DNA of 64,000 nucleotides, taken from NCBI RefSeq assembly GCF_001971725.1, contig NZ_CP019388.1, forward strand, positions 1,488,001 through 1,552,000. Reading direction: 5' to 3'. The position numbers and the translations under genes are program-made. Origin of the DNA: Winogradskyella sp. J14-2. Its GTDB lineage: Bacteria > Bacteroidota > Bacteroidia > Flavobacteriales > Flavobacteriaceae. Positions 1 to 64,000 of the stretch are shown one piece after another. How positions within the stretch are numbered: position 1 is the stretch's first letter; each line of letters opens with the position of its first letter. The notes under the pieces are model-generated. The model worked only from the letters and a program-made list of their open reading frames with translations. It made no database searches and was not told the DNA's origin.

Positions 1-995
1 TTTTTATCACCCATTCGTTCTTTTATCGTACCATTCCAAGAATTCTCATCGTGATTGGTGATGAAGTTCATTAAGATATCGTCTTCATCATAATCGTTTG
101 AAACCTTGTTTATGTATGCATCAAAATCTTCTGTTGTTTTTTCGCCTTTTGCCATTGCGTTCATTAAATGATGGCCATCCCAAGCATACGCCATATCAAA
201 CAAATCTCCATCTAATAATTCTGGTTCCCAAGCTTCGGCAAGCATAAAAACGTTGGTTTCACTTCTTAATATTGAAATAGCCGTTTTCCAGAAATCTAGT
301 GGTACCGAACCTGCAACATCACATCTAAAGCCATCTACACCTTCTTCCTTTACCCAGTACAACATATCTTCAATCATTTCTTGGCGCATACTTTGATTGT
401 CGTAATTGAGATCTGCGACGTCTGTCCAATCCGTGCCTTTTGGATGAATGATTTCACCAGACTCGTTTTTTGTATAATATTCAGGATGATTTTTTATCCA
501 TTCGTGATCCCAACCTGTATGGTTTGGTACCCAATCTAAAATCACGTAAATTCCGTTTTCGTGAGCGGTTTTAACTAGTTCTCTAAAATCTTCTTTGTTA
601 CCAAATTCAGGGTTGATTTTAGTAAAATCTGTTACTGCGTAATAACTTCCTAAATATTTAGCTTGTTCTTCTTCTGGGAATTCTGAAGCAAACTTTCCTC
701 CTTCAGCCTTTCGTTTCGTTTCTGAAATTGGGAATACAGGCATTAACCATATCACTTTGACTCCCAACGCTTTTAGCGTTGGAATGTCTTTTGTAAATTC
801 ATCAAAAGTACCTTCTGGTGAATATTGACGAATGTTAGCTTCGTAAATCACGGCAGTTTCCAAAACCTCATCTGAAATCGGTTCAATTTCAACACTCGTT
901 TTTGGCTCGTCTTCTATTATTTTGCTTTCTTTTTTTTCTTCTTTACAATTTGCAAACAGCGCAATTGCAAAAAAGGTAAATATTAGTTTTTTCAT
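1..995 (-). CDS. GH13 alpha-amylase family lipoprotein (partial, C-terminus outside window)
   Basis: Glycoside hydrolase family 13 enzyme expected to cleave alpha-1,4 links of starch oligosaccharides in the periplasm or at the cell surface. The ATG is at 993-995 and the frame stays open to base 1, so about 331 residues are seen and the C-terminus is missing. A lipoprotein signal with Cys17 (LFANCKEE) starts the protein. GH13 motifs are visible in order: DWVPNHTG, GFRCDVAG with the nucleophile Asp near residue 223, LAEAWEP with the acid Glu near 252, and TNHDEN with the third acid near 312. Only 2 bases separate it from the upstream GH13 stop, so the two are one transcript. The family is clear; the exact substrate is inferred from the locus. 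Confidence 0.9.
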   Translation of the reverse strand, partial: MKKLIFTFFAIALFANCKEEKKESKIIEDEPKTSVEIEPISDEVLETAVIYEANIRQYSPEGTFDEFTKDIPTLKALGVKVIWLMPVFPISETKRKAEGGKFASEFPEEEQAKYLGSYYAVTDFTKINPEFGNKEDFRELVKTAHENGIYVILDWVPNHTGWDHEWIKNHPEYYTKNESGEIIHPKGTDWTDVADLNYDNQSMRQEMIEDMLYWVKEEGVDGFRCDVAGSVPLDFWKTAISILRSETNVFMLAEAWEPELLDGDLFDMAYAWDGHHLMNAMAKGEKTTEDFDAYINKVSNDYDEDDILMNFITNHDENSWNGTIKERMGDK

Positions 996-997
996 GA

Positions 998-2890
998 TTA
1001 CTTTATCTTAAGTATAAATGATTCTAAAGGTTTTATATCAATACGAACTTGGGCTTTACCGCCTTCAACTTTTAAAGTTGAAGTATAATTCTTGTACAAC
1101 TGGTCTTCAACTTGATAGTCGCCATCTTTCAACTTTAATTTTGAGATTAAATCTTCTGGTAATTGCAATTCAAAACCATAAATGTTTTCAGCATTAAAGT
1201 TTGAAATTATAATGAGTTTTTCATTAGCACTCCAACGTGCAAAACTTAAGACTTTATCGTTATACCATTCTGTATGTTGCTGATTATAGTGTTGCAAATC
1301 TTGATAGTCTCCCATTAAAGCATCACTGGTAATGGTGAAGTTTAACAAGCGCTTGTAGAAATCTCTCAAGTTTTTTTCGGCTTCGGTAGATTGGCCGCCA
1401 TCAAACTGTTTGTTGTTTACCCAACGCACAACGCTAGGCACACTTCCGTAATCGAAAATGGATGTTCGTATTGGGTCACCAAAACCTAAATCTTCTTCAG
1501 CTTTTTCACCCAATTCCTGACCAAAATAGACCATTGTTGGTGAGGTACTTATGGTTGCAGAAACGACCATTGCTGGTTTTCCTTTTTCAGCATTACCAGC
1601 AAAATCTGGACTTGCAATACGTTGCTCGTCGTGATTTTCTAAAAAGTGAAGCATATGATGCTCAATATCTTTTAAATCCTCTTGAATTGGAGGAATGTTG
1701 TACGTACTTCCATGACCTTGCATTACGTGTTTTAAGGTATCATACAATTGTACCTTGTCGTACAAGTAATCCATTTTTCCTTTTTTGATGTAAGCTCTAT
1801 ACAAATGTGGTTGGTAAACCTCAGCCAATAAAAATGCCTCTGGATTCTTCATTTTAATGTGGGAATTCATGTAACTCCAAAATTCTACAGGCACCATTTC
1901 TGCCATATCAAATCGGAAACCATCTACACCTTTGGCTGTCCAATACAGGGCAACGTCTTTAAACTTTACCCAAGAACTAGGCACTGTTTTGTCTTTCCAA
2001 AAGTTATAATGTGCTTTATAATCTTTGTTATCGAAACCTTCAGGAAGTTCGTCAAAATCTTTTTTGCCATCTGGATTGATTCCATAGTTCACTTTTACGG
2101 TTTCGTACCAATCGTTCATATTGGGCTGCGACGCTCTTGAACCATTACCTGTCCATTTTGCAGGAATTTCTTCAAACTTTCCGTCAGCTTTGGGATGATT
2201 TTCGCCTCCTAAAGGCTGATAACCGTTTTTCCAATTGGGCACTTTAAAAGCTTCACCTGGATTGTAATAAAAGTTGTTATTGACTGCGTAAGTCACAGTT
2301 TTATCATCTTCTGCTCCAAAATCCGTTGTGCCTTCAGGATTAGTTAAACTCTGATAATTTCGAGCCACGTGGTTTGGAACAATATCTATTAACACTTTTA
2401 AACCTGCGTTGTGCGAACGCTCGATTAAGGCTTCAAACTCTTGTAATCGGTTTTCTACATTTTCAGCTAAATCTGGATTTACATTATAATAATCCTTAAC
2501 CGCATAAGGCGAACCTGCACGACCTTTAACGACATCAGGATCATCGTTAGAAATTCCGTATTTTGAATAGTCGGTAATTACACCGTGATGTGGCACACCT
2601 GTGTACCAAATATGTGTCACTCCCAAATCCTTAATTTCAGCAAGTGCTTTATCCGTGAAATCGTTGAATTTACCAACTCCATTTTCTTCTAAAGTTCCCC
2701 AAGGTTTGTTGTTGGTATTGGTATTTCCGAATAAACGTGTAAACACCTGATATACGACTTCTTTCTTTTTTATTTTGGGCATTTTTTCTTCGGTTTTGTC
2801 GGTAAGTGTAGTCCTTTCTTTGGTTTCATCTTTGCAAGCCAAAATGGTAAGCAATAGAAACGCTATAATGTATGTTGTTTTTGTTTTCAT
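998..2890 (-). CDS. GH13 alpha-amylase family lipoprotein
   Basis: A 630-residue GH13 enzyme with a lipoprotein signal (Cys19 in TILACKDE), so probably membrane-anchored in the periplasm or on the surface. Motifs: DIVPNHVA, GFRFDMAEMVP (nucleophile near residue 328), LLAEVYQP (acid near 355) and LENHDEQR (near 418). A beta-sandwich-like C-terminal region follows the barrel. It lies immediately before a second GH13 gene (2-base gap) and after GH31, in the minus-strand alpha-glucan operon. The two adjacent GH13 proteins differ in the residues around the nucleophile (RFDMAE versus RCDVAG), which suggests different oligosaccharide preferences rather than a simple recent duplication. Alpha-glucan activity is inferred from family and context. 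Confidence 0.92.
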   Translation of the reverse strand: MKTKTTYIIAFLLLTILACKDETKERTTLTDKTEEKMPKIKKKEVVYQVFTRLFGNTNTNNKPWGTLEENGVGKFNDFTDKALAEIKDLGVTHIWYTGVPHHGVITDYSKYGISNDDPDVVKGRAGSPYAVKDYYNVNPDLAENVENRLQEFEALIERSHNAGLKVLIDIVPNHVARNYQSLTNPEGTTDFGAEDDKTVTYAVNNNFYYNPGEAFKVPNWKNGYQPLGGENHPKADGKFEEIPAKWTGNGSRASQPNMNDWYETVKVNYGINPDGKKDFDELPEGFDNKDYKAHYNFWKDKTVPSSWVKFKDVALYWTAKGVDGFRFDMAEMVPVEFWSYMNSHIKMKNPEAFLLAEVYQPHLYRAYIKKGKMDYLYDKVQLYDTLKHVMQGHGSTYNIPPIQEDLKDIEHHMLHFLENHDEQRIASPDFAGNAEKGKPAMVVSATISTSPTMVYFGQELGEKAEEDLGFGDPIRTSIFDYGSVPSVVRWVNNKQFDGGQSTEAEKNLRDFYKRLLNFTITSDALMGDYQDLQHYNQQHTEWYNDKVLSFARWSANEKLIIISNFNAENIYGFELQLPEDLISKLKLKDGDYQVEDQLYKNYTSTLKVEGGKAQVRIDIKPLESFILKIK

Positions 2891-2900
2891 TATTGTTAGT

Positions 2901-2932
2901 AGACCTGCGAGGTTTTAAAACCTGCTAGGTCT
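2901..2932. repeat. Palindromic intergenic repeat (REP-like)
   Basis: The 54-base gap between the GH31 and GH13 genes carries nested inverted repeats: AGACCT/AGGTCT outside and AGGTTTT/AAAACCT inside, separated by GCG and GCT. There is no T-run suited to a strong terminator on the minus strand. From memory, very similar AGACCTGCGAGGTTTT-type palindromes occur dispersed in flavobacterial genomes; this was not searched. Confidence 0.6.
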
Positions 2933-2944
2933 TGGTATTTGGTT

Positions 2945-5425
2945 TTATCTCTTTAACTTTATTTTAATTTCCTTTTCGGTTGAAGTATCCCAACTCACAT
3001 TTAGGGTTAAGGTTTTATGTTTTGAATTATAAGTTCCTTCAACCTTTTTCTTACCTACTTTAATTTTTTTAGGTTCCTTCTTGATGTTATGAATGGTTAA
3101 GTCTATCGTTCTTGATTTAGCTGAATAGTTTTTGCCAGTTTCAGCTTCAAATTCTATTTCTAACCAATTGCCATCAACTTCAGCTTCGAACTCTAAAATC
3201 TGATAAGCTTCGTTCTCGATTGGATTGGCTGTTTTTCCATCATCAAAATAGAATTCTCGCTCAGATTCTTTTATAGAATCATCGTGGTAGTATTGCAATT
3301 GAAACCTACTGTCATCATAATCTTCTGTAGTCTGAACCATATCGGTTAATGGAATAAATGCACCTGCTCTTACATAAACGGGAATAAAATCTTCTCGCAA
3401 CTGAACGGTCTTTGTTGTGCCTCCTTCTGTAATCTTATCAGTCTCAATATCAAACCACTTTGAACCTTTTGGAAAGTAAATTTCTTGCTCTTTTTTACCT
3501 GCTTCTAAAACTGGCGATACTAAAATATCATTTCCCCATAAATAGGTTTTGGTATAATTGAATAATTCAGGATTGTTAGGTTCTTCAAATAATAATGGAC
3601 GCATTAATGGCTTTCCATACTTGTGATTTTCGTATACCAAATTATAGTTATATGGTAATAATCTGTATCGCATTGCAATGGCAAAACTCGCTAATCGCTT
3701 GGCTTTTTCACTTCTGTAAATTGGCTCGCTTGGTACATCTTCTTGAGCGTGCGGTCTAAAAATTGGATTGAATGCTCCATACTGCAACCAACGTACATAA
3801 AGCTCATCATCTAAATTTGCGCCTGCAAAACCACCTAAATCACTATGCATATACGCCAAACCTTGCATTCCCATTTGCAATGCAATTTCAGGTTGACTTT
3901 GCAGTCCTCCCCAAGTTCGGTTAACATCGCCAGACCAAGGTATCATTCCGTAACGTTGACTACCAGAATACCCAGCACGCATTAAAATAAATGGCCTTGT
4001 TTCTGGGAAATCGCGTTCGTAACCTTCATAGATTAAACGTGCCCAATCGTGGCCGTAAATATTATGCACTTCGGAAGCCGAACCAGTATGATGTTGTACC
4101 CAATCTGGATGGACTTCTGGTTCACCTAAATCTCCCCAAACACCAGCCACACCTTTATTGGCCAAATCTTTATAAATATCCCAAAACCATTGTTCGCCTT
4201 CTGGTTTGTAGATGTCAATAATGCCAGTGTTTCCGAAGTAAAAATCGTACCTAGCATCGTTTCCTAAAGAATCTTTAGCTAATATATTTTTAGCCACAGC
4301 TTCATCCCACTTTTTAGAGGTCGTCAATATAAAAGGTTCTGTAATCGGAATGGCCTTGACACCTTTATCGTTAAGGCGTTTTACCATACCTTCAAAATCT
4401 GGAAATGAATCTCGGAAGATTTCCAAATTTCCCATAGTGCCTTTAATATCTTTACCAAACCAGTATAAGTCTAAAATAATGGCATCTACAGGAATTTTTT
4501 CTTCTTTGAATTTTGCTATGGTTTCCTCAACTTCTTGTTGTGAATGGTATCCAAATCGGCTCGAAAAATTACCTAAAGCCCAACGTGGTAGCATCGGTTG
4601 CTTTCCTGTGAGATTGGTATAATTATTCAACATATCGTACCACGATTCTCCTACGATGATTTGATAGGTTTTACGACCAGAAACGGTTTCGTAAGTTAAG
4701 GTGTTATCGCCTTTGTTGTCCAAATCCAAATACCCAATTGGTGCATTGTCAAAGTGAATCATATATTGATTGGACGACAATACGATTGGCATTGTGTAAT
4801 TCATCAACTCGCTATGCGTTTCGTAACCATAATGCGCTCGGTTGTACAATGGCAACCTGTATCCTCTGCGGTTCATACCTAAAGCTCTTGCGCCTCCGCC
4901 ATAAAGGACTTCATCTTTTAATAGGTTGAATTCAATTTTTTCGGTGGAATCGGCAACGATGTTGTCTTTTACCATATCCATTGGCTCGTGCTTACTTTTG
5001 TAGTAGCCGCGTTTTTCGGAAGTAATGAATTTGTCTTTGTAGTAATATGAAATTTGGAAAGGTGATTTCTGGATTTTTACTGTTGTAAAATAGTTGCAAT
5101 TGAGGTTTGAAGGCAAACAATCCTTTAAACTGTTTGAACCAATAAATTCTAGAATACCACCATTAGTTATTTTAAGACTCACATCAGAGTTTTTAGTATG
5201 TTGAGCTACAGCATGACTTTCTTTTTTTTGACTTTCGCCTTTTGGAATAAACGTGGTCTCAATAGTATTTTGAGAATAAAATTGAAATATATATTCACCA
5301 TCGTTAGTGGTAACGCTTAATTTTCCATTTTCAAGTTGATGCGATTGGTATACACGGTTTGGGTTTTGTGCAACTACTGAAACCGTTATGAAGAAAATTG
5401 AGATGTATAGGATGATATGTTTCAT
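2945..5425 (-). CDS. GH31 alpha-glucosidase
   Basis: An 826-residue glycoside hydrolase family 31 protein, expected to release glucose from the non-reducing ends of maltodextrins or isomalto-type branches. A cleavable signal peptide (MKHIILYISIFFITVSVVAQ) directs export, and there is no lipobox. An N-terminal beta-sandwich is followed by the (beta/alpha)8 barrel with the nucleophile Asp in GVWGDLGEPEVH (near residue 431) and the acid/base Asp in WSGDVNRTWGG (near 497). The C-terminal part has the usual DUF5110-like beta domains. It sits inside the minus-strand alpha-glucan operon between the esterase and two GH13 enzymes. Alpha-xylosidase or transglucosidase activity cannot be excluded on sequence alone. 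Confidence 0.92.
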   Translation of the reverse strand: MKHIILYISIFFITVSVVAQNPNRVYQSHQLENGKLSVTTNDGEYIFQFYSQNTIETTFIPKGESQKKESHAVAQHTKNSDVSLKITNGGILEFIGSNSLKDCLPSNLNCNYFTTVKIQKSPFQISYYYKDKFITSEKRGYYKSKHEPMDMVKDNIVADSTEKIEFNLLKDEVLYGGGARALGMNRRGYRLPLYNRAHYGYETHSELMNYTMPIVLSSNQYMIHFDNAPIGYLDLDNKGDNTLTYETVSGRKTYQIIVGESWYDMLNNYTNLTGKQPMLPRWALGNFSSRFGYHSQQEVEETIAKFKEEKIPVDAIILDLYWFGKDIKGTMGNLEIFRDSFPDFEGMVKRLNDKGVKAIPITEPFILTTSKKWDEAVAKNILAKDSLGNDARYDFYFGNTGIIDIYKPEGEQWFWDIYKDLANKGVAGVWGDLGEPEVHPDWVQHHTGSASEVHNIYGHDWARLIYEGYERDFPETRPFILMRAGYSGSQRYGMIPWSGDVNRTWGGLQSQPEIALQMGMQGLAYMHSDLGGFAGANLDDELYVRWLQYGAFNPIFRPHAQEDVPSEPIYRSEKAKRLASFAIAMRYRLLPYNYNLVYENHKYGKPLMRPLLFEEPNNPELFNYTKTYLWGNDILVSPVLEAGKKEQEIYFPKGSKWFDIETDKITEGGTTKTVQLREDFIPVYVRAGAFIPLTDMVQTTEDYDDSRFQLQYYHDDSIKESEREFYFDDGKTANPIENEAYQILEFEAEVDGNWLEIEFEAETGKNYSAKSRTIDLTIHNIKKEPKKIKVGKKKVEGTYNSKHKTLTLNVSWDTSTEKEIKIKLKR

Positions 5426-5437
5426 ATAATTTAATAA

Positions 5438-5462
5438 GATCCTGAAACGAGTTCAGGATGAC
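5438..5462. repeat. Short palindromic repeat between GH31 and esterase genes
   Basis: ATCCTGAA (5439-5446) and TTCAGGAT (5452-5459) form a perfect 8-bp inverted repeat with a 5-base loop, followed by GAC. From memory this GTTCAGGATGAC-type palindrome is a common dispersed element in flavobacteria. No terminator-like T-run follows on the minus strand. Confidence 0.6.
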
Positions 5463-5473
5463 AATTAATGGAT

Positions 5474-6463
5474 TTAGTTACCTAACAAAAACGTTAACGG
5501 TTGATCTAACCTTGCATTCCAAGAATTTTCAGAATGGTCTGTACCTTCAAAAAATAAGTTCTTAGCGTTGTCTTCTGTATATCCTTTTTGTTTTAAAATA
5601 GCGTCAACTCTTGGTGCGTATTGTGGATAATGTTGGTCTAAAGTTTTGTTACCGTAATCGAAATACAATTTGTGTTGTCCTGCTTGTGGCAGATTATCCT
5701 CCATATATTTAAATATAGCATCTGGTATAGGATTATCTTCTCTTGGTGCAGCACCAATCCAATGCGTAGACAAACAAGCAGCTCCTCCAAATACTTCAGG
5801 ATATTCACTAATAGCATACATAGACATTAATCCTCCCATACTAGAACCCATTACAAAAGTGTGTTCTTGGTCTGTATACACAGAATACGTGCTATCTATT
5901 ACAGGTTTTAATTCTTCAACAATAAACTTTAAATAATTATTGCCATAAAATTTAGTATCCTTATCAGCATTTACAGCTTCTTCTAATAAGCTTTCACGAG
6001 TTTCTTCGTCTAAATAAGAATCGAACGCCTTTTGAGGAAATAAATCTTGCCATCGGTTTTTAGGTATATTATTAATACCAACTATAATAAAATTCTCGAC
6101 TCTATCATCTTCTCTTAATTGTGTTGCCCACTCATCAATTTTCCATTCTTGTTTGTTCCATGTTGTGGTACTATCAAACAACATTTGTCCATCGTGCATA
6201 TATAAGACGTTGTATTTTTTATCTTCGGAATAGTCTTCAGGCAACCAAACATCAACTGGTCTTGGTTTTATGTATTCTGATGGAAAATCTTCAACTCGCA
6301 ACAATTTTCCTGAAGCTAGTTTGGCATCTTCAACCATTTTGAATTTAACCATAGATTGTTCTTCACTATTCTGTACTGGTGTTGATGTGTCATGCTTTTT
6401 AGTGTCTTCTTTGCAAGAAAATACCAGTAAACTGAAGCAAATTATCATGCTCAATTTTTTCAT
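5474..6463 (-). CDS. Alpha/beta-hydrolase esterase lipoprotein (esterase D/enterochelin-esterase-like)
   Basis: A 329-residue putative esterase with a lipoprotein signal (Cys17 in LVFSCKED). It has the esterase-family pattern: VDVWLPEDYSEDKKYNVLYMHDGQ near the N-terminus, the nucleophile elbow GSSMGG near residue 207, and a late His in GTDHSENSW. Proteins of this type occur within starch/maltose loci of flavobacteria, sometimes annotated as alpha-dextrin endo-1,6-glucosidase partners or simply esterases. The substrate is unknown; a role in removing acyl groups from dietary or algal glucans is only an inference. The start lies 2 bases after the stop of the upstream GH13 gene, so they are probably co-translated. 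Confidence 0.82.
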   Translation of the reverse strand: MKKLSMIICFSLLVFSCKEDTKKHDTSTPVQNSEEQSMVKFKMVEDAKLASGKLLRVEDFPSEYIKPRPVDVWLPEDYSEDKKYNVLYMHDGQMLFDSTTTWNKQEWKIDEWATQLREDDRVENFIIVGINNIPKNRWQDLFPQKAFDSYLDEETRESLLEEAVNADKDTKFYGNNYLKFIVEELKPVIDSTYSVYTDQEHTFVMGSSMGGLMSMYAISEYPEVFGGAACLSTHWIGAAPREDNPIPDAIFKYMEDNLPQAGQHKLYFDYGNKTLDQHYPQYAPRVDAILKQKGYTEDNAKNLFFEGTDHSENSWNARLDQPLTFLLGN

Positions 6464-6465
6464 CT

Positions 6466-8427
6466 TTATAGCTTTGTGGTTAGAATAGTAACACCTTTAG
6501 ATTTTAGTTCTATAACTTCTCCCCATTTTTCGGTTTCGCCAGTAATAATATTTTTAAGTGTCTTGCCTTTTAATCCCATTTCCTCTTGGTAATTAAGATC
6601 AATCGTAATGAGTTCTTCATTCTTATTAAGAATTAAAACCACGGTTTCATCTCCTAATGTACGATACAAAAAGTACGTACCTACGAATGGTGCAAAATGC
6701 ACTGTTTTTCCGTCGTGAATGGCTTTACTATGTTTTCTGTAATTGAAAAGCTTTTTAATGAACATCTGCATATCTTTCTGTTCATCTGTTAAGCCTTTAC
6801 CTGTAAACGCATTAACAGCATCACCTTCCCAACCACCCGGAAAATCAGTTCTGATTAAACCATGGTCACCAGGTTTTTCAAAATCGTCCATTAAGATTTC
6901 AGTACCGTAATACATCTGCATAATTCTTGGCAATACGGCGTAGGTCGCCATTGCCATTTTGGTATTGGTAATATCACCTTCCATTTCTGTGAATATTCGG
7001 CTTTTATCATGGTTACCTTCAAAAACCATAATGTCTTTTGGACTCGCATAATGGAAGTCGTTTGCCAAACCTTCATAGATTTTTACCAAACCTTTGTCCC
7101 AAGCTTCATCTTCCTTTATACCATCAACAACGAGCTTTTGCATCGCAAAGTCCATTGTAGAACGCAAATTAGAATCGTAACCATCTCTGTTATTGGCACC
7201 TTCTTGCCAATACCCAATTAATAACGGATTGTAGCTCCACTCTTCGCCTACAATACTAAAATTTGGATACTCGGTCATTATAGCGCCAGCCCAATCACTC
7301 ATAAAATCCTTGTCTGGATAAGGATAAGTGTCTTGACGAATACCACCAAGTTGGGCAGTTTCAATCCACCAAATACTATTTTGAATGATGTACTTGGCCA
7401 TAAAAGGATTTTTTTGATTCAAATCTGGCATTGTCGCTACAAACCAACCTTGAGACATGCCATCATGGTCGGCTTTTGAAGCATAAATATCTTGATTTGT
7501 AGTACGTCTATGATTAGAATTAATTGTGAAATCATTGCCCCAATTTTCTATGTTTTCCTCGTAATTTTCTTGAAGATTTACCCAGTCCTTAAATGGTAAA
7601 TCTTTCATCCACCAATGGTATAATCCACAATGGTTGGCCACTTGATCCATTACGAGTTTCATCCCTTTTTCTCTCAGCTTAGCTGATAACTCTTTGTAAT
7701 CCTCTAAAGTTCCGAAGCGTGGATCAATTTGATACAGATCTGTTACCGCGTAACCATGATAAGACCCTCTTTTCATATCGTTGGTTAATAGAGGTTGTGG
7801 CCAAACTGCGGTGAAACCTAAATCGTGAATGTAATCAATGTGTTTTATAACTCCTTCAATATCACCACCATGTCTTGCATAGTCATCATTTCTATTTATG
7901 GTTTGCTCTTTCATTTTAGGACCACCCTCAATGCCCAATGGTGTATCATTTAGAGTATTTCCATTAACAAAACGGTCTGGCGTAATAAGATAAATGGCAT
8001 CTGAACTATTGAAACCTACATAATCTTCAGCAGATTTTTCTCGTGCTTTTAACTCGTAAGTTTGCGTTAATTCGGTGCCATCTTTCTGTTTAAAAAAAAT
8101 ATTGAATTTACCTGGCTTAGCACTCTCAGCAATTTCTAAATCTAAAAACAGATAGTTTGGACTATCGGCTTTATGGACTTCTTTAAGTGTGATTCCAGAT
8201 TTTGAAATTTCAACTTTAGCATTACCAATATTTGGATGTTTAACCAAAAGTTGAAGCGCTTTGTTTTGAAAGCCTGTCCACCAAAATGGTGGTTCAACTC
8301 TGTCAATGTCATTCACTTCAACTACTGGTTTATCTTCAGTTTCAGTCGTAGTAGACTCTGCCTCTTCTTTACAAGACCACATTAAAACGATTGAAAAAAG
8401 TGTTATAACTAATGATAGTTTCTTCAT
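6466..8427 (-). CDS. GH13 neopullulanase/cyclomaltodextrinase-like lipoprotein
   Basis: A 653-residue GH13 enzyme with a lipoprotein signal (Cys19 in LMWSCKEE). An N-terminal immunoglobulin-like domain (about residues 40-130, VEPPFWWTGFQNKALQLL) is typical of cyclomaltodextrinase/neopullulanase enzymes such as SusA. The barrel carries MDQVANHCG, GGIRQDTYPYPD (nucleophile near 362), IVGEEWSY (acid near 394) and EGNHDKSR (near 473). The nucleophile motif GIRQDT, with Gln before the Asp, is characteristic of the SusA-like Bacteroidetes subgroup. It is the most likely periplasmic maltodextrin endo-hydrolase in the locus. A 35-base gap separates it from the GH65 gene upstream. Confidence 0.92.
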   Translation of the reverse strand: MKKLSLVITLFSIVLMWSCKEEAESTTTETEDKPVVEVNDIDRVEPPFWWTGFQNKALQLLVKHPNIGNAKVEISKSGITLKEVHKADSPNYLFLDLEIAESAKPGKFNIFFKQKDGTELTQTYELKAREKSAEDYVGFNSSDAIYLITPDRFVNGNTLNDTPLGIEGGPKMKEQTINRNDDYARHGGDIEGVIKHIDYIHDLGFTAVWPQPLLTNDMKRGSYHGYAVTDLYQIDPRFGTLEDYKELSAKLREKGMKLVMDQVANHCGLYHWWMKDLPFKDWVNLQENYEENIENWGNDFTINSNHRRTTNQDIYASKADHDGMSQGWFVATMPDLNQKNPFMAKYIIQNSIWWIETAQLGGIRQDTYPYPDKDFMSDWAGAIMTEYPNFSIVGEEWSYNPLLIGYWQEGANNRDGYDSNLRSTMDFAMQKLVVDGIKEDEAWDKGLVKIYEGLANDFHYASPKDIMVFEGNHDKSRIFTEMEGDITNTKMAMATYAVLPRIMQMYYGTEILMDDFEKPGDHGLIRTDFPGGWEGDAVNAFTGKGLTDEQKDMQMFIKKLFNYRKHSKAIHDGKTVHFAPFVGTYFLYRTLGDETVVLILNKNEELITIDLNYQEEMGLKGKTLKNIITGETEKWGEVIELKSKGVTILTTKL

Positions 8428-8462
8428 AATAATAAGTTTAATGTTCTTGTAAAATTTAACAG

Positions 8463-10769
8463 CTAAACTGTTACTAAGTTGTTTGGCGAAATGGTTACGT
8501 TTTCATCATTAACTATTATTTGTAAATCTCGGTCTCCATCAACTTCAAAGTGTGTTTTACCTTGATTAACGATAACCTTCAAGATTTGATGTCTAAAATT
8601 CACTTTGAATGAGTAGCCTTCCCATTGCTCAGGAATACGAGGTTCAAACGTTAGCCTATTGTCCTTAACACGCATACCACCAAAACCTTCTACAATACTC
8701 ATCCAAGTACCTGCCATAGAAGTAATGTGAAGTCCTTCGTGCACTTCGTGGTTATAGTCATCTAAATCTAAACGCGATGTTCTTAAATAGAACGTGTATG
8801 CTTGTTCCATTCGGCCTAACTTCGCAGCCTGGATACTGTGAACGCAGGGTGACAACGAACTTTCGTGAACCGTAAATGGCTCATAAAAATCGAAATGACG
8901 CTCTAATTCTTCAGTTGTAAAATGGTCTTCAAAGAAATAGAATCCTTGTAATGTATCAGCTTGCTTAATGTATGGCGAACGTAAAATTCTGTCCCAAGAC
9001 CACTTTTGGTTAATTGGGCGTTGCGACTTGTCTAAATCTGCCACAGTGATTAATTCCTTATCTAAGAAACCATCTTGTTGTAAATACACATTGTGTTCTT
9101 CAGAATAAGGGAAGTATATATTATTTGCCACTTCTAGCCACTCTTTAACTTCAGCTTTTGAGAGTTTAGCTTTGTTCATAATACGTGTGTAATCAGTATT
9201 ATAATCAGCTTCAACCTTGTCTATGCATTCTGCAGTATACTTTATACACCATTGTGCAATGTAGTTGGTGTACCAATTATTATTGATGTTGTTTTCGTAT
9301 TCGTTTGGACCTGTTACACCAAGAATGACATACTTATTTCTGTATGTTGAAAATGTAGCACGTTGGTGCCAGAATCTTGCGATACCGATTAATACTTCTA
9401 GTCCCATTTCTGGCACATAACTAAAGTCTCCTGTATAACGGAAATAGTTGTAAATAGCGAACGCTATCGCACCATTTCTGTGGATTTCTTCAAAGGTAAT
9501 TTCCCACTCGTTATGGCATTCTTCACCATTCATGGTTACCATTGGATATAAAGCCGCACCATTTTTGAAGCCTAATTTTTCGGCATTTTCAATAGCTTTT
9601 TCTAAGTGCTTATATCTATAGGTTAACAACATCCTGGCAACACTTTGATCTTTGGTTGCCATATAAAATGGAATGCAATAGGCTTCGGTGTCCCAATACG
9701 TACTTCCACCATATTTTTCGCCTGTAAATCCTTTAGGACCTATGTTTAATTGTGGGTCAGTTCCTAAATAAGTTTGATTTAAATGAAAGATATTAAATCG
9801 AATGCCTTGTTGCGCTTTTAAATCACCGTCTATAGTGATGTCTGCCATATCCCAAATCTTAGCCCAAGCTTCTTTTTGAGAATCTAGTAAACTTGAAAAA
9901 CCAGCATTTACAGCTGTATCTAAAACTGAACTTGCAGCATTGATTAATCGGTCTTTATCGTGATTCCTATCAACCGTATAACCACCAAATTTATGGATAG
10001 AAACAGTTTCACCTTGCTTCGCATCTTGCGTATACGTAAAAGCTATTTTGTTTGACGTTTTATCAACTGTTGCGTTTGCTTCAACTGAGGTTCCATTGAG
10101 GAAAATTCGAGATTCCATAAATGTACAGGTATGGAATTCCGTTTTCATTGTTTTGGCCTTGATGAATGCCTTTTCACCATCTTGAACCACATCTTGCGTA
10201 TCCCAAAACTGGTCGTCCCAGTTGGTATCTTCATTTGTAATTCCGCTATCTAAATAGGGTTGAAAGGTTACCTTAACATCAGAATTTAGTGGTTTTATTT
10301 CATAGTTTATTGCACCAACTTCATCTTCAGTAAGACTTAAAAAACGCTTTACATTAACTTCAACCTCTACGTCATTTTGAAGTGTTGCAGTAAAACTTCT
10401 GGACAGCCAACCTTCTTTCATATGAAGCTGGCGTTTAAAGTTTTCGACCTTTTTACAGGTATGCAAGTCTAAGGTTTCATCATTAATCATAACGTTTATA
10501 CCAATCCAACTTGGTGCGTTTAACACCTTAGCAAAATACTCTGGATAACCGTTTTTCCACCAACCTACTCTTGTTTTATCTGGATAGTAAACACCTGCTA
10601 TGTAACTTCCTTGAAACGTAGGTCCGGAATACCTCTCTTCAAAATTGGCACGTTGTCCCATTGCACCATTTCCTAAGCTAAAGATACTTTCTGAAGCTTT
10701 TACTTTGTTTGGGTCGAATCCTTCTTCTATGATTGACCAAGCGTTAGGTATGATATAATCTAAGTTCAT
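8463..10769 (-). CDS. GH65 maltose (disaccharide) phosphorylase
   Basis: A 768-residue glycoside hydrolase family 65 protein without a signal peptide, so cytoplasmic. Family members phosphorolyse maltose or another alpha-glucobiose to glucose and beta-D-glucose-1-phosphate. Supporting motifs are the catalytic acid region HNEWEITFEEIHRNG (Glu near residue 424), WDTEAYCIPFYM and the phosphate-site region KQADTLQG (near 600). The next gene encodes beta-phosphoglucomutase, which uses its product, and the one after that an MFS sugar importer. Together these favour maltose phosphorylase; kojibiose, nigerose or trehalose phosphorylase cannot be ruled out because family specificity rests on few residues. 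Confidence 0.9.
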   Translation of the reverse strand: MNLDYIIPNAWSIIEEGFDPNKVKASESIFSLGNGAMGQRANFEERYSGPTFQGSYIAGVYYPDKTRVGWWKNGYPEYFAKVLNAPSWIGINVMINDETLDLHTCKKVENFKRQLHMKEGWLSRSFTATLQNDVEVEVNVKRFLSLTEDEVGAINYEIKPLNSDVKVTFQPYLDSGITNEDTNWDDQFWDTQDVVQDGEKAFIKAKTMKTEFHTCTFMESRIFLNGTSVEANATVDKTSNKIAFTYTQDAKQGETVSIHKFGGYTVDRNHDKDRLINAASSVLDTAVNAGFSSLLDSQKEAWAKIWDMADITIDGDLKAQQGIRFNIFHLNQTYLGTDPQLNIGPKGFTGEKYGGSTYWDTEAYCIPFYMATKDQSVARMLLTYRYKHLEKAIENAEKLGFKNGAALYPMVTMNGEECHNEWEITFEEIHRNGAIAFAIYNYFRYTGDFSYVPEMGLEVLIGIARFWHQRATFSTYRNKYVILGVTGPNEYENNINNNWYTNYIAQWCIKYTAECIDKVEADYNTDYTRIMNKAKLSKAEVKEWLEVANNIYFPYSEEHNVYLQQDGFLDKELITVADLDKSQRPINQKWSWDRILRSPYIKQADTLQGFYFFEDHFTTEELERHFDFYEPFTVHESSLSPCVHSIQAAKLGRMEQAYTFYLRTSRLDLDDYNHEVHEGLHITSMAGTWMSIVEGFGGMRVKDNRLTFEPRIPEQWEGYSFKVNFRHQILKVIVNQGKTHFEVDGDRDLQIIVNDENVTISPNNLVTV

Positions 10770-10805
10770 TTGTTTCTTTTTTGAGCCAAGAAAAAGGCTT
10801 AATTT

Positions 10806-11462
10806 TTATTTGTTTATAAGTTGTTCTATGAAGTCTTCTGAGATTTCAGTAAAATCCTTGAAGACATAATTTGCGCTGCCTAATATATCCTTGCTACCAA
10901 TACCTATAGATATCATATCGGCAACATTGGCAGCTTCTACACCTGCTACTGAATCTTCAAAAACAATGCATTTTTCGGGTGCTACATTTAACAATTTTGC
11001 TGCTATTAAAAACACTTCTGGGTCTGGCTTTGCTTTGGTAACATCGTTACCATCTACAACAGCATCGAATTGTTCTTTTAGGTTAACACGCTCTAGAATG
11101 ATTCTGGCATTTTTACTTGCAGAACCTAAGGATATAGGCTGCTTATTTTCACTCAAAAAGTTGAGTACTTTTGGCACGTCTGGAAGAATTTCAGATTCGT
11201 CCATTTTAGCAATATAGCTTAAGTAGTCATCATTTTTCTTAGCCATTTGCGCGTTAAATTCATTTTCTGAGAGGGTCTTATTTCCCCAAGCTAATATCTT
11301 TTCGAGCGATTTTACTCGGCTTACTCCTTTAAGTTGTTCGTTTTCTTCTTCGGTAAAGTCTATACCCAAATCATTAGCCAGTTTTTTCCAAGCCAAGAAA
11401 TGGTATTTTGCGGTGTCTACGATAACACCATCTAAATCGAATATGAAGCCTTTTTTGTTCAT
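10806..11462 (-). CDS. pgmB: Beta-phosphoglucomutase
   Basis: A 218-residue HAD-superfamily enzyme that converts beta-D-glucose-1-phosphate to glucose-6-phosphate. The HAD motifs are clear: FDLDGVIVDTAKYH (nucleophile Asp9 region), SLGSASKNA, KPDPEVF and EDSVAGVEAA. The cap-domain start with His after DTAK matches beta-phosphoglucomutase rather than a generic phosphatase. The ATG shares one base with the stop of the MFS gene (TAATG), implying translational coupling, and the GH65 gene follows after 36 bases. This supplies the second step of the phosphorolytic maltose route. Confidence 0.93.
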   Translation of the reverse strand: MNKKGFIFDLDGVIVDTAKYHFLAWKKLANDLGIDFTEEENEQLKGVSRVKSLEKILAWGNKTLSENEFNAQMAKKNDDYLSYIAKMDESEILPDVPKVLNFLSENKQPISLGSASKNARIILERVNLKEQFDAVVDGNDVTKAKPDPEVFLIAAKLLNVAPEKCIVFEDSVAGVEAANVADMISIGIGSKDILGSANYVFKDFTEISEDFIEQLINK

Positions 11463-12832
11463 TAATTTACTGTTGTAATTTTATCTTTTGTATCGTTAAT
11501 TTTGAAAGACAATAAGCCAGCCACAATTAAACTTACACCACTGATTACAATGGCGAAAATAGCTTGGTTACCGTAAACATACTTTACCAAGGGGCCACCA
11601 ATAATTCCGTTGATAATTTGAGGAATTACAATAAAAAAATTGAAAATACCCATGTATACACCCATCTTTTTTGGTGATATAGATCCGGCCAACATAGCGT
11701 AAGGCATGGATAGAATACTTGCCCAAGCAATGCCGATTAAAACCATAGGTAAAATAAGACCATATTCGTTTGAGGTAAAATAAATAAGAATTAGTCCTAA
11801 TCCTCCTGCAAATAATGCGTAAGCATGTGTTTTTTTTCGGCTTATGCGTTTCGCAATTATAGGAAGTAAAAATGCGACTATTGCAGATATACCGTTATAA
11901 ATACCAAATAAAATACCTACCCAGTTTCCTGCTTCTTGGTATTGTTCACTACTAGAATCGTCTGCTGGCAGACCATAGATGTGCTGAGCTATTGCTGGCA
12001 CGGCAAAAACCCACATACCAAAAAGGGCAAACCAAGAAAAAAACTGTACCCAACTTAGTTGGCGCATTGTCTCTGGCATTTTAACAAAATCTTCAAAGAT
12101 ATCCGCAAGCTTTGCTTTAGGCTGTTCGCCTTCAATTTTTACAGCTTCATCCTGTATATGCTTTGTATTTTCAAATTGTTGCAGTTCTTCGGGCGAGTAT
12201 TCATTGGTTGTAAATATGGTTACCAATATTGAACCAATAAGCACCATAGCACCAATGATAAATGACCATAATAAATTTTCGGGAACAGTGCCTTCTGGTG
12301 ATGTTTTTTCAAAATTAAACCAATTGGTAAGCATCCAAGGTAACCAAGATCCGATAACAGCACCAATACCTATGAGCGCTGTTTGGATACTGAAGCCCTT
12401 GGTCGTTTGCTCGTCAGACAAATTATCTGCCACCAAAGCTCTAAACGGTTCCATAGCAATATTGAATGAGGCATCCATTATCATGAGCATACCAGCACCT
12501 ACCCACAAGGCAGGTAAAATTGCAATCATAAAATCTGCTTGCGGAATGAGCACCATACCAATAGAAGCCAACACAGCACCTAAGAGAAAGAAAGGCTTTC
12601 TTCTACCAAAACGTGTCCAGGTATTGTCACTATAATGACCTATAATAGGCTGTACGATTAATCCCATAATTGGCGCAATGAGCCAAAACCATGAGAGTTC
12701 GTGGACATCCGCACCAAAAATTTGTAAAATTCTGCTAGCATTGGCATTTTGCAGGGCGAAACCCATCTGTATACCTAAGAAACCGAAACTCATGTTCCAA
12801 ATTTCCCAGAATCCGAGAATACGCTTTTTCAT
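11462..12832 (-). CDS. MFS sugar transporter (maltose/SLC45-like)
   Basis: A 456-residue major facilitator protein with about 12 hydrophobic segments and a large charged central loop (about residues 208-250). The N-terminal motif FWEIWNMSFGFLGIQMGFALQNANASRI and GHYSDNTWTRFGRRKPF are typical of the maltose/sucrose glycoside-proton symporters found next to maltose phosphorylase in Bacteroidota. It probably carries maltose from periplasm to cytoplasm. It is the first gene of the minus-strand operon, its stop overlaps pgmB by one base, and its promoter region (12833-12962) holds an inverted repeat. The function is inferred from family and neighbours. Confidence 0.88.
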   Translation of the reverse strand: MKKRILGFWEIWNMSFGFLGIQMGFALQNANASRILQIFGADVHELSWFWLIAPIMGLIVQPIIGHYSDNTWTRFGRRKPFFLLGAVLASIGMVLIPQADFMIAILPALWVGAGMLMIMDASFNIAMEPFRALVADNLSDEQTTKGFSIQTALIGIGAVIGSWLPWMLTNWFNFEKTSPEGTVPENLLWSFIIGAMVLIGSILVTIFTTNEYSPEELQQFENTKHIQDEAVKIEGEQPKAKLADIFEDFVKMPETMRQLSWVQFFSWFALFGMWVFAVPAIAQHIYGLPADDSSSEQYQEAGNWVGILFGIYNGISAIVAFLLPIIAKRISRKKTHAYALFAGGLGLILIYFTSNEYGLILPMVLIGIAWASILSMPYAMLAGSISPKKMGVYMGIFNFFIVIPQIINGIIGGPLVKYVYGNQAIFAIVISGVSLIVAGLLSFKINDTKDKITTVN

Positions 12833-12875
12833 AAAATAGTATATTTAATTAATACTATTCTGACAAGCAAAGGCT

Positions 12876-12915
12876 TATCAAAACTTATTGTGAGAAGTGA
12901 AAATATAAGTTTTGA
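12876..12915. promoter_or_regulatory. Inverted repeat in the promoter region of the MFS-pgmB-GH65 operon
   Basis: ATCAAAACTTA (12876-12886) and TAAGTTTTGAT (12905-12915) are perfect 11-bp inverted arms separated by 18 bases, 44-83 bases upstream of the MFS start. On the minus strand an arm contains TAAGTTTT, one mismatch from the Bacteroidetes -7 box TAnnTTTG. The spacer overlaps a 16-bp sequence shared with the susC leader (12892-12907). It may be an operator or an RNA hairpin; its function is unknown. Confidence 0.45.
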
Positions 12916-12962
12916 TTATCGGGTAAAGATATAAAAGATTTTAGAACACCAATGTTAAATTT

Positions 12963-14009
12963 CTATTTAGTGGATTCGCGCTCAATCAATTCAGTTTCAA
13001 TAATAATGGTTTGAAACCTTTCCTCTTCTATTTCTATTTTATTTTCTAATTTATTAATAAGTAAATTTGCTGCACTCTCACCCATCTGTTGTGCATGTTG
13101 GCTAACCGTGGTTAAACTCGGTGTTGAATGTTTAGACAAAACACCGTCAGTAAACCCAATAACTTGTATATCATTTGGAATATCTAGACCCAATTTTCTA
13201 GCGACCTTCATTGCCGACAAAGCATAAAGTTCGTTAACCGCAAAAATCCCGTCTATTTCATCATTGGATTTAAAGAGTTGCTCAACTTCATGTTCTAATG
13301 CCTCTAAATTAGACTCGTAGTCTAGGGTATCATCAATCTTTAAAATCAGCTCTGCCTTTGGTTGTATTTTATGATTTTCTAATGCGTTGAGATACCCTTG
13401 TGTTCTAAGCTTGCCGACACTTACGTAATCTTTTGTGGTAATTAAAGCAATAGATTTACATTTATTTTCTATCAACTTCTCCACAGCATTCTTAGCTCCA
13501 TTTAAGTCATCTACAATAACCTTATCGCAATTAATATCCGAGACCACACGATCAAACATTACAATGGGCATGCCCTGACTCATGGTTTCGTTAAAATGAT
13601 GGTAATCTTGAAGCTGTTGTGTTTCTTTAGATATTGAAAGGATAAAACCATCAATGCTACCGTTGGCAAGCATTTCCATATTGATTACCTCTTTTGAAAA
13701 AGACTCATTTGAAAGCCCTACAATAACATTATAGCCTCTTTTGTTGGCCACCAACTCTACACCACGAATTACTTTAGAAAAGAAATGATGGACAATTTCA
13801 GGAATAATAATACCTATTGTATTGGTTTTTCTGTTTTTAAGGCTTAATGCAATATTATTAGGTCTGTAATTATATAATTTAGCAAACGCTTGTACTTTTT
13901 GCTTGGTATCTTCGCTTATTTCTGCACTATTTCTCAAGGCTTTTGAAACTGTAGAAATAGAAACCTCTAATTCCCTTGCTATTTGTTTTAATGTAATTTT
14001 TCGTTTCAT
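12963..14009 (-). CDS. LacI-family transcriptional regulator of the alpha-glucan locus
   Basis: A 348-residue LacI/GalR regulator. The N-terminal helix-turn-helix (ITLKQIARELEVSISTVSKAL, about residues 4-25) and hinge (YRPNNIALSLKNRKTNTIGIIIP) are followed by a periplasmic-binding-protein-like effector domain. It is divergent from susC and precedes the MFS operon, so it is positioned to control both arms. The effector is probably maltose or a phosphorylated derivative (inference). A perfect 18-bp palindrome at 14155-14172, with the central CG of LacI-family operators, is the likely binding site. This differs from the SusR membrane regulator of gut Bacteroides. Confidence 0.92.
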   Translation of the reverse strand: MKRKITLKQIARELEVSISTVSKALRNSAEISEDTKQKVQAFAKLYNYRPNNIALSLKNRKTNTIGIIIPEIVHHFFSKVIRGVELVANKRGYNVIVGLSNESFSKEVINMEMLANGSIDGFILSISKETQQLQDYHHFNETMSQGMPIVMFDRVVSDINCDKVIVDDLNGAKNAVEKLIENKCKSIALITTKDYVSVGKLRTQGYLNALENHKIQPKAELILKIDDTLDYESNLEALEHEVEQLFKSNDEIDGIFAVNELYALSAMKVARKLGLDIPNDIQVIGFTDGVLSKHSTPSLTTVSQHAQQMGESAANLLINKLENKIEIEEERFQTIIIETELIERESTK

Positions 14010-14154
14010 ATTTTAGCTATAAATCAATAGACGAAGATAACCTTATTTAAGAAATATAATTCTTAAGTCTTTAATTTTAATTCGTTCATATTGCGAATTT
14101 CTTATTTTTTTGGTATTTTTCTAAAAATGTTAATGATTGTTAAAAAGTTTTTAA

Positions 14155-14172
14155 CACGAAAACGTTTTCGTG
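14155..14172. promoter_or_regulatory. Predicted LacI-family operator (perfect 18-bp palindrome)
   Basis: CACGAAAACGTTTTCGTG is a perfect palindrome centred on CG, as expected for a LacI/GalR-type operator. It lies in the 271-base gap between the divergent lacI-type gene (146 bases away) and susC (109 bases away). A TAATTTTA sequence at 14207-14214 could be a weak -7 box for susC. Apart from this, the operator and a 16-bp shared element at 14230-14245, I see nothing else in the gap. Confidence 0.8.
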
Positions 14173-14229
14173 ACGAATGTCATGTTTTTTAACATTCAAA
14201 TCACACTAATTTTACATAGATTTAACCCA

Positions 14230-14245
14230 AGAAGTGAAAATATAA
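14230..14245 (+). promoter_or_regulatory. 16-bp element in the susC leader shared with the MFS promoter region
   Basis: AGAAGTGAAAATATAA here is identical to 12892-12907 upstream of the MFS gene. Here it lies in the untranslated leader of susC, downstream of the operator; there it is inside the spacer of an inverted repeat. Exact sharing of 16 bases between the two control regions of one locus suggests a common regulator or a common origin; the function is unknown. Confidence 0.4.
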
Positions 14246-14280
14246 ACCAATTAACTAAGCAATTAACTTAAAAACATTGT

Positions 14281-17184
14281 ATGAAAACATTCTTAAATGC
14301 TTTACTGTTCTGTTTGATAATGGCACCGGCTACACTGTTGGCTCAAACAACTGTTTCAGGCACAGTAACAGATAAGGCAAACGCTATGCCTTTACCAGGC
14401 GTAAATGTACTGATAAAGGGAACGTCTAGAGGTGCCTCTACTGATTTTGATGGTAAATTCTCCATAGACGTTAACCAAGGAGAAACTGTAGTGGTTTCTT
14501 ATGTTGGTTACAAAACTCAAGAAATAATTTTTAATGGCCAATCTACAATTGATGTTTCTTTAGAAGAAGATGCCGCACAACTAGATGAAGTAGTACTTAT
14601 AGGTTACGGTTCTACAACAAAGCAAGATGCTACGGGTGTTGTAGAACAGGTAAGCTCAGACGAGTTTAATAAAGGAGCTATTGTTGCACCGCAACAATTA
14701 ATTGCGGGTAAAGCAGCAGGTGTAAGAGTCACTCCTGGCGGTGGTGCTGCCGGTGAAGGTGGAGAAATTAGAATACGTGGTGGCGCTTCCTTAACAGCGT
14801 CTAATGCGCCTTTGATTGTAATTGATGGATTACCGATAGATCAAAGAGGTGGTGCCCAAGGAAGCCGAAACGCACTAAATGCTATTAACCCAGAAGATAT
14901 TAAAGATTTTGTTGTCCTTAAAGATGCGTCTGCTACAGCCATTTATGGGTCGCGTGCATCAAATGGTGTAATCTTAATTACTACTAAAAAAGGAAGAGCA
15001 AACCAACCTCTAAAATTAGAATATGGTTTACAAGTCTCAACTCGCCGTGTAGCAAACATGACAGACGTTCTAGGTGCAGAACGCTTTAGAACCATTGCAC
15101 TCGACAACGGTATTGACCCCTCTGAATTAGGAAATTCTAATACAGATTGGCAAGATGAACTTTTTACAACTGGAATAGGCGCTATACACAATATAACAGC
15201 CTCTAAAGGGTATGAAAATTTTAACTTCAGAATTAATTTTAACCACACCTCTCAAGAAGGACCACTTCAGGATTTATATGAACGTAACGGTATAAACACC
15301 TCTTTTGAACAACGTCTTTTGGATAATGACTTAAAATTAACTTTAGTGGCAAGAGCGGTTCAAGACGAATATGATTATGCTAACCAAGGTGCAATAGGAC
15401 AAGCTATAAGATTCGACCCTACGCAGCCTATTAGAAACGAAAACGGTGAGTTTTATCAATATGGACAAGGTGCTCCTTTAGCACCTGCCAATCCTCTTTG
15501 GACAATAGATAACGCTAACTACAATGATAGACAAACAATTAAACGCATTATATCTAACTTTAATATAGATTATAAATTTTGGTTTTTACCAGAATTGAAA
15601 TTCAATCTTAATGCAGGTTTAGATTATGCAGAAAATGATGGATATCGCTTTTCTAGAGGTAATCCAAACAACCCAGACGCCGTTGATTTTAATGGCATAT
15701 CATCTGGTCTCAATCGAAATACAAACCTAGATTTCACATTTAATTATAAAAAGTATGTAGAATCGTTAGATACAAAAGTAGATTTAATGGCAGGATATGC
15801 CTTCCAAGAGTTTTATATTCGTACAGACGTAGATGAACAATCAAATATTTCTTTTGTAGATACGACGATAGATAGAAATGCTTTAGAGTCTTACTTTGCC
15901 AGAGCTAGCTTTGATATTGCGGATAAATATTTAATATCTGGTATTATTAGAACAGACGGTTCTTCTAGATTTTCAGAAGATAATCGCTGGGGTGTATTCC
16001 CTGGTGTATCTGTAGGTTGGAAAATTATGAATGAGCCATGGATGGAAAATTCATTCTTTTCTAATTTAAAAATAAGAGGTGGTTGGGGTGTTACAGGCCA
16101 ACAAGAAATTAATGAAAATTATGGTTATCTAGGTCTTTACACACCATCATTAAATAACGCGGCTAATGTTCAATTTGGTTTTTTAGCTAATGGAGACCCT
16201 AGATTTATATCTACGCTACGTCCACAAGGCTTAGACGCAAACAGAACATGGGAAGAAACAACGCAATATAACGCTGGTTTAGATTTTGGTTTCTTCAATA
16301 ATCGTCTCGCAGGTACTGTTGATTTATACTATCGCGAAACTGATGACTTACTTGCAACAGTTCCTGTTCCGGCTGGAGCTAACCTTACTGACTTATTATT
16401 AACCAATATTGGTTCTGTAACGAGCAGAGGTCTAGAAATAGCTGTTAATGGTGTTATTGCCCAAAACGACAACTTTAGATGGGACTCTAATTTTAATATC
16501 ACATTTCAGGAGCAAGAAATTACAAAATTGAGTCTTAATGATGCCTCTGGTTTTATAATTCCAACTGGAGGGATATCTGGAGGTGTAGGTAATCAAATTC
16601 AATTGTTTAAACCAGGTTTTGATCCTTTCACCTTCTTTGTATTTAGACAAGTTTATGATGATGAAGGTAATCCTATACAAGGATCATACGTAGATGTAAA
16701 CGGTGATAACCAAATTACAGAGGCTGATAGGCAGCCTTACAAGAAGGCAACTCCAGATGCATTCTTTGGTTTCACTAATAGTTTTTCGTACAAAAACTTT
16801 GATCTCAACTTTACCTTCCGTGGATCCATTGGTAATCATGTCTATAATAATAATGCCTCTGATACTGGTAACTTAAATTCAATCATTAATCAACCTGGTT
16901 ACATAGCTAATGCTCATGCTAGTTTCTTAGACTCTAATTTTAGTAATCAAGAATTATTTTCAGATTACTATATAGAGCGTGCAGATTTTGTAAGATTAGA
17001 TAACTTGTCTTTAGGCTACACTCTCCCTTTTGACAAAATGACTTTACGCACATCACTTACAGCTACAAACCTATTTGTTATAACAGACTATAGCGGTTTA
17101 GATCCGGAAATTAGTAATGGTATAGAAAATAGTCCGTACCCTCGAACAAGAGATATAGTACTTGGACTTAACTTAACATTTTAA
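14281..17184 (+). CDS. susC: SusC-like TonB-dependent receptor (alpha-glucan importer)
   Basis: A 967-residue outer-membrane TonB-dependent transporter for glycans. It has a signal peptide ending at ALLAQTT, a CarboxypepD_reg-like beta-sandwich (about residues 23-110, VSGTVTDKANAMPLPGVNV), a TonB-box/plug region (DEVVLIGYGSTTKQDATG to SRASNGVILITTKKG, about 110-240) and a long beta-barrel ending in aromatic Phe (DIVLGLNLTF). The plug motif AIYGSRASNGVI is diagnostic of the SusC/RagA class. It is followed 6 bases later by susD and then a SusE/F-type gene and a secreted amylase, so alpha-glucan is the likely ligand. The upstream palindrome suggests LacI-type control. Confidence 0.95.
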   Translation: MKTFLNALLFCLIMAPATLLAQTTVSGTVTDKANAMPLPGVNVLIKGTSRGASTDFDGKFSIDVNQGETVVVSYVGYKTQEIIFNGQSTIDVSLEEDAAQLDEVVLIGYGSTTKQDATGVVEQVSSDEFNKGAIVAPQQLIAGKAAGVRVTPGGGAAGEGGEIRIRGGASLTASNAPLIVIDGLPIDQRGGAQGSRNALNAINPEDIKDFVVLKDASATAIYGSRASNGVILITTKKGRANQPLKLEYGLQVSTRRVANMTDVLGAERFRTIALDNGIDPSELGNSNTDWQDELFTTGIGAIHNITASKGYENFNFRINFNHTSQEGPLQDLYERNGINTSFEQRLLDNDLKLTLVARAVQDEYDYANQGAIGQAIRFDPTQPIRNENGEFYQYGQGAPLAPANPLWTIDNANYNDRQTIKRIISNFNIDYKFWFLPELKFNLNAGLDYAENDGYRFSRGNPNNPDAVDFNGISSGLNRNTNLDFTFNYKKYVESLDTKVDLMAGYAFQEFYIRTDVDEQSNISFVDTTIDRNALESYFARASFDIADKYLISGIIRTDGSSRFSEDNRWGVFPGVSVGWKIMNEPWMENSFFSNLKIRGGWGVTGQQEINENYGYLGLYTPSLNNAANVQFGFLANGDPRFISTLRPQGLDANRTWEETTQYNAGLDFGFFNNRLAGTVDLYYRETDDLLATVPVPAGANLTDLLLTNIGSVTSRGLEIAVNGVIAQNDNFRWDSNFNITFQEQEITKLSLNDASGFIIPTGGISGGVGNQIQLFKPGFDPFTFFVFRQVYDDEGNPIQGSYVDVNGDNQITEADRQPYKKATPDAFFGFTNSFSYKNFDLNFTFRGSIGNHVYNNNASDTGNLNSIINQPGYIANAHASFLDSNFSNQELFSDYYIERADFVRLDNLSLGYTLPFDKMTLRTSLTATNLFVITDYSGLDPEISNGIENSPYPRTRDIVLGLNLTF

Positions 17185-17190
17185 AAAACG

Positions 17191-18843
17191 ATGAAAATTA
17201 AATATTTAAATTTTAAAGCTATGATGAAAAGAACGACAGTACTTCTGTTTGTAGCGTTTCTGAGTTTGATATTGGTACAATCTTGTGCTGATAGACTCGA
17301 CCTGCAACCAGAGGATGAAAGACTTGTTGGTGACGCTGCTTTTGATGACCCTGCCTCTTACGAGCAATTTCTAGGTAAACTTTATGCCGGAATAAGCTTA
17401 AGTGGGCAGCAAGGTCCTGCAGGACAGCCTGACCTACAAGGGTTAGATGAAGGATTTTCCAACTATTTAAGATTATATTGGAAAATGCAAGAATTAACCA
17501 CAGACGAAGCAATAATTGCTTGGAATGATGGAACAATTCAGGATTTACACAATCAAGTGTGGACCTCTGGAAACGAGTTTATACGAACCATGTACAGCAG
17601 AATAATGTATCAGGTAGCTTTATGCAATGAGTTTTTAAGACAAACTACAGACGGTAAACTAAGCGACAGAGGTGTAGAACAAAATCTTATCGCTGAGATA
17701 CAAATATATCGTGCAGAGGCGAGATTTCTTCGTGCCCTATCGTATTGGCATGCCATGGATTTGTATGCAAATCCGCCATTTGTAACTGAAAACGATCCAA
17801 TAGGAGCATTCTTACCGCCTCAAATCTCGAGAACAGATTTGTTCAATTATATTGAAAATGAGCTAATTGATATATTAGATGAAATGGCACCAGCAAATGC
17901 TGACCCTATGATATACTATGGTAGAGCTGATCGTGGTGCTGCGTGGATGCTTTTAGCAAAATTATATCTTAATGCCGAAGTTTACACAGGTACTGCTAGA
18001 TATAGCGATGCTTTAACCTATGTTAATAATATTATAGGTGCAGGTTATAACATAGATACATCTATACCTTATGGTCACTCATTTTTAGCAGATAATTCTA
18101 CAAATGGGGCACAATCAGAAGTTATTTTCACCATACCGTTTGATGGACTAAGAACTCAAGCTTTTGGTGGAATGACTTTCTTGACACATGCACCAGTAGG
18201 TGGAACCATGAATGACGTAGCAACTTCTTTTTTTGGTATTAATGGAGGTTGGTTTGGCATTAGAACTACTCCAACTTTTGTAGAATTATTTCCGGATGAA
18301 GAAAACTCTGCAGATGGCAGAGCCCTGCTGTGGACTGATGGCCAAGAAAAAGATATTAATTCTATAACAACATTTACAGACGGCTACGGTATTTTTAAAT
18401 ATCGCAACGTAGACGTTGATGGTAACCAAGGCTCTGATACAACCGGAGATCATACTGATATTGACTTTCCTATGTTTAGATTGGCAGATGCTTATTTAAT
18501 GTACGCTGAAATCGTAGCGCGTGGCGCTGGTGGTGATATTAATACCGCAGTATCTTACATTAATACTCTAAGAGAGCGTGCCTATGGTAATGCAAGCGGT
18601 AATATTTCAGCCGGAGACATTACCTTAGATTTTATAATTAACGAGCGTGGTCGTGAACTATATTGGGAAGCCCACAGACGAACTGATTTAATTCGCTTCA
18701 ACCAATTTTCTGAAAATGGTGTATGGCAATGGAAAGGTGGAATACAATCTGGTACCACAACTGAGGCCTTTAGAGATATTATGCCTATACCAGAAACAGA
18801 CTTAGGACTAAACACTAACTTAGAACAAAACCCAGGATATTAA
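17191..18843 (+). CDS. susD: SusD/RagB-like glycan-binding lipoprotein
   Basis: A 550-residue SusD/RagB lipoprotein, the lid of the SusC transporter on the cell surface. The lipobox is ILVQSCADRLDLQP. Internal Met codons at 17221 and 17224 would give the more usual N-terminus MMKRTTVLLF; the upstream ATG at 17191 keeps a plausible but longer n-region, so the true start is uncertain. The SusD pattern (YRAEARFLRALSYWHAMDLYANPPFVTE, TPR helices) and the C-terminal RRTDLIRFNQF and FRDIMPIPETDLGLNTNLEQNPGY are clear. It directly follows susC and precedes the SusE/F-like gene. Starch binding is inferred from the locus. Confidence 0.94.
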   Translation: MKIKYLNFKAMMKRTTVLLFVAFLSLILVQSCADRLDLQPEDERLVGDAAFDDPASYEQFLGKLYAGISLSGQQGPAGQPDLQGLDEGFSNYLRLYWKMQELTTDEAIIAWNDGTIQDLHNQVWTSGNEFIRTMYSRIMYQVALCNEFLRQTTDGKLSDRGVEQNLIAEIQIYRAEARFLRALSYWHAMDLYANPPFVTENDPIGAFLPPQISRTDLFNYIENELIDILDEMAPANADPMIYYGRADRGAAWMLLAKLYLNAEVYTGTARYSDALTYVNNIIGAGYNIDTSIPYGHSFLADNSTNGAQSEVIFTIPFDGLRTQAFGGMTFLTHAPVGGTMNDVATSFFGINGGWFGIRTTPTFVELFPDEENSADGRALLWTDGQEKDINSITTFTDGYGIFKYRNVDVDGNQGSDTTGDHTDIDFPMFRLADAYLMYAEIVARGAGGDINTAVSYINTLRERAYGNASGNISAGDITLDFIINERGRELYWEAHRRTDLIRFNQFSENGVWQWKGGIQSGTTTEAFRDIMPIPETDLGLNTNLEQNPGY

Positions 18844-18853
18844 TAAATTAACT

Positions 18854-20230
18854 ATGAAAAAATTATCAATTTTAGGCTTTTTCATCTTTGCCTTAATAAA
18901 CCTTAATAGTTGTGAAATGGAAGATGACGTTGTTTTCACAACACAAGACCCAGAAGGATTTGTATTTACAAATTCGCTTCAAGACAATTATATATTATCG
19001 AACGCTACTTCTGGAAACTTAGGTGAGCGTTTCACTTGGGGTAATGCTGATTTTGGTTCACCTACCAACATCACATACGAACTCCAAAGATCTATTACTG
19101 GTGATTTTAGTGATGCAGTTGTAGTGAGTTCTTCTACCGACAATGAGATAGCAATGAGTATAGGACAAATGATTACGGTTGCTACCGAAGCAGGTTTAGA
19201 CAATGATCCAGGCACGGCTGCACCAAACACTGGTTCCTTCTCTGTAAGATTAAGAGCTTTTCCTGGAGATACAGGCAGTGGGACCGAGGCTTTCTCTGAT
19301 GTCTTAATTTTAAATGTAGAATTATTAGAGCAAATGGACACAGGAGGTGGCGGTATTATGCCAGTTTCTTGGGGTGTTGTAGGATCTGGATACAATGATT
19401 GGGGTAATGCTGGACCAGATGGTACGTTTTATTCTACTATGGACGCAGATGTAATTGTAGCTTATGTTACATTAGTTGATGGACAAATTAAGTTTAGAGA
19501 AAATAATGACTGGAGCAGCGGAACAGATTTAGGTGATTCAAATGGTGACGGTATCTTAGATCAAGATCCGGATAATAATATTAACGTTACAGCTGGTAAT
19601 TACAGAATTACGTTCAATACATCTACAAACGCATATTCAATCGATGAGTTTTCTTGGGGTGTTGTTGGTTCTGGTTATAATGATTGGGGTAACGCTGGAC
19701 CAGATGCAAAGTTCTACTATGATTACACATCAGATTCTTTTAAGGTAAGCGTAGTTTTAGTAGATGGTCAAATCAAATTTAGAACCAATAATGATTGGGG
19801 AAGTGGTGATGACTTAGGTGATGCAGGTGATGATGGTATTCTAGATCAAGATGCTGATAATAATATTGATGTTACGGCTGGTAATTATCTTATCACTATC
19901 AACTTTAATGACAACAGCTACAGTATTGTTGAAAATGATGTTTGGGGTGTTGTTGGTTCTGGTTATAATGATTGGGGCTCAGCAGGTCCTGACTTTGCAC
20001 TTACAGAAATCCAAGATGGTATTCTTGTTGGGGATTTAGCACCGCTGATTGACGGTCAAATTAAATTTAGAACTAACAATGATTGGGGAAGTGGTGACGA
20101 TTTAGGTGATGCTGGTAATGATGGTACCCTTGACCAAGATCCAGACAACAATATAGATGTAACGGCTGGGAATTACAGAGTAAGAATAGACTTAAACGAC
20201 AACAGCTATCTACTAAATAGAATTAATTAA
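18854..20230 (+). CDS. SusE/SusF-like outer-membrane starch-binding lipoprotein with three tandem repeats
   Basis: A 458-residue surface lipoprotein (NLNSCEMEDD) that probably holds starch near SusCD. The N-terminal part (about residues 30-165) resembles the SusE immunoglobulin-like domain. It is followed by three near-identical starch-binding modules beginning with WGVVGSGYNDWG at residues 173, 268 and 364, each about 95 residues. Each module repeats DGQIKFRxNNDW, GDDLGD, DGILDQDxDNNI and VTAGNY. The Trp-rich motifs fit alpha-glucan contact sites. Similarity between modules 2 and 3 is very high, which implies recent duplication. A terminator-like hairpin follows before the amylase gene. Confidence 0.88.
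   Translation: MKKLSILGFFIFALINLNSCEMEDDVVFTTQDPEGFVFTNSLQDNYILSNATSGNLGERFTWGNADFGSPTNITYELQRSITGDFSDAVVVSSSTDNEIAMSIGQMITVATEAGLDNDPGTAAPNTGSFSVRLRAFPGDTGSGTEAFSDVLILNVELLEQMDTGGGGIMPVSWGVVGSGYNDWGNAGPDGTFYSTMDADVIVAYVTLVDGQIKFRENNDWSSGTDLGDSNGDGILDQDPDNNINVTAGNYRITFNTSTNAYSIDEFSWGVVGSGYNDWGNAGPDAKFYYDYTSDSFKVSVVLVDGQIKFRTNNDWGSGDDLGDAGDDGILDQDADNNIDVTAGNYLITINFNDNSYSIVENDVWGVVGSGYNDWGSAGPDFALTEIQDGILVGDLAPLIDGQIKFRTNNDWGSGDDLGDAGNDGTLDQDPDNNIDVTAGNYRVRIDLNDNSYLLNRIN
19370..20227 (+). repeat. Three tandem in-frame repeats in the SusE/F-like gene
   Basis: Units at 19370-19654, 19655-19942 and 19943-20227 (285, 288 and 285 bases) encode homologous modules that all start WGVVGSGYNDWG. Long stretches are identical or nearly so at the nucleotide level, especially GAAGTGGTGACGATTTAGGT-like segments in units 2 and 3. 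They mark duplication of a carbohydrate-binding module. Confidence 0.9.
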
Positions 20231-20251
20231 TTTAAATTTTATTTAACGTTT

Positions 20252-20304
20252 AAAAGGACTACTTGAAAATCCTAAATAAGTGATTTCCAGTTAGTCCTTT
20301 TTTT
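20252..20304 (+). terminator. Hairpin with T-run between the SusE/F-like gene and the amylase gene
   Basis: AAAAGGACTA (20252-20261) pairs perfectly with TAGTCCTTTT (20292-20301), with partial inner pairing, followed by a run of Ts to 20304. The amylase ATG at 20318 is only 14 bases further on. It may end most susCDE transcripts and reduce amylase expression, or act as an intercistronic stabiliser. Confidence 0.75.
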
Positions 20305-20317
20305 AAAAAAAAGAATT

Positions 20318-23194
20318 ATGAAAAAGTATTACTCAATAATATTAACATTAGTGGGCTTCACTCTTTCCTATGGTCAAGTCACAATCAGTCCAGATCCATT
20401 CGAGGTAGATGAAAGCATCACAATCACATTAAACACTAATAGCAGCGCCACAGACTGTAACGGTTTTAGTAATCCAACAAAAGTGTACATGCATTCTGGA
20501 GTTGGTGATGGTAACAATGCATTTGGCATAAGTGTTATCGGAAACTGGGGACAAGATGACGGTGTTGGTGAGATGACAAACGAAGGTGGTGGCATTTACT
20601 CCATAACTATAGTGCCAGAAACTTATTACAATCTTACGCCTCAGCAAGTGTCTAACGTTATACAGATGGGGATGGTTTTTAGAAATGAAGATGGCTCACA
20701 AGAATACAAAGCCAGTGGCTGTCAAGATTTTATATTTCAAGTGGGATCATTTCAGGTAAGCCTGAGTGCACCGACTCAAGATACAACCATTATTAATTCT
20801 GGGGACAATTTTAATATAGCAGCAAGTAACATTGGCGGTAATGCTAGTTATACCCTAACAGCCAACGGATCAGTTATTAATTCTAACCCAAGTACTGCTA
20901 ACTATTCCTACACAGCCACAAATATTACAACTAACACCTCTTACGAATTAACTGCGGTTTTAGATGGGACAACCATAACACGGAGTTTTAGTGTTATTGT
21001 AGATCCAGGTTCCATTCTTGGGTTTATGACAGAGAATTACCACGAAGGTATTAATTACGTTGATGATAACACCGTTGTATTAGTGCTTTATGCTACTGGT
21101 AAAGATTTTGTTTACGTAGCTGGAAGTTTCAATAACTATCAACCTGACTTAAGCTATGCCATGAAACGTGATTTTTCACGTAACTTGTTTTGGCTAGAAA
21201 TTACGGGTCTAACACCAGGACAAATTGAAACCTTTGAATACTGGGTAGGAGATAAAACACCTGCAACAAATTCTCCTTCAATTGTATATGTTGCAGATCC
21301 CTACTCAACACTAGTATTATCAGAATTCGATGATCCTTGGATACCAGCTTCAACATATCCTAATCTCCCTTCTTTTCCGCAAGAGGCAGCAGGTTTTGAG
21401 GTATCAGTCTTAGAAACTGGACAAACACCCTATAATTGGCAAGTCCCTGACTTTACAAAGCCTAAAAAAGAGGATTTAATAGTTTATGAAGTTTTAGTTA
21501 GAGATTTTGATGCAGACAGAAATTATCAAGACTTAATTGATAAAATCGATTATTTTAAAAATTTAAATATCAATGCAATTCACCTAATGCCTGTAATGGA
21601 ATTCGAAGGCAATGAAAGTTGGGGATATAACACTTCTTATCATATGGCACTCGATAAGTTCTACGGAACACCTGATAAGCTAAAGGAGTTTATCGATCTA
21701 TGTCATCAAAACGGAATCGCCGTAATCTTAGACTTGGTACTAAATCATGCCTTTGGTCGCTCTCCAATGGTTAGAATGTGGATGAGTGATCCCGACGGTA
21801 ACGGTTTTGGTGATCCAACCTCTCAGAATCCATACTTTAACCTTCAAGCAACCCACAGTTACAGTGTAGGGTACGACTATAATCATCAAAACAATGTAGT
21901 TAAAAACTACGTAAAGCGTGTAATTAAGCATTGGATTGAAGAATATAATATAGACGGTTTCCGTTGGGATTTAACCAAAGGGTTTACCCAAAATTGCTCT
22001 CCTGGTAACGAAGGTTGTACTAATACCTACCAACAAGATCGTGTCGATGTGCTTAAAGAATATGCAGATTATTCGTGGTCAATTGACGATGATCACTACG
22101 TTATTTTTGAACATTTAGGGAGTGAGAACGAAGAAAAAGAATGGGCAAATTATAGGTATTCTGAAGGAAAAGGTGTTATGATGTGGGGCAAAATGACAGA
22201 TCCTTATAATGAATTAACCATGGGGCAAAACGGTAACAAAAATATTAATGGTATTGGACACAAATCAAGATCGTCTTTCGATGGGCCAAGAGTTTTAGGT
22301 TATCCAGAAAGTCATGACGAAGAACGCTTAATGTATAAAAATCTTCAGTTTGGAAATACAAGTAATAGTAGCCACAATGTACAAGATTTAAATACTGCGT
22401 TATCTCGCATGTCTGCTTTAGCTGCGGTATCAGTCATGGTTCCTGGACCAAAAATGATTTGGCATTTTGGTGATTTAGGAATGGAAAACTCAATCTTTAC
22501 ATGTAACAATGGCACAGTTAATCTACCTGGAGGTGGTGATGGCGATTGTAAGTTAGACACCAAACCGCAACCACAATGGGTAAATAATTGGCTCACTGAT
22601 GCCATAAGAGGACAGATTTACGAAGACTGGTCTAAATTACATAAGCTTAAAATTGAAGAGCCTGTATTTGAAGGTGATTACACCATGTCGTCTGGAGATT
22701 TCACTCCTCGAATTGATATTTTTGACACCGCTATACCAGCAACAGAGCTTAGAAATGTTATAATTCTTGCTAATTTTGATGTTAACACGCAAACCGTTAA
22801 TACTAATTTCCCAGCAGGTGTAACCACTACGTGGTATGATTTAATGGACCCGACCGGAAATACTACGGTTTCTAATTCAACAGCAACGATATCATTACCC
22901 GCTGGCCAATTCAGAATTTTAGGTAACCAACCATCGAACGTGTTAAGTATAGATGACCAAACGCAATCTGTATTTTCAATTTATCCAAATCCTACGCAAT
23001 CATCATTTAATATAAATTCTAATGTTTCTGATATTGAAATTTATGACTTAACTGGTAAAATGGTAAAATCATTTAGAGGTAATTTTACCAAAAATGACAC
23101 TTTTAATATTTCTAGTTTAAATACTGGAATGTACATTGTTAAGGTTGAAGATGGTAACAACAAAACCAGAACAACTAAGTTAGTCAAGCTCTAA
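20318..23194 (+). CDS. Secreted GH13 alpha-amylase with CBM/E-set domains and T9SS sorting domain
   Basis: A 958-residue secreted enzyme. After a signal peptide (MKKYYSIILTLVGFTLSYGQ) come two beta-sandwich regions (about residues 25-150 and 155-345; the second includes YVAGSFNNY of a CBM48/E-set type). The GH13 barrel follows from about residue 385: DLVLNHAFG, GFRWDLTKG (nucleophile near 550), FEHLGSENE (acid near 597) and ESHDEER (near 665). The last 80 residues (FSIYPNPTQSSF, IYDLTGKMVKSF, GMYIVKVEDG, KLVKL) are a type A T9SS sorting domain, so it should be exported and perhaps surface-attached. It is the initial starch cutter of the locus. Confidence 0.94.
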   Translation: MKKYYSIILTLVGFTLSYGQVTISPDPFEVDESITITLNTNSSATDCNGFSNPTKVYMHSGVGDGNNAFGISVIGNWGQDDGVGEMTNEGGGIYSITIVPETYYNLTPQQVSNVIQMGMVFRNEDGSQEYKASGCQDFIFQVGSFQVSLSAPTQDTTIINSGDNFNIAASNIGGNASYTLTANGSVINSNPSTANYSYTATNITTNTSYELTAVLDGTTITRSFSVIVDPGSILGFMTENYHEGINYVDDNTVVLVLYATGKDFVYVAGSFNNYQPDLSYAMKRDFSRNLFWLEITGLTPGQIETFEYWVGDKTPATNSPSIVYVADPYSTLVLSEFDDPWIPASTYPNLPSFPQEAAGFEVSVLETGQTPYNWQVPDFTKPKKEDLIVYEVLVRDFDADRNYQDLIDKIDYFKNLNINAIHLMPVMEFEGNESWGYNTSYHMALDKFYGTPDKLKEFIDLCHQNGIAVILDLVLNHAFGRSPMVRMWMSDPDGNGFGDPTSQNPYFNLQATHSYSVGYDYNHQNNVVKNYVKRVIKHWIEEYNIDGFRWDLTKGFTQNCSPGNEGCTNTYQQDRVDVLKEYADYSWSIDDDHYVIFEHLGSENEEKEWANYRYSEGKGVMMWGKMTDPYNELTMGQNGNKNINGIGHKSRSSFDGPRVLGYPESHDEERLMYKNLQFGNTSNSSHNVQDLNTALSRMSALAAVSVMVPGPKMIWHFGDLGMENSIFTCNNGTVNLPGGGDGDCKLDTKPQPQWVNNWLTDAIRGQIYEDWSKLHKLKIEEPVFEGDYTMSSGDFTPRIDIFDTAIPATELRNVIILANFDVNTQTVNTNFPAGVTTTWYDLMDPTGNTTVSNSTATISLPAGQFRILGNQPSNVLSIDDQTQSVFSIYPNPTQSSFNINSNVSDIEIYDLTGKMVKSFRGNFTKNDTFNISSLNTGMYIVKVEDGNNKTRTTKLVKL

Positions 23195-23215
23195 TTATTA
23201 AGTGTTTATTTGAGC

Positions 23216-23252
23216 AAAAAAGACTTCTCAATGAGAAGTCTTTTTTATTTTT
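23216..23252 (+). terminator. Rho-independent terminator of the sus/amylase unit
   Basis: AAAAAGACTTCTCA pairs with TGAGAAGTCTTTTT across a minimal loop, followed by TTATTTTT. It starts 21 bases after the amylase stop. The symmetric A/T tracts could also stop minus-strand transcription. Confidence 0.9.
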
Positions 23253-23382
23253 AGAGGTTTTTGAGAACAAAAGTTATAACCTTTTGCGAGCTAACTTGTA
23301 CTCTAAATGGTTTTACATTTTTTTTTAAATGTGAGAAATACGTTATTATATAACAAAAACCTAAAAATCAAAAATGGAAAAC

Positions 23383-23414
23383 AAAAAAGCCGAAAACAAG
23401 TGTTTCGGCTTTTT
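23383..23414 (-). terminator. Terminator of the tRNA-Leu transcript
   Basis: On the minus strand AAAAAGCCGAAACA pairs with TGTTTTCGGCTTTTT, with one bulged base, ending in a T-run. It lies just after the 3' end of tRNA-Leu. The AT-rich stretch between here and 23252 holds no gene that I can see. Confidence 0.85.
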
Positions 23415-23419
23415 ATCTG

Positions 23420-23501
23420 TACAGGCGGCGAGACTCGAACTCGCACACCTCGCGGCACTAGATCCTAAGTCTAGCGTGTCTACCAATTCCACCACGCCTG
23501 C
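23420..23501 (-). tRNA. tRNA-Leu (anticodon UAG)
   Basis: An 82-base minus-strand tRNA. The acceptor stem GCAGGCG pairs with CGCCTGT (one G-U pair), discriminator A. The anticodon stem CTAGA/TCTAG encloses the loop CTTAGGA, giving anticodon UAG, which reads CUN leucine codons. A short variable arm (TGCCGCGAGGTGT region) and T-arm GCGAG-TTCGAGT-CTCGC are present, as in class II tRNAs. The 3' CCA is not encoded. An antisense frame over this region is a shadow. Confidence 0.97.
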
Positions 23502-23606
23502 AAAAGGACTGCAAATATAAACAATAGTTTCAATATTCAAATAGGTTTTAATTAAGAAAATAATCCTTTCATTATTATTACTTTTGTTAGAAATCAAATA
23601 ACTACT

Positions 23607-25001
23607 ATGCAAAACATAAATTCTTATATCAATGAGCACAAACAACGCTTTATTGACGAGCTAATTGATTTACTAAAAATCCCTTCTATAAGTGCAGATT
23701 CAGCTTACAAAAAAGATGTACTTAACACAGCAGATGCTATTAAAGTGAGTTTAGAGAAAGCAGGATGTAATAAGATTGAAATTTGTGAAACAGACGGTTA
23801 TCCCATTGTATATGGCGAAAAAATAATTGACAAAAATTTACCTACTGTGTTGGTATATGGTCACTATGATGTACAACCACCAGATCCGTTAGATTTATGG
23901 AATTCACCTCCTTTTGAACCTCTAATACAAAAAACGGAAAAACATCCCGAAGGTGCCATTTTTGCAAGAGGTGCTTGTGACGACAAAGGCCAAATGTACA
24001 TGCACGTAAAAGCTTTAGAATACATGACAACCAATAATGAGCTACCGTGTAATGTAAAGTTTATGATTGAAGGTGAAGAGGAAGTTGGTAGTGCCAATCT
24101 TGGGAAATTTGTCGCTGCTAATCGTGAAAAGTTAGAAAACGACGTAATACTAATTTCTGATACTGGCATGATTGCTAAAGATGTGCCTTCAATTACAACG
24201 GGACTCCGTGGTCTTAGTTATGTTGAAGTTGAAGTTACCGGACCAAATAGAGATTTACACTCTGGCTTATATGGAGGTGCTGTAGCAAACCCGATAAATG
24301 TATTAACTAAAATGATTGCATCGCTTCATGATGAAAACAACCATATTACCATTCCTGGTTTTTATGATAAGGTTGAAAACCTTTCGGACAAAGAACGTGC
24401 AGAAATGGCAAAAGCTCCATTTTCGTTAGACAACTATAAAAAGGCTTTAGATATTGATGCTGTTTATGGTGAAGACGGCTATACTACTAACGAGCGTAAT
24501 TCTATAAGGCCAACATTAGATGTTAATGGAATTTGGGGAGGCTACATTGGCGAAGGCGCCAAAACAGTTATTGCTAGTAAAGCTTATGCTAAAATCTCGA
24601 TGCGTTTAGTGCCAAACCAAGATTGGGAAGAGATTACACAATTGTTTAAAACCCATTTTGAAAGTATTGCTCCAGATGCTGTAAAAGTTAAAGTAACACC
24701 TCATCATGGAGGGCAAGGCTATGTAACACCAATTGACAGTATTGGATATCAAGCGGCTTCAAAAGCCTATGAAGAGACTTTTGGAAAAACGCCTATTCCG
24801 CAACGTAGTGGCGGAAGTATTCCTATTGTATCGCTTTTTGAAAAAGAACTAAAAAGCAAAACAATCCTTATGGGCTTTGGTTTAGATAGCGATGCCATAC
24901 ATTCACCAAACGAACATTTTGGTATTTGGAATTACTTAAAAGGCATTGAAACTATCCCTTGGTTTTATAAGTATTTTACTGAGTTAAAAACAGCCGAATA
25001 A
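23607..25001 (+). CDS. M20 family dipeptidase/metallopeptidase
   Basis: A 464-residue cytoplasmic M20 peptidase (CNDP/DapE-like dipeptidase group) that uses two metal ions to cleave dipeptides. Metal and catalytic motifs are visible: VYGHYDVQPPDP (His near residue 90), ARGACDDKGQMYMH, EGEEEVGS with the general-base Glu, ISDTGM, and a late His in DSDAIHSPNEHFG. The inserted dimerization domain includes DLHSGLYGGAVANP. No signal peptide is seen. It is transcribed away from tRNA-Leu and converges with the secreted M28 gene, with only 2 bases between stops. The substrate range is not determinable. Confidence 0.92.
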   Translation: MQNINSYINEHKQRFIDELIDLLKIPSISADSAYKKDVLNTADAIKVSLEKAGCNKIEICETDGYPIVYGEKIIDKNLPTVLVYGHYDVQPPDPLDLWNSPPFEPLIQKTEKHPEGAIFARGACDDKGQMYMHVKALEYMTTNNELPCNVKFMIEGEEEVGSANLGKFVAANREKLENDVILISDTGMIAKDVPSITTGLRGLSYVEVEVTGPNRDLHSGLYGGAVANPINVLTKMIASLHDENNHITIPGFYDKVENLSDKERAEMAKAPFSLDNYKKALDIDAVYGEDGYTTNERNSIRPTLDVNGIWGGYIGEGAKTVIASKAYAKISMRLVPNQDWEEITQLFKTHFESIAPDAVKVKVTPHHGGQGYVTPIDSIGYQAASKAYEETFGKTPIPQRSGGSIPIVSLFEKELKSKTILMGFGLDSDAIHSPNEHFGIWNYLKGIETIPWFYKYFTELKTAE

Positions 25002-25003
25002 CT

Positions 25004-26392
25004 CTATTCTTTAATGATTTTATAATTTGAAGCTTTAGTTTTAGACTTAATCGTTACAAAATAAACTCCTGAAGCAGTACTATCGAATTCAATTTCAATA
25101 TATGCTTTTTGGGAGTTTGTTTTTTTAATCACTTTCCCTGAAATAGTATTAATTGTGATATCAATTTCGGACTCTGTAAAATTATCAATCTTAATGACTG
25201 AATCTACTGGATTTGGATATACTTTAATTTCGTTAGGCAAAAATTCTTCCGAAGACAAAACCGAAAAATTAACGCAATTGCTTATTTCAGTACAATCTCC
25301 ATTGGTCACTTCAACAGCATAATTCCCATTGGTGGAAGGCGCGAAGGATTGATTTGTTTCTCCTGATATTGGTGTATTGGTATCACAATTAAACCACTGA
25401 TATGTTCCTGTAGTTTGATTAGATATTAAAGCTGTTGCTGTTTGCGTAATAGTATTATCTACACCAATTAAACCTGCTTTGGTCGCTGTATAAGCCAACA
25501 CTAATTTAGTCAACTCCGTCATATACTGAAAATCAATATCCTCTACTCTATCATTAGAGGTGTGATAATCTGGAGTTTGATCGTTAGTTTCCCAAGACTC
25601 GCCAACTAACACTGCTGAATATCCTTGATTCCAAAAACGAGAATGATCACTGGCAGTGGTGCCTGGATTAACAACTATTTCGTGTAAATCGAATGTGTAA
25701 GTTCCTAAAATACTAAGCAAATCATCTTTTATAGCAATTGAATTTGCAATATCTCTAACATCAATATCAAACTGATTATCTCCAGGAGTACCAGGTGCAT
25801 CACCATCATACCCAATCATGTCCATATTAATTACACCTAAAATATTATCTCGTGTATTGCCATTAGTTTCGTCAGCAGATTGCTGTGCATAATAATTAGC
25901 ACCGCGTAAACCTATTTCCTCTTCGTCCCAAAGTGCATAAACAATGGTATTATCTGTACATTGATTTGAAAGGAGTCTTGCTATTTCCATAACTGCCGCA
26001 ACGCCAGTAGCGTTATCATCTGCACAGTAGGTTGTTACAGAGTCGTAATGTGCGCAAATAATATAAATATTATCAGGATTGGTTTGTCCTAACTGCGTAG
26101 CGATAACATTCTTTCCTGTTGTATTAAAATCCTGAAATTCGACATTAAGGTTAGGCAATGCCTCTAAACGTTCTTTTATATAATCTGCTGCTAAATCATT
26201 AGCGCTATGAACCCGAGAGGGTATCGTTTGCATACTCCCATTTATGATTGCCGACTGCTCACCAGAAAGCTGTGCTACATTAGTTTGAAGATTAACCGTG
26301 CTTACTTGACTCATTAAATCTTCAATAGACTGCGCTTTAACACAAGATGCTAAAAAGGCAATAAAACAAAATAGGAGTAAAGATTTTTTCAT
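25004..26392 (-). CDS. Secreted M28 aminopeptidase with T9SS sorting domain
   Basis: A 462-residue secreted zinc peptidase of family M28. I place the start at the ATG at 26392, giving the signal peptide MKKSLLLFCFIAFLASCVKAQ; an upstream in-frame Met at 26452 would add 20 unlikely residues. Zinc and catalytic motifs: AHYDSVTTYCADDNATG, WDEEEIGLRGANYYA, NMDMIGYDG and TASDHSRFWNQG. An Ig-like segment (TQTATALISNQTTGTYQWF) and a C-terminal T9SS domain (KVYPNPVDSVIKI, GVYFVTIKSK, NYKIIKE) follow. It is divergent from blaI and probably digests extracellular peptides. Confidence 0.92.
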   Translation of the reverse strand: MKKSLLLFCFIAFLASCVKAQSIEDLMSQVSTVNLQTNVAQLSGEQSAIINGSMQTIPSRVHSANDLAADYIKERLEALPNLNVEFQDFNTTGKNVIATQLGQTNPDNIYIICAHYDSVTTYCADDNATGVAAVMEIARLLSNQCTDNTIVYALWDEEEIGLRGANYYAQQSADETNGNTRDNILGVINMDMIGYDGDAPGTPGDNQFDIDVRDIANSIAIKDDLLSILGTYTFDLHEIVVNPGTTASDHSRFWNQGYSAVLVGESWETNDQTPDYHTSNDRVEDIDFQYMTELTKLVLAYTATKAGLIGVDNTITQTATALISNQTTGTYQWFNCDTNTPISGETNQSFAPSTNGNYAVEVTNGDCTEISNCVNFSVLSSEEFLPNEIKVYPNPVDSVIKIDNFTESEIDITINTISGKVIKKTNSQKAYIEIEFDSTASGVYFVTIKSKTKASNYKIIKE

Positions 26393-26474
26393 TAATAGAT
26401 AACGTATAAAAGTTACCTCAAAGATAGTGAAATGTAAAAAATTGAAAATCAAATGTTTTGAAATTAAAATTTTT

Positions 26475-26511
26475 ATTCTACATTCGTAGAGTTAATTCTA
26501 ATTTTGTAGAA
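26475..26511. promoter_or_regulatory. Predicted BlaI-type double operator overlapping a TAnnTTTG promoter
   Basis: Two similar palindromic units 20 bp apart lie just before blaI: ATTCTACATTCGTAGA (26475-26490) and ATTCTAATTTTGTAGA (26495-26510), each with TCTA/TAGA arms. The second contains TAATTTTG (26499-26506), a match to the -7 box, only 7 bases before the ATG at 26514, so the mRNA would be nearly leaderless. Autorepression by the BlaI-family product is inferred. The unit also faces the divergent M28 gene. Confidence 0.65.
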
Positions 26512-26513
26512 CA

Positions 26514-26879
26514 ATGGAACTTTCTAAAACCGAAGAACAACTCATGCAATACCTCTGGAAGCTAGAAAAAGCTTTTATGAAAGACATCTTAGAGGTCTAT
26601 CCTGAGCCAAAACCAGCAACAACAACTGTTGCTACGTTATTAAAACGCATGATTGGAAAAGGTTTTGTTGATTATAAAACCTACGGTAAGTCGCGAGAGT
26701 ATTATCCATTGGTTAAAAAAGAAGATTATTTTTCTAAGCATGTTAATGGATTAATTAAAACTTTTTTTAACGATAGTGCATCCCAGTTTGCATCCTTCTT
26801 TACTCGAAAAACGGATTTAACCAAAAAAGAGTTAGAAGAGTTAAAAGCCATTATAGACAAGGAAATTAAAAGTAAGTAA
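26514..26879 (+). CDS. BlaI/MecI/CopY family transcriptional repressor
   Basis: A 121-residue winged-helix repressor of the BlaI/MecI family. The pattern LSKTEEQLMQYLWKLEKAFMKDIL, TTVATLLKRMIGKGFVDYKTYGKSREYYPLV and a C-terminal dimerization helix fit the family. It is followed 2 bases after its stop by an M56 (BlaR1-like) membrane peptidase, the standard sensor partner that inactivates the repressor by proteolysis. No beta-lactamase gene is nearby, so the regulated target is more likely envelope-related. Two palindromic units just upstream suggest autoregulation. Confidence 0.93.
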   Translation: MELSKTEEQLMQYLWKLEKAFMKDILEVYPEPKPATTTVATLLKRMIGKGFVDYKTYGKSREYYPLVKKEDYFSKHVNGLIKTFFNDSASQFASFFTRKTDLTKKELEELKAIIDKEIKSK

Positions 26880-26881
26880 TC

Positions 26882-29800
26882 ATGGAACTATTTCTGTTGA
26901 AATTTTCGGCTTGTCTATTAGTGTTTTGGCTAACCTATGTGCTACTCTTAGAAAAGCAACAAATGCACCACTTTAAAAGATTTTATCTGTTGGGTGTGTT
27001 TGCCTTTGCTTTAATAATTCCGCAGCTTACCATTGTTGAATATATAGAACCTACTATTCAAGATTTTGAAATTACAACTGCATTTATTCCCATAGCAGCA
27101 GAAGTTATACCTCAACCCGTTGAGACCTCACCTGTACTTACTTTAGAAACTATTCTTTGGTCTATCTACATACTTGGAGCAACACTATTTGCAATTCGTT
27201 TTGCGGTTAACCTTTTTAAACTATACAGACAAATTGCAACAAACGACAAGCAACGTAACCATAGTGTTATCTATGTATTATTAAAAACATATCGTATACC
27301 ACATTCCTTCTTTAAATACATTTTTGTTAACAAGCAACAATTTATAAACAACCAAATACCTGAAGAAGTTAGACTACACGAAGAGGCGCACGCCAAGCAA
27401 TGGCACAGCTTAGATATTTTGTTGCTAGAACTGTTTCAAATTGTCTTTTGGTTTCATCCGTTGGTGTACATTTTAAAACATCATGTAAAACTAAATCACG
27501 AGTTTTTAGCAGATGACGCTGTATTGCAGCAAGGTGTTACTACTAAAAGTTATCAGAATATATTATTACAATTTTCATCAAACACTCACAATCATCAATT
27601 AGCGAGTGCCATCAATTATTCATCATTCAAAAAACGATTTACAGTTATGAAAACACAAACCTCCAAAACCCGAATTTGGTTAAGTACCTTATTGGTATTA
27701 CCAATTTTAGCTATTCTTTTTTACAGCTTTGCTGAACGCGAATACGTTGAAAAAGACAAAACAGAAAACCCTATATCTGAAACTAACTCATTTTTAGTTT
27801 TTGTAGAAAAAACCGGTAACACTTTAGAGCTTAGATGCGAAAACGGCTGTCGATGGAGTCATTTAGTACTTGAGCCTAACTCAAAACCTTACATCATTAA
27901 TGACTTTGGCTTCTCTGAAGGCAACACTTTAGATACCGATAAGTTTGCATTTTCTATTGAGCCTAATCAATCTGGTGTAACCCTCAGTGGATTGAAAGGT
28001 ACAGCTTGGGTTGATTTGGCATTTTCTTTACCAAAAAACCAAAAACAAGCTGTTAATCAATTGGGCATGACCAATGAAACAGTTCCTGACCTAGAACGAA
28101 TTAGTGAGGACTTACAAAAGAAAGCAGAAGAAAATTATTATAAAAATCAATTTTTTGTAGTAAAAGACAAGCAAGGTCGTAAAGTAAGTAAACGATTTTT
28201 TGAATTAGATTATAATAACAAAATTAAGTGGGTATATGCCAATGAGATTCCTTATCATAGAATTGATGTTACAGAAGCACATTTTGAAGAAGCTAAAAAC
28301 TCAAAAAACTACATTATTAAAGTCGATGGAAACTATATATCTAAAGACGACTTAAAAAAATACAAAGCATCAGACTTTATAACATTTTCTTACACACCAA
28401 TTTCAGAATTAGCAGAAATGAAAGAACACTCTGTTCTAAACTTAGTAACACCAGATGCCTATAATTTATTTGTTAGATTAATGATAAGTCATTATATACA
28501 AACATTAGAAGATTATGAAAATGAAATAACATTATCTGAAAACAAAAGAAAAATAAATTCTAAAGAGTTAGTAAGAACCTACGAATTTCTATACTACAAT
28601 TACAAAAAGTTCACGCCAGAAATTATTAAGCGTAATCAATTAATTCCTCCAACACCAATAGCGTCAAAAGAAAATGACTGGCAACAATTTGAAGATATTT
28701 TAGAGCAAAAAGAGCTAACTGCTTCAGAAATATCTGAATACAATGCTTGGGCTAAAAATATAAACGCAAAAAGTAAAAAGCTCTCAAATGATGCTACATG
28801 GTATCCACCTACTGACGAGCAAGACTTAATAAAATTTACAGAAATTTATAAAAGAATGTCTCAACATCAGAAAAATGAAGCTGTTGAATTTCCTTTTCCT
28901 AATCTTGATGCGAAACCTAACAAACAACAAAAAGCGTCAAAACAACAGATAGCAGAATACAATGCTTGGGCTAAAAAGATGACTAAAGCCATTGAAAAAT
29001 CTGGTTTAGGTAATTATAAAGGAGATGAGTATCCATTTTTTGATTTTAAAGAATATCAGAAATATGAAAAGATATATATAGGACTAATGACTCCTGAACA
29101 AAGAGAAAAGGCAGAATCATTTCCTAAATTACTTCCACCTCCTCCACCGCCTCCTCCTACTCCAGAAACTCCAACAGTAAAAAAGGGAGATGGTGAAATT
29201 CCGCCACCTCCACCACCTCCACCTGCTCCAGAACTTCCTAAGAAATCTTCTAAAGGTGGTCCTAATGCTAGTGGAGTTTCTCAAACCAATAAAATTCAAC
29301 CTATTGAAATCTATATTGATGGTAAGAATAATATTCAATTTAACGGAAAGGAAGTTGAAGTAACTAACATTAATAATAAAGTAAAAAAACTCAACAAACA
29401 TTTATCTACAGAAGAGCATAGAAAATATGTTATGGCTTCAATTGCTATTGAAAAGAATAAAAGTGCAGATTTAGCAAAGTCTATTCAATCTAAACTCAAA
29501 GAGGCAAATGTTTGGTCTACATGTATATATTATAATGAAAGTATTGCTAAATCTAACCTACCAAAAAGATCATTAAACTTATACGCTGGATTAACCGTTG
29601 AAGAAGCCAAAGCCAAGGAAAGGAAAATTTTCAGTAATACTGGAGACACTGAAAAAAAGATAGATAGTATTAACAATTCTAATGGTCCGTGGAAAGTAAG
29701 CTATGGCACAGCGTCTTATGAATTTATAGATGATGATGGTAATAGTAGTGGTAAAGTTAATTTAGTGTCAGCGTCATTAGATAAATCAAACAAAACACCA

Positions 29801-30076
29801 GTAATATACGTCAATGAAAAGGAACCTATAAAAGGTCATATAGCTTTAACAAAAGAAGAGCTAAAAAAATTAAATCTAACCTTATCTGAAGGAAATGTTA
29901 AGAATTTCAAACTAAAAATACCAGGAATAAAAACCGACTTTATAAAAGGGAACACAATTTCAGTAACTAGCATTAAAAATCTTAAAAACTTTGAAGAAGG
30001 CATGATTACAGTATTTGACATTAAAGACGAAAAAGAAAATCGACTTCCCCCTATAATCATTCAATTAAAGAAATAG
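26882..30076 (+). CDS. M56 family (BlaR1-like) membrane metallopeptidase with proline-rich tail
   Basis: A 1064-residue protein. The N-terminal part (about 1-290) has four hydrophobic segments and the zinc motif HEEAH (near residue 165) followed by EFLADD, the M56/BlaR1 peptidase signature. The large remainder is probably outside the cytoplasm. It includes two EYNAWAK repeats (about residues 620 and 695), runs of eight or more prolines (about 750-785), and a C-terminal segment without a recognised penicillin-binding domain. By analogy it senses an envelope signal and cleaves the upstream BlaI-type repressor. The two genes form one unit, ended by the terminator at 30089. The tail is not a classic BlaR1 sensor. 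Confidence 0.88.
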   Translation: MELFLLKFSACLLVFWLTYVLLLEKQQMHHFKRFYLLGVFAFALIIPQLTIVEYIEPTIQDFEITTAFIPIAAEVIPQPVETSPVLTLETILWSIYILGATLFAIRFAVNLFKLYRQIATNDKQRNHSVIYVLLKTYRIPHSFFKYIFVNKQQFINNQIPEEVRLHEEAHAKQWHSLDILLLELFQIVFWFHPLVYILKHHVKLNHEFLADDAVLQQGVTTKSYQNILLQFSSNTHNHQLASAINYSSFKKRFTVMKTQTSKTRIWLSTLLVLPILAILFYSFAEREYVEKDKTENPISETNSFLVFVEKTGNTLELRCENGCRWSHLVLEPNSKPYIINDFGFSEGNTLDTDKFAFSIEPNQSGVTLSGLKGTAWVDLAFSLPKNQKQAVNQLGMTNETVPDLERISEDLQKKAEENYYKNQFFVVKDKQGRKVSKRFFELDYNNKIKWVYANEIPYHRIDVTEAHFEEAKNSKNYIIKVDGNYISKDDLKKYKASDFITFSYTPISELAEMKEHSVLNLVTPDAYNLFVRLMISHYIQTLEDYENEITLSENKRKINSKELVRTYEFLYYNYKKFTPEIIKRNQLIPPTPIASKENDWQQFEDILEQKELTASEISEYNAWAKNINAKSKKLSNDATWYPPTDEQDLIKFTEIYKRMSQHQKNEAVEFPFPNLDAKPNKQQKASKQQIAEYNAWAKKMTKAIEKSGLGNYKGDEYPFFDFKEYQKYEKIYIGLMTPEQREKAESFPKLLPPPPPPPPTPETPTVKKGDGEIPPPPPPPPAPELPKKSSKGGPNASGVSQTNKIQPIEIYIDGKNNIQFNGKEVEVTNINNKVKKLNKHLSTEEHRKYVMASIAIEKNKSADLAKSIQSKLKEANVWSTCIYYNESIAKSNLPKRSLNLYAGLTVEEAKAKERKIFSNTGDTEKKIDSINNSNGPWKVSYGTASYEFIDDDGNSSGKVNLVSASLDKSNKTPVIYVNEKEPIKGHIALTKEELKKLNLTLSEGNVKNFKLKIPGIKTDFIKGNTISVTSIKNLKNFEEGMITVFDIKDEKENRLPPIIIQLKK

Positions 30077-30088
30077 ATTTCATGTAAG

Positions 30089-30112
30089 AGCCTCGAACTT
30101 CGAGGCTTTTTT
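30089..30112 (+). terminator. Rho-independent terminator of the blaI-M56 unit
   Basis: AGCCTCGAA (30089-30097) and TTCGAGGCT (30099-30107) form a perfect stem followed by a T-run, 13 bases after the M56 stop. Confidence 0.92.
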
Positions 30113-30208
30113 ATCTCAAAAATGTAACAAAATCAAAGTTTTAGCGTTCTAATAAACACTGAAAGTAGTTCAGTGTTACAAATCATCAATCAATCAAAAC
30201 AAACAGTT

Positions 30209-31309
30209 ATGTTAAAACAATTCTTTATCCTATGTTCGGGAGCAGACACCAATATTCTAGAAAACTGCTCTAATGGCGAGCAAAACAAATATGCTGGCAT
30301 TGGTGCTACTGTGTTTTTCACAGCATTAATGGCAACTATTGCAGCGAGCTATGCACTCTACACCGTTTTTGACAATTTATACACATCTATTTTTTTCGGA
30401 ATCATTTGGGGTTTACTCATATTTAATTTAGATCGTTACATCGTTTCTACCATAAAAAAGCGCGATAATGTTCTGGATGAAATCCTACAAGCTACACCAC
30501 GAATTTTTCTGGCTGTGATAATTGCTGTAGTCATTTCAAAACCTTTAGAACTTAAGATTTTTGAAAAGGAGATCAATCAAGTACTATTAGAACAGAAAAA
30601 TGATTTAACACTTGCCAATCAAAACCAAATTGCGCAACAATTCAATCCTAAAATAGCAGAATTAGAAGGTCAGATTTTAGGCTTACAAAATGAAATAGAT
30701 GTTAAAGAAACTGAAGTCAACGCACTTTATGACACCTATATCACAGAAGCCGAAGGGACATCTGGCACTATGAAGCTTGGCAAAGGACCCGTTTACAAAG
30801 AAAAACACGAGAAACACGATGCCGCTTTAGCAGAGTTACAACAACTAAAAACCGACAACAAAGTAAAAATTACAACTTTAGAGAATGAAATTATCGTTTT
30901 ACAAGGCGATTATAAAGCCAACGTTACAGCATCGCAACCTATTATTGATAATTTTGATGGCTTAATGGCTAGAGTCAATGCCTTAGGTAAATTGCCATGG
31001 TTACCTTCTTTCTTTATCTTCTTGTTGTTTCTTGCTATTGAAACTTCACCTATTATCGCAAAACTTTTATCACCAAAAGGCGAGTACGACTACAAACTAG
31101 AAGATCAAGAAACCGTCATTAAATCCTGGGTTAGCCAACAAGTTGCAGAACGTCAACTACTTGTTAAAACAGATAATGACATTAATAATAAAGTGTATAC
31201 AGAAATTGCAGATGAAGAAGAGGTTATGAACTACAAACGTAAAAAAGCTAGAGAGTTGATGCAACATCAAGCTGATGCATTTTTAAAGAAGCAAAAGGGA
31301 GTGCTTTAA
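30209..31309 (+). CDS. DUF4407 domain membrane protein
   Basis: A 366-residue protein of the DUF4407 family, function unknown. I choose the ATG at 30209 (MLKQFFILCSGAD), which matches the family N-terminus; a GTG at 30173 would add 12 residues. Three hydrophobic segments lie in the first 125 residues and one near 275-295 (LPSFFIFLLFLAIETSPIIAK). Between them is a long, charged coiled-coil-like region (about 130-250) with NEIDVKETEVNALYDTY-type heptads. It is a single gene between terminators and is probably an inner-membrane protein with an extracytoplasmic or cytoplasmic coiled coil. No partner is evident. Confidence 0.85.
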   Translation: MLKQFFILCSGADTNILENCSNGEQNKYAGIGATVFFTALMATIAASYALYTVFDNLYTSIFFGIIWGLLIFNLDRYIVSTIKKRDNVLDEILQATPRIFLAVIIAVVISKPLELKIFEKEINQVLLEQKNDLTLANQNQIAQQFNPKIAELEGQILGLQNEIDVKETEVNALYDTYITEAEGTSGTMKLGKGPVYKEKHEKHDAALAELQQLKTDNKVKITTLENEIIVLQGDYKANVTASQPIIDNFDGLMARVNALGKLPWLPSFFIFLLFLAIETSPIIAKLLSPKGEYDYKLEDQETVIKSWVSQQVAERQLLVKTDNDINNKVYTEIADEEEVMNYKRKKARELMQHQADAFLKKQKGVL

Positions 31310-31374
31310 AAACACTCTTATGTAGATTTACTTGTAAATCATTACTTTTAGGAAAACCTAAAACCCTATTTGTA

Positions 31375-31818
31375 ATGAAATTTATCTATTTTGTACTAGC
31401 GCTTTTACTTTTTAATTGCAGTAATAATCAAGAACAACAAAAAGTCAATTTAGAAAGAGATAAAGCAGAAATTTTAGATGTACTAAACACTCAGGAAAAG
31501 GCATGGAATAATCATGACTTAAAAGGCTTTATGGATGGCTACTGGAGGAACGACTCTTTAAAATTCTATGGTAGCAGAGGATTAACTTACGGTTGGGAGA
31601 ACACATTAAACAATTACAAAAAGGGGTATCCCACCAAAGCTGAAAGTGGCACATTAAAGTTTATTATTAATGATATTTCAAAAATCGAAGGAGATAATTA
31701 CTGGGTAATGGGTGAATATCATCTAAAACGAGATGCTGGCAATGCAAATGGCATTTTCATTATCATCTTTAAAAAAATAAACGGCGCGTGGAAAATTATT
31801 GCAGATATGTCTTGCTAA
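31375..31818 (+). CDS. NTF2-like (DUF4440/SnoaL-type) lipoprotein
   Basis: A 147-residue exported lipoprotein (LLLFNCSNNQEQ, Cys15). The body resembles the DUF4440/SnoaL NTF2-like fold: ILDVLNTQEKAWNNHDLKGFMDGYW, GRAGL-like GSRGLTYGWENTLNNYKKGYP, and NGIFIIIFKKINGAWKIIADMSC at the end. Such domains bind small ligands or have steroid-isomerase-like activity, but no catalytic claim is possible. It stands alone. A weak inverted repeat follows (AAGTGCTC at 31824 with GAGCACTT at 31867) without a T-run. Confidence 0.8.
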   Translation: MKFIYFVLALLLFNCSNNQEQQKVNLERDKAEILDVLNTQEKAWNNHDLKGFMDGYWRNDSLKFYGSRGLTYGWENTLNNYKKGYPTKAESGTLKFIINDISKIEGDNYWVMGEYHLKRDAGNANGIFIIIFKKINGAWKIIADMSC

Positions 31819-31900
31819 ATAAAAAGTGCTCACAAGTCGCTTATCTGTCACCATAAACGCACCAGAGAGCACTTCTGTAAATATATCTTAATCTCGCGGT

Positions 31901-32215
31901 TTACGCAGCCACAATTGAACCTGCAGATACCTGTATGGTTGCTGACTCTTCAGACTTAAAGTGATCATATAGCTCTTTACAACCTAAACCGACTATAGAT
32001 AGCTTTTTCGATTTTGTAATAGACTCATTATGCAATCTGGCCAAGGCCATTACACCAGCCCTATCAATACTTTCCACACTTTCAATATCAAGTAAGACAT
32101 TATCAAGTCTATCAAAAATATTAGCAAAATGCGAATTAAATGTTTTAAGACTTAATTTGTTTAATGTCCCTTTAATGTGAAAACGGTTGTTGTAATTGGT
32201 AATTTGTAAATCCAT
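31901..32215 (-). CDS. STAS-domain protein lacking the phosphoacceptor serine
   Basis: A 104-residue single STAS domain, the anti-sigma-factor-antagonist fold (FHIKGTLNKLSLKTFNSHF, VLLDIESVESIDRAGVMALARLH, KKLSIVGLG). In SpoIIAA-type antagonists the phosphorylated Ser follows the conserved Asp (DSxG); here the sequence is IDRAG, so that Ser is absent. It may act as a constitutive binding partner or scaffold rather than a phosphoswitch (inference). A related STAS protein with IDSTG lies at 33665-33943. A Bergerat kinase/RsbW partner is not seen nearby. Upstream DNA to 32430 (215 bases) has no gene. Confidence 0.8.
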   Translation of the reverse strand: MDLQITNYNNRFHIKGTLNKLSLKTFNSHFANIFDRLDNVLLDIESVESIDRAGVMALARLHNESITKSKKLSIVGLGCKELYDHFKSEESATIQVSAGSIVAA

Positions 32216-32430
32216 AATAAATAATGTTAAATCATTAATAATAAATTAGGGCTATTAATCTGTAAATCTGGTGCTATTAATTCTTAAGGGATGACTCTAA
32301 TATCTGACTATATATTCTCTACTCACCAGAAATTCGACAAATGGTGTTTTTGCTTAGATAATTTGAAATTGCATGTCTTTTTTTTCGATAAACAACACAT
32401 TTACAAACATATAGATTGTAAGAAAAATAA

Positions 32431-32694
32431 CTACTTAATCTTTAGTTTTGAGTAGTGCTCCTTAAAGTCTACAGGCTTATAAATTATCTTAGCAGAAACA
32501 GGATATTTTTGGAGTAATGTTTCAGGACGCCTAGGTCGTTTTTCAAAACCACCACCACAGTTTGGACAGATATGATGTAAAAGCTCTACACAATCTTTAC
32601 AAAAGGTACATTCAAAAGTGCAAATCATAGCCTCATTAGAGTTATACGGCAACTTTTTGTTACAATTTTCGCAACTTGGTCTTATTTGCAACAT
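32431..32694 (-). CDS. DUF1272 zinc-binding protein
   Basis: An 87-residue cytoplasmic protein with a Cys-rich domain: SCENCNKKLP, CTFECTFCKDCVELLHHICPNCGGGFEKRPRRP. The spacing of four CxxC-like pairs fits a zinc ribbon/treble-clef fold and the DUF1272 family. The function is unknown. It is divergent from the small membrane protein at 32743, with a 48-base AT-rich gap. Confidence 0.9.
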   Translation of the reverse strand: MLQIRPSCENCNKKLPYNSNEAMICTFECTFCKDCVELLHHICPNCGGGFEKRPRRPETLLQKYPVSAKIIYKPVDFKEHYSKLKIK

Positions 32695-32742
32695 TTTGGT
32701 TTTTATATTGAATAAAATAAATAAGGAATTTACCTTTACGTC

Positions 32743-32883
32743 ATGAAATATAAATATAAGGTAATATTAATGGTTATTCTTGCCGGAATAACACTATTTG
32801 GATTAATAACTGGACGTTATTTATTTTTAGTTTTTATGATACCATTGAGTTTTGACTTTTTCAATAAAAAAAAAAAAGATTAA
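32743..32883 (+). CDS. Small hydrophobic membrane protein (46 residues)
   Basis: A short frame running ATG 32743 to TAA 32883 encodes MKYKYKVILMVILAGITLFG then a second hydrophobic stretch (YLFLVFMIPLSFDFF) and a basic tail NKKKKD. Two membrane segments with positive ends suggest an inner-membrane protein. The stop overlaps the convergent PhnA-like gene by 4 bases. No Shine-Dalgarno sequence is needed or seen, as is usual in this phylum. No homolog function is known to me; coding is inferred from composition, length and fit between neighbours. Confidence 0.6.
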   Translation: MKYKYKVILMVILAGITLFGLITGRYLFLVFMIPLSFDFFNKKKKD

Positions 32884-33443
32884 ATCTTTTTAACGTACTG
32901 GGTAATAATGACGATTTGCTGACCATCTACTTTGCCTTCTATATACTCGGCATTTTCATGATCTAATCTAATATTTCTAACAGCAGTTCCTTGTTTGGCT
33001 ACCATGCTAGAGCCTTTAACTTTGAGATCTTTGATAAGCACAACTGAATCGCCATGCTCTAAAACCACACCATTAACATCGCGATGCGTAATTTTATTTT
33101 CATCATCCACTCCATCACCCGATGCTTTTGCTATTTCTAACAATTCATCTTCAATGTAAAACATATTGAGTAAATCTTGTGTCCAGTCTGCATCAATTCT
33201 GTGAAGCATTCTCCAAGCCATGATTTTAACAGCATCATGCTCGCTCCACATACTATCATTAAGACATCTCCAATGGTTCGCATCAATTTTATGAGCATCG
33301 TTCATCTGTTCTATACAAGTTTCTGAAGCATACAAAGCCATATCTTTGGCATCAGGAACAATATAAACCGCTAATTTTTCTGTATCACCACTTAGCTCAC
33401 AACGATTTCCACTTCGCTTTTGAAGTTCTCTTTCTAAACTCAT
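32880..33443 (-). CDS. PhnA-like domain protein
   Basis: A 187-residue protein similar to the PhnA/alkylphosphonate-utilization-operon family, whose true function is not phosphonate cleavage and remains unclear. The N-terminal SLERELQKRSGNRCELSGD and the C-terminal HGDSVVLIKDLKVKGSSMVAKQGTAVRNIRL (an SH3-like PhnA domain) are diagnostic. I take ATG 33443; a TTG three bases upstream is a poorer start. It stands alone. The 221 bases upstream to 33664 hold no gene; a single CTCATCGAAAA sequence there resembles half of the LytTR-type sites found further right. Confidence 0.87.
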   Translation of the reverse strand: MSLERELQKRSGNRCELSGDTEKLAVYIVPDAKDMALYASETCIEQMNDAHKIDANHWRCLNDSMWSEHDAVKIMAWRMLHRIDADWTQDLLNMFYIEDELLEIAKASGDGVDDENKITHRDVNGVVLEHGDSVVLIKDLKVKGSSMVAKQGTAVRNIRLDHENAEYIEGKVDGQQIVIITQYVKKI

Positions 33444-33664
33444 CAAAATTTAATTTTAAAGATGAGCAAATATAGAATTATAAGGCTACTAAATAGCTAC
33501 TTTTTTATTTAGCGAGTCTTCTTCTCTTACGTATACATCTAAAATTTATATTTACAATTTTCGATGAGACTTTGATTTTAACGTAATAGCCATTGTACAA
33601 ATTCTTCATTAAAACTGATCTCAATGTTATTACGCTTGCTCTTATTTCGAACTCTTAATAGACA

Positions 33665-33943
33665 CTATGCGACATAATTGGTACTTGGGCTGCCACAAAG
33701 TTCCTCACAAACATTACCAGTAATTAAAAGTGATTGACTTTCTTTTTTAGAATAATTAGATAATTTCTTTAAAACTGAAAAACCTGTTGAATCTATTTCC
33801 GTAAGTTCGTTAATGTTTATTACCACATTATCACAGTATAGTAAAAGTAATTCTATGTGGTTTTTCAATAGTTTTGCAGTCTCGGCATTAAGTGAGCCTT
33901 TCACCGTAAAAACACCGTTATTTTCCATAATTTTTAATGCCAT
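33665..33943 (-). CDS. STAS-domain protein with conserved phosphoacceptor region
   Basis: A 92-residue single STAS domain (FTVKGSLNAETAKLLKNHIELLL, VVININELTEIDSTGFSVLKKLS). It keeps Ser-Thr after the conserved Asp (IDSTG), so it could be a phosphorylatable anti-anti-sigma-type switch, unlike its relative at 31901. It lies at the 3' end of the EPS cluster, after a 96-base gap that includes a small hairpin (CACCTA/TAGGTG at 34021-34037). A regulatory tie to EPS production is possible by position only. Confidence 0.8.
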   Translation of the reverse strand: MALKIMENNGVFTVKGSLNAETAKLLKNHIELLLLYCDNVVININELTEIDSTGFSVLKKLSNYSKKESQSLLITGNVCEELCGSPSTNYVA

Positions 33944-34039
33944 AACAAGTCATTTTTTGAGTTAATTTCGGTGTAAAATTATATTGTAATCGCTCAGTTC
34001 TCTAGAATATTCTGCGATAACACCTACTCCTTAGGTGGT

Positions 34040-34516
34040 TTACTTTTTACTATCGACGAGCCGTAAAGTTGTTTCCAAATTTATTTTTTTTAAACTTTCT
34101 GAAACAGAAAACAAGCTTTGATAATACGTCTGCCTAATTTTTTGATTAGCCATTTCGCGTTGGTTAAATTCTATAATAGGCTTGTAATATTCTATAAACG
34201 CTTTTAATTCTTCTAAAATTTCAAAAGTATTTAACCCTACAATATACCCTACATACTTTAAGTTATTATGATTGTACAAATACCTTGCGCCAGCTTTGAC
34301 TGAAGCTGTATTAGATTTTTTACGTTTATTATTTACAACTGTTGTATTTTCGTTTTGATGCCCTATTTCTGAAAGAATTTCAAAAACCTGATCGCTACTA
34401 TTATTGCACACCAAACACATCTTAACATCTTTAAGTTTATTAATTGATGAGATAAAATTGCTCTTCAGCGCTTCATTTTTAAAATCATTAAACACTATAA
34501 TGAGGCCTACATACAT
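34040..34516 (-). CDS. Small glycosyltransferase-like (GT-A N-terminal) protein, function unknown
   Basis: A 158-residue protein. Its first 90 residues resemble the nucleotide-binding half of GT2 enzymes: VGLIIVFNDF, VKMCLVCNNSSDQVFEIL, NTTVVNNKRKKSNTASVKAGARYLYN. No DxD motif or acceptor half follows; the C-terminus (from about 105) is a helical tail. It may be a truncated or accessory glycosyltransferase. It is the last gene of the EPS unit, 29 bases after GT2, and base composition matches its neighbours. Catalytic activity is doubtful. Confidence 0.6.
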   Translation of the reverse strand: MYVGLIIVFNDFKNEALKSNFISSINKLKDVKMCLVCNNSSDQVFEILSEIGHQNENTTVVNNKRKKSNTASVKAGARYLYNHNNLKYVGYIVGLNTFEILEELKAFIEYYKPIIEFNQREMANQKIRQTYYQSLFSVSESLKKINLETTLRLVDSKK

Positions 34517-34545
34517 AATCCTGAAAATTTATCTTTAATTTTTAA

Positions 34546-35733
34546 TTAAGCGGCTCTTTTTGCGCGTTCCCAATTCACAGATTGCGTATTATTCATAAAT
34601 CTGAAGAAACCTAGAACCACCGATAAATTCATAATAAAGAAGTAATACGGCACAAATAACACTTTTATTCTTGTGGCATTATGTTCTAACAACCAACCTA
34701 ATAAAGCCGACAAATACATTGCTATTTGCAACCAAAAGAACACTGTGTAAAATTGAAAATTATTGAGTCCTTCATTGAAAGCTAAACCTGCTGAAACCGG
34801 TATTAATAATAGCAAGCTTAAAGGTGTTATCGTCCAACGTAATACGCGATGCGATATGTATTGAAATGACAATAATCCGTATTTAAAAACATTAAGTAAC
34901 GAACGCAATCTGATTACTGATTGAATGCCACCTGCTGAAATCCTAATTTTTCGTTTTAATTCTTCTTTTACATTAGCCGAAGCAGTTTCAATAGCATAGG
35001 CTTCTGGGTTATATTGAATAGTATACCCTTTTTGTGCAACTCTTAATGAGATAATAAAATCATCCAAAAGCGTATCTTGCTCTACTTCATTATACAACGC
35101 AGTTCTTATAGCAAATAATTCACCCGCAGCACCAACTGCTGAATACAATTCTGCATCCCATTTTTTTAAGGTAGATTCATACTTCCAATACAAACCTTCG
35201 CCTGCGCCTGCTGCTGCATCACTATCCTTATTTACAATACGCTTTTCACCAGAAACACAACCTACTTTCTCATCGTTAAAACAGTTTACAATGTGCATAA
35301 TTGAGTCTTCGCCAAGGTTGGTATTTGCATCACTAAAAATCACAATTGGTGTTTTTATATGTGGCATCACTCGGTTCATCGCATTTATTTTTCCTTTTCT
35401 TTCATCTTTATGGAACAACTGTACATTCTCGTAGTTTTCTAAAAGTGAATGTGTACCATCGTTAGAGCCATCGGTTACCCAAACTATGTTTAATTTATCT
35501 TTTGGATAATTAAGGTTCTGCGTGTTTTTCATCTTTTGAAACACATAATCTTTTTCGTTGTACGCAGGAATTAAAAGCGAAACTTCTGGCAATTCTTCAA
35601 CAGTATTGACACTGGCTTTTTTTGAAAATAATCGCTTGATTTTCACCATTACATACAAGATAATGCCATAACCTACATAGGTGTAAAAAATGATCAATAG
35701 TAAAATCCAGAATAGTATTTTTAGAGTTTCCAT
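34546..35733 (-). CDS. GT2 family membrane glycosyltransferase
   Basis: A 395-residue processive-type GT2. An N-terminal membrane helix (5-28) precedes a GT-A domain with VSLLIPAYNE, VWVTDGSNDGT, IVIFSDANTN (the DxD position reads DAN), and LLDDFIISLRV. Three or four membrane segments lie at the C-terminus. It probably adds a sugar to the EPS repeat unit from a nucleotide sugar at the inner membrane. The 124-base gap upstream, unusual inside this tightly packed unit, contains a 13-bp motif (35822-35834) repeated twice elsewhere, so an internal promoter is possible. Confidence 0.9.
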   Translation of the reverse strand: METLKILFWILLLIIFYTYVGYGIILYVMVKIKRLFSKKASVNTVEELPEVSLLIPAYNEKDYVFQKMKNTQNLNYPKDKLNIVWVTDGSNDGTHSLLENYENVQLFHKDERKGKINAMNRVMPHIKTPIVIFSDANTNLGEDSIMHIVNCFNDEKVGCVSGEKRIVNKDSDAAAGAGEGLYWKYESTLKKWDAELYSAVGAAGELFAIRTALYNEVEQDTLLDDFIISLRVAQKGYTIQYNPEAYAIETASANVKEELKRKIRISAGGIQSVIRLRSLLNVFKYGLLSFQYISHRVLRWTITPLSLLLLIPVSAGLAFNEGLNNFQFYTVFFWLQIAMYLSALLGWLLEHNATRIKVLFVPYYFFIMNLSVVLGFFRFMNNTQSVNWERAKRAA

Positions 35734-35821
35734 AACGTTGATTTTTGAGTAAAATTAGCTGACTTTTTGCGGTGACTTTTTAATATTCTTTAATGCGACT
35801 TTCAGCTTAGATTAATGGCCA

Positions 35822-35834
35822 TTTAGTGTCGGTA
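35822..35834 (-). repeat. 13-bp motif, copy 1 (before GT2 gene)
   Basis: TACCGACACTAAA on the minus strand, 89 bases upstream of the GT2 start at 35733, in the only sizeable gap of its operon. It continues with ATGGCCATT, which resembles copy 2. Confidence 0.5.
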
Positions 35835-35857
35835 GACTGCTTTTTAAGTTGGCTTAA

Positions 35858-36481
35858 TTATTTGTGATTTACCTTTTCCCAAGTTTTAGTTTCAAAATTA
35901 TATTGCTTTAAAACCCTTGCCGGATTACCAGCAGCAACAGCATATTGAGGAATATCTTTAGTCACAACGCTACCTGCTGCAACTATAGAATGTTTGCCAA
36001 TGGTAACACCTGGAACTATCACTACGTTTGCACCAATCCAAGATTCGTTTTCTATAACAATAGGTTTTGTAGATACACCTTGCTCGTGAATTGGACTATC
36101 AATTTCAGCATAGTTATGATTTAAACCAGACAGCACTACGTTTTGCGCCAACCTTACATCATCACCAATTTTTACAGGACCAATAATGGTATTGCTTAAT
36201 CCAACACGCGATCTATCACCAATAATTACATCGCCTACGCCATTGTTTACAGCTGAAAAATCCTCAATGGTAGATGCTTCGCCAAGCGTAAATTTATTCC
36301 AAGGAACAACGTCTAATCTGGTACGTTTTCTTATGCACGATTTTTTTCCTCTTTTATGAATAAATGGATTAACAAACCATTTAATCCATAATCTTGGTCG
36401 TGCTTGATCTGGAATTAAAATTGACCAATGTGCTAATTGTTTAAGTGTAGTATTCGATTTTATTTTTGCTGCTAATTCCAT
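35858..36481 (-). CDS. WcaF-type hexapeptide-repeat acyltransferase
   Basis: A 207-residue left-handed beta-helix acyltransferase, expected to acetylate a sugar of the EPS. The hexapeptide rungs are visible: IIGDRSRVGLSNTIIGPVKIGDDVRLAQNVVLSGLNH split over the middle, then WIGANVVIVPGVTIGKHSIVAAGSVVTKDIP. The conserved catalytic-type His is in GLNHNY. It is cytoplasmic, with no signal. It is 2 bases after a glycosyltransferase stop in the EPS operon. Confidence 0.9.
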   Translation of the reverse strand: MELAAKIKSNTTLKQLAHWSILIPDQARPRLWIKWFVNPFIHKRGKKSCIRKRTRLDVVPWNKFTLGEASTIEDFSAVNNGVGDVIIGDRSRVGLSNTIIGPVKIGDDVRLAQNVVLSGLNHNYAEIDSPIHEQGVSTKPIVIENESWIGANVVIVPGVTIGKHSIVAAGSVVTKDIPQYAVAAGNPARVLKQYNFETKTWEKVNHK

Positions 36482-36483
36482 AA

Positions 36484-37686
36484 TTATATGCTTTTTAAAG
36501 TTGCTTCCATTGCCATATAAATATCCTTTACACTGTTTGTCCAGGTATGTTTGTTGGCAAATTCAATGTGCTGTTTTGCTTTGGTGGCAGAGTGTTCTGT
36601 TAAAGCTTTTTCGATTAGTGTTACGTAATCGTCCTTAGTTTCCCCTAAATAGGTGAAGTCTTTAAACATCTGCATTGCTTTGGTTTTTGTTGCTACTACT
36701 GGTTTTCCCATCGCTAGATATTCATCTATTTTTCTTGGGTAATTTCCAATGGTAATTTCGTTAACGACTTGCGGATTTATAGCTACATCAAACCCTTTGA
36801 TATATGACGCCAATTGATCTGCTGGTTTGTTGCCAAAAAAGTGAACATTTTGTAATTGATGCAAGCTAGATTGCTTAAAGTTTTCATCCTCTGGCCCAAC
36901 TAAAACAATGTTCCAGTCTTGTCTTTGTTTTGCGATAAATGCTATCAATTCTATATCTAATCGCAATGTGGTCAATGAACCTACGTAGCCAATTACTGGT
37001 CCGCTAATGGTTTTAAATTCTTCTGGAATAGGAATATTTCCTTCGGAATCATCAAACATTGTAACATCACAACCTTGGCCAACCATTATGCTATTTTGGT
37101 TATATTTTGAAGTGTAGTCTACATAATACTCTGAGTTGTTAACCACAACATCTGCGCTTGCTATCACTTTTGGTTCTAGCTGCTCACCGTGTTTTTTCCA
37201 GTAAGGCACTTTTACCAAATTGTCTCTTACATAATACGTATATAATTCTGGTTGTAAATAGTCTTTTAAATGGAGCCCTAAAAGCATCGAACTATCATTA
37301 AATAACAGCACATCTTTAAAACCTAAACGACTTACAGCTTTTTTAATATCATCTGCAAAACGTTTTGTATTGCGTTTGTTTAAGGTATTATAAAGCTGAT
37401 GATTTGGCACCCAATTAATCGACTCGATTAATGTTTTTGGATATAAGTTCCATAAGTTTTCATCTATTTTTTCAATATCAGACTGCTGTCCTTTTGAGAT
37501 TTTTATACGTTTTTGAATGCTTTCTTTATGCTTTTGCTTGTATCTCGTAATTCTGTCTAAAGGTGGATTGACGTAAAGCACGCGATTATCTTTTGCAAAT
37601 TCTGTTGCAATATTTTTACAATTGCTACCAATTTCGATATCCCAAGGTTGAATGCCGACAATAATTATATCTCTTCCTTTTATCAT
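36484..37686 (-). CDS. Glycosyltransferase (GT-B, TuaH/GT4-like)
   Basis: A 400-residue GT-B-fold glycosyltransferase. The C-terminal half carries GYVGSLTTLRLDIELIAFI, NIVLVGPEDENF, NVHFFGNKPADQLASYIKGFDVAINP and the donor-binding EYLAMGKPVVATK. The N-terminal DIIIVGIQPWDIEIGSNC is typical of a group found in flavobacterial EPS clusters. It lacks membrane segments and is probably peripheral. It lies in a run of glycosyltransferases with gaps of 2-5 bases. Donor and acceptor are unknown. Confidence 0.88.
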   Translation of the reverse strand: MIKGRDIIIVGIQPWDIEIGSNCKNIATEFAKDNRVLYVNPPLDRITRYKQKHKESIQKRIKISKGQQSDIEKIDENLWNLYPKTLIESINWVPNHQLYNTLNKRNTKRFADDIKKAVSRLGFKDVLLFNDSSMLLGLHLKDYLQPELYTYYVRDNLVKVPYWKKHGEQLEPKVIASADVVVNNSEYYVDYTSKYNQNSIMVGQGCDVTMFDDSEGNIPIPEEFKTISGPVIGYVGSLTTLRLDIELIAFIAKQRQDWNIVLVGPEDENFKQSSLHQLQNVHFFGNKPADQLASYIKGFDVAINPQVVNEITIGNYPRKIDEYLAMGKPVVATKTKAMQMFKDFTYLGETKDDYVTLIEKALTEHSATKAKQHIEFANKHTWTNSVKDIYMAMEATLKSI

Positions 37687-37691
37687 AATTC

Positions 37692-38849
37692 CTAAATGTT
37701 TTTGTGGTTAAATTGTTGATAGATGTTTAACACTTTTTTTGCTGCATTTTCCCAAGAAAATGATTGGTATTGCTTCAATCCTTTTTCAACCAATTCATTT
37801 TTAAAAATTTTGTTTGATTGAATTTTTTGAATTGCTTCAAAAATCGCTTTCTCATTATTTGGATCTACCAACAACGCTGCATCGCCAGCAACTTCTGGCA
37901 TTGAAGATGTGTTTGAAGTAATTACAGGAACGCCACAAGCCATAGCTTCTATAATCGGTATTCCAAAACCTTCACGCAATGATGGAAATAAAAACACTTC
38001 TGAAAGGTTAAATATTACTGGTAAATCTTCATCTGAAACATATCCGGTTAATACAATTTTATCTGCTAATTCATTTTCTAAATCAAAATTTTTTAAAATG
38101 ATGCTCAGTTTTGTGTTATCAAGACCTACTAAAACAAGTTTTGTGTCTTTAGATAAAGTATTGACATACCTATTAAATGCTTTTAAAACTCGTGCTGTAT
38201 TTTTCCTTGGATCTGTATTTCCTATATGTAGCAAAAACTGATTTGGAAGGTTGTATTTTTTTCTAACATTATCTTTTTTAGACGCACTAATTTCAGTTGT
38301 AAAACTTGCATTTACACCATTATGAACGGTTTGTATTTTTGAATCATCCAAACCGCAAACATTAGAAATATTCTGCTTTTCAAAATTTGAAACCGTTATT
38401 ATTTGGTGGCTTTTGTTTACAACAGCATCTACAATTAAACGTCTGTATAGGTTTCCTATTTTTTGGTACCACGATGCACTAGTGGTCAGTTGGCTAAGTA
38501 TACTGCCTTCTTTAAAAATAACATCGTGAAGTGTTGTGATTAATGGAATTTTCGCATTTAATGGCGCTGTATTGCTTGTGCAATGCAACACATCGCAGTT
38601 ATAAGATTTTACCACTTTTGGCAGTTTAACCTGTTCCCAAATAGGATACAATCCGCCTTCAATTTCAACAATTTTAAAGTTTTCAGTTTCTTCAATTGCG
38701 GTATGGTCTTCATCTGGTTTTACAAAAATGAAATACTGATTTTCTTTATCCAACACTTGCAAATTCTTAATTAACTCAAGTGCTACTCTGTCCATTCCGT
38801 GTTTATGCGGTCTAAATAATCGCTGTGCCTCTATACCAATTCTCATCAT
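37692..38849 (-). CDS. GT4 family glycosyltransferase
   Basis: A 385-residue GT-B enzyme of family 4. Motifs: FRPHKHGMDRVALELI (acceptor side), LHIGNTDPRKNTARVLKAFN, LVLVGLD, ADKIVLTGYVSDEDLP and the E-x7-E motif EGFGIPIIEAMACGVPVI (about residues 290-308). It should transfer a sugar with retention of configuration during EPS repeat assembly. It starts with Met-Met; the first is used here. Gaps to the neighbours are 1 and 5 bases. Confidence 0.92.
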   Translation of the reverse strand: MMRIGIEAQRLFRPHKHGMDRVALELIKNLQVLDKENQYFIFVKPDEDHTAIEETENFKIVEIEGGLYPIWEQVKLPKVVKSYNCDVLHCTSNTAPLNAKIPLITTLHDVIFKEGSILSQLTTSASWYQKIGNLYRRLIVDAVVNKSHQIITVSNFEKQNISNVCGLDDSKIQTVHNGVNASFTTEISASKKDNVRKKYNLPNQFLLHIGNTDPRKNTARVLKAFNRYVNTLSKDTKLVLVGLDNTKLSIILKNFDLENELADKIVLTGYVSDEDLPVIFNLSEVFLFPSLREGFGIPIIEAMACGVPVITSNTSSMPEVAGDAALLVDPNNEKAIFEAIQKIQSNKIFKNELVEKGLKQYQSFSWENAAKKVLNIYQQFNHKNI

Positions 38850-38850
38850 C

Positions 38851-40062
38851 TTAACTTTTAATTACACCGTGCGATGTGTGAATAAATTTGGTGTTTGCAC
38901 CTTTTAAGTTGAACAACAAACGAAACATTCTAAAAAACGCTGAAGGCATAGAAATCATAGCTTTTAGCGTTGCCGAATTATAAAAAGATGTTGGAAGCGC
39001 TAATACAAATGCAGCTACTAAAAGTCCAAAATTGATTAACCAAAACTGACTAGAAACAAATGTTGTGATACCAAGACCGAAATCTAAAACACAATAGATA
39101 AGTGTTGAAATTGTTGTAATTCCTAAAAGCAAAATTCTTGGTGGCACAACCATTTGGAACACTTTATCAAAGAAGTTTATATTGCCTTTTAAAAGAGCTT
39201 TAAATCCTAATTTATAGTTACGTTTTAAGTATATAAATTGTGTTGCCAACCAACGTTTTCTTTGTTTAGAAAAATCTGAAGATTTTTGAACTTTTTCATC
39301 TAAAACCACTGTATCTTGAAGATACTCTATGGTGATGTTTTGTTTAGCAAATTCAAACTCTAATTCTTTATCAAAACCACCAACAGCTTTTACAGTTTTC
39401 ATAATAGATTTGAATAAACTATACTCAAATCCCATACCCGACCCGATTAATCCAGACGATAAGCCCAATGCACTGTGACCTCTTCTGTAAATGTGATTGT
39501 TTATTTCTTCACTAGCTGCATCTAAAATGGCAAATGACGTATTTAGATTTTTAGCTTTTCTATGTGCTTGCACCACTTTATAACCTTTGTTAAATGCTGT
39601 ATTCATTTTGGTTAAAAAATGGGGTTCCATAATGTTATCCGCATCAAGTACTATGGCATAATCATACGTTTTTGGCAAGCCATTCATTGCAGCATTTAAA
39701 GCTTTGGCTTTGGTACTGTTTTCAAAACTTACTTCAACTACTTTAAGTGGTAATTCTTTTAAATTATTTAGGGTTTCATTTTGTAATGAATCTGCAATGA
39801 CAATGACATCAAAAAAGCTTGGTGGATACTGTTGGAACAAGGCTTTTTTAGCCACATCAACAATCACTGAATCTTCTTTATACGCTGGTATAAACACTGC
39901 TATTTTATTAAGTTTATCGTAAGTGACTTGTTTAAGTTTTTTATAAAAATGTCCTGCGATAGCAAACACCAAAACATACAAGCACGATATAGCGAAATAG
40001 ATTACCAAAGCAACTTCTAAAGTCTGTAAAATGTAGCTAAATATTTGGTTGAGAATTTCCAT
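38851..40062 (-). CDS. GT2 family membrane glycosyltransferase
   Basis: A 403-residue GT2 with an N-terminal membrane helix (13-35), the GT-A domain (AVFIPAYKEDSVI, YAIVLDADNIMEPHF), the processive-type motif KQRKRWLATQF (QxxRW, about residue 265), and three C-terminal membrane segments. It is likely to extend a lipid-linked EPS intermediate. It is 1 base upstream of the GT4 gene and 27 bases after the PRTase/HAD gene. Confidence 0.91.
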   Translation of the reverse strand: MEILNQIFSYILQTLEVALVIYFAISCLYVLVFAIAGHFYKKLKQVTYDKLNKIAVFIPAYKEDSVIVDVAKKALFQQYPPSFFDVIVIADSLQNETLNNLKELPLKVVEVSFENSTKAKALNAAMNGLPKTYDYAIVLDADNIMEPHFLTKMNTAFNKGYKVVQAHRKAKNLNTSFAILDAASEEINNHIYRRGHSALGLSSGLIGSGMGFEYSLFKSIMKTVKAVGGFDKELEFEFAKQNITIEYLQDTVVLDEKVQKSSDFSKQRKRWLATQFIYLKRNYKLGFKALLKGNINFFDKVFQMVVPPRILLLGITTISTLIYCVLDFGLGITTFVSSQFWLINFGLLVAAFVLALPTSFYNSATLKAMISMPSAFFRMFRLLFNLKGANTKFIHTSHGVIKS

Positions 40063-40089
40063 TGGTTTTGACTTTAATTGGTTGAATAA

Positions 40090-41055
40090 TTAGTTAGATT
40101 TTAGTGATAATTCTCTGCTTTTCAGCTTTTGGAATAGTGCTCTTAATTGCAATGCTGTTTCTCTTAAAAACGGAAGATATTTTCCGCTTTTGATGTTGTA
40201 AGTCAAAGATTCTGACTCATAAATCATTTTGAAGTTTTCAGTACAAAAAACAGGCTTTTTGGTTAACTTATTAATTTCAATTGCTTGTTTTAAATCACTT
40301 TCTACAAACAGATTGTATTTACTGTTTTTAAAGGTGTTTGCCTTGTGGCTTCCATGACAATTAGCTTTTTGTCTTGCTTTCATATCTGGCAAGTCCAACA
40401 TCACTAATTTATCGTATTTAATACCGTGATTTTTTAACCAAGTTTCGGTTTCTGCTCTGTACTTTTCTAATCTTGAAGTCACTAAAGTCCCAATTTTACT
40501 ACCAGGAATGTATAATGGTGCAGCATTCAATAAAAACGAAACATATTTTGGTCCATCATCATTCTGTTCCTTTGTTGGATCTACACAAAGCACACCATCA
40601 ATATCAAAACACGCTTTATCTAAAGTTGAATGGTTAAAAATATTCCATTGAAAATAACGTGGTGTCGCAACCGTTTCTAAAGCAATATCTACCGCTTTTT
40701 CTTTTTCTGGTGATGCATAAACCACACAATATTTAAAATTGAATGTTACGTTTAAATGCTCTAAACTTTTTTTACATTCTGCCAACGCAGCACCTGAAGC
40801 AATACTATCATCTACTACCAAAATATTTTTATATTCTGAAGTTTCAAAAAATTGCTTTCTTGCACCAGCTTTATATACAAAACCTTTAATAAAAGAGTGA
40901 ATATCTGTATAAGGTAAATTAAGGTAAAGCGCCAATAAATTAGCTGGTAACATGCCACTTCTTGGTACGCCAACCACCAAATCGATATCTCTCGGAATAA
41001 CGTGAAGTTTCCTTAATATTGTTTCATTTAAATCGTTAATACTTCTATAATTCAT
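40090..41055 (-). CDS. Phosphoribosyltransferase-HAD-like fusion protein in EPS cluster
   Basis: A 321-residue cytoplasmic protein. The N-terminal half is a type I phosphoribosyltransferase: VVGVPRSGMLPANLLAL and the PRPP loop ILVVDDSIASGAAL (about residues 80-93). The C-terminal half begins with a HAD-like CFDIDGVLCVDPT (about 150-162) and TLVTSRLEKYRAETE. I take ATG 41055; a GTG just upstream is possible. Its position inside an EPS operon suggests a role in making or salvaging a nucleotide sugar precursor or adding a phospho-substituent, but no function is established here. Confidence 0.78.
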   Translation of the reverse strand: MNYRSINDLNETILRKLHVIPRDIDLVVGVPRSGMLPANLLALYLNLPYTDIHSFIKGFVYKAGARKQFFETSEYKNILVVDDSIASGAALAECKKSLEHLNVTFNFKYCVVYASPEKEKAVDIALETVATPRYFQWNIFNHSTLDKACFDIDGVLCVDPTKEQNDDGPKYVSFLLNAAPLYIPGSKIGTLVTSRLEKYRAETETWLKNHGIKYDKLVMLDLPDMKARQKANCHGSHKANTFKNSKYNLFVESDLKQAIEINKLTKKPVFCTENFKMIYESESLTYNIKSGKYLPFLRETALQLRALFQKLKSRELSLKSN

Positions 41056-41066
41056 CACTTAAAATT

Positions 41067-42539
41067 TTATGCGTTTGTTAAACTTTTCTTTTTATCTAAT
41101 TGCGGTGAAATAAACATAAACACCATAGTTACGTACATAAGAATACCTGATGGCATTTGTCCAAATACACCATTTCCGTAAGATGCCATCATTATACCTG
41201 CCATGCCACAGGTAAGCGCTGTAATCTGGACTTTTAAATTATTATCTTTTATTTTGAACATCACACTTCTGGCACCAGAAATGAGAATAAAAAACAGCAT
41301 AAACAAGTAATACACTAAGCCTACTGCGCCAGTATCTGCCCAAATCATCACGTACCAACTATCTGTTGCTGTATTGGCCAAAAAACTGTGTGGCGTAAAG
41401 CGTTGTCCCCAATTTCCTGTTGCACCTAGTCCGCCACCAAAAGGTCTTGAAGCCAAATAACCTTTAAGTTTTCTTTGATTAGCCAAACGTACTTGTAGCG
41501 ATGCTTCGTTAGGATCAAAAGCTGTTCGCATTCTTCTAATTTCAGCATTACCTTGCCCAATAGTTGTATGCGCAAAAAACACATAAACACCAATGCCTAA
41601 AATGGCACCCAAGACAAGAACTTTAATGTTTTTTCGAAGAATTAAAAACATAAAACCACCTAGAGCAGGCACAGCAATAGCGCCTCGTGTTCCAGAGATA
41701 AGCATCCCTAAAAAACCAGCCATTGCTACGCCAATAAAAAATGCTCTAAGTTTAAAACTTGTCTTTTTGAATACTGCCAAAATGCCAAACACAACGCCTG
41801 CGTGCGCTTGTGAAGCACCATATTGTCCTGCATCTGAATAGAATGAAAACACTCTAAGCTTGCCAAAAAGCACGTGTGTTTCTGCACCACCTTGATCTAG
41901 CCAACGCTGCTCAAAAGGGTCTACACCAAAATAGAATTGCTGCAGGCCTTTTAAAGTTCCTATTACCGAAAGAATGCCCCAAATAATGAAGAAATTATCT
42001 AAATCTTTCTGTTTATTAAAGAGCATAAACAGCAACGGAATGGCCAAAAATTGATATAAAGCAACACCTCGCATTGCATAAAACCAGGCTTCTCTACTTA
42101 ACACTTCTGGGTTGCCTAATTCTAAAAACACATAAGCCATCCATATGCTAACAACTAGAGTTAAGCTAGATTTTGCCTTAATCCACGGTAATTTTATTGC
42201 AAATCCTTTAAAAAATAAAGCCACATAAATAAGTACAAGAACAGCGTCTATAGTTAATCCCCAAGGTGCTACAACGTATCTAGCTGCACCTGTAACAAAA
42301 AAGCCTAAAATGATAAGTAGATAAATACCAACTTTAGGTGTTTTAAATACAGTGTAAACCAAAGCTGTTACAAACAATAAGCCCATACATAAAGTAAATC
42401 CTAAAACCTCGGTCTTTATAATAATAAGCCCTAAAACGCTTAATAACCCAACCACTGTAATTACGGTATTTAGGTTTGTAATACGCATAGAACCAGAATT
42501 AGTTTCAAAGGGATTTGTATGATTTTTTATGGTGTTCAT
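41067..42539 (-). CDS. O-antigen ligase/polymerase-like membrane protein (Wzy-type)
   Basis: A 490-residue polytopic membrane protein with about ten or more hydrophobic segments and a large loop containing RLANQRKLKGYLASRPFGGGLGATGN and FTPHSFLANTATDSWYVMIWADTG. This pattern fits the O-antigen ligase/Wzy polymerase superfamily that polymerises EPS repeat units. I place the start at ATG 42539 (MNTIKNHTNPF), because the -7 box at 42582-42589 lies between it and an alternative start at 42584. It is the first gene of its transcription unit, preceded by a LytTR-type site. Confidence 0.85.
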   Translation of the reverse strand: MNTIKNHTNPFETNSGSMRITNLNTVITVVGLLSVLGLIIIKTEVLGFTLCMGLLFVTALVYTVFKTPKVGIYLLIILGFFVTGAARYVVAPWGLTIDAVLVLIYVALFFKGFAIKLPWIKAKSSLTLVVSIWMAYVFLELGNPEVLSREAWFYAMRGVALYQFLAIPLLFMLFNKQKDLDNFFIIWGILSVIGTLKGLQQFYFGVDPFEQRWLDQGGAETHVLFGKLRVFSFYSDAGQYGASQAHAGVVFGILAVFKKTSFKLRAFFIGVAMAGFLGMLISGTRGAIAVPALGGFMFLILRKNIKVLVLGAILGIGVYVFFAHTTIGQGNAEIRRMRTAFDPNEASLQVRLANQRKLKGYLASRPFGGGLGATGNWGQRFTPHSFLANTATDSWYVMIWADTGAVGLVYYLFMLFFILISGARSVMFKIKDNNLKVQITALTCGMAGIMMASYGNGVFGQMPSGILMYVTMVFMFISPQLDKKKSLTNA

Positions 42540-42581
42540 TTTATGTTTTAAAAAAACTAGCTTACTGCTTGTTTTACACTG

Positions 42582-42648
42582 CAAACATAGCTTTAAGACA
42601 GAGAGAATTCTGTTAGATTTCGATGGGTGAACGTTAAGTGTAGACGAA
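42582..42648 (-). promoter_or_regulatory. LytTR-type double site plus TAnnTTTG promoter (site A, before wzy-like gene)
   Basis: On the minus strand, half-sites TTCGTCTACA (42648-42639) and CCCATCGAAA (42627-42618) start 21 bp apart. After 28 further bases comes TATGTTTG (42589-42582), a perfect Bacteroidetes -7 box. The wzy-like ATG is 43 bases on. The same geometry is found at 47256, 51430 and 58985. Confidence 0.78.
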
Positions 42649-42704
42649 TAGAAACCTAATATTGACGAAGCCGTTTTAACGTTTATAACTTTGAGTTTTA
42701 CCTA

Positions 42705-42736
42705 TAAAAAAAGCTACAACTTTTATAGTGTAGCTT
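42705..42736 (-). terminator. Terminator after the flippase gene
   Basis: On the minus strand AAGCTACA (42736-42729) pairs with TGTAGCTT (42718-42711) and is followed by a run of Ts. It lies 25 bases past the flippase stop and separates the TolC/Wzz/flippase unit from the next promoter. Confidence 0.88.
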
Positions 42737-42761
42737 ATAGCATTGCTATTAATCTCAACTT

Positions 42762-44132
42762 TTATAAATCAGGATATCTTCTTCTAAATTGCTTAGATTT
42801 AAACCATAAATTCTTGTAAAACAAATTGGCACTTTTGAAAATTTCGACTACAGAAACTTTAATGTTTTTATTGAGAAAATAGGCACCAACCACAATACCA
42901 ACGGTTGTAAAAACCAGTGTTGATACGGCGACCATTTCAATAGAATGAAATACGTAAATTGATACCAAATCACCTATAATATTTGCCACCAACATAACAA
43001 GCACCTTTATAGCGTTTATATTAGGTTTGTTAATGCTATCAAGACCAATTCCTGTCATTCTATCGATTGGTAATAACACACCATATATGGATAGTATTTT
43101 TACAATTGAAACGATGTTTATTCCTGTAATGGTTTCATCTAAATATTGTGTTCCTGAAATGAGAATTACAAATTCTTTAGCAAAAATAAAAGTGACTAGC
43201 GACACTGCAAAAAACAAATAGGTTATGGCGCCAGAATACACATTAAAGAGTTCTTTAACCTGATGAGGTTTTCCTTCCAAACTCGCTTTTGACATTTTTG
43301 GAAATGCTGTTGCGGTAAAACTTCGCAACGGTATTTGCTGTATTTCAGTCAACTTTAAAGGAATACTAAACAAAGCTACAGCCGTACTACCAAAAGGACT
43401 AATACTTATAATTAAAATGTCTGCGTTGCGCAATAAATTTGTACCAATTAGTGTGAATGTGCTATACTTTCCAAAATTGAGCAGTGTATTTAAAGTGGCT
43501 TTATTTGCTTTTTTATATAGTAATAAACCATCCCAAGATTTTCTAATACATACCAAAGACGTTAAGGTGTTAATTACTAAAAAAACAATTGTAATTTCTA
43601 AAATTGAACGTTTTAAAACCAGTGTATTTACCACCAAAAAACTAAAAAACAACCCACTACTTAAGGCTTTAATAAAAAGGATGTTATTATATTTCATTTT
43701 AGCCTGTTGTACTACAAGCGCATTGTTTAGCGGTAAATTTAAAAACGCCAAAACAGGATACCAATTAAAAAATAACGCATAAGACGACCCATTAATCGCA
43801 TTGCTAAATATTAGTTTTATTGTAATTAATAAGGTTGCTATTATCAATGTGGCAAAAACACTAATAACAACATTTGCACCAATAAATCTTTCTTTGTTTT
43901 GATCTGTAGCACCAGATAAAAATCTAACCAATCCATTGTTGGTAATACCGTAGCGTAGCATTTCTACTAATGATCCACCAGAGATAAACAGTACCCATTG
44001 TGCAAATTCTTCGGTGTCTAAACGTCTTGCCAACAGTGCAAATCCGCCAAAACCGAGTAATGCGATAACTAGGTTTCCTGACAAGGATAAAAAGTTATCT
44101 TCTCTAATTAGTCTATGTATTAGTTTTTTCAT
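42762..44132 (-). CDS. Polysaccharide flippase (Wzx-type, MOP superfamily)
   Basis: A 456-residue protein with about 12-14 membrane helices, matching the MOP/PST family that flips lipid-linked repeat units (SLSGNLVIALLGFGGFALLARRLDTEEFAQWVLFISG split at the N-terminus; NADILIISISPFGSTAVALFSIPLKLTEI in the middle). It is 2 bases after the Wzz-like gene, so it is translated with it. With the Wzy-like and Wzz-like proteins it makes a Wzx/Wzy-dependent EPS pathway. Family features are remembered, not searched. Confidence 0.88.
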   Translation of the reverse strand: MKKLIHRLIREDNFLSLSGNLVIALLGFGGFALLARRLDTEEFAQWVLFISGGSLVEMLRYGITNNGLVRFLSGATDQNKERFIGANVVISVFATLIIATLLITIKLIFSNAINGSSYALFFNWYPVLAFLNLPLNNALVVQQAKMKYNNILFIKALSSGLFFSFLVVNTLVLKRSILEITIVFLVINTLTSLVCIRKSWDGLLLYKKANKATLNTLLNFGKYSTFTLIGTNLLRNADILIISISPFGSTAVALFSIPLKLTEIQQIPLRSFTATAFPKMSKASLEGKPHQVKELFNVYSGAITYLFFAVSLVTFIFAKEFVILISGTQYLDETITGINIVSIVKILSIYGVLLPIDRMTGIGLDSINKPNINAIKVLVMLVANIIGDLVSIYVFHSIEMVAVSTLVFTTVGIVVGAYFLNKNIKVSVVEIFKSANLFYKNLWFKSKQFRRRYPDL

Positions 44133-44134
44133 TC

Positions 44135-46459
44135 TTAAATATGGTTGCTAGTGAAAAACTGAAAACGGAACATATTTTTTATTCTAACTCTAGTTTTTGA
44201 TCGTTGTTTAGGTAATTCACCTAAAACCGTTTCAACTTCTTTAATATCTACACCGTTGATGATGAATTTAATCTTCTCACCTACTAATCCTTTTACGTGG
44301 TCTAGAATATTATGGTCTGCTTTTGTCCATAAACGGTTAGAGCGACAAACTAGTAATGCCAAATCTGAATTTGCTATTAATTCTGATGGGTAATTAAACT
44401 CGATTAAGTTTGGTAATTCTATTAAAATATAATCTGTGTTTTGGTTGTTTTTTTCTGATACTTCAAAGCTTAATTCATCATAATTTTTAACATCTCTATA
44501 AGCTATACTTTTGTTATAAACATAGTATTCTGAAGCACTTAAACCAGCTGTTGTTTGTGATAAGAACGGATGATTATAATCTATTCTCGGATCTTGATAC
44601 CCTAAAAATTTATACAACCAAGGTGATTTAGAAACACTTGTTTTAGACTTATCTTCATTTGAATGATTTAATACTAAAACTGAGTATCCAGAAGCTTTTA
44701 ATCGTTTAGCAATATTTGCGGTAATCACACTTTTACCTTCGTTACTTTTGGTACTAAAAACCGTAATAATTTTTGGTGTTTTGGTATTATTTTGCGCCTT
44801 AAAATTTTGATGAAAATTTTGCATCACAAAATCCATTAATCGGTCTTGCATTTTTACCAAATCTAAATGAGGTTTTGCTCTAAAAAGCTTTGGCAACATA
44901 CCAATTGATGGGATTTGTAATTTTTCTGAAGCCTTTTGCTCATTTTTTAAGGTATCATCAAAAAATTCCATAAACAAAATGGTAGCCAGTATTATAATTC
45001 CGGTGATAAAAACTATGGCTATAATAATGATTTTTCGTTTTGACGGCATTGGCTTTAACGGATAAAAAGGCGGATCTACAGCAGTTAAATTACTAGACAA
45101 TTGTGCATCTTGAAACTTTAGTTTTGCCAAATTAAGTCCATGTAAAATCTCTAAATATTCTTGTTCTGCCACATTAATTTCGCGTTCTATACGCTTAAGG
45201 TTGGCACCAGCTGGTGCGTAGGTAGCAAATTGTTTTTCAATAGCTTTGTTTTGTTGATTCATCACAGAAAGTTTTGCTTTTAAATCTTCACTTTCTACTG
45301 TTTTGTCTACCCAATCTGGCAAAACTTTTTTAATAGGAACACCATCGGTTGAGTTTTGAAAAGTGTACAACTCATCTACATTAGTTTTAATTTCCTTTTG
45401 AAGTGCTTTTGCCTGCTTTTTAAGGTTTTCTAAATGTTGTTTTGATGTTTCGTTATTACTAGATTTTGCAGCATACATTCCTATTTTATAGTTAAGTTCG
45501 CCCAATTCTTTTTTGCTATCTACAATGGCATTATTTTTTTGTTGAATTAACTCTTGTATTGCCAACTTTTGTTCTAATCGCTGCGCAGAAGCCTCAGACC
45601 CTGCCAATTGCGCCATTCCTTTTTTGTAGGCCACATCCATATCTTCTTTAACAATAGCAACTGCTTTACTCTGTTCGTAATAGTTAATGATATTGTTATC
45701 TTGATTAAATTTTAGTAGCTTTTGCTCTATCGCTTTCAGCTTTTTTTCAGATTCTGAAAGTTGTGCTTCAAAATATTTTACCACGGTATCAGACCCATTT
45801 TCCTTTAAATCTTTATATTTTTTTGTACAAACATCAATGTATATTTTTAGGGTTTGTTGGCAAATACCAGGATCGTCAATTTCGTAGCTTAATTTTACCA
45901 AATCACTAGAAGAAATACGCTCAACCTTTACTTTAGAAATGGCTTCGAGCGAATAATGTGGATCATCAAAACTCAACAACGAATACACAAAATTAGAGTT
46001 GTCGCTGTTCATCAACTCGGTTAAGTATAAGACGGTTGTCTCGTAATCTAAATTTCCGTTTTCATCTAGGTTTTTATTAGTTGCCAAATAGCTTTTTAAA
46101 TCTTCTGGAAGTATTTCCATCAATGCCTCATAAGATTCATCTGAAATAAATTTATGATTTGGTTTTCTTAGGGATAAATGCTGACTTAACAACCGTATAG
46201 CCACTTCTTCTTGCGTATCTCTAGATTTTATAACATTAATCAAGTTATCAAACGCATTGTTGGCTGCCAGATAATTAAATGTTTTGTCCATTTCTATAGA
46301 CGAACCTGAAGCAATACCAGTGTACAACATTGTTTCTGAGTAGTAACTTCGTTTTGGATTAATGGTAAGCAATACGGCCAGCAACCCAAAAATTAAGGGT
46401 ACAACTGTTAGAATAGTCTTGTGCTTTAGAATAAGTTTTATAAAATCAATTGGTTTCAT
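44135..46459 (-). CDS. Wzz/BY-kinase-like polysaccharide co-polymerase with degenerate ATPase domain
   Basis: A 774-residue polysaccharide co-polymerase. An N-terminal Wzz domain with a first membrane helix (about 15-32) is followed by a long periplasmic coiled-coil region, a second helix (about 475-495) and a cytoplasmic ATPase-like domain. Walker A is intact (FSTKSNEGKSVITANIAK, near 571). The Walker A' position reads VLVLNHSNEDKS, without the Asp-rich motif, and Walker B reads YILIELPNL with Glu for Asp. No C-terminal tyrosine cluster is present. It therefore probably sets chain length without acting as a normal tyrosine kinase. It follows the half-TolC gene. Confidence 0.88.
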   Translation of the reverse strand: MKPIDFIKLILKHKTILTVVPLIFGLLAVLLTINPKRSYYSETMLYTGIASGSSIEMDKTFNYLAANNAFDNLINVIKSRDTQEEVAIRLLSQHLSLRKPNHKFISDESYEALMEILPEDLKSYLATNKNLDENGNLDYETTVLYLTELMNSDNSNFVYSLLSFDDPHYSLEAISKVKVERISSSDLVKLSYEIDDPGICQQTLKIYIDVCTKKYKDLKENGSDTVVKYFEAQLSESEKKLKAIEQKLLKFNQDNNIINYYEQSKAVAIVKEDMDVAYKKGMAQLAGSEASAQRLEQKLAIQELIQQKNNAIVDSKKELGELNYKIGMYAAKSSNNETSKQHLENLKKQAKALQKEIKTNVDELYTFQNSTDGVPIKKVLPDWVDKTVESEDLKAKLSVMNQQNKAIEKQFATYAPAGANLKRIEREINVAEQEYLEILHGLNLAKLKFQDAQLSSNLTAVDPPFYPLKPMPSKRKIIIIAIVFITGIIILATILFMEFFDDTLKNEQKASEKLQIPSIGMLPKLFRAKPHLDLVKMQDRLMDFVMQNFHQNFKAQNNTKTPKIITVFSTKSNEGKSVITANIAKRLKASGYSVLVLNHSNEDKSKTSVSKSPWLYKFLGYQDPRIDYNHPFLSQTTAGLSASEYYVYNKSIAYRDVKNYDELSFEVSEKNNQNTDYILIELPNLIEFNYPSELIANSDLALLVCRSNRLWTKADHNILDHVKGLVGEKIKFIINGVDIKEVETVLGELPKQRSKTRVRIKNMFRFQFFTSNHI

Positions 46460-46477
46460 CTTGCTGTGTTTAAGACA

Positions 46478-47212
46478 TTAGTTGATTTGAATACCTGTAT
46501 AGTTTTCTAGAAGTTTTTTAGCGAGAAGTAAGTTAGATTTCGCCTTTTCAAACTCAGTAGCAACACCAGCTGTGATGTCAGAAATTCTGATATACTCATA
46601 AATTTCTATTTGTCCGTTGGTAAACTCTTTTTTTGCCATTTCCATATTGACTTTAGCATCGCTAAGATTAATGGCCTGAATTTCTAATAATTGCTCTTTA
46701 AGAATTAAATCCTCGTAAAAGCGTATAACAGTTTCTCTAATCTCATACTCTTGGAATTTTACCAAATTTTCGGCTTGAGAAATTTCTGTTTTAGCTTGTT
46801 TGATTTCAGATTTTCTATTGAAAATATCAAATACAGGTATCTTAAGATATAACCCAACACCATAGTTAGTCTGTGTTGTAGCACTTGCCAACGTTACAAC
46901 ATCATTACCGCTAACGTTATTAGAGAAATTATTAAAATTACCATATCTGGTATCTGCCTGTATCCCAAAATTTCTGGTCCAGTTACGACGTTTAGATTTT
47001 AGGTTGGCCTTTTTTACTTCAATTTCATCTTTTCTATACCCTAACATGCCGTTATTTGCTAATGCAGAATCTATTAATACTTCGAGCTCTGGTATTAACA
47101 ATTTAAACGATTCTGTTTGATTTGCATCTACGATAGAATCTTGAGCGAAAGCTAATTTGGCAGTCAACAAGAAAGTTAAAAGCACCTTAGATATCTTAAA
47201 AATCTGTTTCAT
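46478..47212 (-). CDS. Half-length TolC-family outer-membrane protein
   Basis: A 244-residue exported protein (MKQIFKISKVLLTFLLTAKLAFAQ signal) with one TolC-type repeat: a helical part (LEVLIDSALANNGMLGYRKDEIEVKKANL), a beta-rich centre (GVGLYLKIPVFDIFNR) and a second helical part (SQAENLVKFQEYEIRETVIRFYEDL). Full TolC proteins have two such repeats and over 400 residues. I take ATG 47212; 47224 is possible. No Wza-type export protein is in the cluster, so this could be its functional substitute at the outer membrane (inference). It is preceded by LytTR-type site B. Confidence 0.82.
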   Translation of the reverse strand: MKQIFKISKVLLTFLLTAKLAFAQDSIVDANQTESFKLLIPELEVLIDSALANNGMLGYRKDEIEVKKANLKSKRRNWTRNFGIQADTRYGNFNNFSNNVSGNDVVTLASATTQTNYGVGLYLKIPVFDIFNRKSEIKQAKTEISQAENLVKFQEYEIRETVIRFYEDLILKEQLLEIQAINLSDAKVNMEMAKKEFTNGQIEIYEYIRISDITAGVATEFEKAKSNLLLAKKLLENYTGIQIN

Positions 47213-47255
47213 AATTTTAAACATTTGTCTTTGTTAGACCAGTTGTAATTTGATA

Positions 47256-47322
47256 CAAACTTACGTTACCGATAGGGCGAATTCTGTTATATTTCGATGG
47301 ATGAACGGTAAGTATAGATGAG
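47256..47322 (-). promoter_or_regulatory. LytTR-type double site plus TAnnTTTG promoter (site B, before half-TolC gene)
   Basis: On the minus strand, half-sites CTCATCTATA (47322-47313) and TCCATCGAAA (47301-47292) start 21 bp apart, with CTTACCGTTC between them. After 28 bases comes TAAGTTTG (47263-47256). The arrangement is identical to sites A and C. Confidence 0.78.
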
Positions 47323-47364
47323 CAGGTAAGATGTTATGACTAAGTTATTTTAGACGTATTTAAA

Positions 47365-47402
47365 TAAAAAAGCTACCATTTCAACACCATGAAATAGTAG
47401 CT
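47365..47402 (-). terminator. Terminator after the sugar transferase gene
   Basis: On the minus strand AGCTACTATTTCA (47402-47390) pairs with TGAAATGGTAGCT (47383-47371), one wobble, followed by a T-run. It ends the ugd-uxs-regulator-transferase unit. Confidence 0.9.
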
Positions 47403-47428
47403 ATATAACAATAGTCAAATTAATAAAA

Positions 47429-48616
47429 CTATACTGTACTTTTCTGAAATAATGCAGGTATGGTGCTAAGCAAAATTTTTATATCAAACCAAAATGAGTA
47501 GTTGTTACCTGTAAAATAATCAGCATATTTATTATCTAATGCTATTCGTTCCTCTTCAGACATATTGCCACCTTTCCCTCTAAGTTCTACTTGCCAAATT
47601 CCTGTAATTCCAGCAGGTGCTAAAAAGCGTTTAGACAGTTGGTCTTTGGTTAAGCACTCTGCCTCATAAACTGGCAATGGTCTATTACCTACTAAAGACA
47701 TATCACCTTTTATGACGTTAATTAACTGCGGCAACTCATCTATACTTGTATTTCTTATAACCTTACCAATTTTTGTAATTCTTGGATCGTCTACAATTTT
47801 GATGAAACTAGATTTTTTGTTCTGAGCCACTTCTTTGCGATAATTATACATATAGTCGCAAACTTTCTCATTTTCAGCATATTTTAACGGTGAGCAATAA
47901 TAACCTTCTGGCAATTTTGCACATTCAGGACACGGTTGGTCTTCTTTTAAATCTTCATTTTCAGTTAAAGTGTTGCTATACTGATTTTTTTTGGCGGCTA
48001 ACTCTTTTAATAATTTATCTGAGCCTTCTTTCATAGAACGCAGCTTATAAAAATCAAAGGTTTTTCTACCAACACGTTTTGCAGTGTAGTAAACTTTCCC
48101 TTTAGATTCTAATCGAATAGCCAGAATAGTTACTAACAAAAATGGCGATAATACAATAAGTATTGATGAGGCTACTACAACATCAAAGATGCGTTTTGAT
48201 AACGGAATTTTGTAAGATACTTTAGCGTTTATTTTGCCGTTCTCAACTTTAGTTTCAGAATTTTGTTTTGCTAAAACCTGGCATCTTTCAGTAATTTGTT
48301 TTTTAGACGTTGTTGTAAGTACAAAAAAGTCGTTTACACCAGCCTGAAATGCTTTTTTAAATACCGTTTGATTGTATTCCTTTACTAAAAGAATGAATGG
48401 AATTTTTGCGAGGTTTTCTTCTTTTAGCTTATTGTAGAAAAACAAGCCGTTGTTTCCGGTTAATTCGTAATCTGAAACTACAACATCTATTTTTGTGCTA
48501 GATTTAAGTATCTTGATAGCTTCTAACCCATTTCGTTTTACGATAACAGCTGTCTTTTTTTCTTCTTTTAACTGATTGATTAATTCTAAATCGTTTCCTA
48601 CGTAAAGTACTTTCAT
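47429..48616 (-). CDS. Receiver-like domain fused to EPS-initiating sugar transferase (WcaJ/WbaP type)
   Basis: A 395-residue fusion. Residues 1-120 look like a response-regulator receiver (VLYVGND, VVVSDYELTG with Asp49, LLVKEYN), but the second acidic residue and the switch Thr/Ala-Lys motif are weak, so it may be degenerate. A membrane helix (about 146-168) leads into a bacterial sugar transferase: VGRKTFDFYKLRSM, IVDDPRITKIGKVIRNTSIDELPQ, GDMSLVGNRP and GITGIWQVELRGKGG. An insert carries CPEC, YYC and VCDYM, possibly a metal site. The transferase should load the first sugar-1-phosphate onto undecaprenyl phosphate, starting EPS synthesis. Confidence 0.9.
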   Translation of the reverse strand: MKVLYVGNDLELINQLKEEKKTAVIVKRNGLEAIKILKSSTKIDVVVSDYELTGNNGLFFYNKLKEENLAKIPFILLVKEYNQTVFKKAFQAGVNDFFVLTTTSKKQITERCQVLAKQNSETKVENGKINAKVSYKIPLSKRIFDVVVASSILIVLSPFLLVTILAIRLESKGKVYYTAKRVGRKTFDFYKLRSMKEGSDKLLKELAAKKNQYSNTLTENEDLKEDQPCPECAKLPEGYYCSPLKYAENEKVCDYMYNYRKEVAQNKKSSFIKIVDDPRITKIGKVIRNTSIDELPQLINVIKGDMSLVGNRPLPVYEAECLTKDQLSKRFLAPAGITGIWQVELRGKGGNMSEEERIALDNKYADYFTGNNYSFWFDIKILLSTIPALFQKSTV

Positions 48617-48656
48617 AACTTGATGGTTTTGATTTTTTTTGAATGATTACAATTAA

Positions 48657-49043
48657 TTACCAAGCACTTGCATAATGAATTGGATATAGATTTTTCTTTA
48701 CAACCTCATCCAATTCTTCTGGGTTAAATGGTTTTGTTAGATAATCTTGGGCACCTAATTGGTAACATTTTACACGTTCTTTACTTTCGGCTTTACCAGA
48801 AAGCATTACAACTGGCGTATGTTTAGTGTAACCCCTTAATCTAAATTGTTTTAAAAACTCAAAGCCGTCCATATCTTCCATTTGAATATCGCTTATGACT
48901 AAATCTGGTAAATTTGCGTCTAACCAATTCAGAGCTTCTTTGGCTGAATATACTGAAACCACTTCGTAGTTATTTCCTAAAAAGAATTCTAAAAGCGTTG
49001 TCATTGTGAGCTCGTCATCAATAACTAATATTTTTTTCTTCAT
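48657..49043 (-). CDS. Single-domain response regulator (CheY-like)
   Basis: A 128-residue receiver domain. The acidic pair is DDE (residues 8-10, ILVIDDELTM), the phosphoacceptor Asp is in LVISDIQMEDMDG (near 52), followed by VVMLSGKAES and DYLTKPFNPEEL with the conserved Lys. No output domain is present. It sits between uxs and the receiver-fused sugar transferase, so it may modulate the EPS initiation complex directly (inference). Confidence 0.93.
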   Translation of the reverse strand: MKKKILVIDDELTMTTLLEFFLGNNYEVVSVYSAKEALNWLDANLPDLVISDIQMEDMDGFEFLKQFRLRGYTKHTPVVMLSGKAESKERVKCYQLGAQDYLTKPFNPEELDEVVKKNLYPIHYASAW

Positions 49044-49063
49044 AATAATTTGATTGAAATTGA

Positions 49064-50005
49064 TTATTTGATAAGTGCTTTGAAAAATGAAATGGTTTGT
49101 TCAAGACCGTCGTCTAGGTTTACTTTTGGTTCCCAATCCAATGCTTGTTTTGCCAAAGAAATATCTGGTTTTCTCATCATTGGGTCGTCAGACGGTAAGT
49201 CTTTATAAATTATTTTAGATTTTGAATTTGTAAGCTTAATTACCTTTTCTGCCAATTCAATAATCTTAAACTCCACAGGATTACCAATGTTTACAGGATT
49301 AGTAAATGATGCATCGGTATTCATTGTTCTTATCATACCTTCTACAAGATCATCAACAAATTGAAAGCTTCTAGTTTGATTACCTTTACCATAAACCGTA
49401 ATGTCTTCGTTTTTTAAAGCCTGCACGATAAAATTAGACACTACTCTACCATCGTTTGGATGCATTCTTGGGCCGTAAGTATTAAAGATTCTAACAATTT
49501 TGGTCTCTACATTATTCTGGCTGTTGTAATCTCTAAACAAGGTTTCTGCTGCGCGTTTACCTTCGTCGTAGCACGAACGCTCACCAACAGGATTTACATT
49601 TCCCCAATAGGATTCTGGTTGAGGGTGCACTAAAGGATTACCGTAAACTTCGCTCGTTGACGCTTGTAAAATCTTAGCATTAACACGCTTTGCTAATCCC
49701 AACATATTTATGGCGCCCATAACCGATGTTTTTATGGTTTTAATTGGGTTGTATTGATAATGCACTGGCGAAGCTGGACAAGCCAAGTTATAAATTTCAT
49801 CTACTTCTATTAAGTAAGGGTTAATAACATCATGACGAATAAGCTCAAAATACGGGTTAGACATTAAATGAAGAATGTTCTGTTTTTGTCCTGTAAAAAA
49901 GTTGTCTAAACAATAGACTTCGTGTCCTTCTGAAAGTAATCTTTCACAAAGGTGAGAACCTACAAATCCTGCGCCACCTGTAACTAATATTCTTTTTTTG
50001 ACCAT
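49064..50005 (-). CDS. uxs: UDP-glucuronate decarboxylase (UDP-xylose synthase)
   Basis: A 313-residue short-chain dehydrogenase/epimerase-family enzyme. [15 protein letters not shown] binds NAD; STSEVYG and the catalytic YxxxK ([13 protein letters not shown]) are present; EANGPRM-like [23 protein letters not shown] fits UDP-xylose synthase closely. It converts UDP-glucuronate to UDP-xylose. The upstream gene makes UDP-glucuronate, so the pair supplies glucuronate and xylose residues to the EPS. Cytoplasmic. Confidence 0.92.
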
Positions 50006-50032
50006 AATATTTGGGATTTATGAACTAGTGGA

Positions 50033-51397
50033 TTAACCCACTAGTTCTAAACTTTTATTTGTTTCTTTTTTTGTTTGAACTGTTTTAACACCAATACAAG
50101 AATATTGGTAACCAAGATTGTGCATCTCTTCTTTATCGTAGATGTTTCTTCCATCAAAAACAACCGCTTCGTTTAACAGGTGTTTCATTATTTTAAAGTT
50201 AGGAATCTTAAACTCTGACCATTCTGTTAGTACTGCCAAACAATCTGCACCAATTAAAGCTTCGTATTGTTCTTCACAATAATTTATTGTATCACCAAAA
50301 TGATGTTTTGCCTCTTCTGCTGCAACAGGGTCGTATGCATTTACAGTTGCACCAGCCGCAAGTAATTCCTTTATGATTTGTAATGATGGTGCTTCACGCA
50401 TATCATCGGTTTGTGGTTTAAAGGATAATCCCCAAACTGCAATGGTTTTCCCTCTTAAATCACCTTTAAAATGTGAATTTATTTTATTGAACAACACTAA
50501 CTTCTGAGATTTATTTACAGCCTCAACCGCTTTAAGCACTTGTAGTTCGTATTTGTTTTCGCTTGCTGTTCTAATTAGAGCTTGTACATCTTTAGGAAAG
50601 CAAGATCCGCCGTAACCAATACCTGGATAAATAAATTTTGTACCGATACGAGAATCTGAACCAATACCTTTTCTAACATTATTAATATCCGCACCAACAA
50701 CTTCACATAAGTTTGCAATATCATTGATGAAACTAATTTTAGTTGCCAACATTGCGTTTGCAGCATACTTTGTCATTTCAGCAGAAACGATATCCATAAA
50801 AATTATGGGATGACCATTTAATGTAAATGGCTTGTAAAGTTTGTTAAGTAATTTTTCTGCTCTTTCACTTTCTGTACCAACTACAATGCGGTCTGGTTTC
50901 ATAAAATCGTCAATTGCAGCACCTTCTTTTAAAAATTCTGGGTTTGAAGCTACATCAAACGGAATGTCTGTCTTACGTTTATCCAACTCTTCTTGAACTG
51001 CATTTTTCACTTTTATTGAGGTACCAACTGGTACTGTACTTTTTGTTACGATTAGTTTATAATCGTTCATAGTTCTACCACACTCGCGTGCTACAGCCAA
51101 TACGTGTTTTAAATCTGCACTACCATCTTCATCTGGTGGTGTACCTACACTTATAAATACCACTTCAGAATCTGATATAGAATCTGCTAAACTGGTTGAA
51201 AAGCTCAATCGGTTTTTTTCCATATTACGCGTAATCATTTTTTCTAATCCTGGTTCGTAAATGGGAATGATGCCATTGTTTAAGTTGTCTATTTTCTTTT
51301 TGTCAACATCAACACATACAACGTCGATACCTACTTCCGAAAAACAAGCGCCTGTAACTAAGCCTACATAGCCACTTCCTACAATTGTTATTTTCAT
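50033..51397 (-). CDS. ugd: UDP-glucose 6-dehydrogenase
   Basis: A 454-residue enzyme oxidising UDP-glucose to UDP-glucuronate with two NAD+. Motifs: [15 protein letters not shown] at the N-terminus, [17 protein letters not shown], the catalytic Cys in [14 protein letters not shown] (about residue 264) and [16 protein letters not shown] in the C-terminal domain. Full length for the family. It is the first gene of its EPS transcription unit, with LytTR-type site C 69 bases upstream. Confidence 0.95.
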
Positions 51398-51429
51398 AAT
51401 TAATGGTTTTTAGTTTTTAAATTCTGGGG

Positions 51430-51496
51430 CAAACTTAGTTGCGATGGCACTGTTAGTTCAATAAATTTCGATGGGTAAACAGTAAGTGTAGACCAA
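51430..51496 (-). promoter_or_regulatory. LytTR-type double site plus TAnnTTTG promoter (site C, before ugd)
   Basis: On the minus strand, half-sites TTGGTCTACA (51496-51487) and CCCATCGAAA (51475-51466) start 21 bp apart. After 28 bases comes TAAGTTTG (51437-51430), 33 bases before the ugd ATG. Same geometry as sites A, B and F. Confidence 0.78.
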
Positions 51497-51651
51497 TGGA
51501 CAATAACAATTGGTGTTTTGTTTTACAGTAAAACAGATTGGATTTAGGCAGCTGTTTTAACGTACAAAGTGAGTATTTAGTTTTCTGAAGTTGTTTGCTT
51601 TAAGCTCAAATCTAAAAAAAGGAGATTGCTTTTAAGACATAGATTACTTAT

Positions 51652-51687
51652 AAAAAACAAAAGGCAAAAACTAAGGTTTTTGCCTTT
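51652..51687 (-). terminator. Strong terminator in the long ugd-LytTR gap
   Basis: On the minus strand AAAGGCAAAAAC (51687-51676) pairs perfectly with GTTTTTGCCTTT (51671-51660) over a 4-base loop, then TTGTTTTTTA. There is no gene between this and the LytTR-operon terminator at 51974, so it must end another transcript. Confidence 0.88.
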
Positions 51688-51849
51688 CTGACTGCGTTAT
51701 TAATTAGGGTTAAATAATAATCGATTATGAAGTATTAAAACACTACTTACTACTGTGCGTTTGTGCTGTTAATCATTTTTTTGAAAGACAAAGGCTTTCG
51801 CCTTTGCCTTTTCAAACCATCAATCCAAAAACCATAAAAACTTATGATC
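51652..51849 (-). ncRNA. Candidate small structured RNA between ugd and the LytTR operon
   Basis: The 747-base gap 51398-52144 has no convincing gene. Within it, a TAnnTTTG match (TACTTTTG, minus strand 51863-51856) is followed by about 200 bases ending at a strong terminator. The candidate contains a long hairpin at 51780-51816: a 16-bp stem with one wobble and one bulge, closed by a GAAA tetraloop. Only tiny frames exist (for example MINSTNAQ). No -33 TTG is seen, so the promoter is uncertain. It does not match a riboswitch I know. Confidence 0.4.
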
Positions 51850-51973
51850 CTCTCACAAAAGTAGTATTAAAGGATACTGTAAGCCTCTACTTTTTGTTGA
51901 ATGGACTTAATCTACATATAGAATGCAATTATGTGTCGACGAACGGTAACTGAGTTGTATTTTTTAATCAAAT

Positions 51974-52006
51974 AAAAAAGGCAGAACGCTCTTTGCGTCT
52001 GCCTTT
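51974..52006 (-). terminator. Terminator of the H-NOX-kinase-LytTR operon
   Basis: On the minus strand AAAGGCAGACGC (52006-51995) pairs with GCGTTCTGCCTTT (51989-51977), one bulged base, followed by a T-run. It lies about 140 bases after the LytTR stop. Confidence 0.87.
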
Positions 52007-52125
52007 AATTGCTATTAATTCAATATTTAAACCTACCTTTTTGAATATGGTACAAATATAGAGTAGGTACTTGAGTAAAGGCACTATAATTCGCTAGTTA
52101 TCCTTATTGAAACGTTGAATAGCGA

Positions 52126-52138
52126 TTTAGTGTCGGTG
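52126..52138 (-). repeat. 13-bp motif, copy 2 (YACCGACRCTAAA)
   Basis: CACCGACACTAAA on the minus strand, 6 bases beyond the LytTR stop. Related copies are at 35822-35834 (TACCGACACTAAA) and 58021-58033 (TACCGACGCTAAA), all on the minus strand. The other two lie 60-105 bases upstream of genes, which suggests a regulator site; this copy has no gene directly downstream. Confidence 0.5.
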
Positions 52139-52144
52139 AGTTGT

Positions 52145-52858
52145 TTATAACAGGTTTAATCGCTTCATTAATTCTGGACGGTTAGAGCGACTTACCGGAA
52201 CAACATCCTTTTTAATTAACACGCTATTGTCTTCTATATCGATGATTTTATCGACATTAATAATATAAGAACGGTGAATTTTTAAGAATAGACTATCTGG
52301 TAATTTATCTTCAATCTTTTTTAAAGTAGAATGAACGGTATAATTCTTATTTTCTGTTTTAATTTGAATATAATCTCCTTTAGCTTCTACCAAGTAAATG
52401 CTCGGAATGTCTATTTTAATAAGGCGTCTATCTATATTGACGTAAAGATCATTACCTGAGGTGGTTTCTACCTCATCTGAAGTTTTTGGTTTTGCCTCGA
52501 TTGGCTGTGTAGTGCTTTCAGCCTTTTGTATAGCTTTAGCAAAGCGTTCTGGTGTGATGGGTTTTACCAAATAATCTACAATACAATCGTACTCAAAAGC
52601 CTGTATAGCAAAATTGGCATCTGATGTAGTTAATATTATTTTTGGAGGATTCTTGATGGTTTCAATAAAATCGAAACCTGTAAAATCTGGCATATGAATA
52701 TCTAGTAAAATTAAATCTACTTCATTTTGGTTGAGATATTTTATGGCCTGGATGGCGTTTGGAAATTCTGCGAGAACGTTAAGGTTAGTTACATTGGAAC
52801 AAAGTTGGGATATAATTGCTCTTGCTGTTGCTTCATCATCAATAATTATACAATTCAT
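52145..52858 (-). CDS. LytTR-family response regulator
   Basis: A 237-residue response regulator. The receiver domain has DDE (7-9), phosphoacceptor Asp53 (LILLDIHMPDFTG), ILTTSDANFAIQAF and DYLVKPITPERF. A linker (about 130-145) leads to a LytTR DNA-binding domain (LIKIDIPSIYLVEAKGDYIQIKTENKNYTVHSTLKKI in part, and LFLKIHRSYIINVDKI). LytTR proteins bind imperfect direct repeats about 21 bp apart near promoters. Sites of that form lie upstream of the EPS and signalling genes in this window, so it is the likely regulator. It ends the H-NOX operon, 9 bases after the Hpt gene. Confidence 0.95.
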   Translation of the reverse strand: MNCIIIDDEATARAIISQLCSNVTNLNVLAEFPNAIQAIKYLNQNEVDLILLDIHMPDFTGFDFIETIKNPPKIILTTSDANFAIQAFEYDCIVDYLVKPITPERFAKAIQKAESTTQPIEAKPKTSDEVETTSGNDLYVNIDRRLIKIDIPSIYLVEAKGDYIQIKTENKNYTVHSTLKKIEDKLPDSLFLKIHRSYIINVDKIIDIEDNSVLIKKDVVPVSRSNRPELMKRLNLL

Positions 52859-52867
52859 ACAGTAGGA

Positions 52868-53185
52868 TTATAAGGTCTTTAAAAAATCAGTTATGTTTTG
52901 TAAAATTGCTTCAAATTCAATTTTACCCTCTGTACTGTGCGCCATGAGGTTATTCTCATAATTAACAGCCATAGCATAACTATTCTCAAGGCCTAAAATA
53001 CTAATTTTATGTTTAAGCTTGTGTACATTTTCGGCAGTTTGTTTGTAGTTATTGGCTTCTAAATTTTTAAAATATATTGCCTTTTCTTGAGGAAATTCGG
53101 TTTTGATGATATGTATTATTTTTTTTTCAAAGTCTTTATTTCCACCAGACATGTTGTAGATGTAATTAAGATTAGGTTGTTCCAT
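52868..53185 (-). CDS. Histidine phosphotransfer (Hpt) protein
   Basis: A 105-residue helical Hpt domain. The phosphoacceptor is His55 in NVHKLKHKISILGL, the usual HxxKxxxxxxG pattern. It should carry phosphate between kinases and response regulators. Neighbours are a histidine kinase 4 bases upstream and a LytTR regulator 9 bases downstream. Neither adjacent kinase contains an obvious receiver domain, so a separate receiver (58062-58472 or the EPS regulator) may complete the relay. Confidence 0.9.
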   Translation of the reverse strand: MEQPNLNYIYNMSGGNKDFEKKIIHIIKTEFPQEKAIYFKNLEANNYKQTAENVHKLKHKISILGLENSYAMAVNYENNLMAHSTEGKIEFEAILQNITDFLKTL

Positions 53186-53189
53186 CTGG

Positions 53190-54338
53190 TTATTTTTTTA
53201 TAGTAAAAAAGAATGTTGTGCCCTCACTGACTTTAGAAGTTAACCAAATATTTCCGCCATATATATCTACGATTTTCTTTGCTATAGATAAACCTATTCC
53301 GGTAGATTCTAGATTATTTTCAAGTTTCTCAAAGGTGTTAAAAATTTTATCAAAATACTTTTTTTCTATGCCTTTGCCGTTGTCTTTAACATAAAACTGC
53401 CAAAAGTGGTTTTTCTCCTGGACACCTATTTCAATGATCCCTTTTTCCTTGTCGTTATAGTTTAAGGCATTGGTAATTAAATTCTGAAACAACTGTTGCA
53501 GCCTGTATTTATCGCCTCTAATAACCGGCAGATTTCTTTTTATAATTGAAAAATGACTTGGTACATGTAGGCTTTCTGAAATATCGTCTATAAGCTTGTT
53601 GGTATCTACATCATAAACTTCAACTTTGTTTTTACCAATCGTAGAATATTCTAATATACCATTTATTAGTGCATCCATTTTATCTACACTACTGCGAATT
53701 AATCCTAGACTTTCCTTTCCTTTATCATCTAACTTAGCGTCGTAATCTTCTTTTAACCACGTTGCTAAGGAATCTATACTACGCAAAGGCGATTTTAAAT
53801 CGTGAGATACCATGTGTGCATAGTCACTTAACTCTTTGTTTTGCACCTCTAAATTATTAAGCAGTTGTTCTTGCTCTTTAAATGCTTTACATGCTTTGAG
53901 GTTGATTGTAAATTTACTTATTACCGGTTCTAGTTGCAATACATCTTTTTTGGTAAGATTATCTTTTTTTGAATATAAAAACAAATAGCCTCCATCTTGT
54001 AAATTAAATATTGCGGTTATACCTCCATCTATAGCAATTGGCGCCATGGTTGAAATCTCATTACCAGAACTAACTATTTGTGCAAAATCTATATGATCTA
54101 GTAGCGCTGATTTGGCTTCATCTTTTTCTACTTCAATTTCTTTACCCAGCGGAATAGCATAAGTAGACTTTAGCACATTGTCTCTAGACTCTAAAATCCA
54201 AGCTGCATTGAGGTTTTTTCGCTTTAGTACAAGTTTAAGAAAAAGGTCACAACTTTCTTTATAATCTAAAGACTTTCCTATAGCCATAGCGTACTCATAA
54301 AGTTGCAATATGTCTAATATGTGGTCTTCTATTTTCAT
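53190..54338 (-). CDS. Sensor histidine kinase with GAF-like N-terminus
   Basis: A 382-residue cytoplasmic histidine kinase with no membrane segments. Residues 1-160 look like a GAF-type sensor (LDILQLYEYAMAIGKSLDYKESCDLFLKLVLK). HisKA carries the phosphorylated His in YAHMVSHDLKSPLRSID (near residue 180). HATPase motifs: NLITNALNYN, DNGKGIEKKYFDKIF, GIGLSIAKKIVDIYGG and GTTFFFTI. The start shares one base with the FIST stop (TAATG). By analogy with NO pathways, its activity may be set by the FIST protein (inference). Confidence 0.93.
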   Translation of the reverse strand: MKIEDHILDILQLYEYAMAIGKSLDYKESCDLFLKLVLKRKNLNAAWILESRDNVLKSTYAIPLGKEIEVEKDEAKSALLDHIDFAQIVSSGNEISTMAPIAIDGGITAIFNLQDGGYLFLYSKKDNLTKKDVLQLEPVISKFTINLKACKAFKEQEQLLNNLEVQNKELSDYAHMVSHDLKSPLRSIDSLATWLKEDYDAKLDDKGKESLGLIRSSVDKMDALINGILEYSTIGKNKVEVYDVDTNKLIDDISESLHVPSHFSIIKRNLPVIRGDKYRLQQLFQNLITNALNYNDKEKGIIEIGVQEKNHFWQFYVKDNGKGIEKKYFDKIFNTFEKLENNLESTGIGLSIAKKIVDIYGGNIWLTSKVSEGTTFFFTIKK

Positions 54339-55435
54339 TATTCAAACAATCCTACAACTATGGTTTTATTATAAAACTCTAAAAAGCCTTCGCCATAAGA
54401 TGAAATTTCGCCTAATGTTAATGCACCTCCAATAGATACATTATTAAAACTCTCTTCTAAAGTACCAGTTACTGCCGACAACTCTTTATCAAAATTTTTG
54501 TCTAGAAATAAAATCCTCGAGATGCAGTCTATAAGAATAGCTTTTCTTGGGGCTGATGCTTGCTTAATGCTCTCTTGAGTTGCTGACTTAGCTGCCTGTA
54601 TTAATGATTCTTCATTTCCGTTTAGAATATCGACAACCGTATTATCCTCTAACTCGCCAACACAAACTATTTCTCCTTTTTCATTTACCATTAATGGGTC
54701 TCTAACGATACACTCGGCACTTTCTTTTAGAATTCCAAAAGGATAGCCCTTAGCGATTTCAAAGAAATTATCTTCTGTAAAGATTTTACCAGAGTGTTCT
54801 TCTACAGTTTCCTTATAGACTTCAAAAGGATTTTTCCAGTTTATCTCTTTTATAATATTACCTTCAGCTCTTGTAACAATAAAGGGGCCAGCCACCTTAC
54901 TCCAGCCGTGTTTTACACCAATACTAGATGACATTTTCATTATGCCAAAAACGGCTGCATCTTTAAAAACACCTTCGTTATTAAACACACATGGCTGCTG
55001 TTTTAACGACAGGCTCCCTGCGCCTCCACCAAAGTAAGTAGTTTGCATTCCGTAATTTTCGTAAAGCTTACTTAAGTAATGCGAAATATTGGATGTTAAA
55101 CCATCTACATAAGTAAAAAGGCTATAGTTTTGGTCTTTTTCAAAATTAACTTTAGGTATGGTATAGCTTTTAGAACTTATGTTGTTTATTAAGAACATAG
55201 AATCTAACTTATTTAGTGTATTAACTACAATACCTTTATCTAAAATAGAATTACCATGAATAACTTTTGGAAACAACCCACCCATAAACTTTAGTCCCGC
55301 ATCATTAAGTTGACCAATTATATCTTTTATATCAATTTCCGTCTGCTCTCCAATAGTAATTAAAGCAGCATTTTTACCTACGTGATTAGAAATTGCATTT
55401 ACAATTTCAGAAGTTTTTGTTGTTGTTATTAGCAT
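54338..55435 (-). CDS. FIST-domain sensory protein (possible NosP-like NO sensor)
   Basis: A 365-residue cytoplasmic protein with FIST_N (about residues 25-210) and FIST_C (about 215-350, KAILIDCISRILFLDKNFDKEL, GGALTLGEISSYGEGFLEFYN). FIST proteins bind small ligands; a subgroup called NosP binds heme and senses nitric oxide, usually next to a histidine kinase. The conserved VKHGWSKVAGPFIV is present, but heme binding cannot be shown from sequence. It lies between two histidine kinases and in the same operon as H-NOX, so a second NO sensor or an amino-acid/ligand sensor are both possible. Confidence 0.9.
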   Translation of the reverse strand: MLITTTKTSEIVNAISNHVGKNAALITIGEQTEIDIKDIIGQLNDAGLKFMGGLFPKVIHGNSILDKGIVVNTLNKLDSMFLINNISSKSYTIPKVNFEKDQNYSLFTYVDGLTSNISHYLSKLYENYGMQTTYFGGGAGSLSLKQQPCVFNNEGVFKDAAVFGIMKMSSSIGVKHGWSKVAGPFIVTRAEGNIIKEINWKNPFEVYKETVEEHSGKIFTEDNFFEIAKGYPFGILKESAECIVRDPLMVNEKGEIVCVGELEDNTVVDILNGNEESLIQAAKSATQESIKQASAPRKAILIDCISRILFLDKNFDKELSAVTGTLEESFNNVSIGGALTLGEISSYGEGFLEFYNKTIVVGLFE

Positions 55436-55436
55436 A

Positions 55437-57419
55437 CTATTTTGTTAATGTAAAATGAAATGTGGTGCCTACACCTGGTGTGCTCTCCAACCATATTTTA
55501 CCATCGTGGAGATCAACTATTTTTTTTACTATAGAAAGACCTACGCCTGTTGAGTCTTTACTTTTATTTAGTGAGTGAAATATTTTAAAAATTTTATTGT
55601 GAAACTTTTCTTCAATACCAATACCATTATCTGAGATTGAAAATTGATAGTGGTATGGTAATTCCTTTAGTTTTATATCTATTTTTCCCTTTGGCTTATC
55701 AATAAATTTAACAGCGTTACTAATAAGGTTTTGAAACAATTGCTGAAGCTTGGTTTTTTCGCCAGTAAGGACAGGTAACTTATCATGAATTTTAACCTCT
55801 ATATGCTCTGGAATATATAATATTTTTAATAGGTCTTTAACCATAGTATCTGTATTTACTGGTTTGCTTTGACCTTTCTCTGACCTAATACTGGAGTATT
55901 CTAAAACATCTGAAATTAGTTGCTCCATCTTCTCTAGCGTCGTTTCTATAAGATTTAAATTTTGTAAACTTGCATCGTCGAGCTTATTCTCATTGTCTTC
56001 TTTAATCCATTGTACCAAAGCATCAATACTGCGTAATGGCGACTTTAAATCGTGAGACACTATGTGCGCGTATTCTTGCAACTCGTCATTACTTTTTTCG
56101 AGTTTATGGAGTAGGTTTTCTTTTTGTAACTCAAGACTTTTCAGGTCTGTAATATCTAAATGGATACCTATTGAGCCAACGACCTTTCCGTTAATATCGT
56201 AATTTGGGGCACCACTGATTAGCCAATATCTTGTTTCGCCATTTTTTATTTTTACTTTAATCTCGTAGGAATTTGATTCGCCTTTTAAACGTTTTTTACT
56301 CTCGTTTTTAATCTTTTGAACTTCCTTGTCTGTTGTAAAGATTTTTCTTCCTTGCTTGCCAATGAGTTCTTTTTCGGTATAACCAGAAATTTCTGCAAAA
56401 CTCTGATTAATCATGAGTATACGATCGTTGTTGTCCACTTCCATTAATCCCAAATTCATATTGGCAATAATGTTTCTGTACTTTTCGCGCTCTACCTCAA
56501 TACTGTGTCGGTATTTTCTGCTTAATGTAACATCTCTATATCTCCATAAATGGCCTTTGTATGTTGCATCACTAAAGACGGGAATATAATCGCGTTCAAG
56601 GATGTTTCCATTTAGCATTTTTAACTCATCACCGATAACCAATTCCTTTTTTTCTACAATATCGTTGATTCTTTTTACAAAACCTTCTGAATTAGAAAAC
56701 ATATCTTTACTTTGCTGGGCGGAGTTGGTACAGTCTTCACCTACCAATTGACTGGGCTTTAGAGGTATGTTAAATAAGTCACAAAATTTGTTATTTGTAA
56801 GTATTATTTTTCTGTTCTCATCTTCGAGCAAAACTCCAGAGTCTAAATTACGTATTAGTGTAGAAAGTCTATTTTTTGATTCAATTAGCTGCTCTTCTGC
56901 TTGTTTATCTTTGGTAATATCTCTAACAATACCTTGTGCTGCTATAGGCTTGTTGTCTGGTCCTAATATAATGCTGGCATTGATTTGAACCAGTTTTTGT
57001 TCGCCAAATTTAGTATTAATCTTTACTTGAAAGTTGGTAACAGCACCTTCGGACATTAAAAGGTCAAAGGCTTCCATTACGTTGTCTATCTCAGTTTGGT
57101 CTGCTAAAGTTACAAGGTTAAAGTCTTCCTCTTTTTTATCGTACCCTAAGAGATGTACTGCTGCATCATTCATCTTTAGAACATTACCCCATAAATCCAT
57201 AACTACATATGCATCGATGATATTTTCAAAAACACCCTTTAGCTCTAATGTGCGTTCTTTAACTAGTTTTTCGAGCTTAGTATTAGATGTTTTTAATTTT
57301 TGGGTAAGATTATAGAGTTCCGTAGATTTTTCTTCGAGAATTTTTTCAGCTGCTTTTCTAGAAGCCCTTTCGCGTGCTAAAGCTCTTTTTAGAATGTCTA
57401 TCTCATCGTGTTGGTTCAT
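55437..57419 (-). CDS. PAS-domain sensor histidine kinase (H-NOX partner)
   Basis: A 660-residue cytoplasmic kinase. An N-terminal coiled coil (about 1-60) is followed by three PAS domains (about 65-180, 190-300, 310-425), the last with PAC motif NGETRYWLISGAPNYDINGKVVGSIGIHLDIT in part. HisKA has the His in YAHIVSHDLKSPLRSID (near 455), followed by NLISNAVKFID, DNGIGIEEKFHNKIF and GVGLSIVKKIVDLHDG. It overlaps the H-NOX gene by 4 bases (ATGA), implying coupled translation; H-NOX proteins typically regulate their adjacent kinase. No receiver domain is attached. Confidence 0.94.
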   Translation of the reverse strand: MNQHDEIDILKRALARERASRKAAEKILEEKSTELYNLTQKLKTSNTKLEKLVKERTLELKGVFENIIDAYVVMDLWGNVLKMNDAAVHLLGYDKKEEDFNLVTLADQTEIDNVMEAFDLLMSEGAVTNFQVKINTKFGEQKLVQINASIILGPDNKPIAAQGIVRDITKDKQAEEQLIESKNRLSTLIRNLDSGVLLEDENRKIILTNNKFCDLFNIPLKPSQLVGEDCTNSAQQSKDMFSNSEGFVKRINDIVEKKELVIGDELKMLNGNILERDYIPVFSDATYKGHLWRYRDVTLSRKYRHSIEVEREKYRNIIANMNLGLMEVDNNDRILMINQSFAEISGYTEKELIGKQGRKIFTTDKEVQKIKNESKKRLKGESNSYEIKVKIKNGETRYWLISGAPNYDINGKVVGSIGIHLDITDLKSLELQKENLLHKLEKSNDELQEYAHIVSHDLKSPLRSIDALVQWIKEDNENKLDDASLQNLNLIETTLEKMEQLISDVLEYSSIRSEKGQSKPVNTDTMVKDLLKILYIPEHIEVKIHDKLPVLTGEKTKLQQLFQNLISNAVKFIDKPKGKIDIKLKELPYHYQFSISDNGIGIEEKFHNKIFKIFHSLNKSKDSTGVGLSIVKKIVDLHDGKIWLESTPGVGTTFHFTLTK

Positions 57420-57958
57420 AGTGTCTTTTTAATAAAAAAACGTACTTCTGTACCAGCTTTATTTAGTTTTTTAAAATTAATTTCTACCGGTGTTTTGAAA
57501 AGCTTAAATGTTTCTTGCATAAGACCCATGCCTAACATATACAAAGCTTTATCTGATTTGTAAACCAAAGTCATCTCATTTGCTGTTCTGTCTTCTAATT
57601 GAAAGGTTGGCAATTGTGCATCTGGATAAATTTTTTGTACTTCTACATGGATATGACTTTCTATAGAAGCCAGTAAACTCATAGGATCCTCGTAGTGCTC
57701 TACGAGATTTGGGTGCGATCGCACAAGCGCCTTAAACAAATGCTCTGAGTAAACTAGTAATAAATCGTCTTTTGAAATATCCGTGTGTTTACTTAAGTGT
57801 GTAAGCAGTTGAAGCATTTCTGAAAACTCATAAGTTCCTACTGATGTATAGATGCCACCAGATGGCAGTTGGGACTGGGTTATGATTTTATCTACCATAG
57901 CTAATCCAAACTTTTCTTCTACTAGTTCTAAAAACTCGGTAAATATTAGTCCTTTCAT
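57416..57958 (-). CDS. H-NOX heme-nitric oxide/oxygen binding protein
   Basis: A 180-residue H-NOX domain, a cytoplasmic heme sensor of NO (and in some cases O2). The start MKGLIFTEFLELVEEKFG and GIYTSVGTYEFSEML are family hallmarks. The proximal heme ligand is predicted as His104 in SHIHVEVQKIYPD. The heme-propionate motif YxSxR reads YKSDK (Tyr133, Ser135, Lys137), so Arg is replaced by Lys. It is the first gene of the six-gene signalling operon and overlaps the PAS kinase by 4 bases. NO ligation should alter kinase activity. Confidence 0.92.
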   Translation of the reverse strand: MKGLIFTEFLELVEEKFGLAMVDKIITQSQLPSGGIYTSVGTYEFSEMLQLLTHLSKHTDISKDDLLLVYSEHLFKALVRSHPNLVEHYEDPMSLLASIESHIHVEVQKIYPDAQLPTFQLEDRTANEMTLVYKSDKALYMLGMGLMQETFKLFKTPVEINFKKLNKAGTEVRFFIKKTL

Positions 57959-58020
57959 GTGTTATGTGTATTGCTTTTTTTTAATGGTTATGTAGAACCA
58001 TTGTTAATAAAAACAATTGT

Positions 58021-58033
58021 TTTAGCGTCGGTA
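58021..58033 (-). repeat. 13-bp motif, copy 3 (before H-NOX operon)
   Basis: TACCGACGCTAAA on the minus strand, 63 bases upstream of the H-NOX start and 29 bases after the stop of the upstream CheY-like gene. See the copies at 35822 and 52126. No good TAnnTTTG box is seen before H-NOX. Confidence 0.5.
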
Positions 58034-58061
58034 AAGGGTTATTTTTAATGTATCTGTTACC

Positions 58062-58472
58062 TTATACTGTAATCAGTTCATTAATGCTCCAATATGCTAA
58101 TAAATTTTCAATTTTTGAAACATATTCCTCGTATTTTAGAGGTTTTAAGATATAGCCTGCTATCCCAACCCTAAAACATTCTAAAAGATCACGTTGATTG
58201 CTGGAAGTGGTTAAAATTATTGTTGGAATATATTTTAAACGTTCATCGGTTTTTAAGATTTTTAAAAACTCAATACCATTTATCTTTGGCATATTTAGAT
58301 CTAAAAGAATAATATCTGGAAGACTGTCTTTTTTCTCTAATAATTGTAGAGCTTCCTCGCCATTATTAGCTTCTGTAATTTTATGATTTAGTTGCAAAGA
58401 ATCTGTAGCTCTTTTAAGCTTCATCACTTCGATCATGTCATCTTCTATGAGTAAAATATTGAGGGATTTCAA
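58062..58472 (-). CDS. CheY-like response regulator
   Basis: A 136-residue single receiver domain of the Rcp1/DrrA type (LNILLIEDDMIEVMKLKRA, phosphoacceptor in PDIILLDLNMPKINGIEFL, TIILTTSSNQRD, GYILKPLKYEEYV). It has no output domain. It is upstream of the H-NOX operon on the same strand, and its own upstream region holds a LytTR-type double site (E). It could receive phosphate from the PAS kinase and pass it to the Hpt protein, completing a His-Asp-His-Asp chain (inference). Confidence 0.93.
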   Translation of the reverse strand: MKSLNILLIEDDMIEVMKLKRATDSLQLNHKITEANNGEEALQLLEKKDSLPDIILLDLNMPKINGIEFLKILKTDERLKYIPTIILTTSSNQRDLLECFRVGIAGYILKPLKYEEYVSKIENLLAYWSINELITV

Positions 58473-58557
58473 AACAATTGGTTTTTTTTTCGTTTAGCGT
58501 TACAAAATACACTCATAAAGTAGTAAAAACTCATGTTTTCGACTAATCTTAATTTAC

Positions 58558-58588
58558 TGTCGATGAATAACAGATAAGTATCGACGAA
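58558..58588 (-). promoter_or_regulatory. LytTR-type double site E (before CheY-like gene)
   Basis: On the minus strand, half-sites TTCGTCGATA (58588-58579) and TTCATCGACA (58567-58558) start 21 bp apart, the best internal match of all copies. The start codon is 86 bases on. Unlike the other sites, no TAnnTTTG box is found at the 28-base spacing. Confidence 0.68.
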
Positions 58589-58598
58589 TGGTTTTTTG

Positions 58599-58955
58599 CT
58601 ATGCAGCTTTAAAAGACTGTTTATTTAATATTTTAGCCATTTTTAGTGCGGATAGTTGTGCTTCGCGCTTAGTTTTTTCGAATTCTAGAAGAAACTCAAC
58701 GGATAAACTATTATAATTATTTTCACCCAGATACATCTCTAGTTGTGATATAAAGTCTAAATGTTTAAGGCTTTTATTTAAAATAGCATGATTCTTTTGA
58801 TCAATCTTTTCGCTCGAAGTTTGTGCTGTTACAGTACCTTTTTCTTCTGTGTTATTAGAACTAAAAATCGGGTTATTATGTCTGCTAGCCTTTATTATTT
58901 TGCGTATACTTAATACGATTTTTAGCTTTGCTAGTTGTTTGAGTAGATTGCTCAT
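58599..58955 (-). CDS. Hypothetical protein, probable LytTR-regulon member
   Basis: A 118-residue protein of unknown function. It is predicted to be mostly helical and basic at the N-terminus (NLLKQLAKLKIVLSIRKIIKASRH), with a low-complexity Ser/Thr/Glu-rich middle (about 35-55) and a helical C-terminus. No signal, metal or catalytic motif is visible. It is preceded by LytTR-type site F with a perfect TAnnTTTG box, so it should be expressed with the EPS genes. It may be an EPS accessory or regulatory protein. Confidence 0.7.
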   Translation of the reverse strand: MSNLLKQLAKLKIVLSIRKIIKASRHNNPIFSSNNTEEKGTVTAQTSSEKIDQKNHAILNKSLKHLDFISQLEMYLGENNYNSLSVEFLLEFEKTKREAQLSALKMAKILNKQSFKAA

Positions 58956-58984
58956 TTTAGAGGGAAGTTTAGCTTTTGTTGTAA

Positions 58985-59051
58985 CAAATTTAAAACCTCA
59001 AGTATCTCTAAAATACGTTTTTTAGACGAGTTAACATTTGTGAGCGACGAA
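58985..59051 (-). promoter_or_regulatory. LytTR-type double site plus TAnnTTTG promoter (site F)
   Basis: On the minus strand, half-sites TTCGTCGCTC (59051-59042) and CTCGTCTAAA (59030-59021) start 21 bp apart; after 28 bases comes TAAATTTG (58992-58985), 29 bases before the ATG at 58955. The spacing equals that of sites A-C although the base sequence is more divergent. Confidence 0.72.
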
Positions 59052-59090
59052 TGGAAGATTCTACCCTTTAACCCGAATTACAAGTATAAT

Positions 59091-59450
59091 TTACAAATTG
59101 TCTCTGATTTTTTTAGGAAGACTTTTTACGACCTCATCGTAAGAATGGTCTATTAATTCTAAGATATGTTTTGTTGAGATGTCCGTATTATGAACTTTAA
59201 CGCTATTCCATAGTTTTTTGTGCATGTGGTAACCTGGAGTAACACCCTCAAATTCTGCACGTAACTCTTCTGCATGATCTGGATTGCACTTTAGGTTTAT
59301 AAAGCCTTCTTCGTTTTCCCATTTTGATAAAGAGGCTAGTGCAAACATTTTATTACAAACCTTAAAAACCAGTACATCGTCATCAAAAGGAAAATGCTCT
59401 GTAACTTCCTTTTTTTTCATGCAATAATTTCTAAAATCTTCTATGTTCAT
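59091..59450 (-). CDS. MmcQ/YjbR family DNA-binding-like protein
   Basis: A 119-residue MmcQ/YjbR protein (CyaY-like fold). The pattern NIEDFRNYCMKKKEVTEHFPFDDDVLVFKVCNKMFALA, INLKCNPDHAEELRAEF and GYHMHKKLWNSV is characteristic. Its role is not established; a DNA-binding function is suggested for the family from structure. It stands alone in the housekeeping part of the window. Confidence 0.92.
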   Translation of the reverse strand: MNIEDFRNYCMKKKEVTEHFPFDDDVLVFKVCNKMFALASLSKWENEEGFINLKCNPDHAEELRAEFEGVTPGYHMHKKLWNSVKVHNTDISTKHILELIDHSYDEVVKSLPKKIRDNL

Positions 59451-59457
59451 ATAACTA

Positions 59458-59530
59458 CCTGCGAAAGCAGGGTTCTTATTAAATTATAGTCTTTGCTCTA
59501 GATTGCCACGTTTTATCGTCCTTGCAATGA
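59458..59530. repeat. Palindromic repeat remnants between MmcQ and DUF4230 genes
   Basis: The 86-base gap holds CCTGCGAAAGCAGG (59458-59471), a perfect stem with a GAAA loop, and ATTGC/GCAAT arms (59502-59528) around a central sequence. From memory, both types are dispersed repeats in flavobacteria. No T-run or promoter signal is evident. Confidence 0.5.
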
Positions 59531-59536
59531 CAAATA

Positions 59537-60145
59537 CTATTTTAAGAGCTTTTTGTCTTCGCCTTCAATTTTTAAGCCAGTGTAATCTAAGGTCCAACCA
59601 ATGGTTTGTACAAGATTTTCTATAAGTTTAATTGCCTCTAACGCTTCTAACTTTGCAACATTATATAATCCGCTTTCTGGGATTTTTTCCAAAATATGCG
59701 CTTTTGCTTTTGTGTGCAGTTCGGTAAGGTCCGAAGCTTCAAACTTATTGAACATTCCGTCTTTTTTATCGTAGTAGTTTATATCACTCTCTATAGATAA
59801 GACTTCGGGCTGAGGAAAATGAGAAAGCACAACAGTTTTAGATTTTAAATCTGAATGCATTTGTACTTTACTGAGATCGAAACCTACATGCGCTTTGGCA
59901 TTAATAACTACTAGCGCTTTTTTTTTGCTTGAGATAAGTTTCAGAAATTTTTCCTTTACGTCTTCGTAATGATAAATCTCTGCAAAGTCTCCTTCTACAG
60001 TTATAAATTTACAAACACGCTTTATTTTATCTAATAAAACGATGGATTGTTCGCTGGTTTTCTTTTTGGTTTTCCATTGTCTAAATACGGTTACCAAACC
60101 TAGTGTAACTAGTATACTAATGATTATTATAAAAAATGTTTCCAT
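59537..60145 (-). CDS. DUF4230 domain protein
   Basis: A 202-residue protein with an N-terminal membrane anchor (FFIIIISILVTLGLVTVF) and a DUF4230 domain (SEQSIVLLDKIKRVCKFITVEGDFAEIYHYED, KALVVINAKAHVGFDLSKVQ). The domain is probably extracytoplasmic. The function is unknown. It is followed by the gap with palindromic repeats, and no operon partner is obvious. Confidence 0.85.
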   Translation of the reverse strand: METFFIIIISILVTLGLVTVFRQWKTKKKTSEQSIVLLDKIKRVCKFITVEGDFAEIYHYEDVKEKFLKLISSKKKALVVINAKAHVGFDLSKVQMHSDLKSKTVVLSHFPQPEVLSIESDINYYDKKDGMFNKFEASDLTELHTKAKAHILEKIPESGLYNVAKLEALEAIKLIENLVQTIGWTLDYTGLKIEGEDKKLLK

Positions 60146-60245
60146 ATGTTTGTTAGACCCTTTTGTTATGGTACTGTCACTTTGCTATAGTTTATATAAA
60201 GCATGAGATGCCAAAATAGATTTAGCACGCCTAGTTTTTATCTAT

Positions 60246-60995
60246 CTAGTCTAATATTTTATACAACACAGGTTTACTCGGTGAAGCATCATTTTCAAAA
60301 GGTGCTATTTGAAGGTTAAGAATGTATTTACCATCTTTAATCTTGTTAGATACGTACACAAACTCTGTTATTGTGGCGTCTTTTCTAATATTGCCTTTTG
60401 TGTTCCAAAATGTATTATGCCCTTTTAATTCACCACCATCTTCTTCTCTATCGATACTAGGCAAATCAACTAATAGGTGCTTTATTCCTTTTTTTACCAA
60501 TAGTTTAATGGCTTCTTCTTCAAAGTAGGTCCAGTTGGAGTTAGAATATTGCTTGGTTTTTTTATGCTTAGTATTGGGTATGGTTCTTACCACTAGAGCT
60601 TCTCGTTTTTTATTACCAATAGCAAATTGTAGTTGCTTAGCAGATATTACATAATCTTCGCCTTGTTTTTCTGGCGCTACGGTAATTACTTCGGCCAAAA
60701 AGAAAAATCGCTTTAAATGTTTATTTATGGAGTATTTTTCTTTTGTTATATGACCCACAGTTTCTGTATGTGTACCATGAGAATGTGGATTAAAAGTAAT
60801 CCTATTAAAATTAACTGACGCTCCATTTTCTACACTAATGACATCTTCCTCAAAAACCTCAGGTTCTATTTTTGGCGGACCAATATACCACGCATTTACA
60901 TTTGAAACGCCATCTTTTATTGGTATTGAAATATCTAATGGCTGATTTAAATCTATCTTTAATTTTTTGGAGTTGTATTGAATTTGTGCAATCAC
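60246..60995 (-). CDS. Cyclase family protein (kynurenine-formamidase-like metal hydrolase)
   Basis: A 249-residue metal-dependent hydrolase of the cyclase/KynB family. The metal motif reads NPHSHGTHTETVGH, close to the family pattern HxGTHxDxPxH but with Glu-Thr-Val in place of Asp-x-Pro. Other signals: VSNVNAWYIGPPKIEPE and LLVDLPSIDREEDGGELKGHNTFW. The start codon is GTG and overlaps the hemW stop by 4 bases (GTGA), implying coupled translation. The substrate is unknown; kynurenine pathway genes are not nearby. Confidence 0.85.
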   Translation of the reverse strand: MIAQIQYNSKKLKIDLNQPLDISIPIKDGVSNVNAWYIGPPKIEPEVFEEDVISVENGASVNFNRITFNPHSHGTHTETVGHITKEKYSINKHLKRFFFLAEVITVAPEKQGEDYVISAKQLQFAIGNKKREALVVRTIPNTKHKKTKQYSNSNWTYFEEEAIKLLVKKGIKHLLVDLPSIDREEDGGELKGHNTFWNTKGNIRKDATITEFVYVSNKIKDGKYILNLQIAPFENDASPSKPVLYKILD

Positions 60996-62218
60996 GCTAA
61001 GTTAAGTTTAAAGAGTTCGCTGGCTATACCATCACTTAAAAACTGACCTTTTTTAGTGACGCGTATGTGCTTATCATCAATATACAATAAATGTTGATTT
61101 ATAAAAGTTTCGGCTTGTTCTTTTAAGTATTCTTTATAAGTTTTTCCAAAATCTTCTTCAATCTTATCTAAAGAAACTCCCCAAATGGTTCTTAAACCTG
61201 TCATTATATACTCGTTGTAACGGTCTGTTGTGGTTAAAGTTTCAATCTCAATTGGCAGCTCGTTTTGTTCTATTGTTTTGATGTACTTAGTATTATTTCT
61301 AACATTCCAACCACGTTGTTTACCATTAAAAGAGTGTGCAGATGGCCCAATACCAATATATGGTTTACCTTGCCAATAGGCCGAATTGTTTTTACTAAAG
61401 TAACCTTCTTTCCCGAAATTAGACAGCTCGTAATGTATAAAGTCAGAGGCTTCAAGTTTAGCCTTGAGCAAATAAAATTGTTCATGTGCTTGCTCATCGT
61501 TTACATCATCTATTATTCCTTTTTTTATAAATGACGCCAAAGCTGTTTTGGGCTCAACGGTTAATGCATAACTCGAAATATGAGGAACATTATAACTCAA
61601 TGCTATATCAATATTTTGAAGCCATTGTGTATTTGAAGCTCCTTGAATTCCGTAAATTAAATCGATTGAAATATTATCGAAATATTTGGTAGCCACCTCT
61701 AGACAAGCCTTTGCTTCTTGCGCATTGTGTGCACGATTCATCAGTTTTAAATCACTCTCAAAAAAGGATTGAATACCAATACTTAGTCTGTTAATACCAA
61801 TACTTCTATAATTTTCGTAAAGACCTCTCGACTGCGCTCGAGGTGACAACTGAGTTCCTATCAAATCATCTGGATTGGCTTCGAGCGTGATTTCGGGATT
61901 GTTAGTTACCTTATAATTTTTGTAAACTTCTTCAATTAATAATCTTAATTCGTCATTCGTCAATAGGCTAGGTGTTCCGCCACCGAAATAGATGCTTTGT
62001 ACTTCAATGTTTTTGAATTCATCTTTACGTAATTGTATTTCTTTTAATAAAGCGTTTACCAATTCATCTTTCTTTTTCATAGATGTTGAAAAATGAAAAT
62101 CGCAGTAATAACAAGCCTGTTTACAAAATGGTATGTGGATGTAGATGCCTCCAGCCCCTTCTAACTTCCCCAAAGGGTAAGAAGGATAACTCAATCCTTT
62201 TTTTGATTGTTTATCCAT
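60992..62218 (-). CDS. hemW: Radical SAM heme chaperone HemW, with in-frame repeat insert
   Basis: A 408-residue HemW-type radical SAM protein that binds heme and a 4Fe-4S cluster (CKQACYYCDFHF gives CxxxCxxC). Other motifs: SIYFGGGTPSLL, LEANPDDL, INRLSIGIQSF, DLIYGIQG and the C-terminal HemN domain. Two departures from the family are visible. Residues 1-24 (MDKQSKKGLSYPSYPLGKLE and onward) are an extra N-terminal stretch before GIYIHIPFCKQ. Between EANP and INRLSIG there are about nine extra residues (SPRAQSRGL) encoded by a palindromic repeat. Neither disrupts the frame. The downstream cyclase gene overlaps by 4 bases. Confidence 0.93.
   Translation of the reverse strand: MDKQSKKGLSYPSYPLGKLEGAGGIYIHIPFCKQACYYCDFHFSTSMKKKDELVNALLKEIQLRKDEFKNIEVQSIYFGGGTPSLLTNDELRLLIEEVYKNYKVTNNPEITLEANPDDLIGTQLSPRAQSRGLYENYRSIGINRLSIGIQSFFESDLKLMNRAHNAQEAKACLEVATKYFDNISIDLIYGIQGASNTQWLQNIDIALSYNVPHISSYALTVEPKTALASFIKKGIIDDVNDEQAHEQFYLLKAKLEASDFIHYELSNFGKEGYFSKNNSAYWQGKPYIGIGPSAHSFNGKQRGWNVRNNTKYIKTIEQNELPIEIETLTTTDRYNEYIMTGLRTIWGVSLDKIEEDFGKTYKEYLKEQAETFINQHLLYIDDKHIRVTKKGQFLSDGIASELFKLNLA
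61820..61848. repeat. Palindromic repeat inserted in frame within hemW
   Basis: ACCTCTCGACTGCGCTCGAG lies in this segment and forms imperfect ACCTCGA/TCGAGGT-type arms. It encodes SPRAQSRGL on the minus strand, about nine residues more than HemW proteins normally have here. From memory, CTCGACTGCGCTCGA-type repeats are dispersed in intergenic DNA of flavobacteria. Confidence 0.7.
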
Positions 62219-62252
62219 TAGATTTATTTTCCCCTTTGAGGATTAAGGGGCT
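62150..62252. repeat. Repeat-derived sequence spanning hemW start and ruvC end
   Basis: Two palindrome-like pieces lie here: CCCCTTCTAACTTCCCCAAA with a reversed GGGTAAGAAGG (62156-62185), and CCCCTTTGAGGATTAAGGGG (62231-62250). The first encodes the extra N-terminus of HemW, the second the extra RuvC C-terminus (PLNPQRGK). They look like repeat insertions captured by both coding ends. Confidence 0.5.
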
Positions 62253-62802
62253 TTTTAACCCTATCCTCATTCTGTTTTACAAAAGCTGCCCAGCCTGTAT
62301 AACTTTTACCAATGGCTACGCGACCTTGGTTGTAAAAATGACAAACAGCCGCTGCCAAACCGTCTGTAGAATCTAAGTTTTTTGGTAGTTCTTTTAGATT
62401 TAGGGTGCTTTGCAACATCTTTGCCACCTGTTCTTTACTGGCGTTACCATTACCTGTAATTGCCATTTTAATTTTCTTAGGCGAATATTCGGTAATAGGT
62501 ACTTCACGAGATAATCCTGCTGCCATGGCAACACCTTGAGCACGACCAAGTTTTAGCATACTTTGAACGTTTTTACCAAAGAAAGGTGCTTCAATGGCTA
62601 TTTCATCAGGATGATAGGTGTCGATGAGTTCTACAGTACGCTCAAATATGAGCTTAAGTTTTAAATAATGATCATCGTACTTTTTGAGCTGTAACTCATT
62701 AAGTTGCATAAACTGCATCTGTTTCCCAACCACTTTAATAAGTCCAAAGCCCATAATAGTTGTTCCTGGATCTATTCCTAATATTATCTTTTCTTTACTC
62801 AT
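62224..62802 (-). CDS. ruvC: Crossover junction endodeoxyribonuclease RuvC
   Basis: A 192-residue Holliday-junction resolvase. The acidic catalytic residues are visible in GIDPGTTIMGFG, IAIEAPFFGKNVQSMLKLGRAQGVAM and DSTDGLAAAVCHFYN. The last residues (KKPLNPQRGK) extend beyond the usual family end and come from repeat-like DNA. It is upstream of hemW on the same strand with a 5-base gap and probably shares its transcript. Confidence 0.96.
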   Translation of the reverse strand: MSKEKIILGIDPGTTIMGFGLIKVVGKQMQFMQLNELQLKKYDDHYLKLKLIFERTVELIDTYHPDEIAIEAPFFGKNVQSMLKLGRAQGVAMAAGLSREVPITEYSPKKIKMAITGNGNASKEQVAKMLQSTLNLKELPKNLDSTDGLAAAVCHFYNQGRVAIGKSYTGWAAFVKQNEDRVKKPLNPQRGK

Positions 62803-62840
62803 TTAGATACTCAAAGCCTTTAAATATATGGCTAAGATAA

Positions 62841-63398
62841 CTATTGTTTATCAGCTTTAGTAGTCTTTTCTGGTATAGCATATACTATAGGTAAAACATA
62901 GGCTACTTTTACAACTTCACCTTGGTGCTCTCCTGGTATAAACCTAGGCAAAAGCTTAACGACTCGCTCTGCTTCCTTTTCGATTTCTGGGTGCGCACCG
63001 CGAGCTTCCAAATCTACTATATTACCTGAAGTATCAAACTTAAATCTAACTAAAATACGTTGCACGCTTGGTGTTAAACCTAGCGCTGCACCTAAACCCG
63101 TATTGAAATTTTTTTTGCTATGGTTCTGTATATATTCTACGGTACACTTTTTTAGTTTTGCTTTTGTCTTATAAGACTCACAGTCTAGGGGATAAGGCAC
63201 TTTGTCTACAACAGAAAATGGTATAAATTCTGATTCGTCGATTTCTAGAATTTCTACTTTTTCGGTAATTTCAACACTATCGGATTCTTTTTTTGTTTTC
63301 TTGTCTTGACCGTAGCTTAAACCTAATGTAAATGTTAGTACAATAAAAGTAAGCAGAGCATTCTTAATTTGTAATTTAATAATGGCTATTAAAGGCAT
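62841..63398 (-). CDS. TonB-type energy transducer C-terminal domain protein
   Basis: A 185-residue exported protein (signal or anchor NALLTFIVLTFTLGLSYGQ) with a C-terminal TonB-like domain: SVQRILVRFKFDTSGNIVDLEARGAHPEIEKEAERVVKLLPRF in parts, GEVVKVAYVLPIVYAI. The spacing of VRFKFDTSGNI and the conserved PEIEKEA fits the TonB C-terminal family. There is no long Pro-rich linker, so it may be a periplasmic TonB-domain protein rather than a canonical energy transducer. Confidence 0.85.
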   Translation of the reverse strand: MPLIAIIKLQIKNALLTFIVLTFTLGLSYGQDKKTKKESDSVEITEKVEILEIDESEFIPFSVVDKVPYPLDCESYKTKAKLKKCTVEYIQNHSKKNFNTGLGAALGLTPSVQRILVRFKFDTSGNIVDLEARGAHPEIEKEAERVVKLLPRFIPGEHQGEVVKVAYVLPIVYAIPEKTTKADKQ

Positions 63399-63479
63399 AG
63401 TACTAGTGTTTTAATTAATCGGCAATTTAAACATTAAAGGTACAATTACTGTTACTTTAATAATTGAGAAACCCCTTAT

Positions 63480-64000
63480 TTAATCGCAGTACTGGCAACC
63501 ACTTAATGACACCGCAATACCGAAAGTAACATTAAAAACACTACCATTGAATGCTCCTAAACCACTTAATGCAGGATCATAGTCATCTAAAGAGGTTACA
63601 CCATAAATATATGCCACATCTGTGTAGACAGACACTTTTTCGTTAATGGCATAGTGCAATTCTAAACCGCCTAAAAGGTTTAAAAAAGATTGCTTATTAT
63701 CACCTAAATTTCCAAGTGGTTTTGCAAAACTAAATCCTGGTCCTGCGTGTAGAATGGTTCTAAAACGTGGTGGAAAAAAACCTAAATGTTCTGTAGGGTC
63801 AAATACAAATTGTGCATTTACACGCGAGTAATTAATCTTAAATTCTGGTGATGCATCATCATTTCTAAAACGATTAAAGCCATAATCTAACTTTACACCA
63901 TAAGTGCGCTTAAACATGTGTTGCACACCAATATTTACCGTAGGAAAATTAACGGACTGCGCATATGTGCCATCTACAAAACCATCTCTTGTAGGGTAAT
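63480..64000 (-). CDS. Outer-membrane beta-barrel protein (partial, N-terminus outside window)
   Basis: The last 173 or so residues of a protein whose frame remains open past the right edge; the Met at 63926 is internal. Alternating hydrophobic/aromatic strands (YGVKLDYGFNRFRND, FKINYSRVNAQFVFD, LNLLGGLELHYAINEKVSVYTDVAYIYG, VFNVTFGIAVSLSGCQYCD) fit a small outer-membrane barrel like the N-terminal domain of OmpA-type proteins of this phylum. It ends in Cys-x-x-Cys-Asp without a peptidoglycan-binding domain. The function is unknown. Confidence 0.75.
   Translation of the reverse strand, partial: YPTRDGFVDGTYAQSVNFPTVNIGVQHMFKRTYGVKLDYGFNRFRNDDASPEFKINYSRVNAQFVFDPTEHLGFFPPRFRTILHAGPGFSFAKPLGNLGDNKQSFLNLLGGLELHYAINEKVSVYTDVAYIYGVTSLDDYDPALSGLGAFNGSVFNVTFGIAVSLSGCQYCD

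Follow-up and report, generated by a model that had tools for sequence, protein, structure and literature searches.

Two putative tandem small RNA genes, probably LytTR-switched, in the gap between lytTR and ugd of Winogradskyella sp. J14-2

In Winogradskyella sp. J14-2, the gene for a LytTR response regulator (lytTR, 52145-52858, minus strand) and ugd (50033-51397, minus strand) are separated by a gap of 747 nt (51398-52144; positions refer to the window, that is, the whole 64,000-nt stretch of DNA analysed), and the question raised by this locus is what such a gap contains. An earlier note had proposed that a single independent small structured RNA lies here, with the regulator operon on one side and the EPS cluster on the other, delimited by a TAnnTTTG match and a strong terminator and with a hairpin in between. 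All three elements were recovered on the minus strand: the TAnnTTTG match is TACTTTTG, the GAAA hairpin has 7 + 9 = 16 pairs with a 1-nt bulge in the minimum free energy (MFE) fold, and the terminator has 13 pairs followed by a U tract. The 212-nt stretch that they span has an MFE of -54 kcal/mol (z = -3.70, equalled by 0 of 200 shuffles), and a 3-kb region holds 5 terminator-like sites against a shuffle mean of 1.4. An independent small RNA is still the best reading of this stretch, but it needs correcting: its boundaries are probably around 51851-51778, position 51652 being the end of a read-through form, it forms a tandem with another unit, its promoter is of a type that LytTR would regulate, and the far terminator is the relic of a T9SS gene. 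The other unit, of like kind and overlooked before, has its own -7 box (TATATTTG) and a terminator ending at about 51967, and at first glance resembles a mere terminator of the lytTR operon. Our reading, which we hold to be probable, is that the gap contains two tandem small non-coding RNA genes, each with an activator-type promoter and a Rho-independent terminator, that would be switched by LytTR and act in trans without Hfq (Table 1).

Table 1. Features of the locus, in window coordinates. R1 is a covariance model whose training set held both window units; identities are means over six genomes, and the six used for unit 1 differ partly from the six used for unit 2.
Feature	Position	Strand	Basis or remark
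T9SS gene 3' end relic	51652-51745	-	last codons (now out of frame), 3'UTR, terminator 51688-51659, U tract to 51652
ugd promoter, same type	51430-51501	-	TCCATTGGTCTACAC, 62 nt, TAAGTTTG; box 51437-51430; predicted 28-nt 5'UTR
Same promoter type before wzy-like EPS gene 41067-42584	42582-42654	-	TATGTTTG, 62 nt
Same promoter type at sensor operon head	58985-59057	-	TAAATTTG, 62 nt; first ORF 58599-58955
Predicted read-through form of RNA 2	51851 to 51652	-	about 200 nt
Small RNA 2 (predicted, about 74 nt)	51778-51851	-	ranked second in the genome by R1 (E 1.3e-6)
GAAA hairpin, terminator-like	51780-51816	-	relatives have a longer U tract, that of the window being degraded
Unpaired conserved core, candidate seed, unit 2	51817-51836	-	TATGGTTTTTGGATTGATGG, 20 nt; identity 0.93
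-7 box, unit 2	51856-51863	-	TACTTTTG; predicted RNA start 51851
Third repeat, unit 2	51891-51900	-	TTCAACRAA; identity 0.88; adjoining spacers 0.44 and 0.39
Second repeat, unit 2	51919-51931	-	TTGCATTC; identity 0.85
First LytTR-type repeat, unit 2	51932-51951	-	ACCGTTCGTCGACAC; mean pairwise identity 0.84; 83 nt before -7 box; putative LytTR binding
Predicted small RNA 1, about 81 nt, own terminator	51967-52048	-	ranked first in the genome by R1 (E 3.6e-7)
Core of RNA 1	52034-52010	-	AGGTTTAAATATTGAATTAATAGCA; identity 0.84
Promoter of RNA 1	52053-52144	-	degenerate LytTR-type repeats behind lytTR stop; -7 box TATATTTG 52060-52053
LytTR response regulator, proposed activator	52145-52858	-	Pfam Response_reg + LytTR
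Hpt phosphotransfer protein, 105 aa	52868-53185	-	invariant VHKLKHKISILGL; predicted fold
Kinase	53190-54338	-	Pfam
FIST/NosP-like protein	54338-55435	-	Pfam; NosP model E 5e-7, far under cut-off
PAS kinase	55437-57419	-	Pfam
H-NOX (HNOB) protein, proposed nitric-oxide sensor	57416-57958	-	Pfam HNOB E 1.1e-35

The first line of evidence for this reading is the way in which the parts of unit 2 are conserved. The unit is present in six of the 68 genus genomes (J14-2 itself, G083, G036, G001, G077 and G070), so that the check on conservation in relatives proposed in the earlier note came out positive: among these genomes identity is 84-88% in the repeats and 93% in the core, compared with 74% for the hairpin and 39% and 44% for the spacers. 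A pairing seed would give just this picture, in which the unpaired stretch stays strongly conserved while the stem next to it drifts. The -7 box is only 0.62 identical across the six genomes, with the boxes shifted by 1-2 bases in the alignment. The predicted start was placed according to the position of the box in Flavobacterium psychrophilum (-12 to -5), as given in the accessible part of PMC9723704. A covariance model built without unit 2, the training of which did include unit 1 of those genomes, recovered unit 2 in each of the six, at E values between 5.4e-7 and 6.3e-4. The copy in the window gave the weakest score (37.5 bits, E 6.3e-4) and, since the U tract of its hairpin is degraded as well, it may be decaying here. 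In unit 1, the corresponding identities among six genomes, partly different ones, are 84% for the core, 62% for the terminator and 45% for the spacer. The terminator stem shows two-sided changes in 11 of 11 pairs, with covariation scores reached by 0 of 500 shuffles, and the conserved hairpin is followed by a U tract, as in an intrinsic terminator, the tract of the GAAA hairpin in the window being weak. The 5' part of the units folds barely better than shuffles (mean z -0.52), and a candidate 5' stem-loop before the core was rejected; RNAalifold predicts the terminator stem alone. No Rfam 15 family reached its gathering score in the element, the sole match in the window being a tRNA elsewhere, and plasmid and phage collections gave no match.

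Units of this kind are also found behind lytTR in many relatives (Winogradskyella and other Flavobacteriaceae carry the locus), where LytTR-type repeats sit at the stop codon, the -7 box comes roughly 84 nt after them, and a terminator hairpin lies some 50 nt beyond the box. Once overlapping copies of identical loci had been removed, a count over 67 of 86 lytTR intergenic regions, namely those of at least 180 nt, found a -7 box 78-92 nt behind the lytTR stop together with a terminator hairpin in 20 regions (0 in 100 shuffles), and a unit anywhere in the region in 29 (shuffle mean 0.05); the script filter was strict and missed unit 1 of the window because of its imperfect stem. Alignment A1 comprises 35 of 39 listed units (L047, L055, L086 and L097 were left out), and alignment A3 comprises 28 of these 35, the omitted rows being the six of unit 2 and that of the second unit in L102. 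In two loci of other lineages (L102, 5797-6074, and L049, 5799-6084) pairs of tandem units lie between lytTR and the T9SS gene, and their second units appear to be separate ones.

The units are closely tied to the regulator gene. A lytTR gene was detected at E <= 1e-90 in 46 of the 68 genus genomes, and 69 of the 71 model matches at E < 1e-3 in the genus, which were transferred by hand before positions were counted, lie downstream of lytTR and on its strand. Forty-seven of these 69 are located within 1.2 kb of lytTR and cover 35 of the 46 lytTR genomes, and the other 22 lie at 2.7-3.8 kb, which in the loci examined is the end of the T9SS gene; six of the 46 genomes lack a nearby match at E < 1e-3. 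This count partly reflects the training, for which units adjacent to lytTR were used; after allowing for this bias, matches are still almost absent from other places and from genomes devoid of lytTR, the 22 such genomes giving no match better than 8.4e-4. In a draw from the family, only 9 of 249 genomes matched at E <= 1e-4, so that the small-RNA family in this form is narrow, its strong matches being confined to a clade. The third-ranked match in the J14-2 genome (3068523) was discarded, being an ordinary terminator downstream of a UspA-like gene.

A second line of evidence is provided by the phasing of the promoters. In 63 deduplicated promoters the distance from CCRTTNGTC to TAnnTTTG is 61-63 or 82-84 nt; the tally before deduplication comprised 64 pairs at these distances and three at other spacings of up to 122 nt, the loci having been scanned in the given orientation only. 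When the window was scanned on both strands at the rule spacings with up to two mismatches, four sites were found, all within the locus: one for unit 2, one for ugd, one for the wzy-like gene and one where the sensor operon begins. The last of these is likely to mean autoregulation. A similar site was observed upstream of the H-NOX operon in G001 (L205). A looser pattern, CATTNGTC-N(53-76)-TAnnTTTG, found seven places in the whole genome, two of them in the locus with the proper spacing; as a reversed control gave the same number, a pattern as loose as this is by itself unspecific. The repeats resemble the direct repeats expected for LytTR proteins, and their proximity suggests that the adjacent LytTR protein binds them. 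Judged from its sequence, each unit would have a promoter of its own with a regulator site, a terminator of its own and a place beside a regulator gene, as befits a small RNA driven by a response regulator.

The nature of the signal that might reach LytTR is suggested by the genes upstream of it. The 105-aa protein encoded next to lytTR, present in 64 of 80 loci, had no Pfam match and no meaningful NCBIfam match, and a sequence search of the PDB gave one weak match, to an Hpt domain (E 0.98). The comparison of folds was decisive for taking it as an Hpt protein: its AlphaFold model (pLDDT 93.8) has Hpt domains as its nearest solved folds (first three at TM, by query, 0.70-0.78, E 0.04-0.08), and VHKLKHKISILGL is invariant in all 28 aligned sequences, that is, 27 of the relatives' plus that of the window. 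By domains and fold, the operon contains the H-NOX and FIST sensors, the kinases and the Hpt protein of an H-NOX/NosP relay, with the FIST protein falling short of the NosP equivalog cut-off. This content, together with LytTR, leads us to read the operon as a nitric-oxide phosphorelay, and the gene set probably senses nitric oxide, which would then be the signal.

These elements could be integrated in a model in which the H-NOX/FIST-kinase-Hpt relay would feed the adjacent LytTR response regulator. LytTR, in turn, would most likely activate both RNAs, through LytTR-type repeats placed about 20 nt apart ahead of TAnnTTTG in each predicted unit, as well as the EPS promoters and the operon to which it belongs, and each transcript would end at its own Rho-independent terminator. 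The RNAs may then pair in trans with mRNAs by means of their conserved unpaired cores (GGUUUAAAUAUUGAAUUAAUAGCA; UAUGGUUUUUGGAUUGAUGG), Hfq presumably not being needed, and so tune further mRNAs, LytTR itself presumably governing EPS or T9SS surface genes along with the two RNAs. The pair of RNAs may help to switch the surface sugar coat and surface proteins. The second RNA of J14-2 probably also has the longer form, reading through to the terminator of the relic T9SS gene. A search for Hfq gave no match in the J14-2 genome and a match in 5 of 14 control genomes. As regards candidate targets, the 12-nt complement of the unit-2 core occurs at 15 places in the six genomes, of which five are the RNA gene itself and ten lie in or beside unrelated coding sequences, with no 5' site shared among the six. 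A repeated site in a fructose-bisphosphate-aldolase gene (three genomes) was rejected because it has the same sense and cannot pair. Duplex energies against 49 genes of the window placed ugd at rank 10 of 49, a value equalled by 145 and 201 of 1000 shuffles, which is chance level.

Several other explanations for the gap have to be weighed. One is that the element is what survives of a T9SS surface-protein gene after loss of its body, namely promoter, 3' end and terminator, giving at most a functionless transcript. The far terminator, said in the earlier note to end no known gene, does lack such a gene at present and nevertheless has a gene history: the sequence 51745-51652 matches, in the same sense, the tails of T9SS surface-protein genes in G010, G034, G003, G032, G035 and others. 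The T9SS-sorted protein concerned (Pfam domains DUF6923 and Por_Secre_tail) has no gene copy in the J14-2 genome, which is why the orphan terminator is regarded as a gene relic, and was matched in six of eight other genomes searched (four at 77% identity or more, and two at 36-40%, a distant paralogue). In addition, the promoter of the T9SS gene in L006 lies 195 to 277 nt from lytTR, the same distance as that of unit 2 (198 to 281 nt), and the degraded U tract of the GAAA hairpin would fit such a loss. However, the relic accounts for the far terminator and not for the core, the conservation of which stands far above that of the spacers; unit 2 resembles unit 1 in the held-out search, and the five other genomes retain it ahead of T9SS-type genes. 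The same relic follows unit 2 in these five genomes too and must therefore be old. We consider it unlikely that decay of this kind explains the whole unit. It could also be argued that the motif before the terminator is a 3'UTR signal shared by the regulon, concerned with stability or with the binding of an RNA-binding protein, and that the short RNAs serve as decoys or sponges for the same factor. Indeed, free RNAs are not the only carriers of the motif, given that the model also scores at T9SS mRNA 3'UTRs (the 22 of 69 lytTR-linked matches at 2.7-3.8 kb) and at the 3' end behind a wzx-like gene (42703-42791, minus strand; 36.4 bits with R1 and 36.8 bits with R2), where GATTAATAGCAA precedes a terminator and resembles the core of the small RNAs. 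Much of the score at these places, however, derives from the common AAGGCAAAAG..CTTTTGCCTT terminator, and the core letters vary, which leaves this an improbable explanation.

The place of the element ahead of ugd, with which it shares the strand, and the terminator at its end might evoke a cis-acting leader or attenuator of ugd. Yet ugd has a promoter of the same type for itself, from which a leader of only 28 nt is predicted, and the arrangement seen here is not general: T9SS-type genes follow the unit in the five other unit-2 genomes, four of which have only ugd paralogues at 39-40% identity (no match was obtained in the fifth, whose assembly is 83% complete), and in L050 ugd lies behind lytTR and unit 2 is absent. 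Among 80 loci (L041-L120, counted by hand), the gene after lytTR alternates, being of the T9SS surface-protein type in 62 and the EPS-cluster ugd in seven, with neither within the fetched stretch in 11. A function as a ugd leader is accordingly very hard to credit. As for a short peptide gene, the leaderless-transcript alternative of the earlier note, an ATG is present in the core in all six genomes, but neither its frame nor its length is kept, as the reading in the window ends after 7 codons and that in L002 is frame-shifted (by eye, alignment A2), and the minus-strand ORFs of at least 20 aa in the element start with TTG only; the chance that a peptide is encoded appears close to negligible.

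Small RNAs placed next to a response regulator have a precedent in Vibrio, in which qrr1 adjoins luxO. The tandem small RNA genes proposed here would be arranged much as in the Vibrio LuxU-LuxO-Qrr system with its H-NOX/HqsK input, in which, according to the accessible text of PMC6759604, kinases and H-NOX act through an Hpt protein on a response regulator and then on several small RNAs. In the present locus, in contrast, LytTR would replace the sigma-54 activator LuxO, the neighbours are EPS and T9SS genes, and the links are those proposed above. Qrr RNAs act with Hfq, which was not found in this genome, and no Qrr family appeared in the Rfam 15 search, either at gathering score or among matches up to E 10. 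Within Bacteroidota, FopS/GibS of Bacteroides, as far as the available portion of PMC11697453 describes them, are likewise short paralogous small RNAs with sigma-ABfr-type promoters and surface-related functions, FopS indicating that paralogous small RNAs work in this phylum; set against the present units by description, they comprise 14 dispersed members, and that portion does not report an adjacent response regulator. Rfp18 of F. psychrophilum, for which the accessible part of PMC9723704 gives stem-loops, confirmed expression and an effect on secreted proteases, is also flavobacterial and is likened to these units by description, identity with them being neither shown nor excluded. Candidate small RNAs of F. 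columnare were also without Rfam matches in the part consulted of PMC5395568, and a search of the open-licence PMC literature yielded no description of the present family. The reported H-NOX/NosP systems share with this locus H-NOX and FIST-domain proteins beside kinases and Hpt (PMC6759604 and PMC8738867, in the excerpts available), the difference being that the output here would pass through a LytTR regulator with linked small RNA units and that the FIST protein is far under the NosP cut-off.

For H-NOX/NosP-type signalling in marine Bacteroidota, the locus suggests an output that can be tested. It also provides a small RNA family with a named candidate activator and candidate sites, and its promoter rule (repeats, 61-63 or 82-84 nt, TAnnTTTG) gives a means of mapping the regulon. 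A bolder proposal, which we put forward tentatively as a possibility open to considerable doubt, is that a nitric-oxide phosphorelay driving a LytTR-dependent tandem small RNA family in an Hfq-less lineage of Flavobacteriaceae might be an independent counterpart of LuxO-Qrr and that, with the pre-terminator motif also on the 3' ends of surface mRNAs of the regulon, the small RNAs and these mRNA ends might form one RNA-level circuit.

Two further observations were made in the window. In the EPS cluster, the gene at 47429-48616 (minus strand) encodes a receiver fused to a bacterial sugar transferase (Pfam Response_reg and Bac_transf), a fusion that might put the priming enzyme under control by phosphorylation. 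In addition, two tandem copies of ATTAATAGC are found at 32251-32285 (minus strand), just upstream of a small gene at 31901-32215 that is STAS-like by eye.

Follow-up and report, generated by a model that had tools for sequence, protein, structure and literature searches.

We analysed a 64,000-nucleotide stretch of the Winogradskyella sp. J14-2 genome (the window) and propose that it encodes a four-step His-Asp-His-Asp phosphorelay with several inputs, made of separate proteins, whose terminal LytTR regulator would directly control exopolysaccharide (EPS) production; we put the probability of this reading at about 0.68. The proposal draws on gene order, conservation, phospho-acceptor residues, operators and fixed promoter spacing, all read from the sequence. 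NO-controlled biofilm formation in bacteria is known mostly through cyclic-di-GMP. As the initial annotation had anticipated, cyclic-di-GMP enzymes are missing here, neither GGDEF nor EAL domains being found in the genome, and the putative operators before the relay operon and parts of the EPS cluster suggest gas-controlled matrix production without cyclic-di-GMP.

The sensor operon is common in Flavobacteriaceae

The relay genes all lie on the minus strand and are ordered, in the direction of transcription, H-NOX, kinase 1, FIST, kinase 2, Hpt and REC-LytTR. The intergenic gaps from H-NOX through LytTR are −4, +1, −1, +4 and +9 bases, so that the six genes stand exactly as first described, with gaps of at most 9 bases or overlaps. 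We observed that the operon starts one gene ahead of H-NOX, with a receiver gene (58472-58062) that the first reading had overlooked:

58062..58472, minus strand: single-domain receiver RR136, first operon gene, proposed Spo0F-like intermediate (Response_reg 4e-23)
57416..57958, minus strand: H-NOX heme-NO sensor (PF07700 1e-35, residues 2-161)
55437..57419, minus strand: histidine kinase 1, three PAS domains, no receiver (PAS, HisKA, HATPase_c)
54338..55435, minus strand: class A FIST sensor protein (FIST_N 1e-23, FIST_C 1e-20)
53190..54338, minus strand: histidine kinase 2, N-terminal GAF fold, no receiver (HisKA, HATPase_c)
52868..53185, minus strand: histidine phosphotransfer protein Hpt, 105 aa (ortholog Pfam matches, invariant His55)
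52145..52858, minus strand: LytTR response regulator, relay output (Response_reg 2e-19, LytTR 4e-21)
51975..52006, minus strand: intrinsic terminator after the relay operon or orphan transcript (hairpin and T run)

The combination had been called unusual. A survey of the co-occurrence of the six families gave the opposite result: the order RR>H-NOX>HK>[FIST>HK]>Hpt>LytTR was found in 126 of 147 H-NOX loci, 71 of them, from different genomes, with the FIST-kinase pair exactly as in the window and 55 without it. The gene order of the window is therefore not due to chance, and the operon is common in Flavobacteriaceae. In nearly all loci surveyed, the RR136 gene stands before H-NOX.

A receiver and an Hpt protein complete the predicted relay

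The six genes had been described as a complete two-input phosphorelay. A multi-protein relay is upheld, whereas its completeness within the six genes is not, since both kinases are devoid of a receiver and the missing receiver is the upstream gene. We propose that RR136 supplies the Asp step between these non-hybrid kinases and Hpt. With it, all four parts of a phosphorelay are present (kinase, receiver, Hpt, terminal regulator) and the phospho-acceptors are intact: the HDLKSP boxes read in both kinases, D58 of RR136, which is conserved with the other receiver residues in 141 orthologs, H55 of Hpt, and the conserved D53 of the LytTR receiver. The Pfam Hpt domain was not detected in the window protein alone; the assignment is supported since 31 of 35 orthologs match it (best 1.6e-7) and His55, within VHKLKHKISILG, is invariant in the 35 aligned orthologs. 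Phosphate would thus pass from kinase to RR136, Hpt and LytTR.

Alternatively, the locus could hold two ordinary two-component systems, with direct transfer from the kinases to the LytTR receiver; RR136 and Hpt would then be a phosphate sink or supply other regulators. Direct transfer to a receiver is the usual mode of non-hybrid HisKA kinases, and those of the window could act on the LytTR receiver in this way. Nevertheless, we consider this reading unlikely, because 126 of the 147 operons keep RR136 and Hpt alongside H-NOX and LytTR, the acceptor residues of RR136 and Hpt are conserved (the invariant Hpt His, and Asp58 in the 141 receivers), and kinase 2 and Hpt form one fused protein in an Aquimarina genome (locus L288).

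H-NOX is a probable NO sensor, and the FIST protein is not NosP-like

The H-NOX protein, initially taken as the NO-type sensor of the relay, is supported in this role by its sequence. The HNOB domain (PF07700) spans its length, alignment to solved H-NOX structures places the proximal heme ligand at His104, and the YxSxR motif is present as Y133, S135 and K137, where Lys replaces the Arg, a substitution seen in 6 of 145 sequences. The nearest solved structure is that of Kordia algicida H-NOX (6BDD). On these sequence features, NO is the probable ligand in this strain. NirK and NO synthase were not found in this genome, and therefore NO would come from outside or from another enzyme. NirK was also considered as a partner trait of H-NOX and rejected, since it is not enriched with it (20/146 H-NOX-positive vs 51/251 H-NOX-negative genomes).

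The FIST protein had been read as NosP-type, which would make the relay a double NO sensor with two detectors of the same gas differing in affinity. NosP FIST proteins do bind heme and NO and regulate the adjoining kinase (PMC12570481). The window FIST gene likewise lies beside a histidine kinase gene, that of kinase 2, which it overlaps by 1 base, and its AlphaFold model (pLDDT 94.5) has a confident FIST fold. The best and only hit of the fold search was the FIST of FBXO22, and no match was obtained against the sequences of solved structures. In addition, His176 is invariant in its class (80/80) and could be an alternative heme ligand. However, the protein scores 29.1 bits with the NosP model NF041558 (NCBIfam) for a cutoff of 450, a cutoff under which the class B FISTs of relay operons also fall (57-84 bits). 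It also lacks the C-x-L-H-N-Q-T motif, a signature of NosP-like FISTs that we defined here by its conservation in 94 of 94 such proteins, the invariant Cys and His being replaced by L352 and Y355. Finally, class A FISTs form a separate clade (support 1.0) and share no more than about 22% identity with the NosP-like FISTs that occupy the same slot of the operon. The low NosP score and the loss of the signature Cys and His weaken the double-NO reading, which we regard as decidedly unlikely; a second NO input is unsupported.

Kinase 2 had been called GAF-like. In the predicted structure of its N-terminus (AlphaFold pLDDT 87), Foldseek matches GAF domains (5w10, E 4e-5, TM about 0.64), in agreement with this designation. 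Among its paralogs in this genome, kinase 1 comes first (229 bits), followed by a third kinase (213), with the next at 72.

The relay operon adjoins an exopolysaccharide cluster

The EPS cluster reported beside the relay is real, with UGD, NAD-epimerase, Bac_transf, OEP, Wzc-like, Wzx, Wzy and glycosyltransferase genes:

50033..51397, minus strand: UDP-glucose dehydrogenase-like protein (UGD), EPS precursor (named from sequence)
49064..50005, minus strand: UDP-glucuronate decarboxylase-like NAD epimerase (named from sequence; conserved beside UGD)
48657..49043, minus strand: receiver-only protein of the EPS cluster (Response_reg 1.5e-29)
47429..48616, minus strand: receiver fused to initiating sugar transferase (Response_reg, Bac_transf)
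42762..47224, minus strand: OEP export protein, Wzc-like ATPase and Wzx flippase (OEP, CbiA, Polysacc_synt)
34546..42584, minus strand: Wzy-like polymerase, glycosyltransferases and hexapeptide acyltransferase (Pfam)
33665..33943, minus strand: STAS-domain protein (STAS 3.3e-9)

The Wzy_C match is slightly under the Pfam cutoff (30.6 vs 31.7 bits). An ortholog of UGD lies downstream of the relay in loci L082, L102, L165 and L200. EPS neighbourhoods were found in 41 of 128 test chunks vs 0 of 117 control chunks with a seed set that calls for caution, as two of its proteins came from test loci, and in 18 of 128 with seeds from the window alone. Since a terminator separates the relay and EPS units, adjacency by itself is no proof of a link.

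Putative LytTR operators precede the relay and EPS units

LytTR operators are direct repeats with a period of about 21 bp (PMC6193735). Using a PWM built without the window sequence, we found direct repeats of this type, with a 21-bp period, upstream of the relay operon and of EPS genes:

58549..58596, minus strand: putative operator of the relay operon (51.2 bits; 77 bp before the RR gene)
52101..52148, minus strand: putative operator of an orphan promoter just past lytTR (25.1 bits; −7 box TATATTTG at 84 bp)
51904..51951, minus strand: putative operator of a second orphan promoter (26.5 bits; −7 box TACTTTTG at 84 bp)
51457..51504, minus strand: putative operator of the UGD-epimerase-RR-sugar transferase unit (27.0 bits; −7 box TAAGTTTG at 63 bp; 60 bp before UGD)
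47283..47330, minus strand: putative operator of the OEP-Wzc-Wzx unit (14.4 bits; −7 box TAAGTTTG at 63 bp; 59 bp before the gene)
42609..42656, minus strand: putative operator of the Wzy-glycosyltransferase unit (32.1 bits; −7 box TATGTTTG at 63 bp)
35797..35844, minus strand: weaker operator-like site before a glycosyltransferase gene (13.5 bits; no −7 box found)
34021..34068, minus strand: weakest operator-like site, before the STAS gene (11.4 bits)

These 8 matches are all those of the window, and all are on the coding strand and inside the relay-EPS region; 780 kb of control DNA gave no match of at least 12 bits and column-shuffled PWMs gave 0-1. The weak sites are those of the OEP (14.4 bits), glycosyltransferase (13.5) and STAS (11.4) genes; STAS genes are preceded by an operator in other loci also. 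The distance from site to −7 box is 63 bp at each of the three EPS promoters, and a spacing of 62-63 or 83-84 bp is kept in 31 of 42 downstream promoters. Near the relay operon, 114 of 114 sites are on the operon strand. A scan with the E. coli consensus promoter returned no more sites than in shuffles, as expected for Bacteroidota.

The motif occurs in 92 of 146 H-NOX-positive vs 10 of 251 H-NOX-negative genomes (p=1e-39). Five of these ten encode a LytTR protein 62-83% identical, and in two H-NOX-negative genomes (G311 and G115) no more than about 0.4 kb separates the motif from lytTR. It is very improbable that another regulator binds a motif merely travelling with the neighbourhood: further LytTR proteins may exist in the genome, but the motif shows the repeat geometry of LytTR operators, with its 21-bp period, follows the presence of LytTR even after H-NOX loss, and has its strongest sites upstream of the LytTR operon itself. 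We infer from the sequence that this LytTR binds the motif, probably as an activator rather than a repressor. With predicted operators at several EPS promoters, the tie between LytTR output and EPS is stronger than first claimed.

The downstream target with the best conservation in most other genomes is not EPS but a secreted 866-aa protein; the search for a regulon in the strain's own genome covered an 18-mer pattern. A short sequence after lytTR was considered as a conserved small RNA and rejected, since only 7/148 loci share it (9/1170 control windows), and an Rfam search of the region after lytTR gave nothing significant.

Proposed mechanism and comparison with known systems

In the proposed phosphorelay, H-NOX would bind NO and modulate the PAS kinase 1, while the FIST protein, of a non-NosP class, would modulate the GAF kinase 2. 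Both kinases would phosphorylate RR136, from which phosphate would pass to Hpt and then to the LytTR regulator. Phospho-LytTR would bind the direct repeats of 21-bp period that precede the −7 box by 63 or 84 bp, and would switch the relay operon itself together with three or more EPS transcription units. The direction of the NO effect may be judged from HnoK: on this analogy NO may inhibit kinase 1, and matrix expression would then fall if LytTR is an activator.

More generally, we find it reasonably probable, all parts taken jointly, that the operon common in Flavobacteriaceae is a modular sensor-array phosphorelay. Interchangeable sensor-kinase cassettes would plug into one receiver-Hpt-LytTR chain directly controlling matrix polysaccharide and secreted-protein promoters without cyclic-di-GMP, the H-NOX-PAS kinase cassette in every case and a FIST-kinase cassette, NosP-like or non-NosP, as an option; class A FIST would form a sensor family of its own, marked by a separate invariant histidine and located beside kinases across bacteria and archaea. 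In one genome, NosP-like and non-NosP FIST-kinase cassettes stand in tandem.

Such a relay would connect H-NOX sensing with matrix genes independently of cyclic-di-GMP in a dominant marine bacterial group, with exact promoter sites named for testing. The operator would make the targets of flavobacterial H-NOX proteins a genome-readable regulon, and the FIST classes, with their mutually exclusive invariant histidines, allow a direct test of the cofactor-binding residue.

In the Bacillus Spo0 phosphorelay, the kinases, the stand-alone receiver, the phosphotransferase and the DNA-binding regulator are likewise all separate proteins; the system described here differs by having Hpt instead of Spo0B, a LytTR output, a single operon and an H-NOX input. 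FIST is already listed as a neighbour of group 1 H-NOX in a neighbourhood survey which, as summarised in PMC8738867, does not include the Flavobacteriaceae relay, cassette or operator. The NosP-NahK/NosK pairs of Legionella, Pseudomonas and Burkholderia also join a FIST protein to an adjacent histidine kinase (PMC12570481), whereas the window FIST falls below the NosP model and is devoid of the conserved Cys/His motif. In Vibrio, several kinases, some of them gas-regulated (H-NOX/HqsK and NosP/VpsS), converge on one Hpt, LuxU (PMC8738867); there, the kinase is hybrid and LuxU feeds the quorum-sensing cascade, while here receiver and Hpt share the operon with the sensors. Finally, the HnoX-HnoK-HnoB/C/D network of Shewanella oneidensis (PMC8846402) also has an H-NOX adjoining a histidine kinase, phosphotransfer to response regulators and a biofilm output, but its output is cyclic-di-GMP hydrolysis, in contrast to the present LytTR DNA-binding regulator with its predicted sites at EPS promoters, in a genome devoid of GGDEF and EAL.

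The relay operon contains a stand-alone receiver

The initial annotation proposed a complete six-gene relay, and we found all six genes (H-NOX, kinase 1, FIST, kinase 2, Hpt and LytTR) on the minus strand at the positions claimed; successive genes are separated by -4, +1, -1, +4 and +9 bases. However, a receiver gene had been overlooked and the operon is one gene longer:

58062-58472, minus strand: stand-alone receiver, first relay gene; Asp58 conserved in 141 orthologs

H-NOX, the PAS/HisKA kinase, FIST, the HisKA kinase and REC-LytTR were all matched by Pfam. The Hpt of the window alone falls below the Pfam cutoff; of 35 orthologs, however, 31 score as Hpt in Pfam, and the Hpt His is invariant in their alignment. 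The N-terminus of kinase 2, described as GAF-like, is indeed predicted to adopt a GAF fold by a structure model. Since neither kinase carries a receiver domain, the stand-alone receiver would provide the Asp that links the kinase His to the Hpt His; this step is drawn from known phosphorelay chemistry and the presumed phosphate path from the anatomy of the operon. At the sequence level, the relay architecture is well supported.

In the genome, a single 3.35 Mb contig, the best paralog of kinase 2 is kinase 1 (50% identity, 229 bits), followed by an unlinked 434-aa kinase (213 bits), and no other exceeds 72 bits. These similarities are consistent with one receiver being fed by several inputs, without proving it. 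In its core, the 434-aa kinase (L307, at C1:350.1 kb of this genome) resembles kinase 2 almost as closely as kinase 1 does; no obvious sensor gene adjoins it, and it is possibly a third relay input.

The FIST-kinase pair behaves as a cassette

The combination was thought to be unusual. In fact, a survey of 397 Flavobacteriaceae genomes, 146 of which have H-NOX, showed that the operon is common: among 147 H-NOX loci compared (the window included), 71 have the exact order RR>H-NOX>HK>FIST>HK>Hpt>LytTR and 55 the same order minus FIST-HK. FIST was already mentioned among H-NOX neighbours in a neighbourhood survey (PMC8738867). On a core-protein tree (FastTree) we counted at least 26 gains or losses of FIST-HK, a figure inflated by tree error, and the pair thus behaves as a cassette. 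In Winogradskyella sp. SP247, the slot from kinase 1 to Hpt holds two FIST-kinase cassettes in a row, one NosP-like and one of class A, and in strain DT_120 a class A pair lies immediately ahead of EPS genes. At locus L223, a class A FIST and its kinase lie outside the usual slot, with lytTR on one side and the EPS genes that include UGD on the other. In Aquimarina sp. 568 (L288:8098-9582), kinase 2 and Hpt are fused.

A likely NO input at H-NOX and a FIST probably not of the NosP type

The FISTs of these operons fall into two classes: class B, 75 sequences in a large clade (support 0.999), and class A, the window and four others, which share at most about 22% identity with class B. In a wider search, class A turned up beside kinases across many phyla as well as in methanogens. 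Position 176 is His in 80/80 class A sequences and Gly in 93/94 class B and other NosP-like FISTs. The Cys at 352 and His at 355, present in 94/94 of the latter, give way in class A to Leu, Ile, Val or Pro at 352 and to Tyr, Phe or Leu at 355 (His in 1/80). Against the NosP model (cutoff 450 bits), class B FISTs score 57-84 bits and the window FIST 29 bits. The FIST input is therefore probably not of the NosP type that had been suggested for it. The literature consulted did not give the heme ligand of NosP; the class A residue swap may have either moved or abolished heme binding.

Operon kinases paired with class A and with class B form one clade (support 0.98), which suggests that one sensor was swapped for another while the relay-adapted kinase stayed in place. 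In Lacihabitans and relatives (L257, L258, L260, L263), FISTs with the motif C-E-L-Q-N-Q-T, Gln replacing His, adjoin a class A FIST-kinase pair.

The window H-NOX keeps the heme His and the YxS motif, and its nearest solved structure is the Kordia algicida H-NOX, which makes NO the best-guess, and likely, ligand. Of the suggested double NO input, the H-NOX half thus holds as likely; the FIST half probably does not. We detected no match for GGDEF, EAL, NirK or NO synthase in the whole genome, in line with the proposed lack of cyclic-di-GMP enzymes. Any NO sensed by H-NOX would probably come from outside the cell.

Predicted operators join the relay to the EPS genes

By k-mer enrichment 5' of the receiver gene, we obtained the motif ACCATTCGTC[GT]ACACTTA, a direct repeat with a 21-bp period. 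The form CATTCGTC lies upstream of the receiver gene in 79/142 loci (0.7 expected); the same motif stands ahead of the gene downstream of lytTR in 22/56 (0.2 expected). A matrix built from 90 training sites, the window left out, predicted eight sites in the 64-kb window:

Predicted operators, coding strand: ahead of the relay operon, UGD, the OEP-Wzc-Wzx unit, the Wzy unit, a GT gene and a STAS gene; two orphans

Intergenic DNA accounts for 10.5% of the window and holds the centres of seven of these eight sites. Column-shuffled matrices gave 0 or 1 match, and 780 kb of control DNA from the same family held no site of 12 bits or more. A terminator lies 3' of lytTR; the relay and EPS genes would thus be separate units joined by shared operators. 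EPS as the output of LytTR, already proposed, gains from the predicted operators ahead of the UGD, OEP-Wzc-Wzx and Wzy units, and predicted control of EPS by the relay is well supported by the sequence.

Two operator-driven promoters (51975-52060 and about 51780-51870, minus strand) have no gene behind them and lead into hairpins. A strong terminator lies at most about 70 nt downstream of the first, so small RNAs are possible; comparable units of operator, -7 box and terminator occur in L062, L161, L200 and L210. At the far end of the EPS cluster, the STAS-domain protein (33665-33943) has a weak operator-like site. An initiating sugar transferase (47429-48616) has an N-terminal receiver domain and adjoins a lone receiver gene, which suggests an additional layer of EPS control.

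With one mismatch permitted, the 18-mer occurs in 92/146 genomes with H-NOX vs 10/251 without, and all 114 near-operon sites listed are on the operon strand. Five of the ten exceptions retain a LytTR ortholog (62-83% identity), at most about 0.4 kb from the motif in two of them (G311 and G115), which argues that it is LytTR, and not H-NOX, that the motif accompanies. In other loci, the motif stands ahead of a secreted protein of about 866 aa (49 loci), STAS proteins (22 loci) and glycosyltransferase, flippase and UGD genes. The 866-aa family (DUF6923) follows lytTR in many loci, with the operator about 90 bp ahead of the start; the one member scanned with Pfam (L062:2481-5162) has a type IX secretion/sorting tail, and the family is possibly a matrix protein.

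In 31/42 downstream promoters, the operator and the flavobacterial -7 box, TAnnTTTG (PMC9723704), are 62-63 or 83-84 bp apart; in the window, the distance is 63 bp at UGD, OEP and Wzy and 84 bp at the two orphan sites. Known LytTR operators consist of 9-bp repeats spaced by 12 bp (PMC6193735), and the 21-bp period of our motif has this same geometry.
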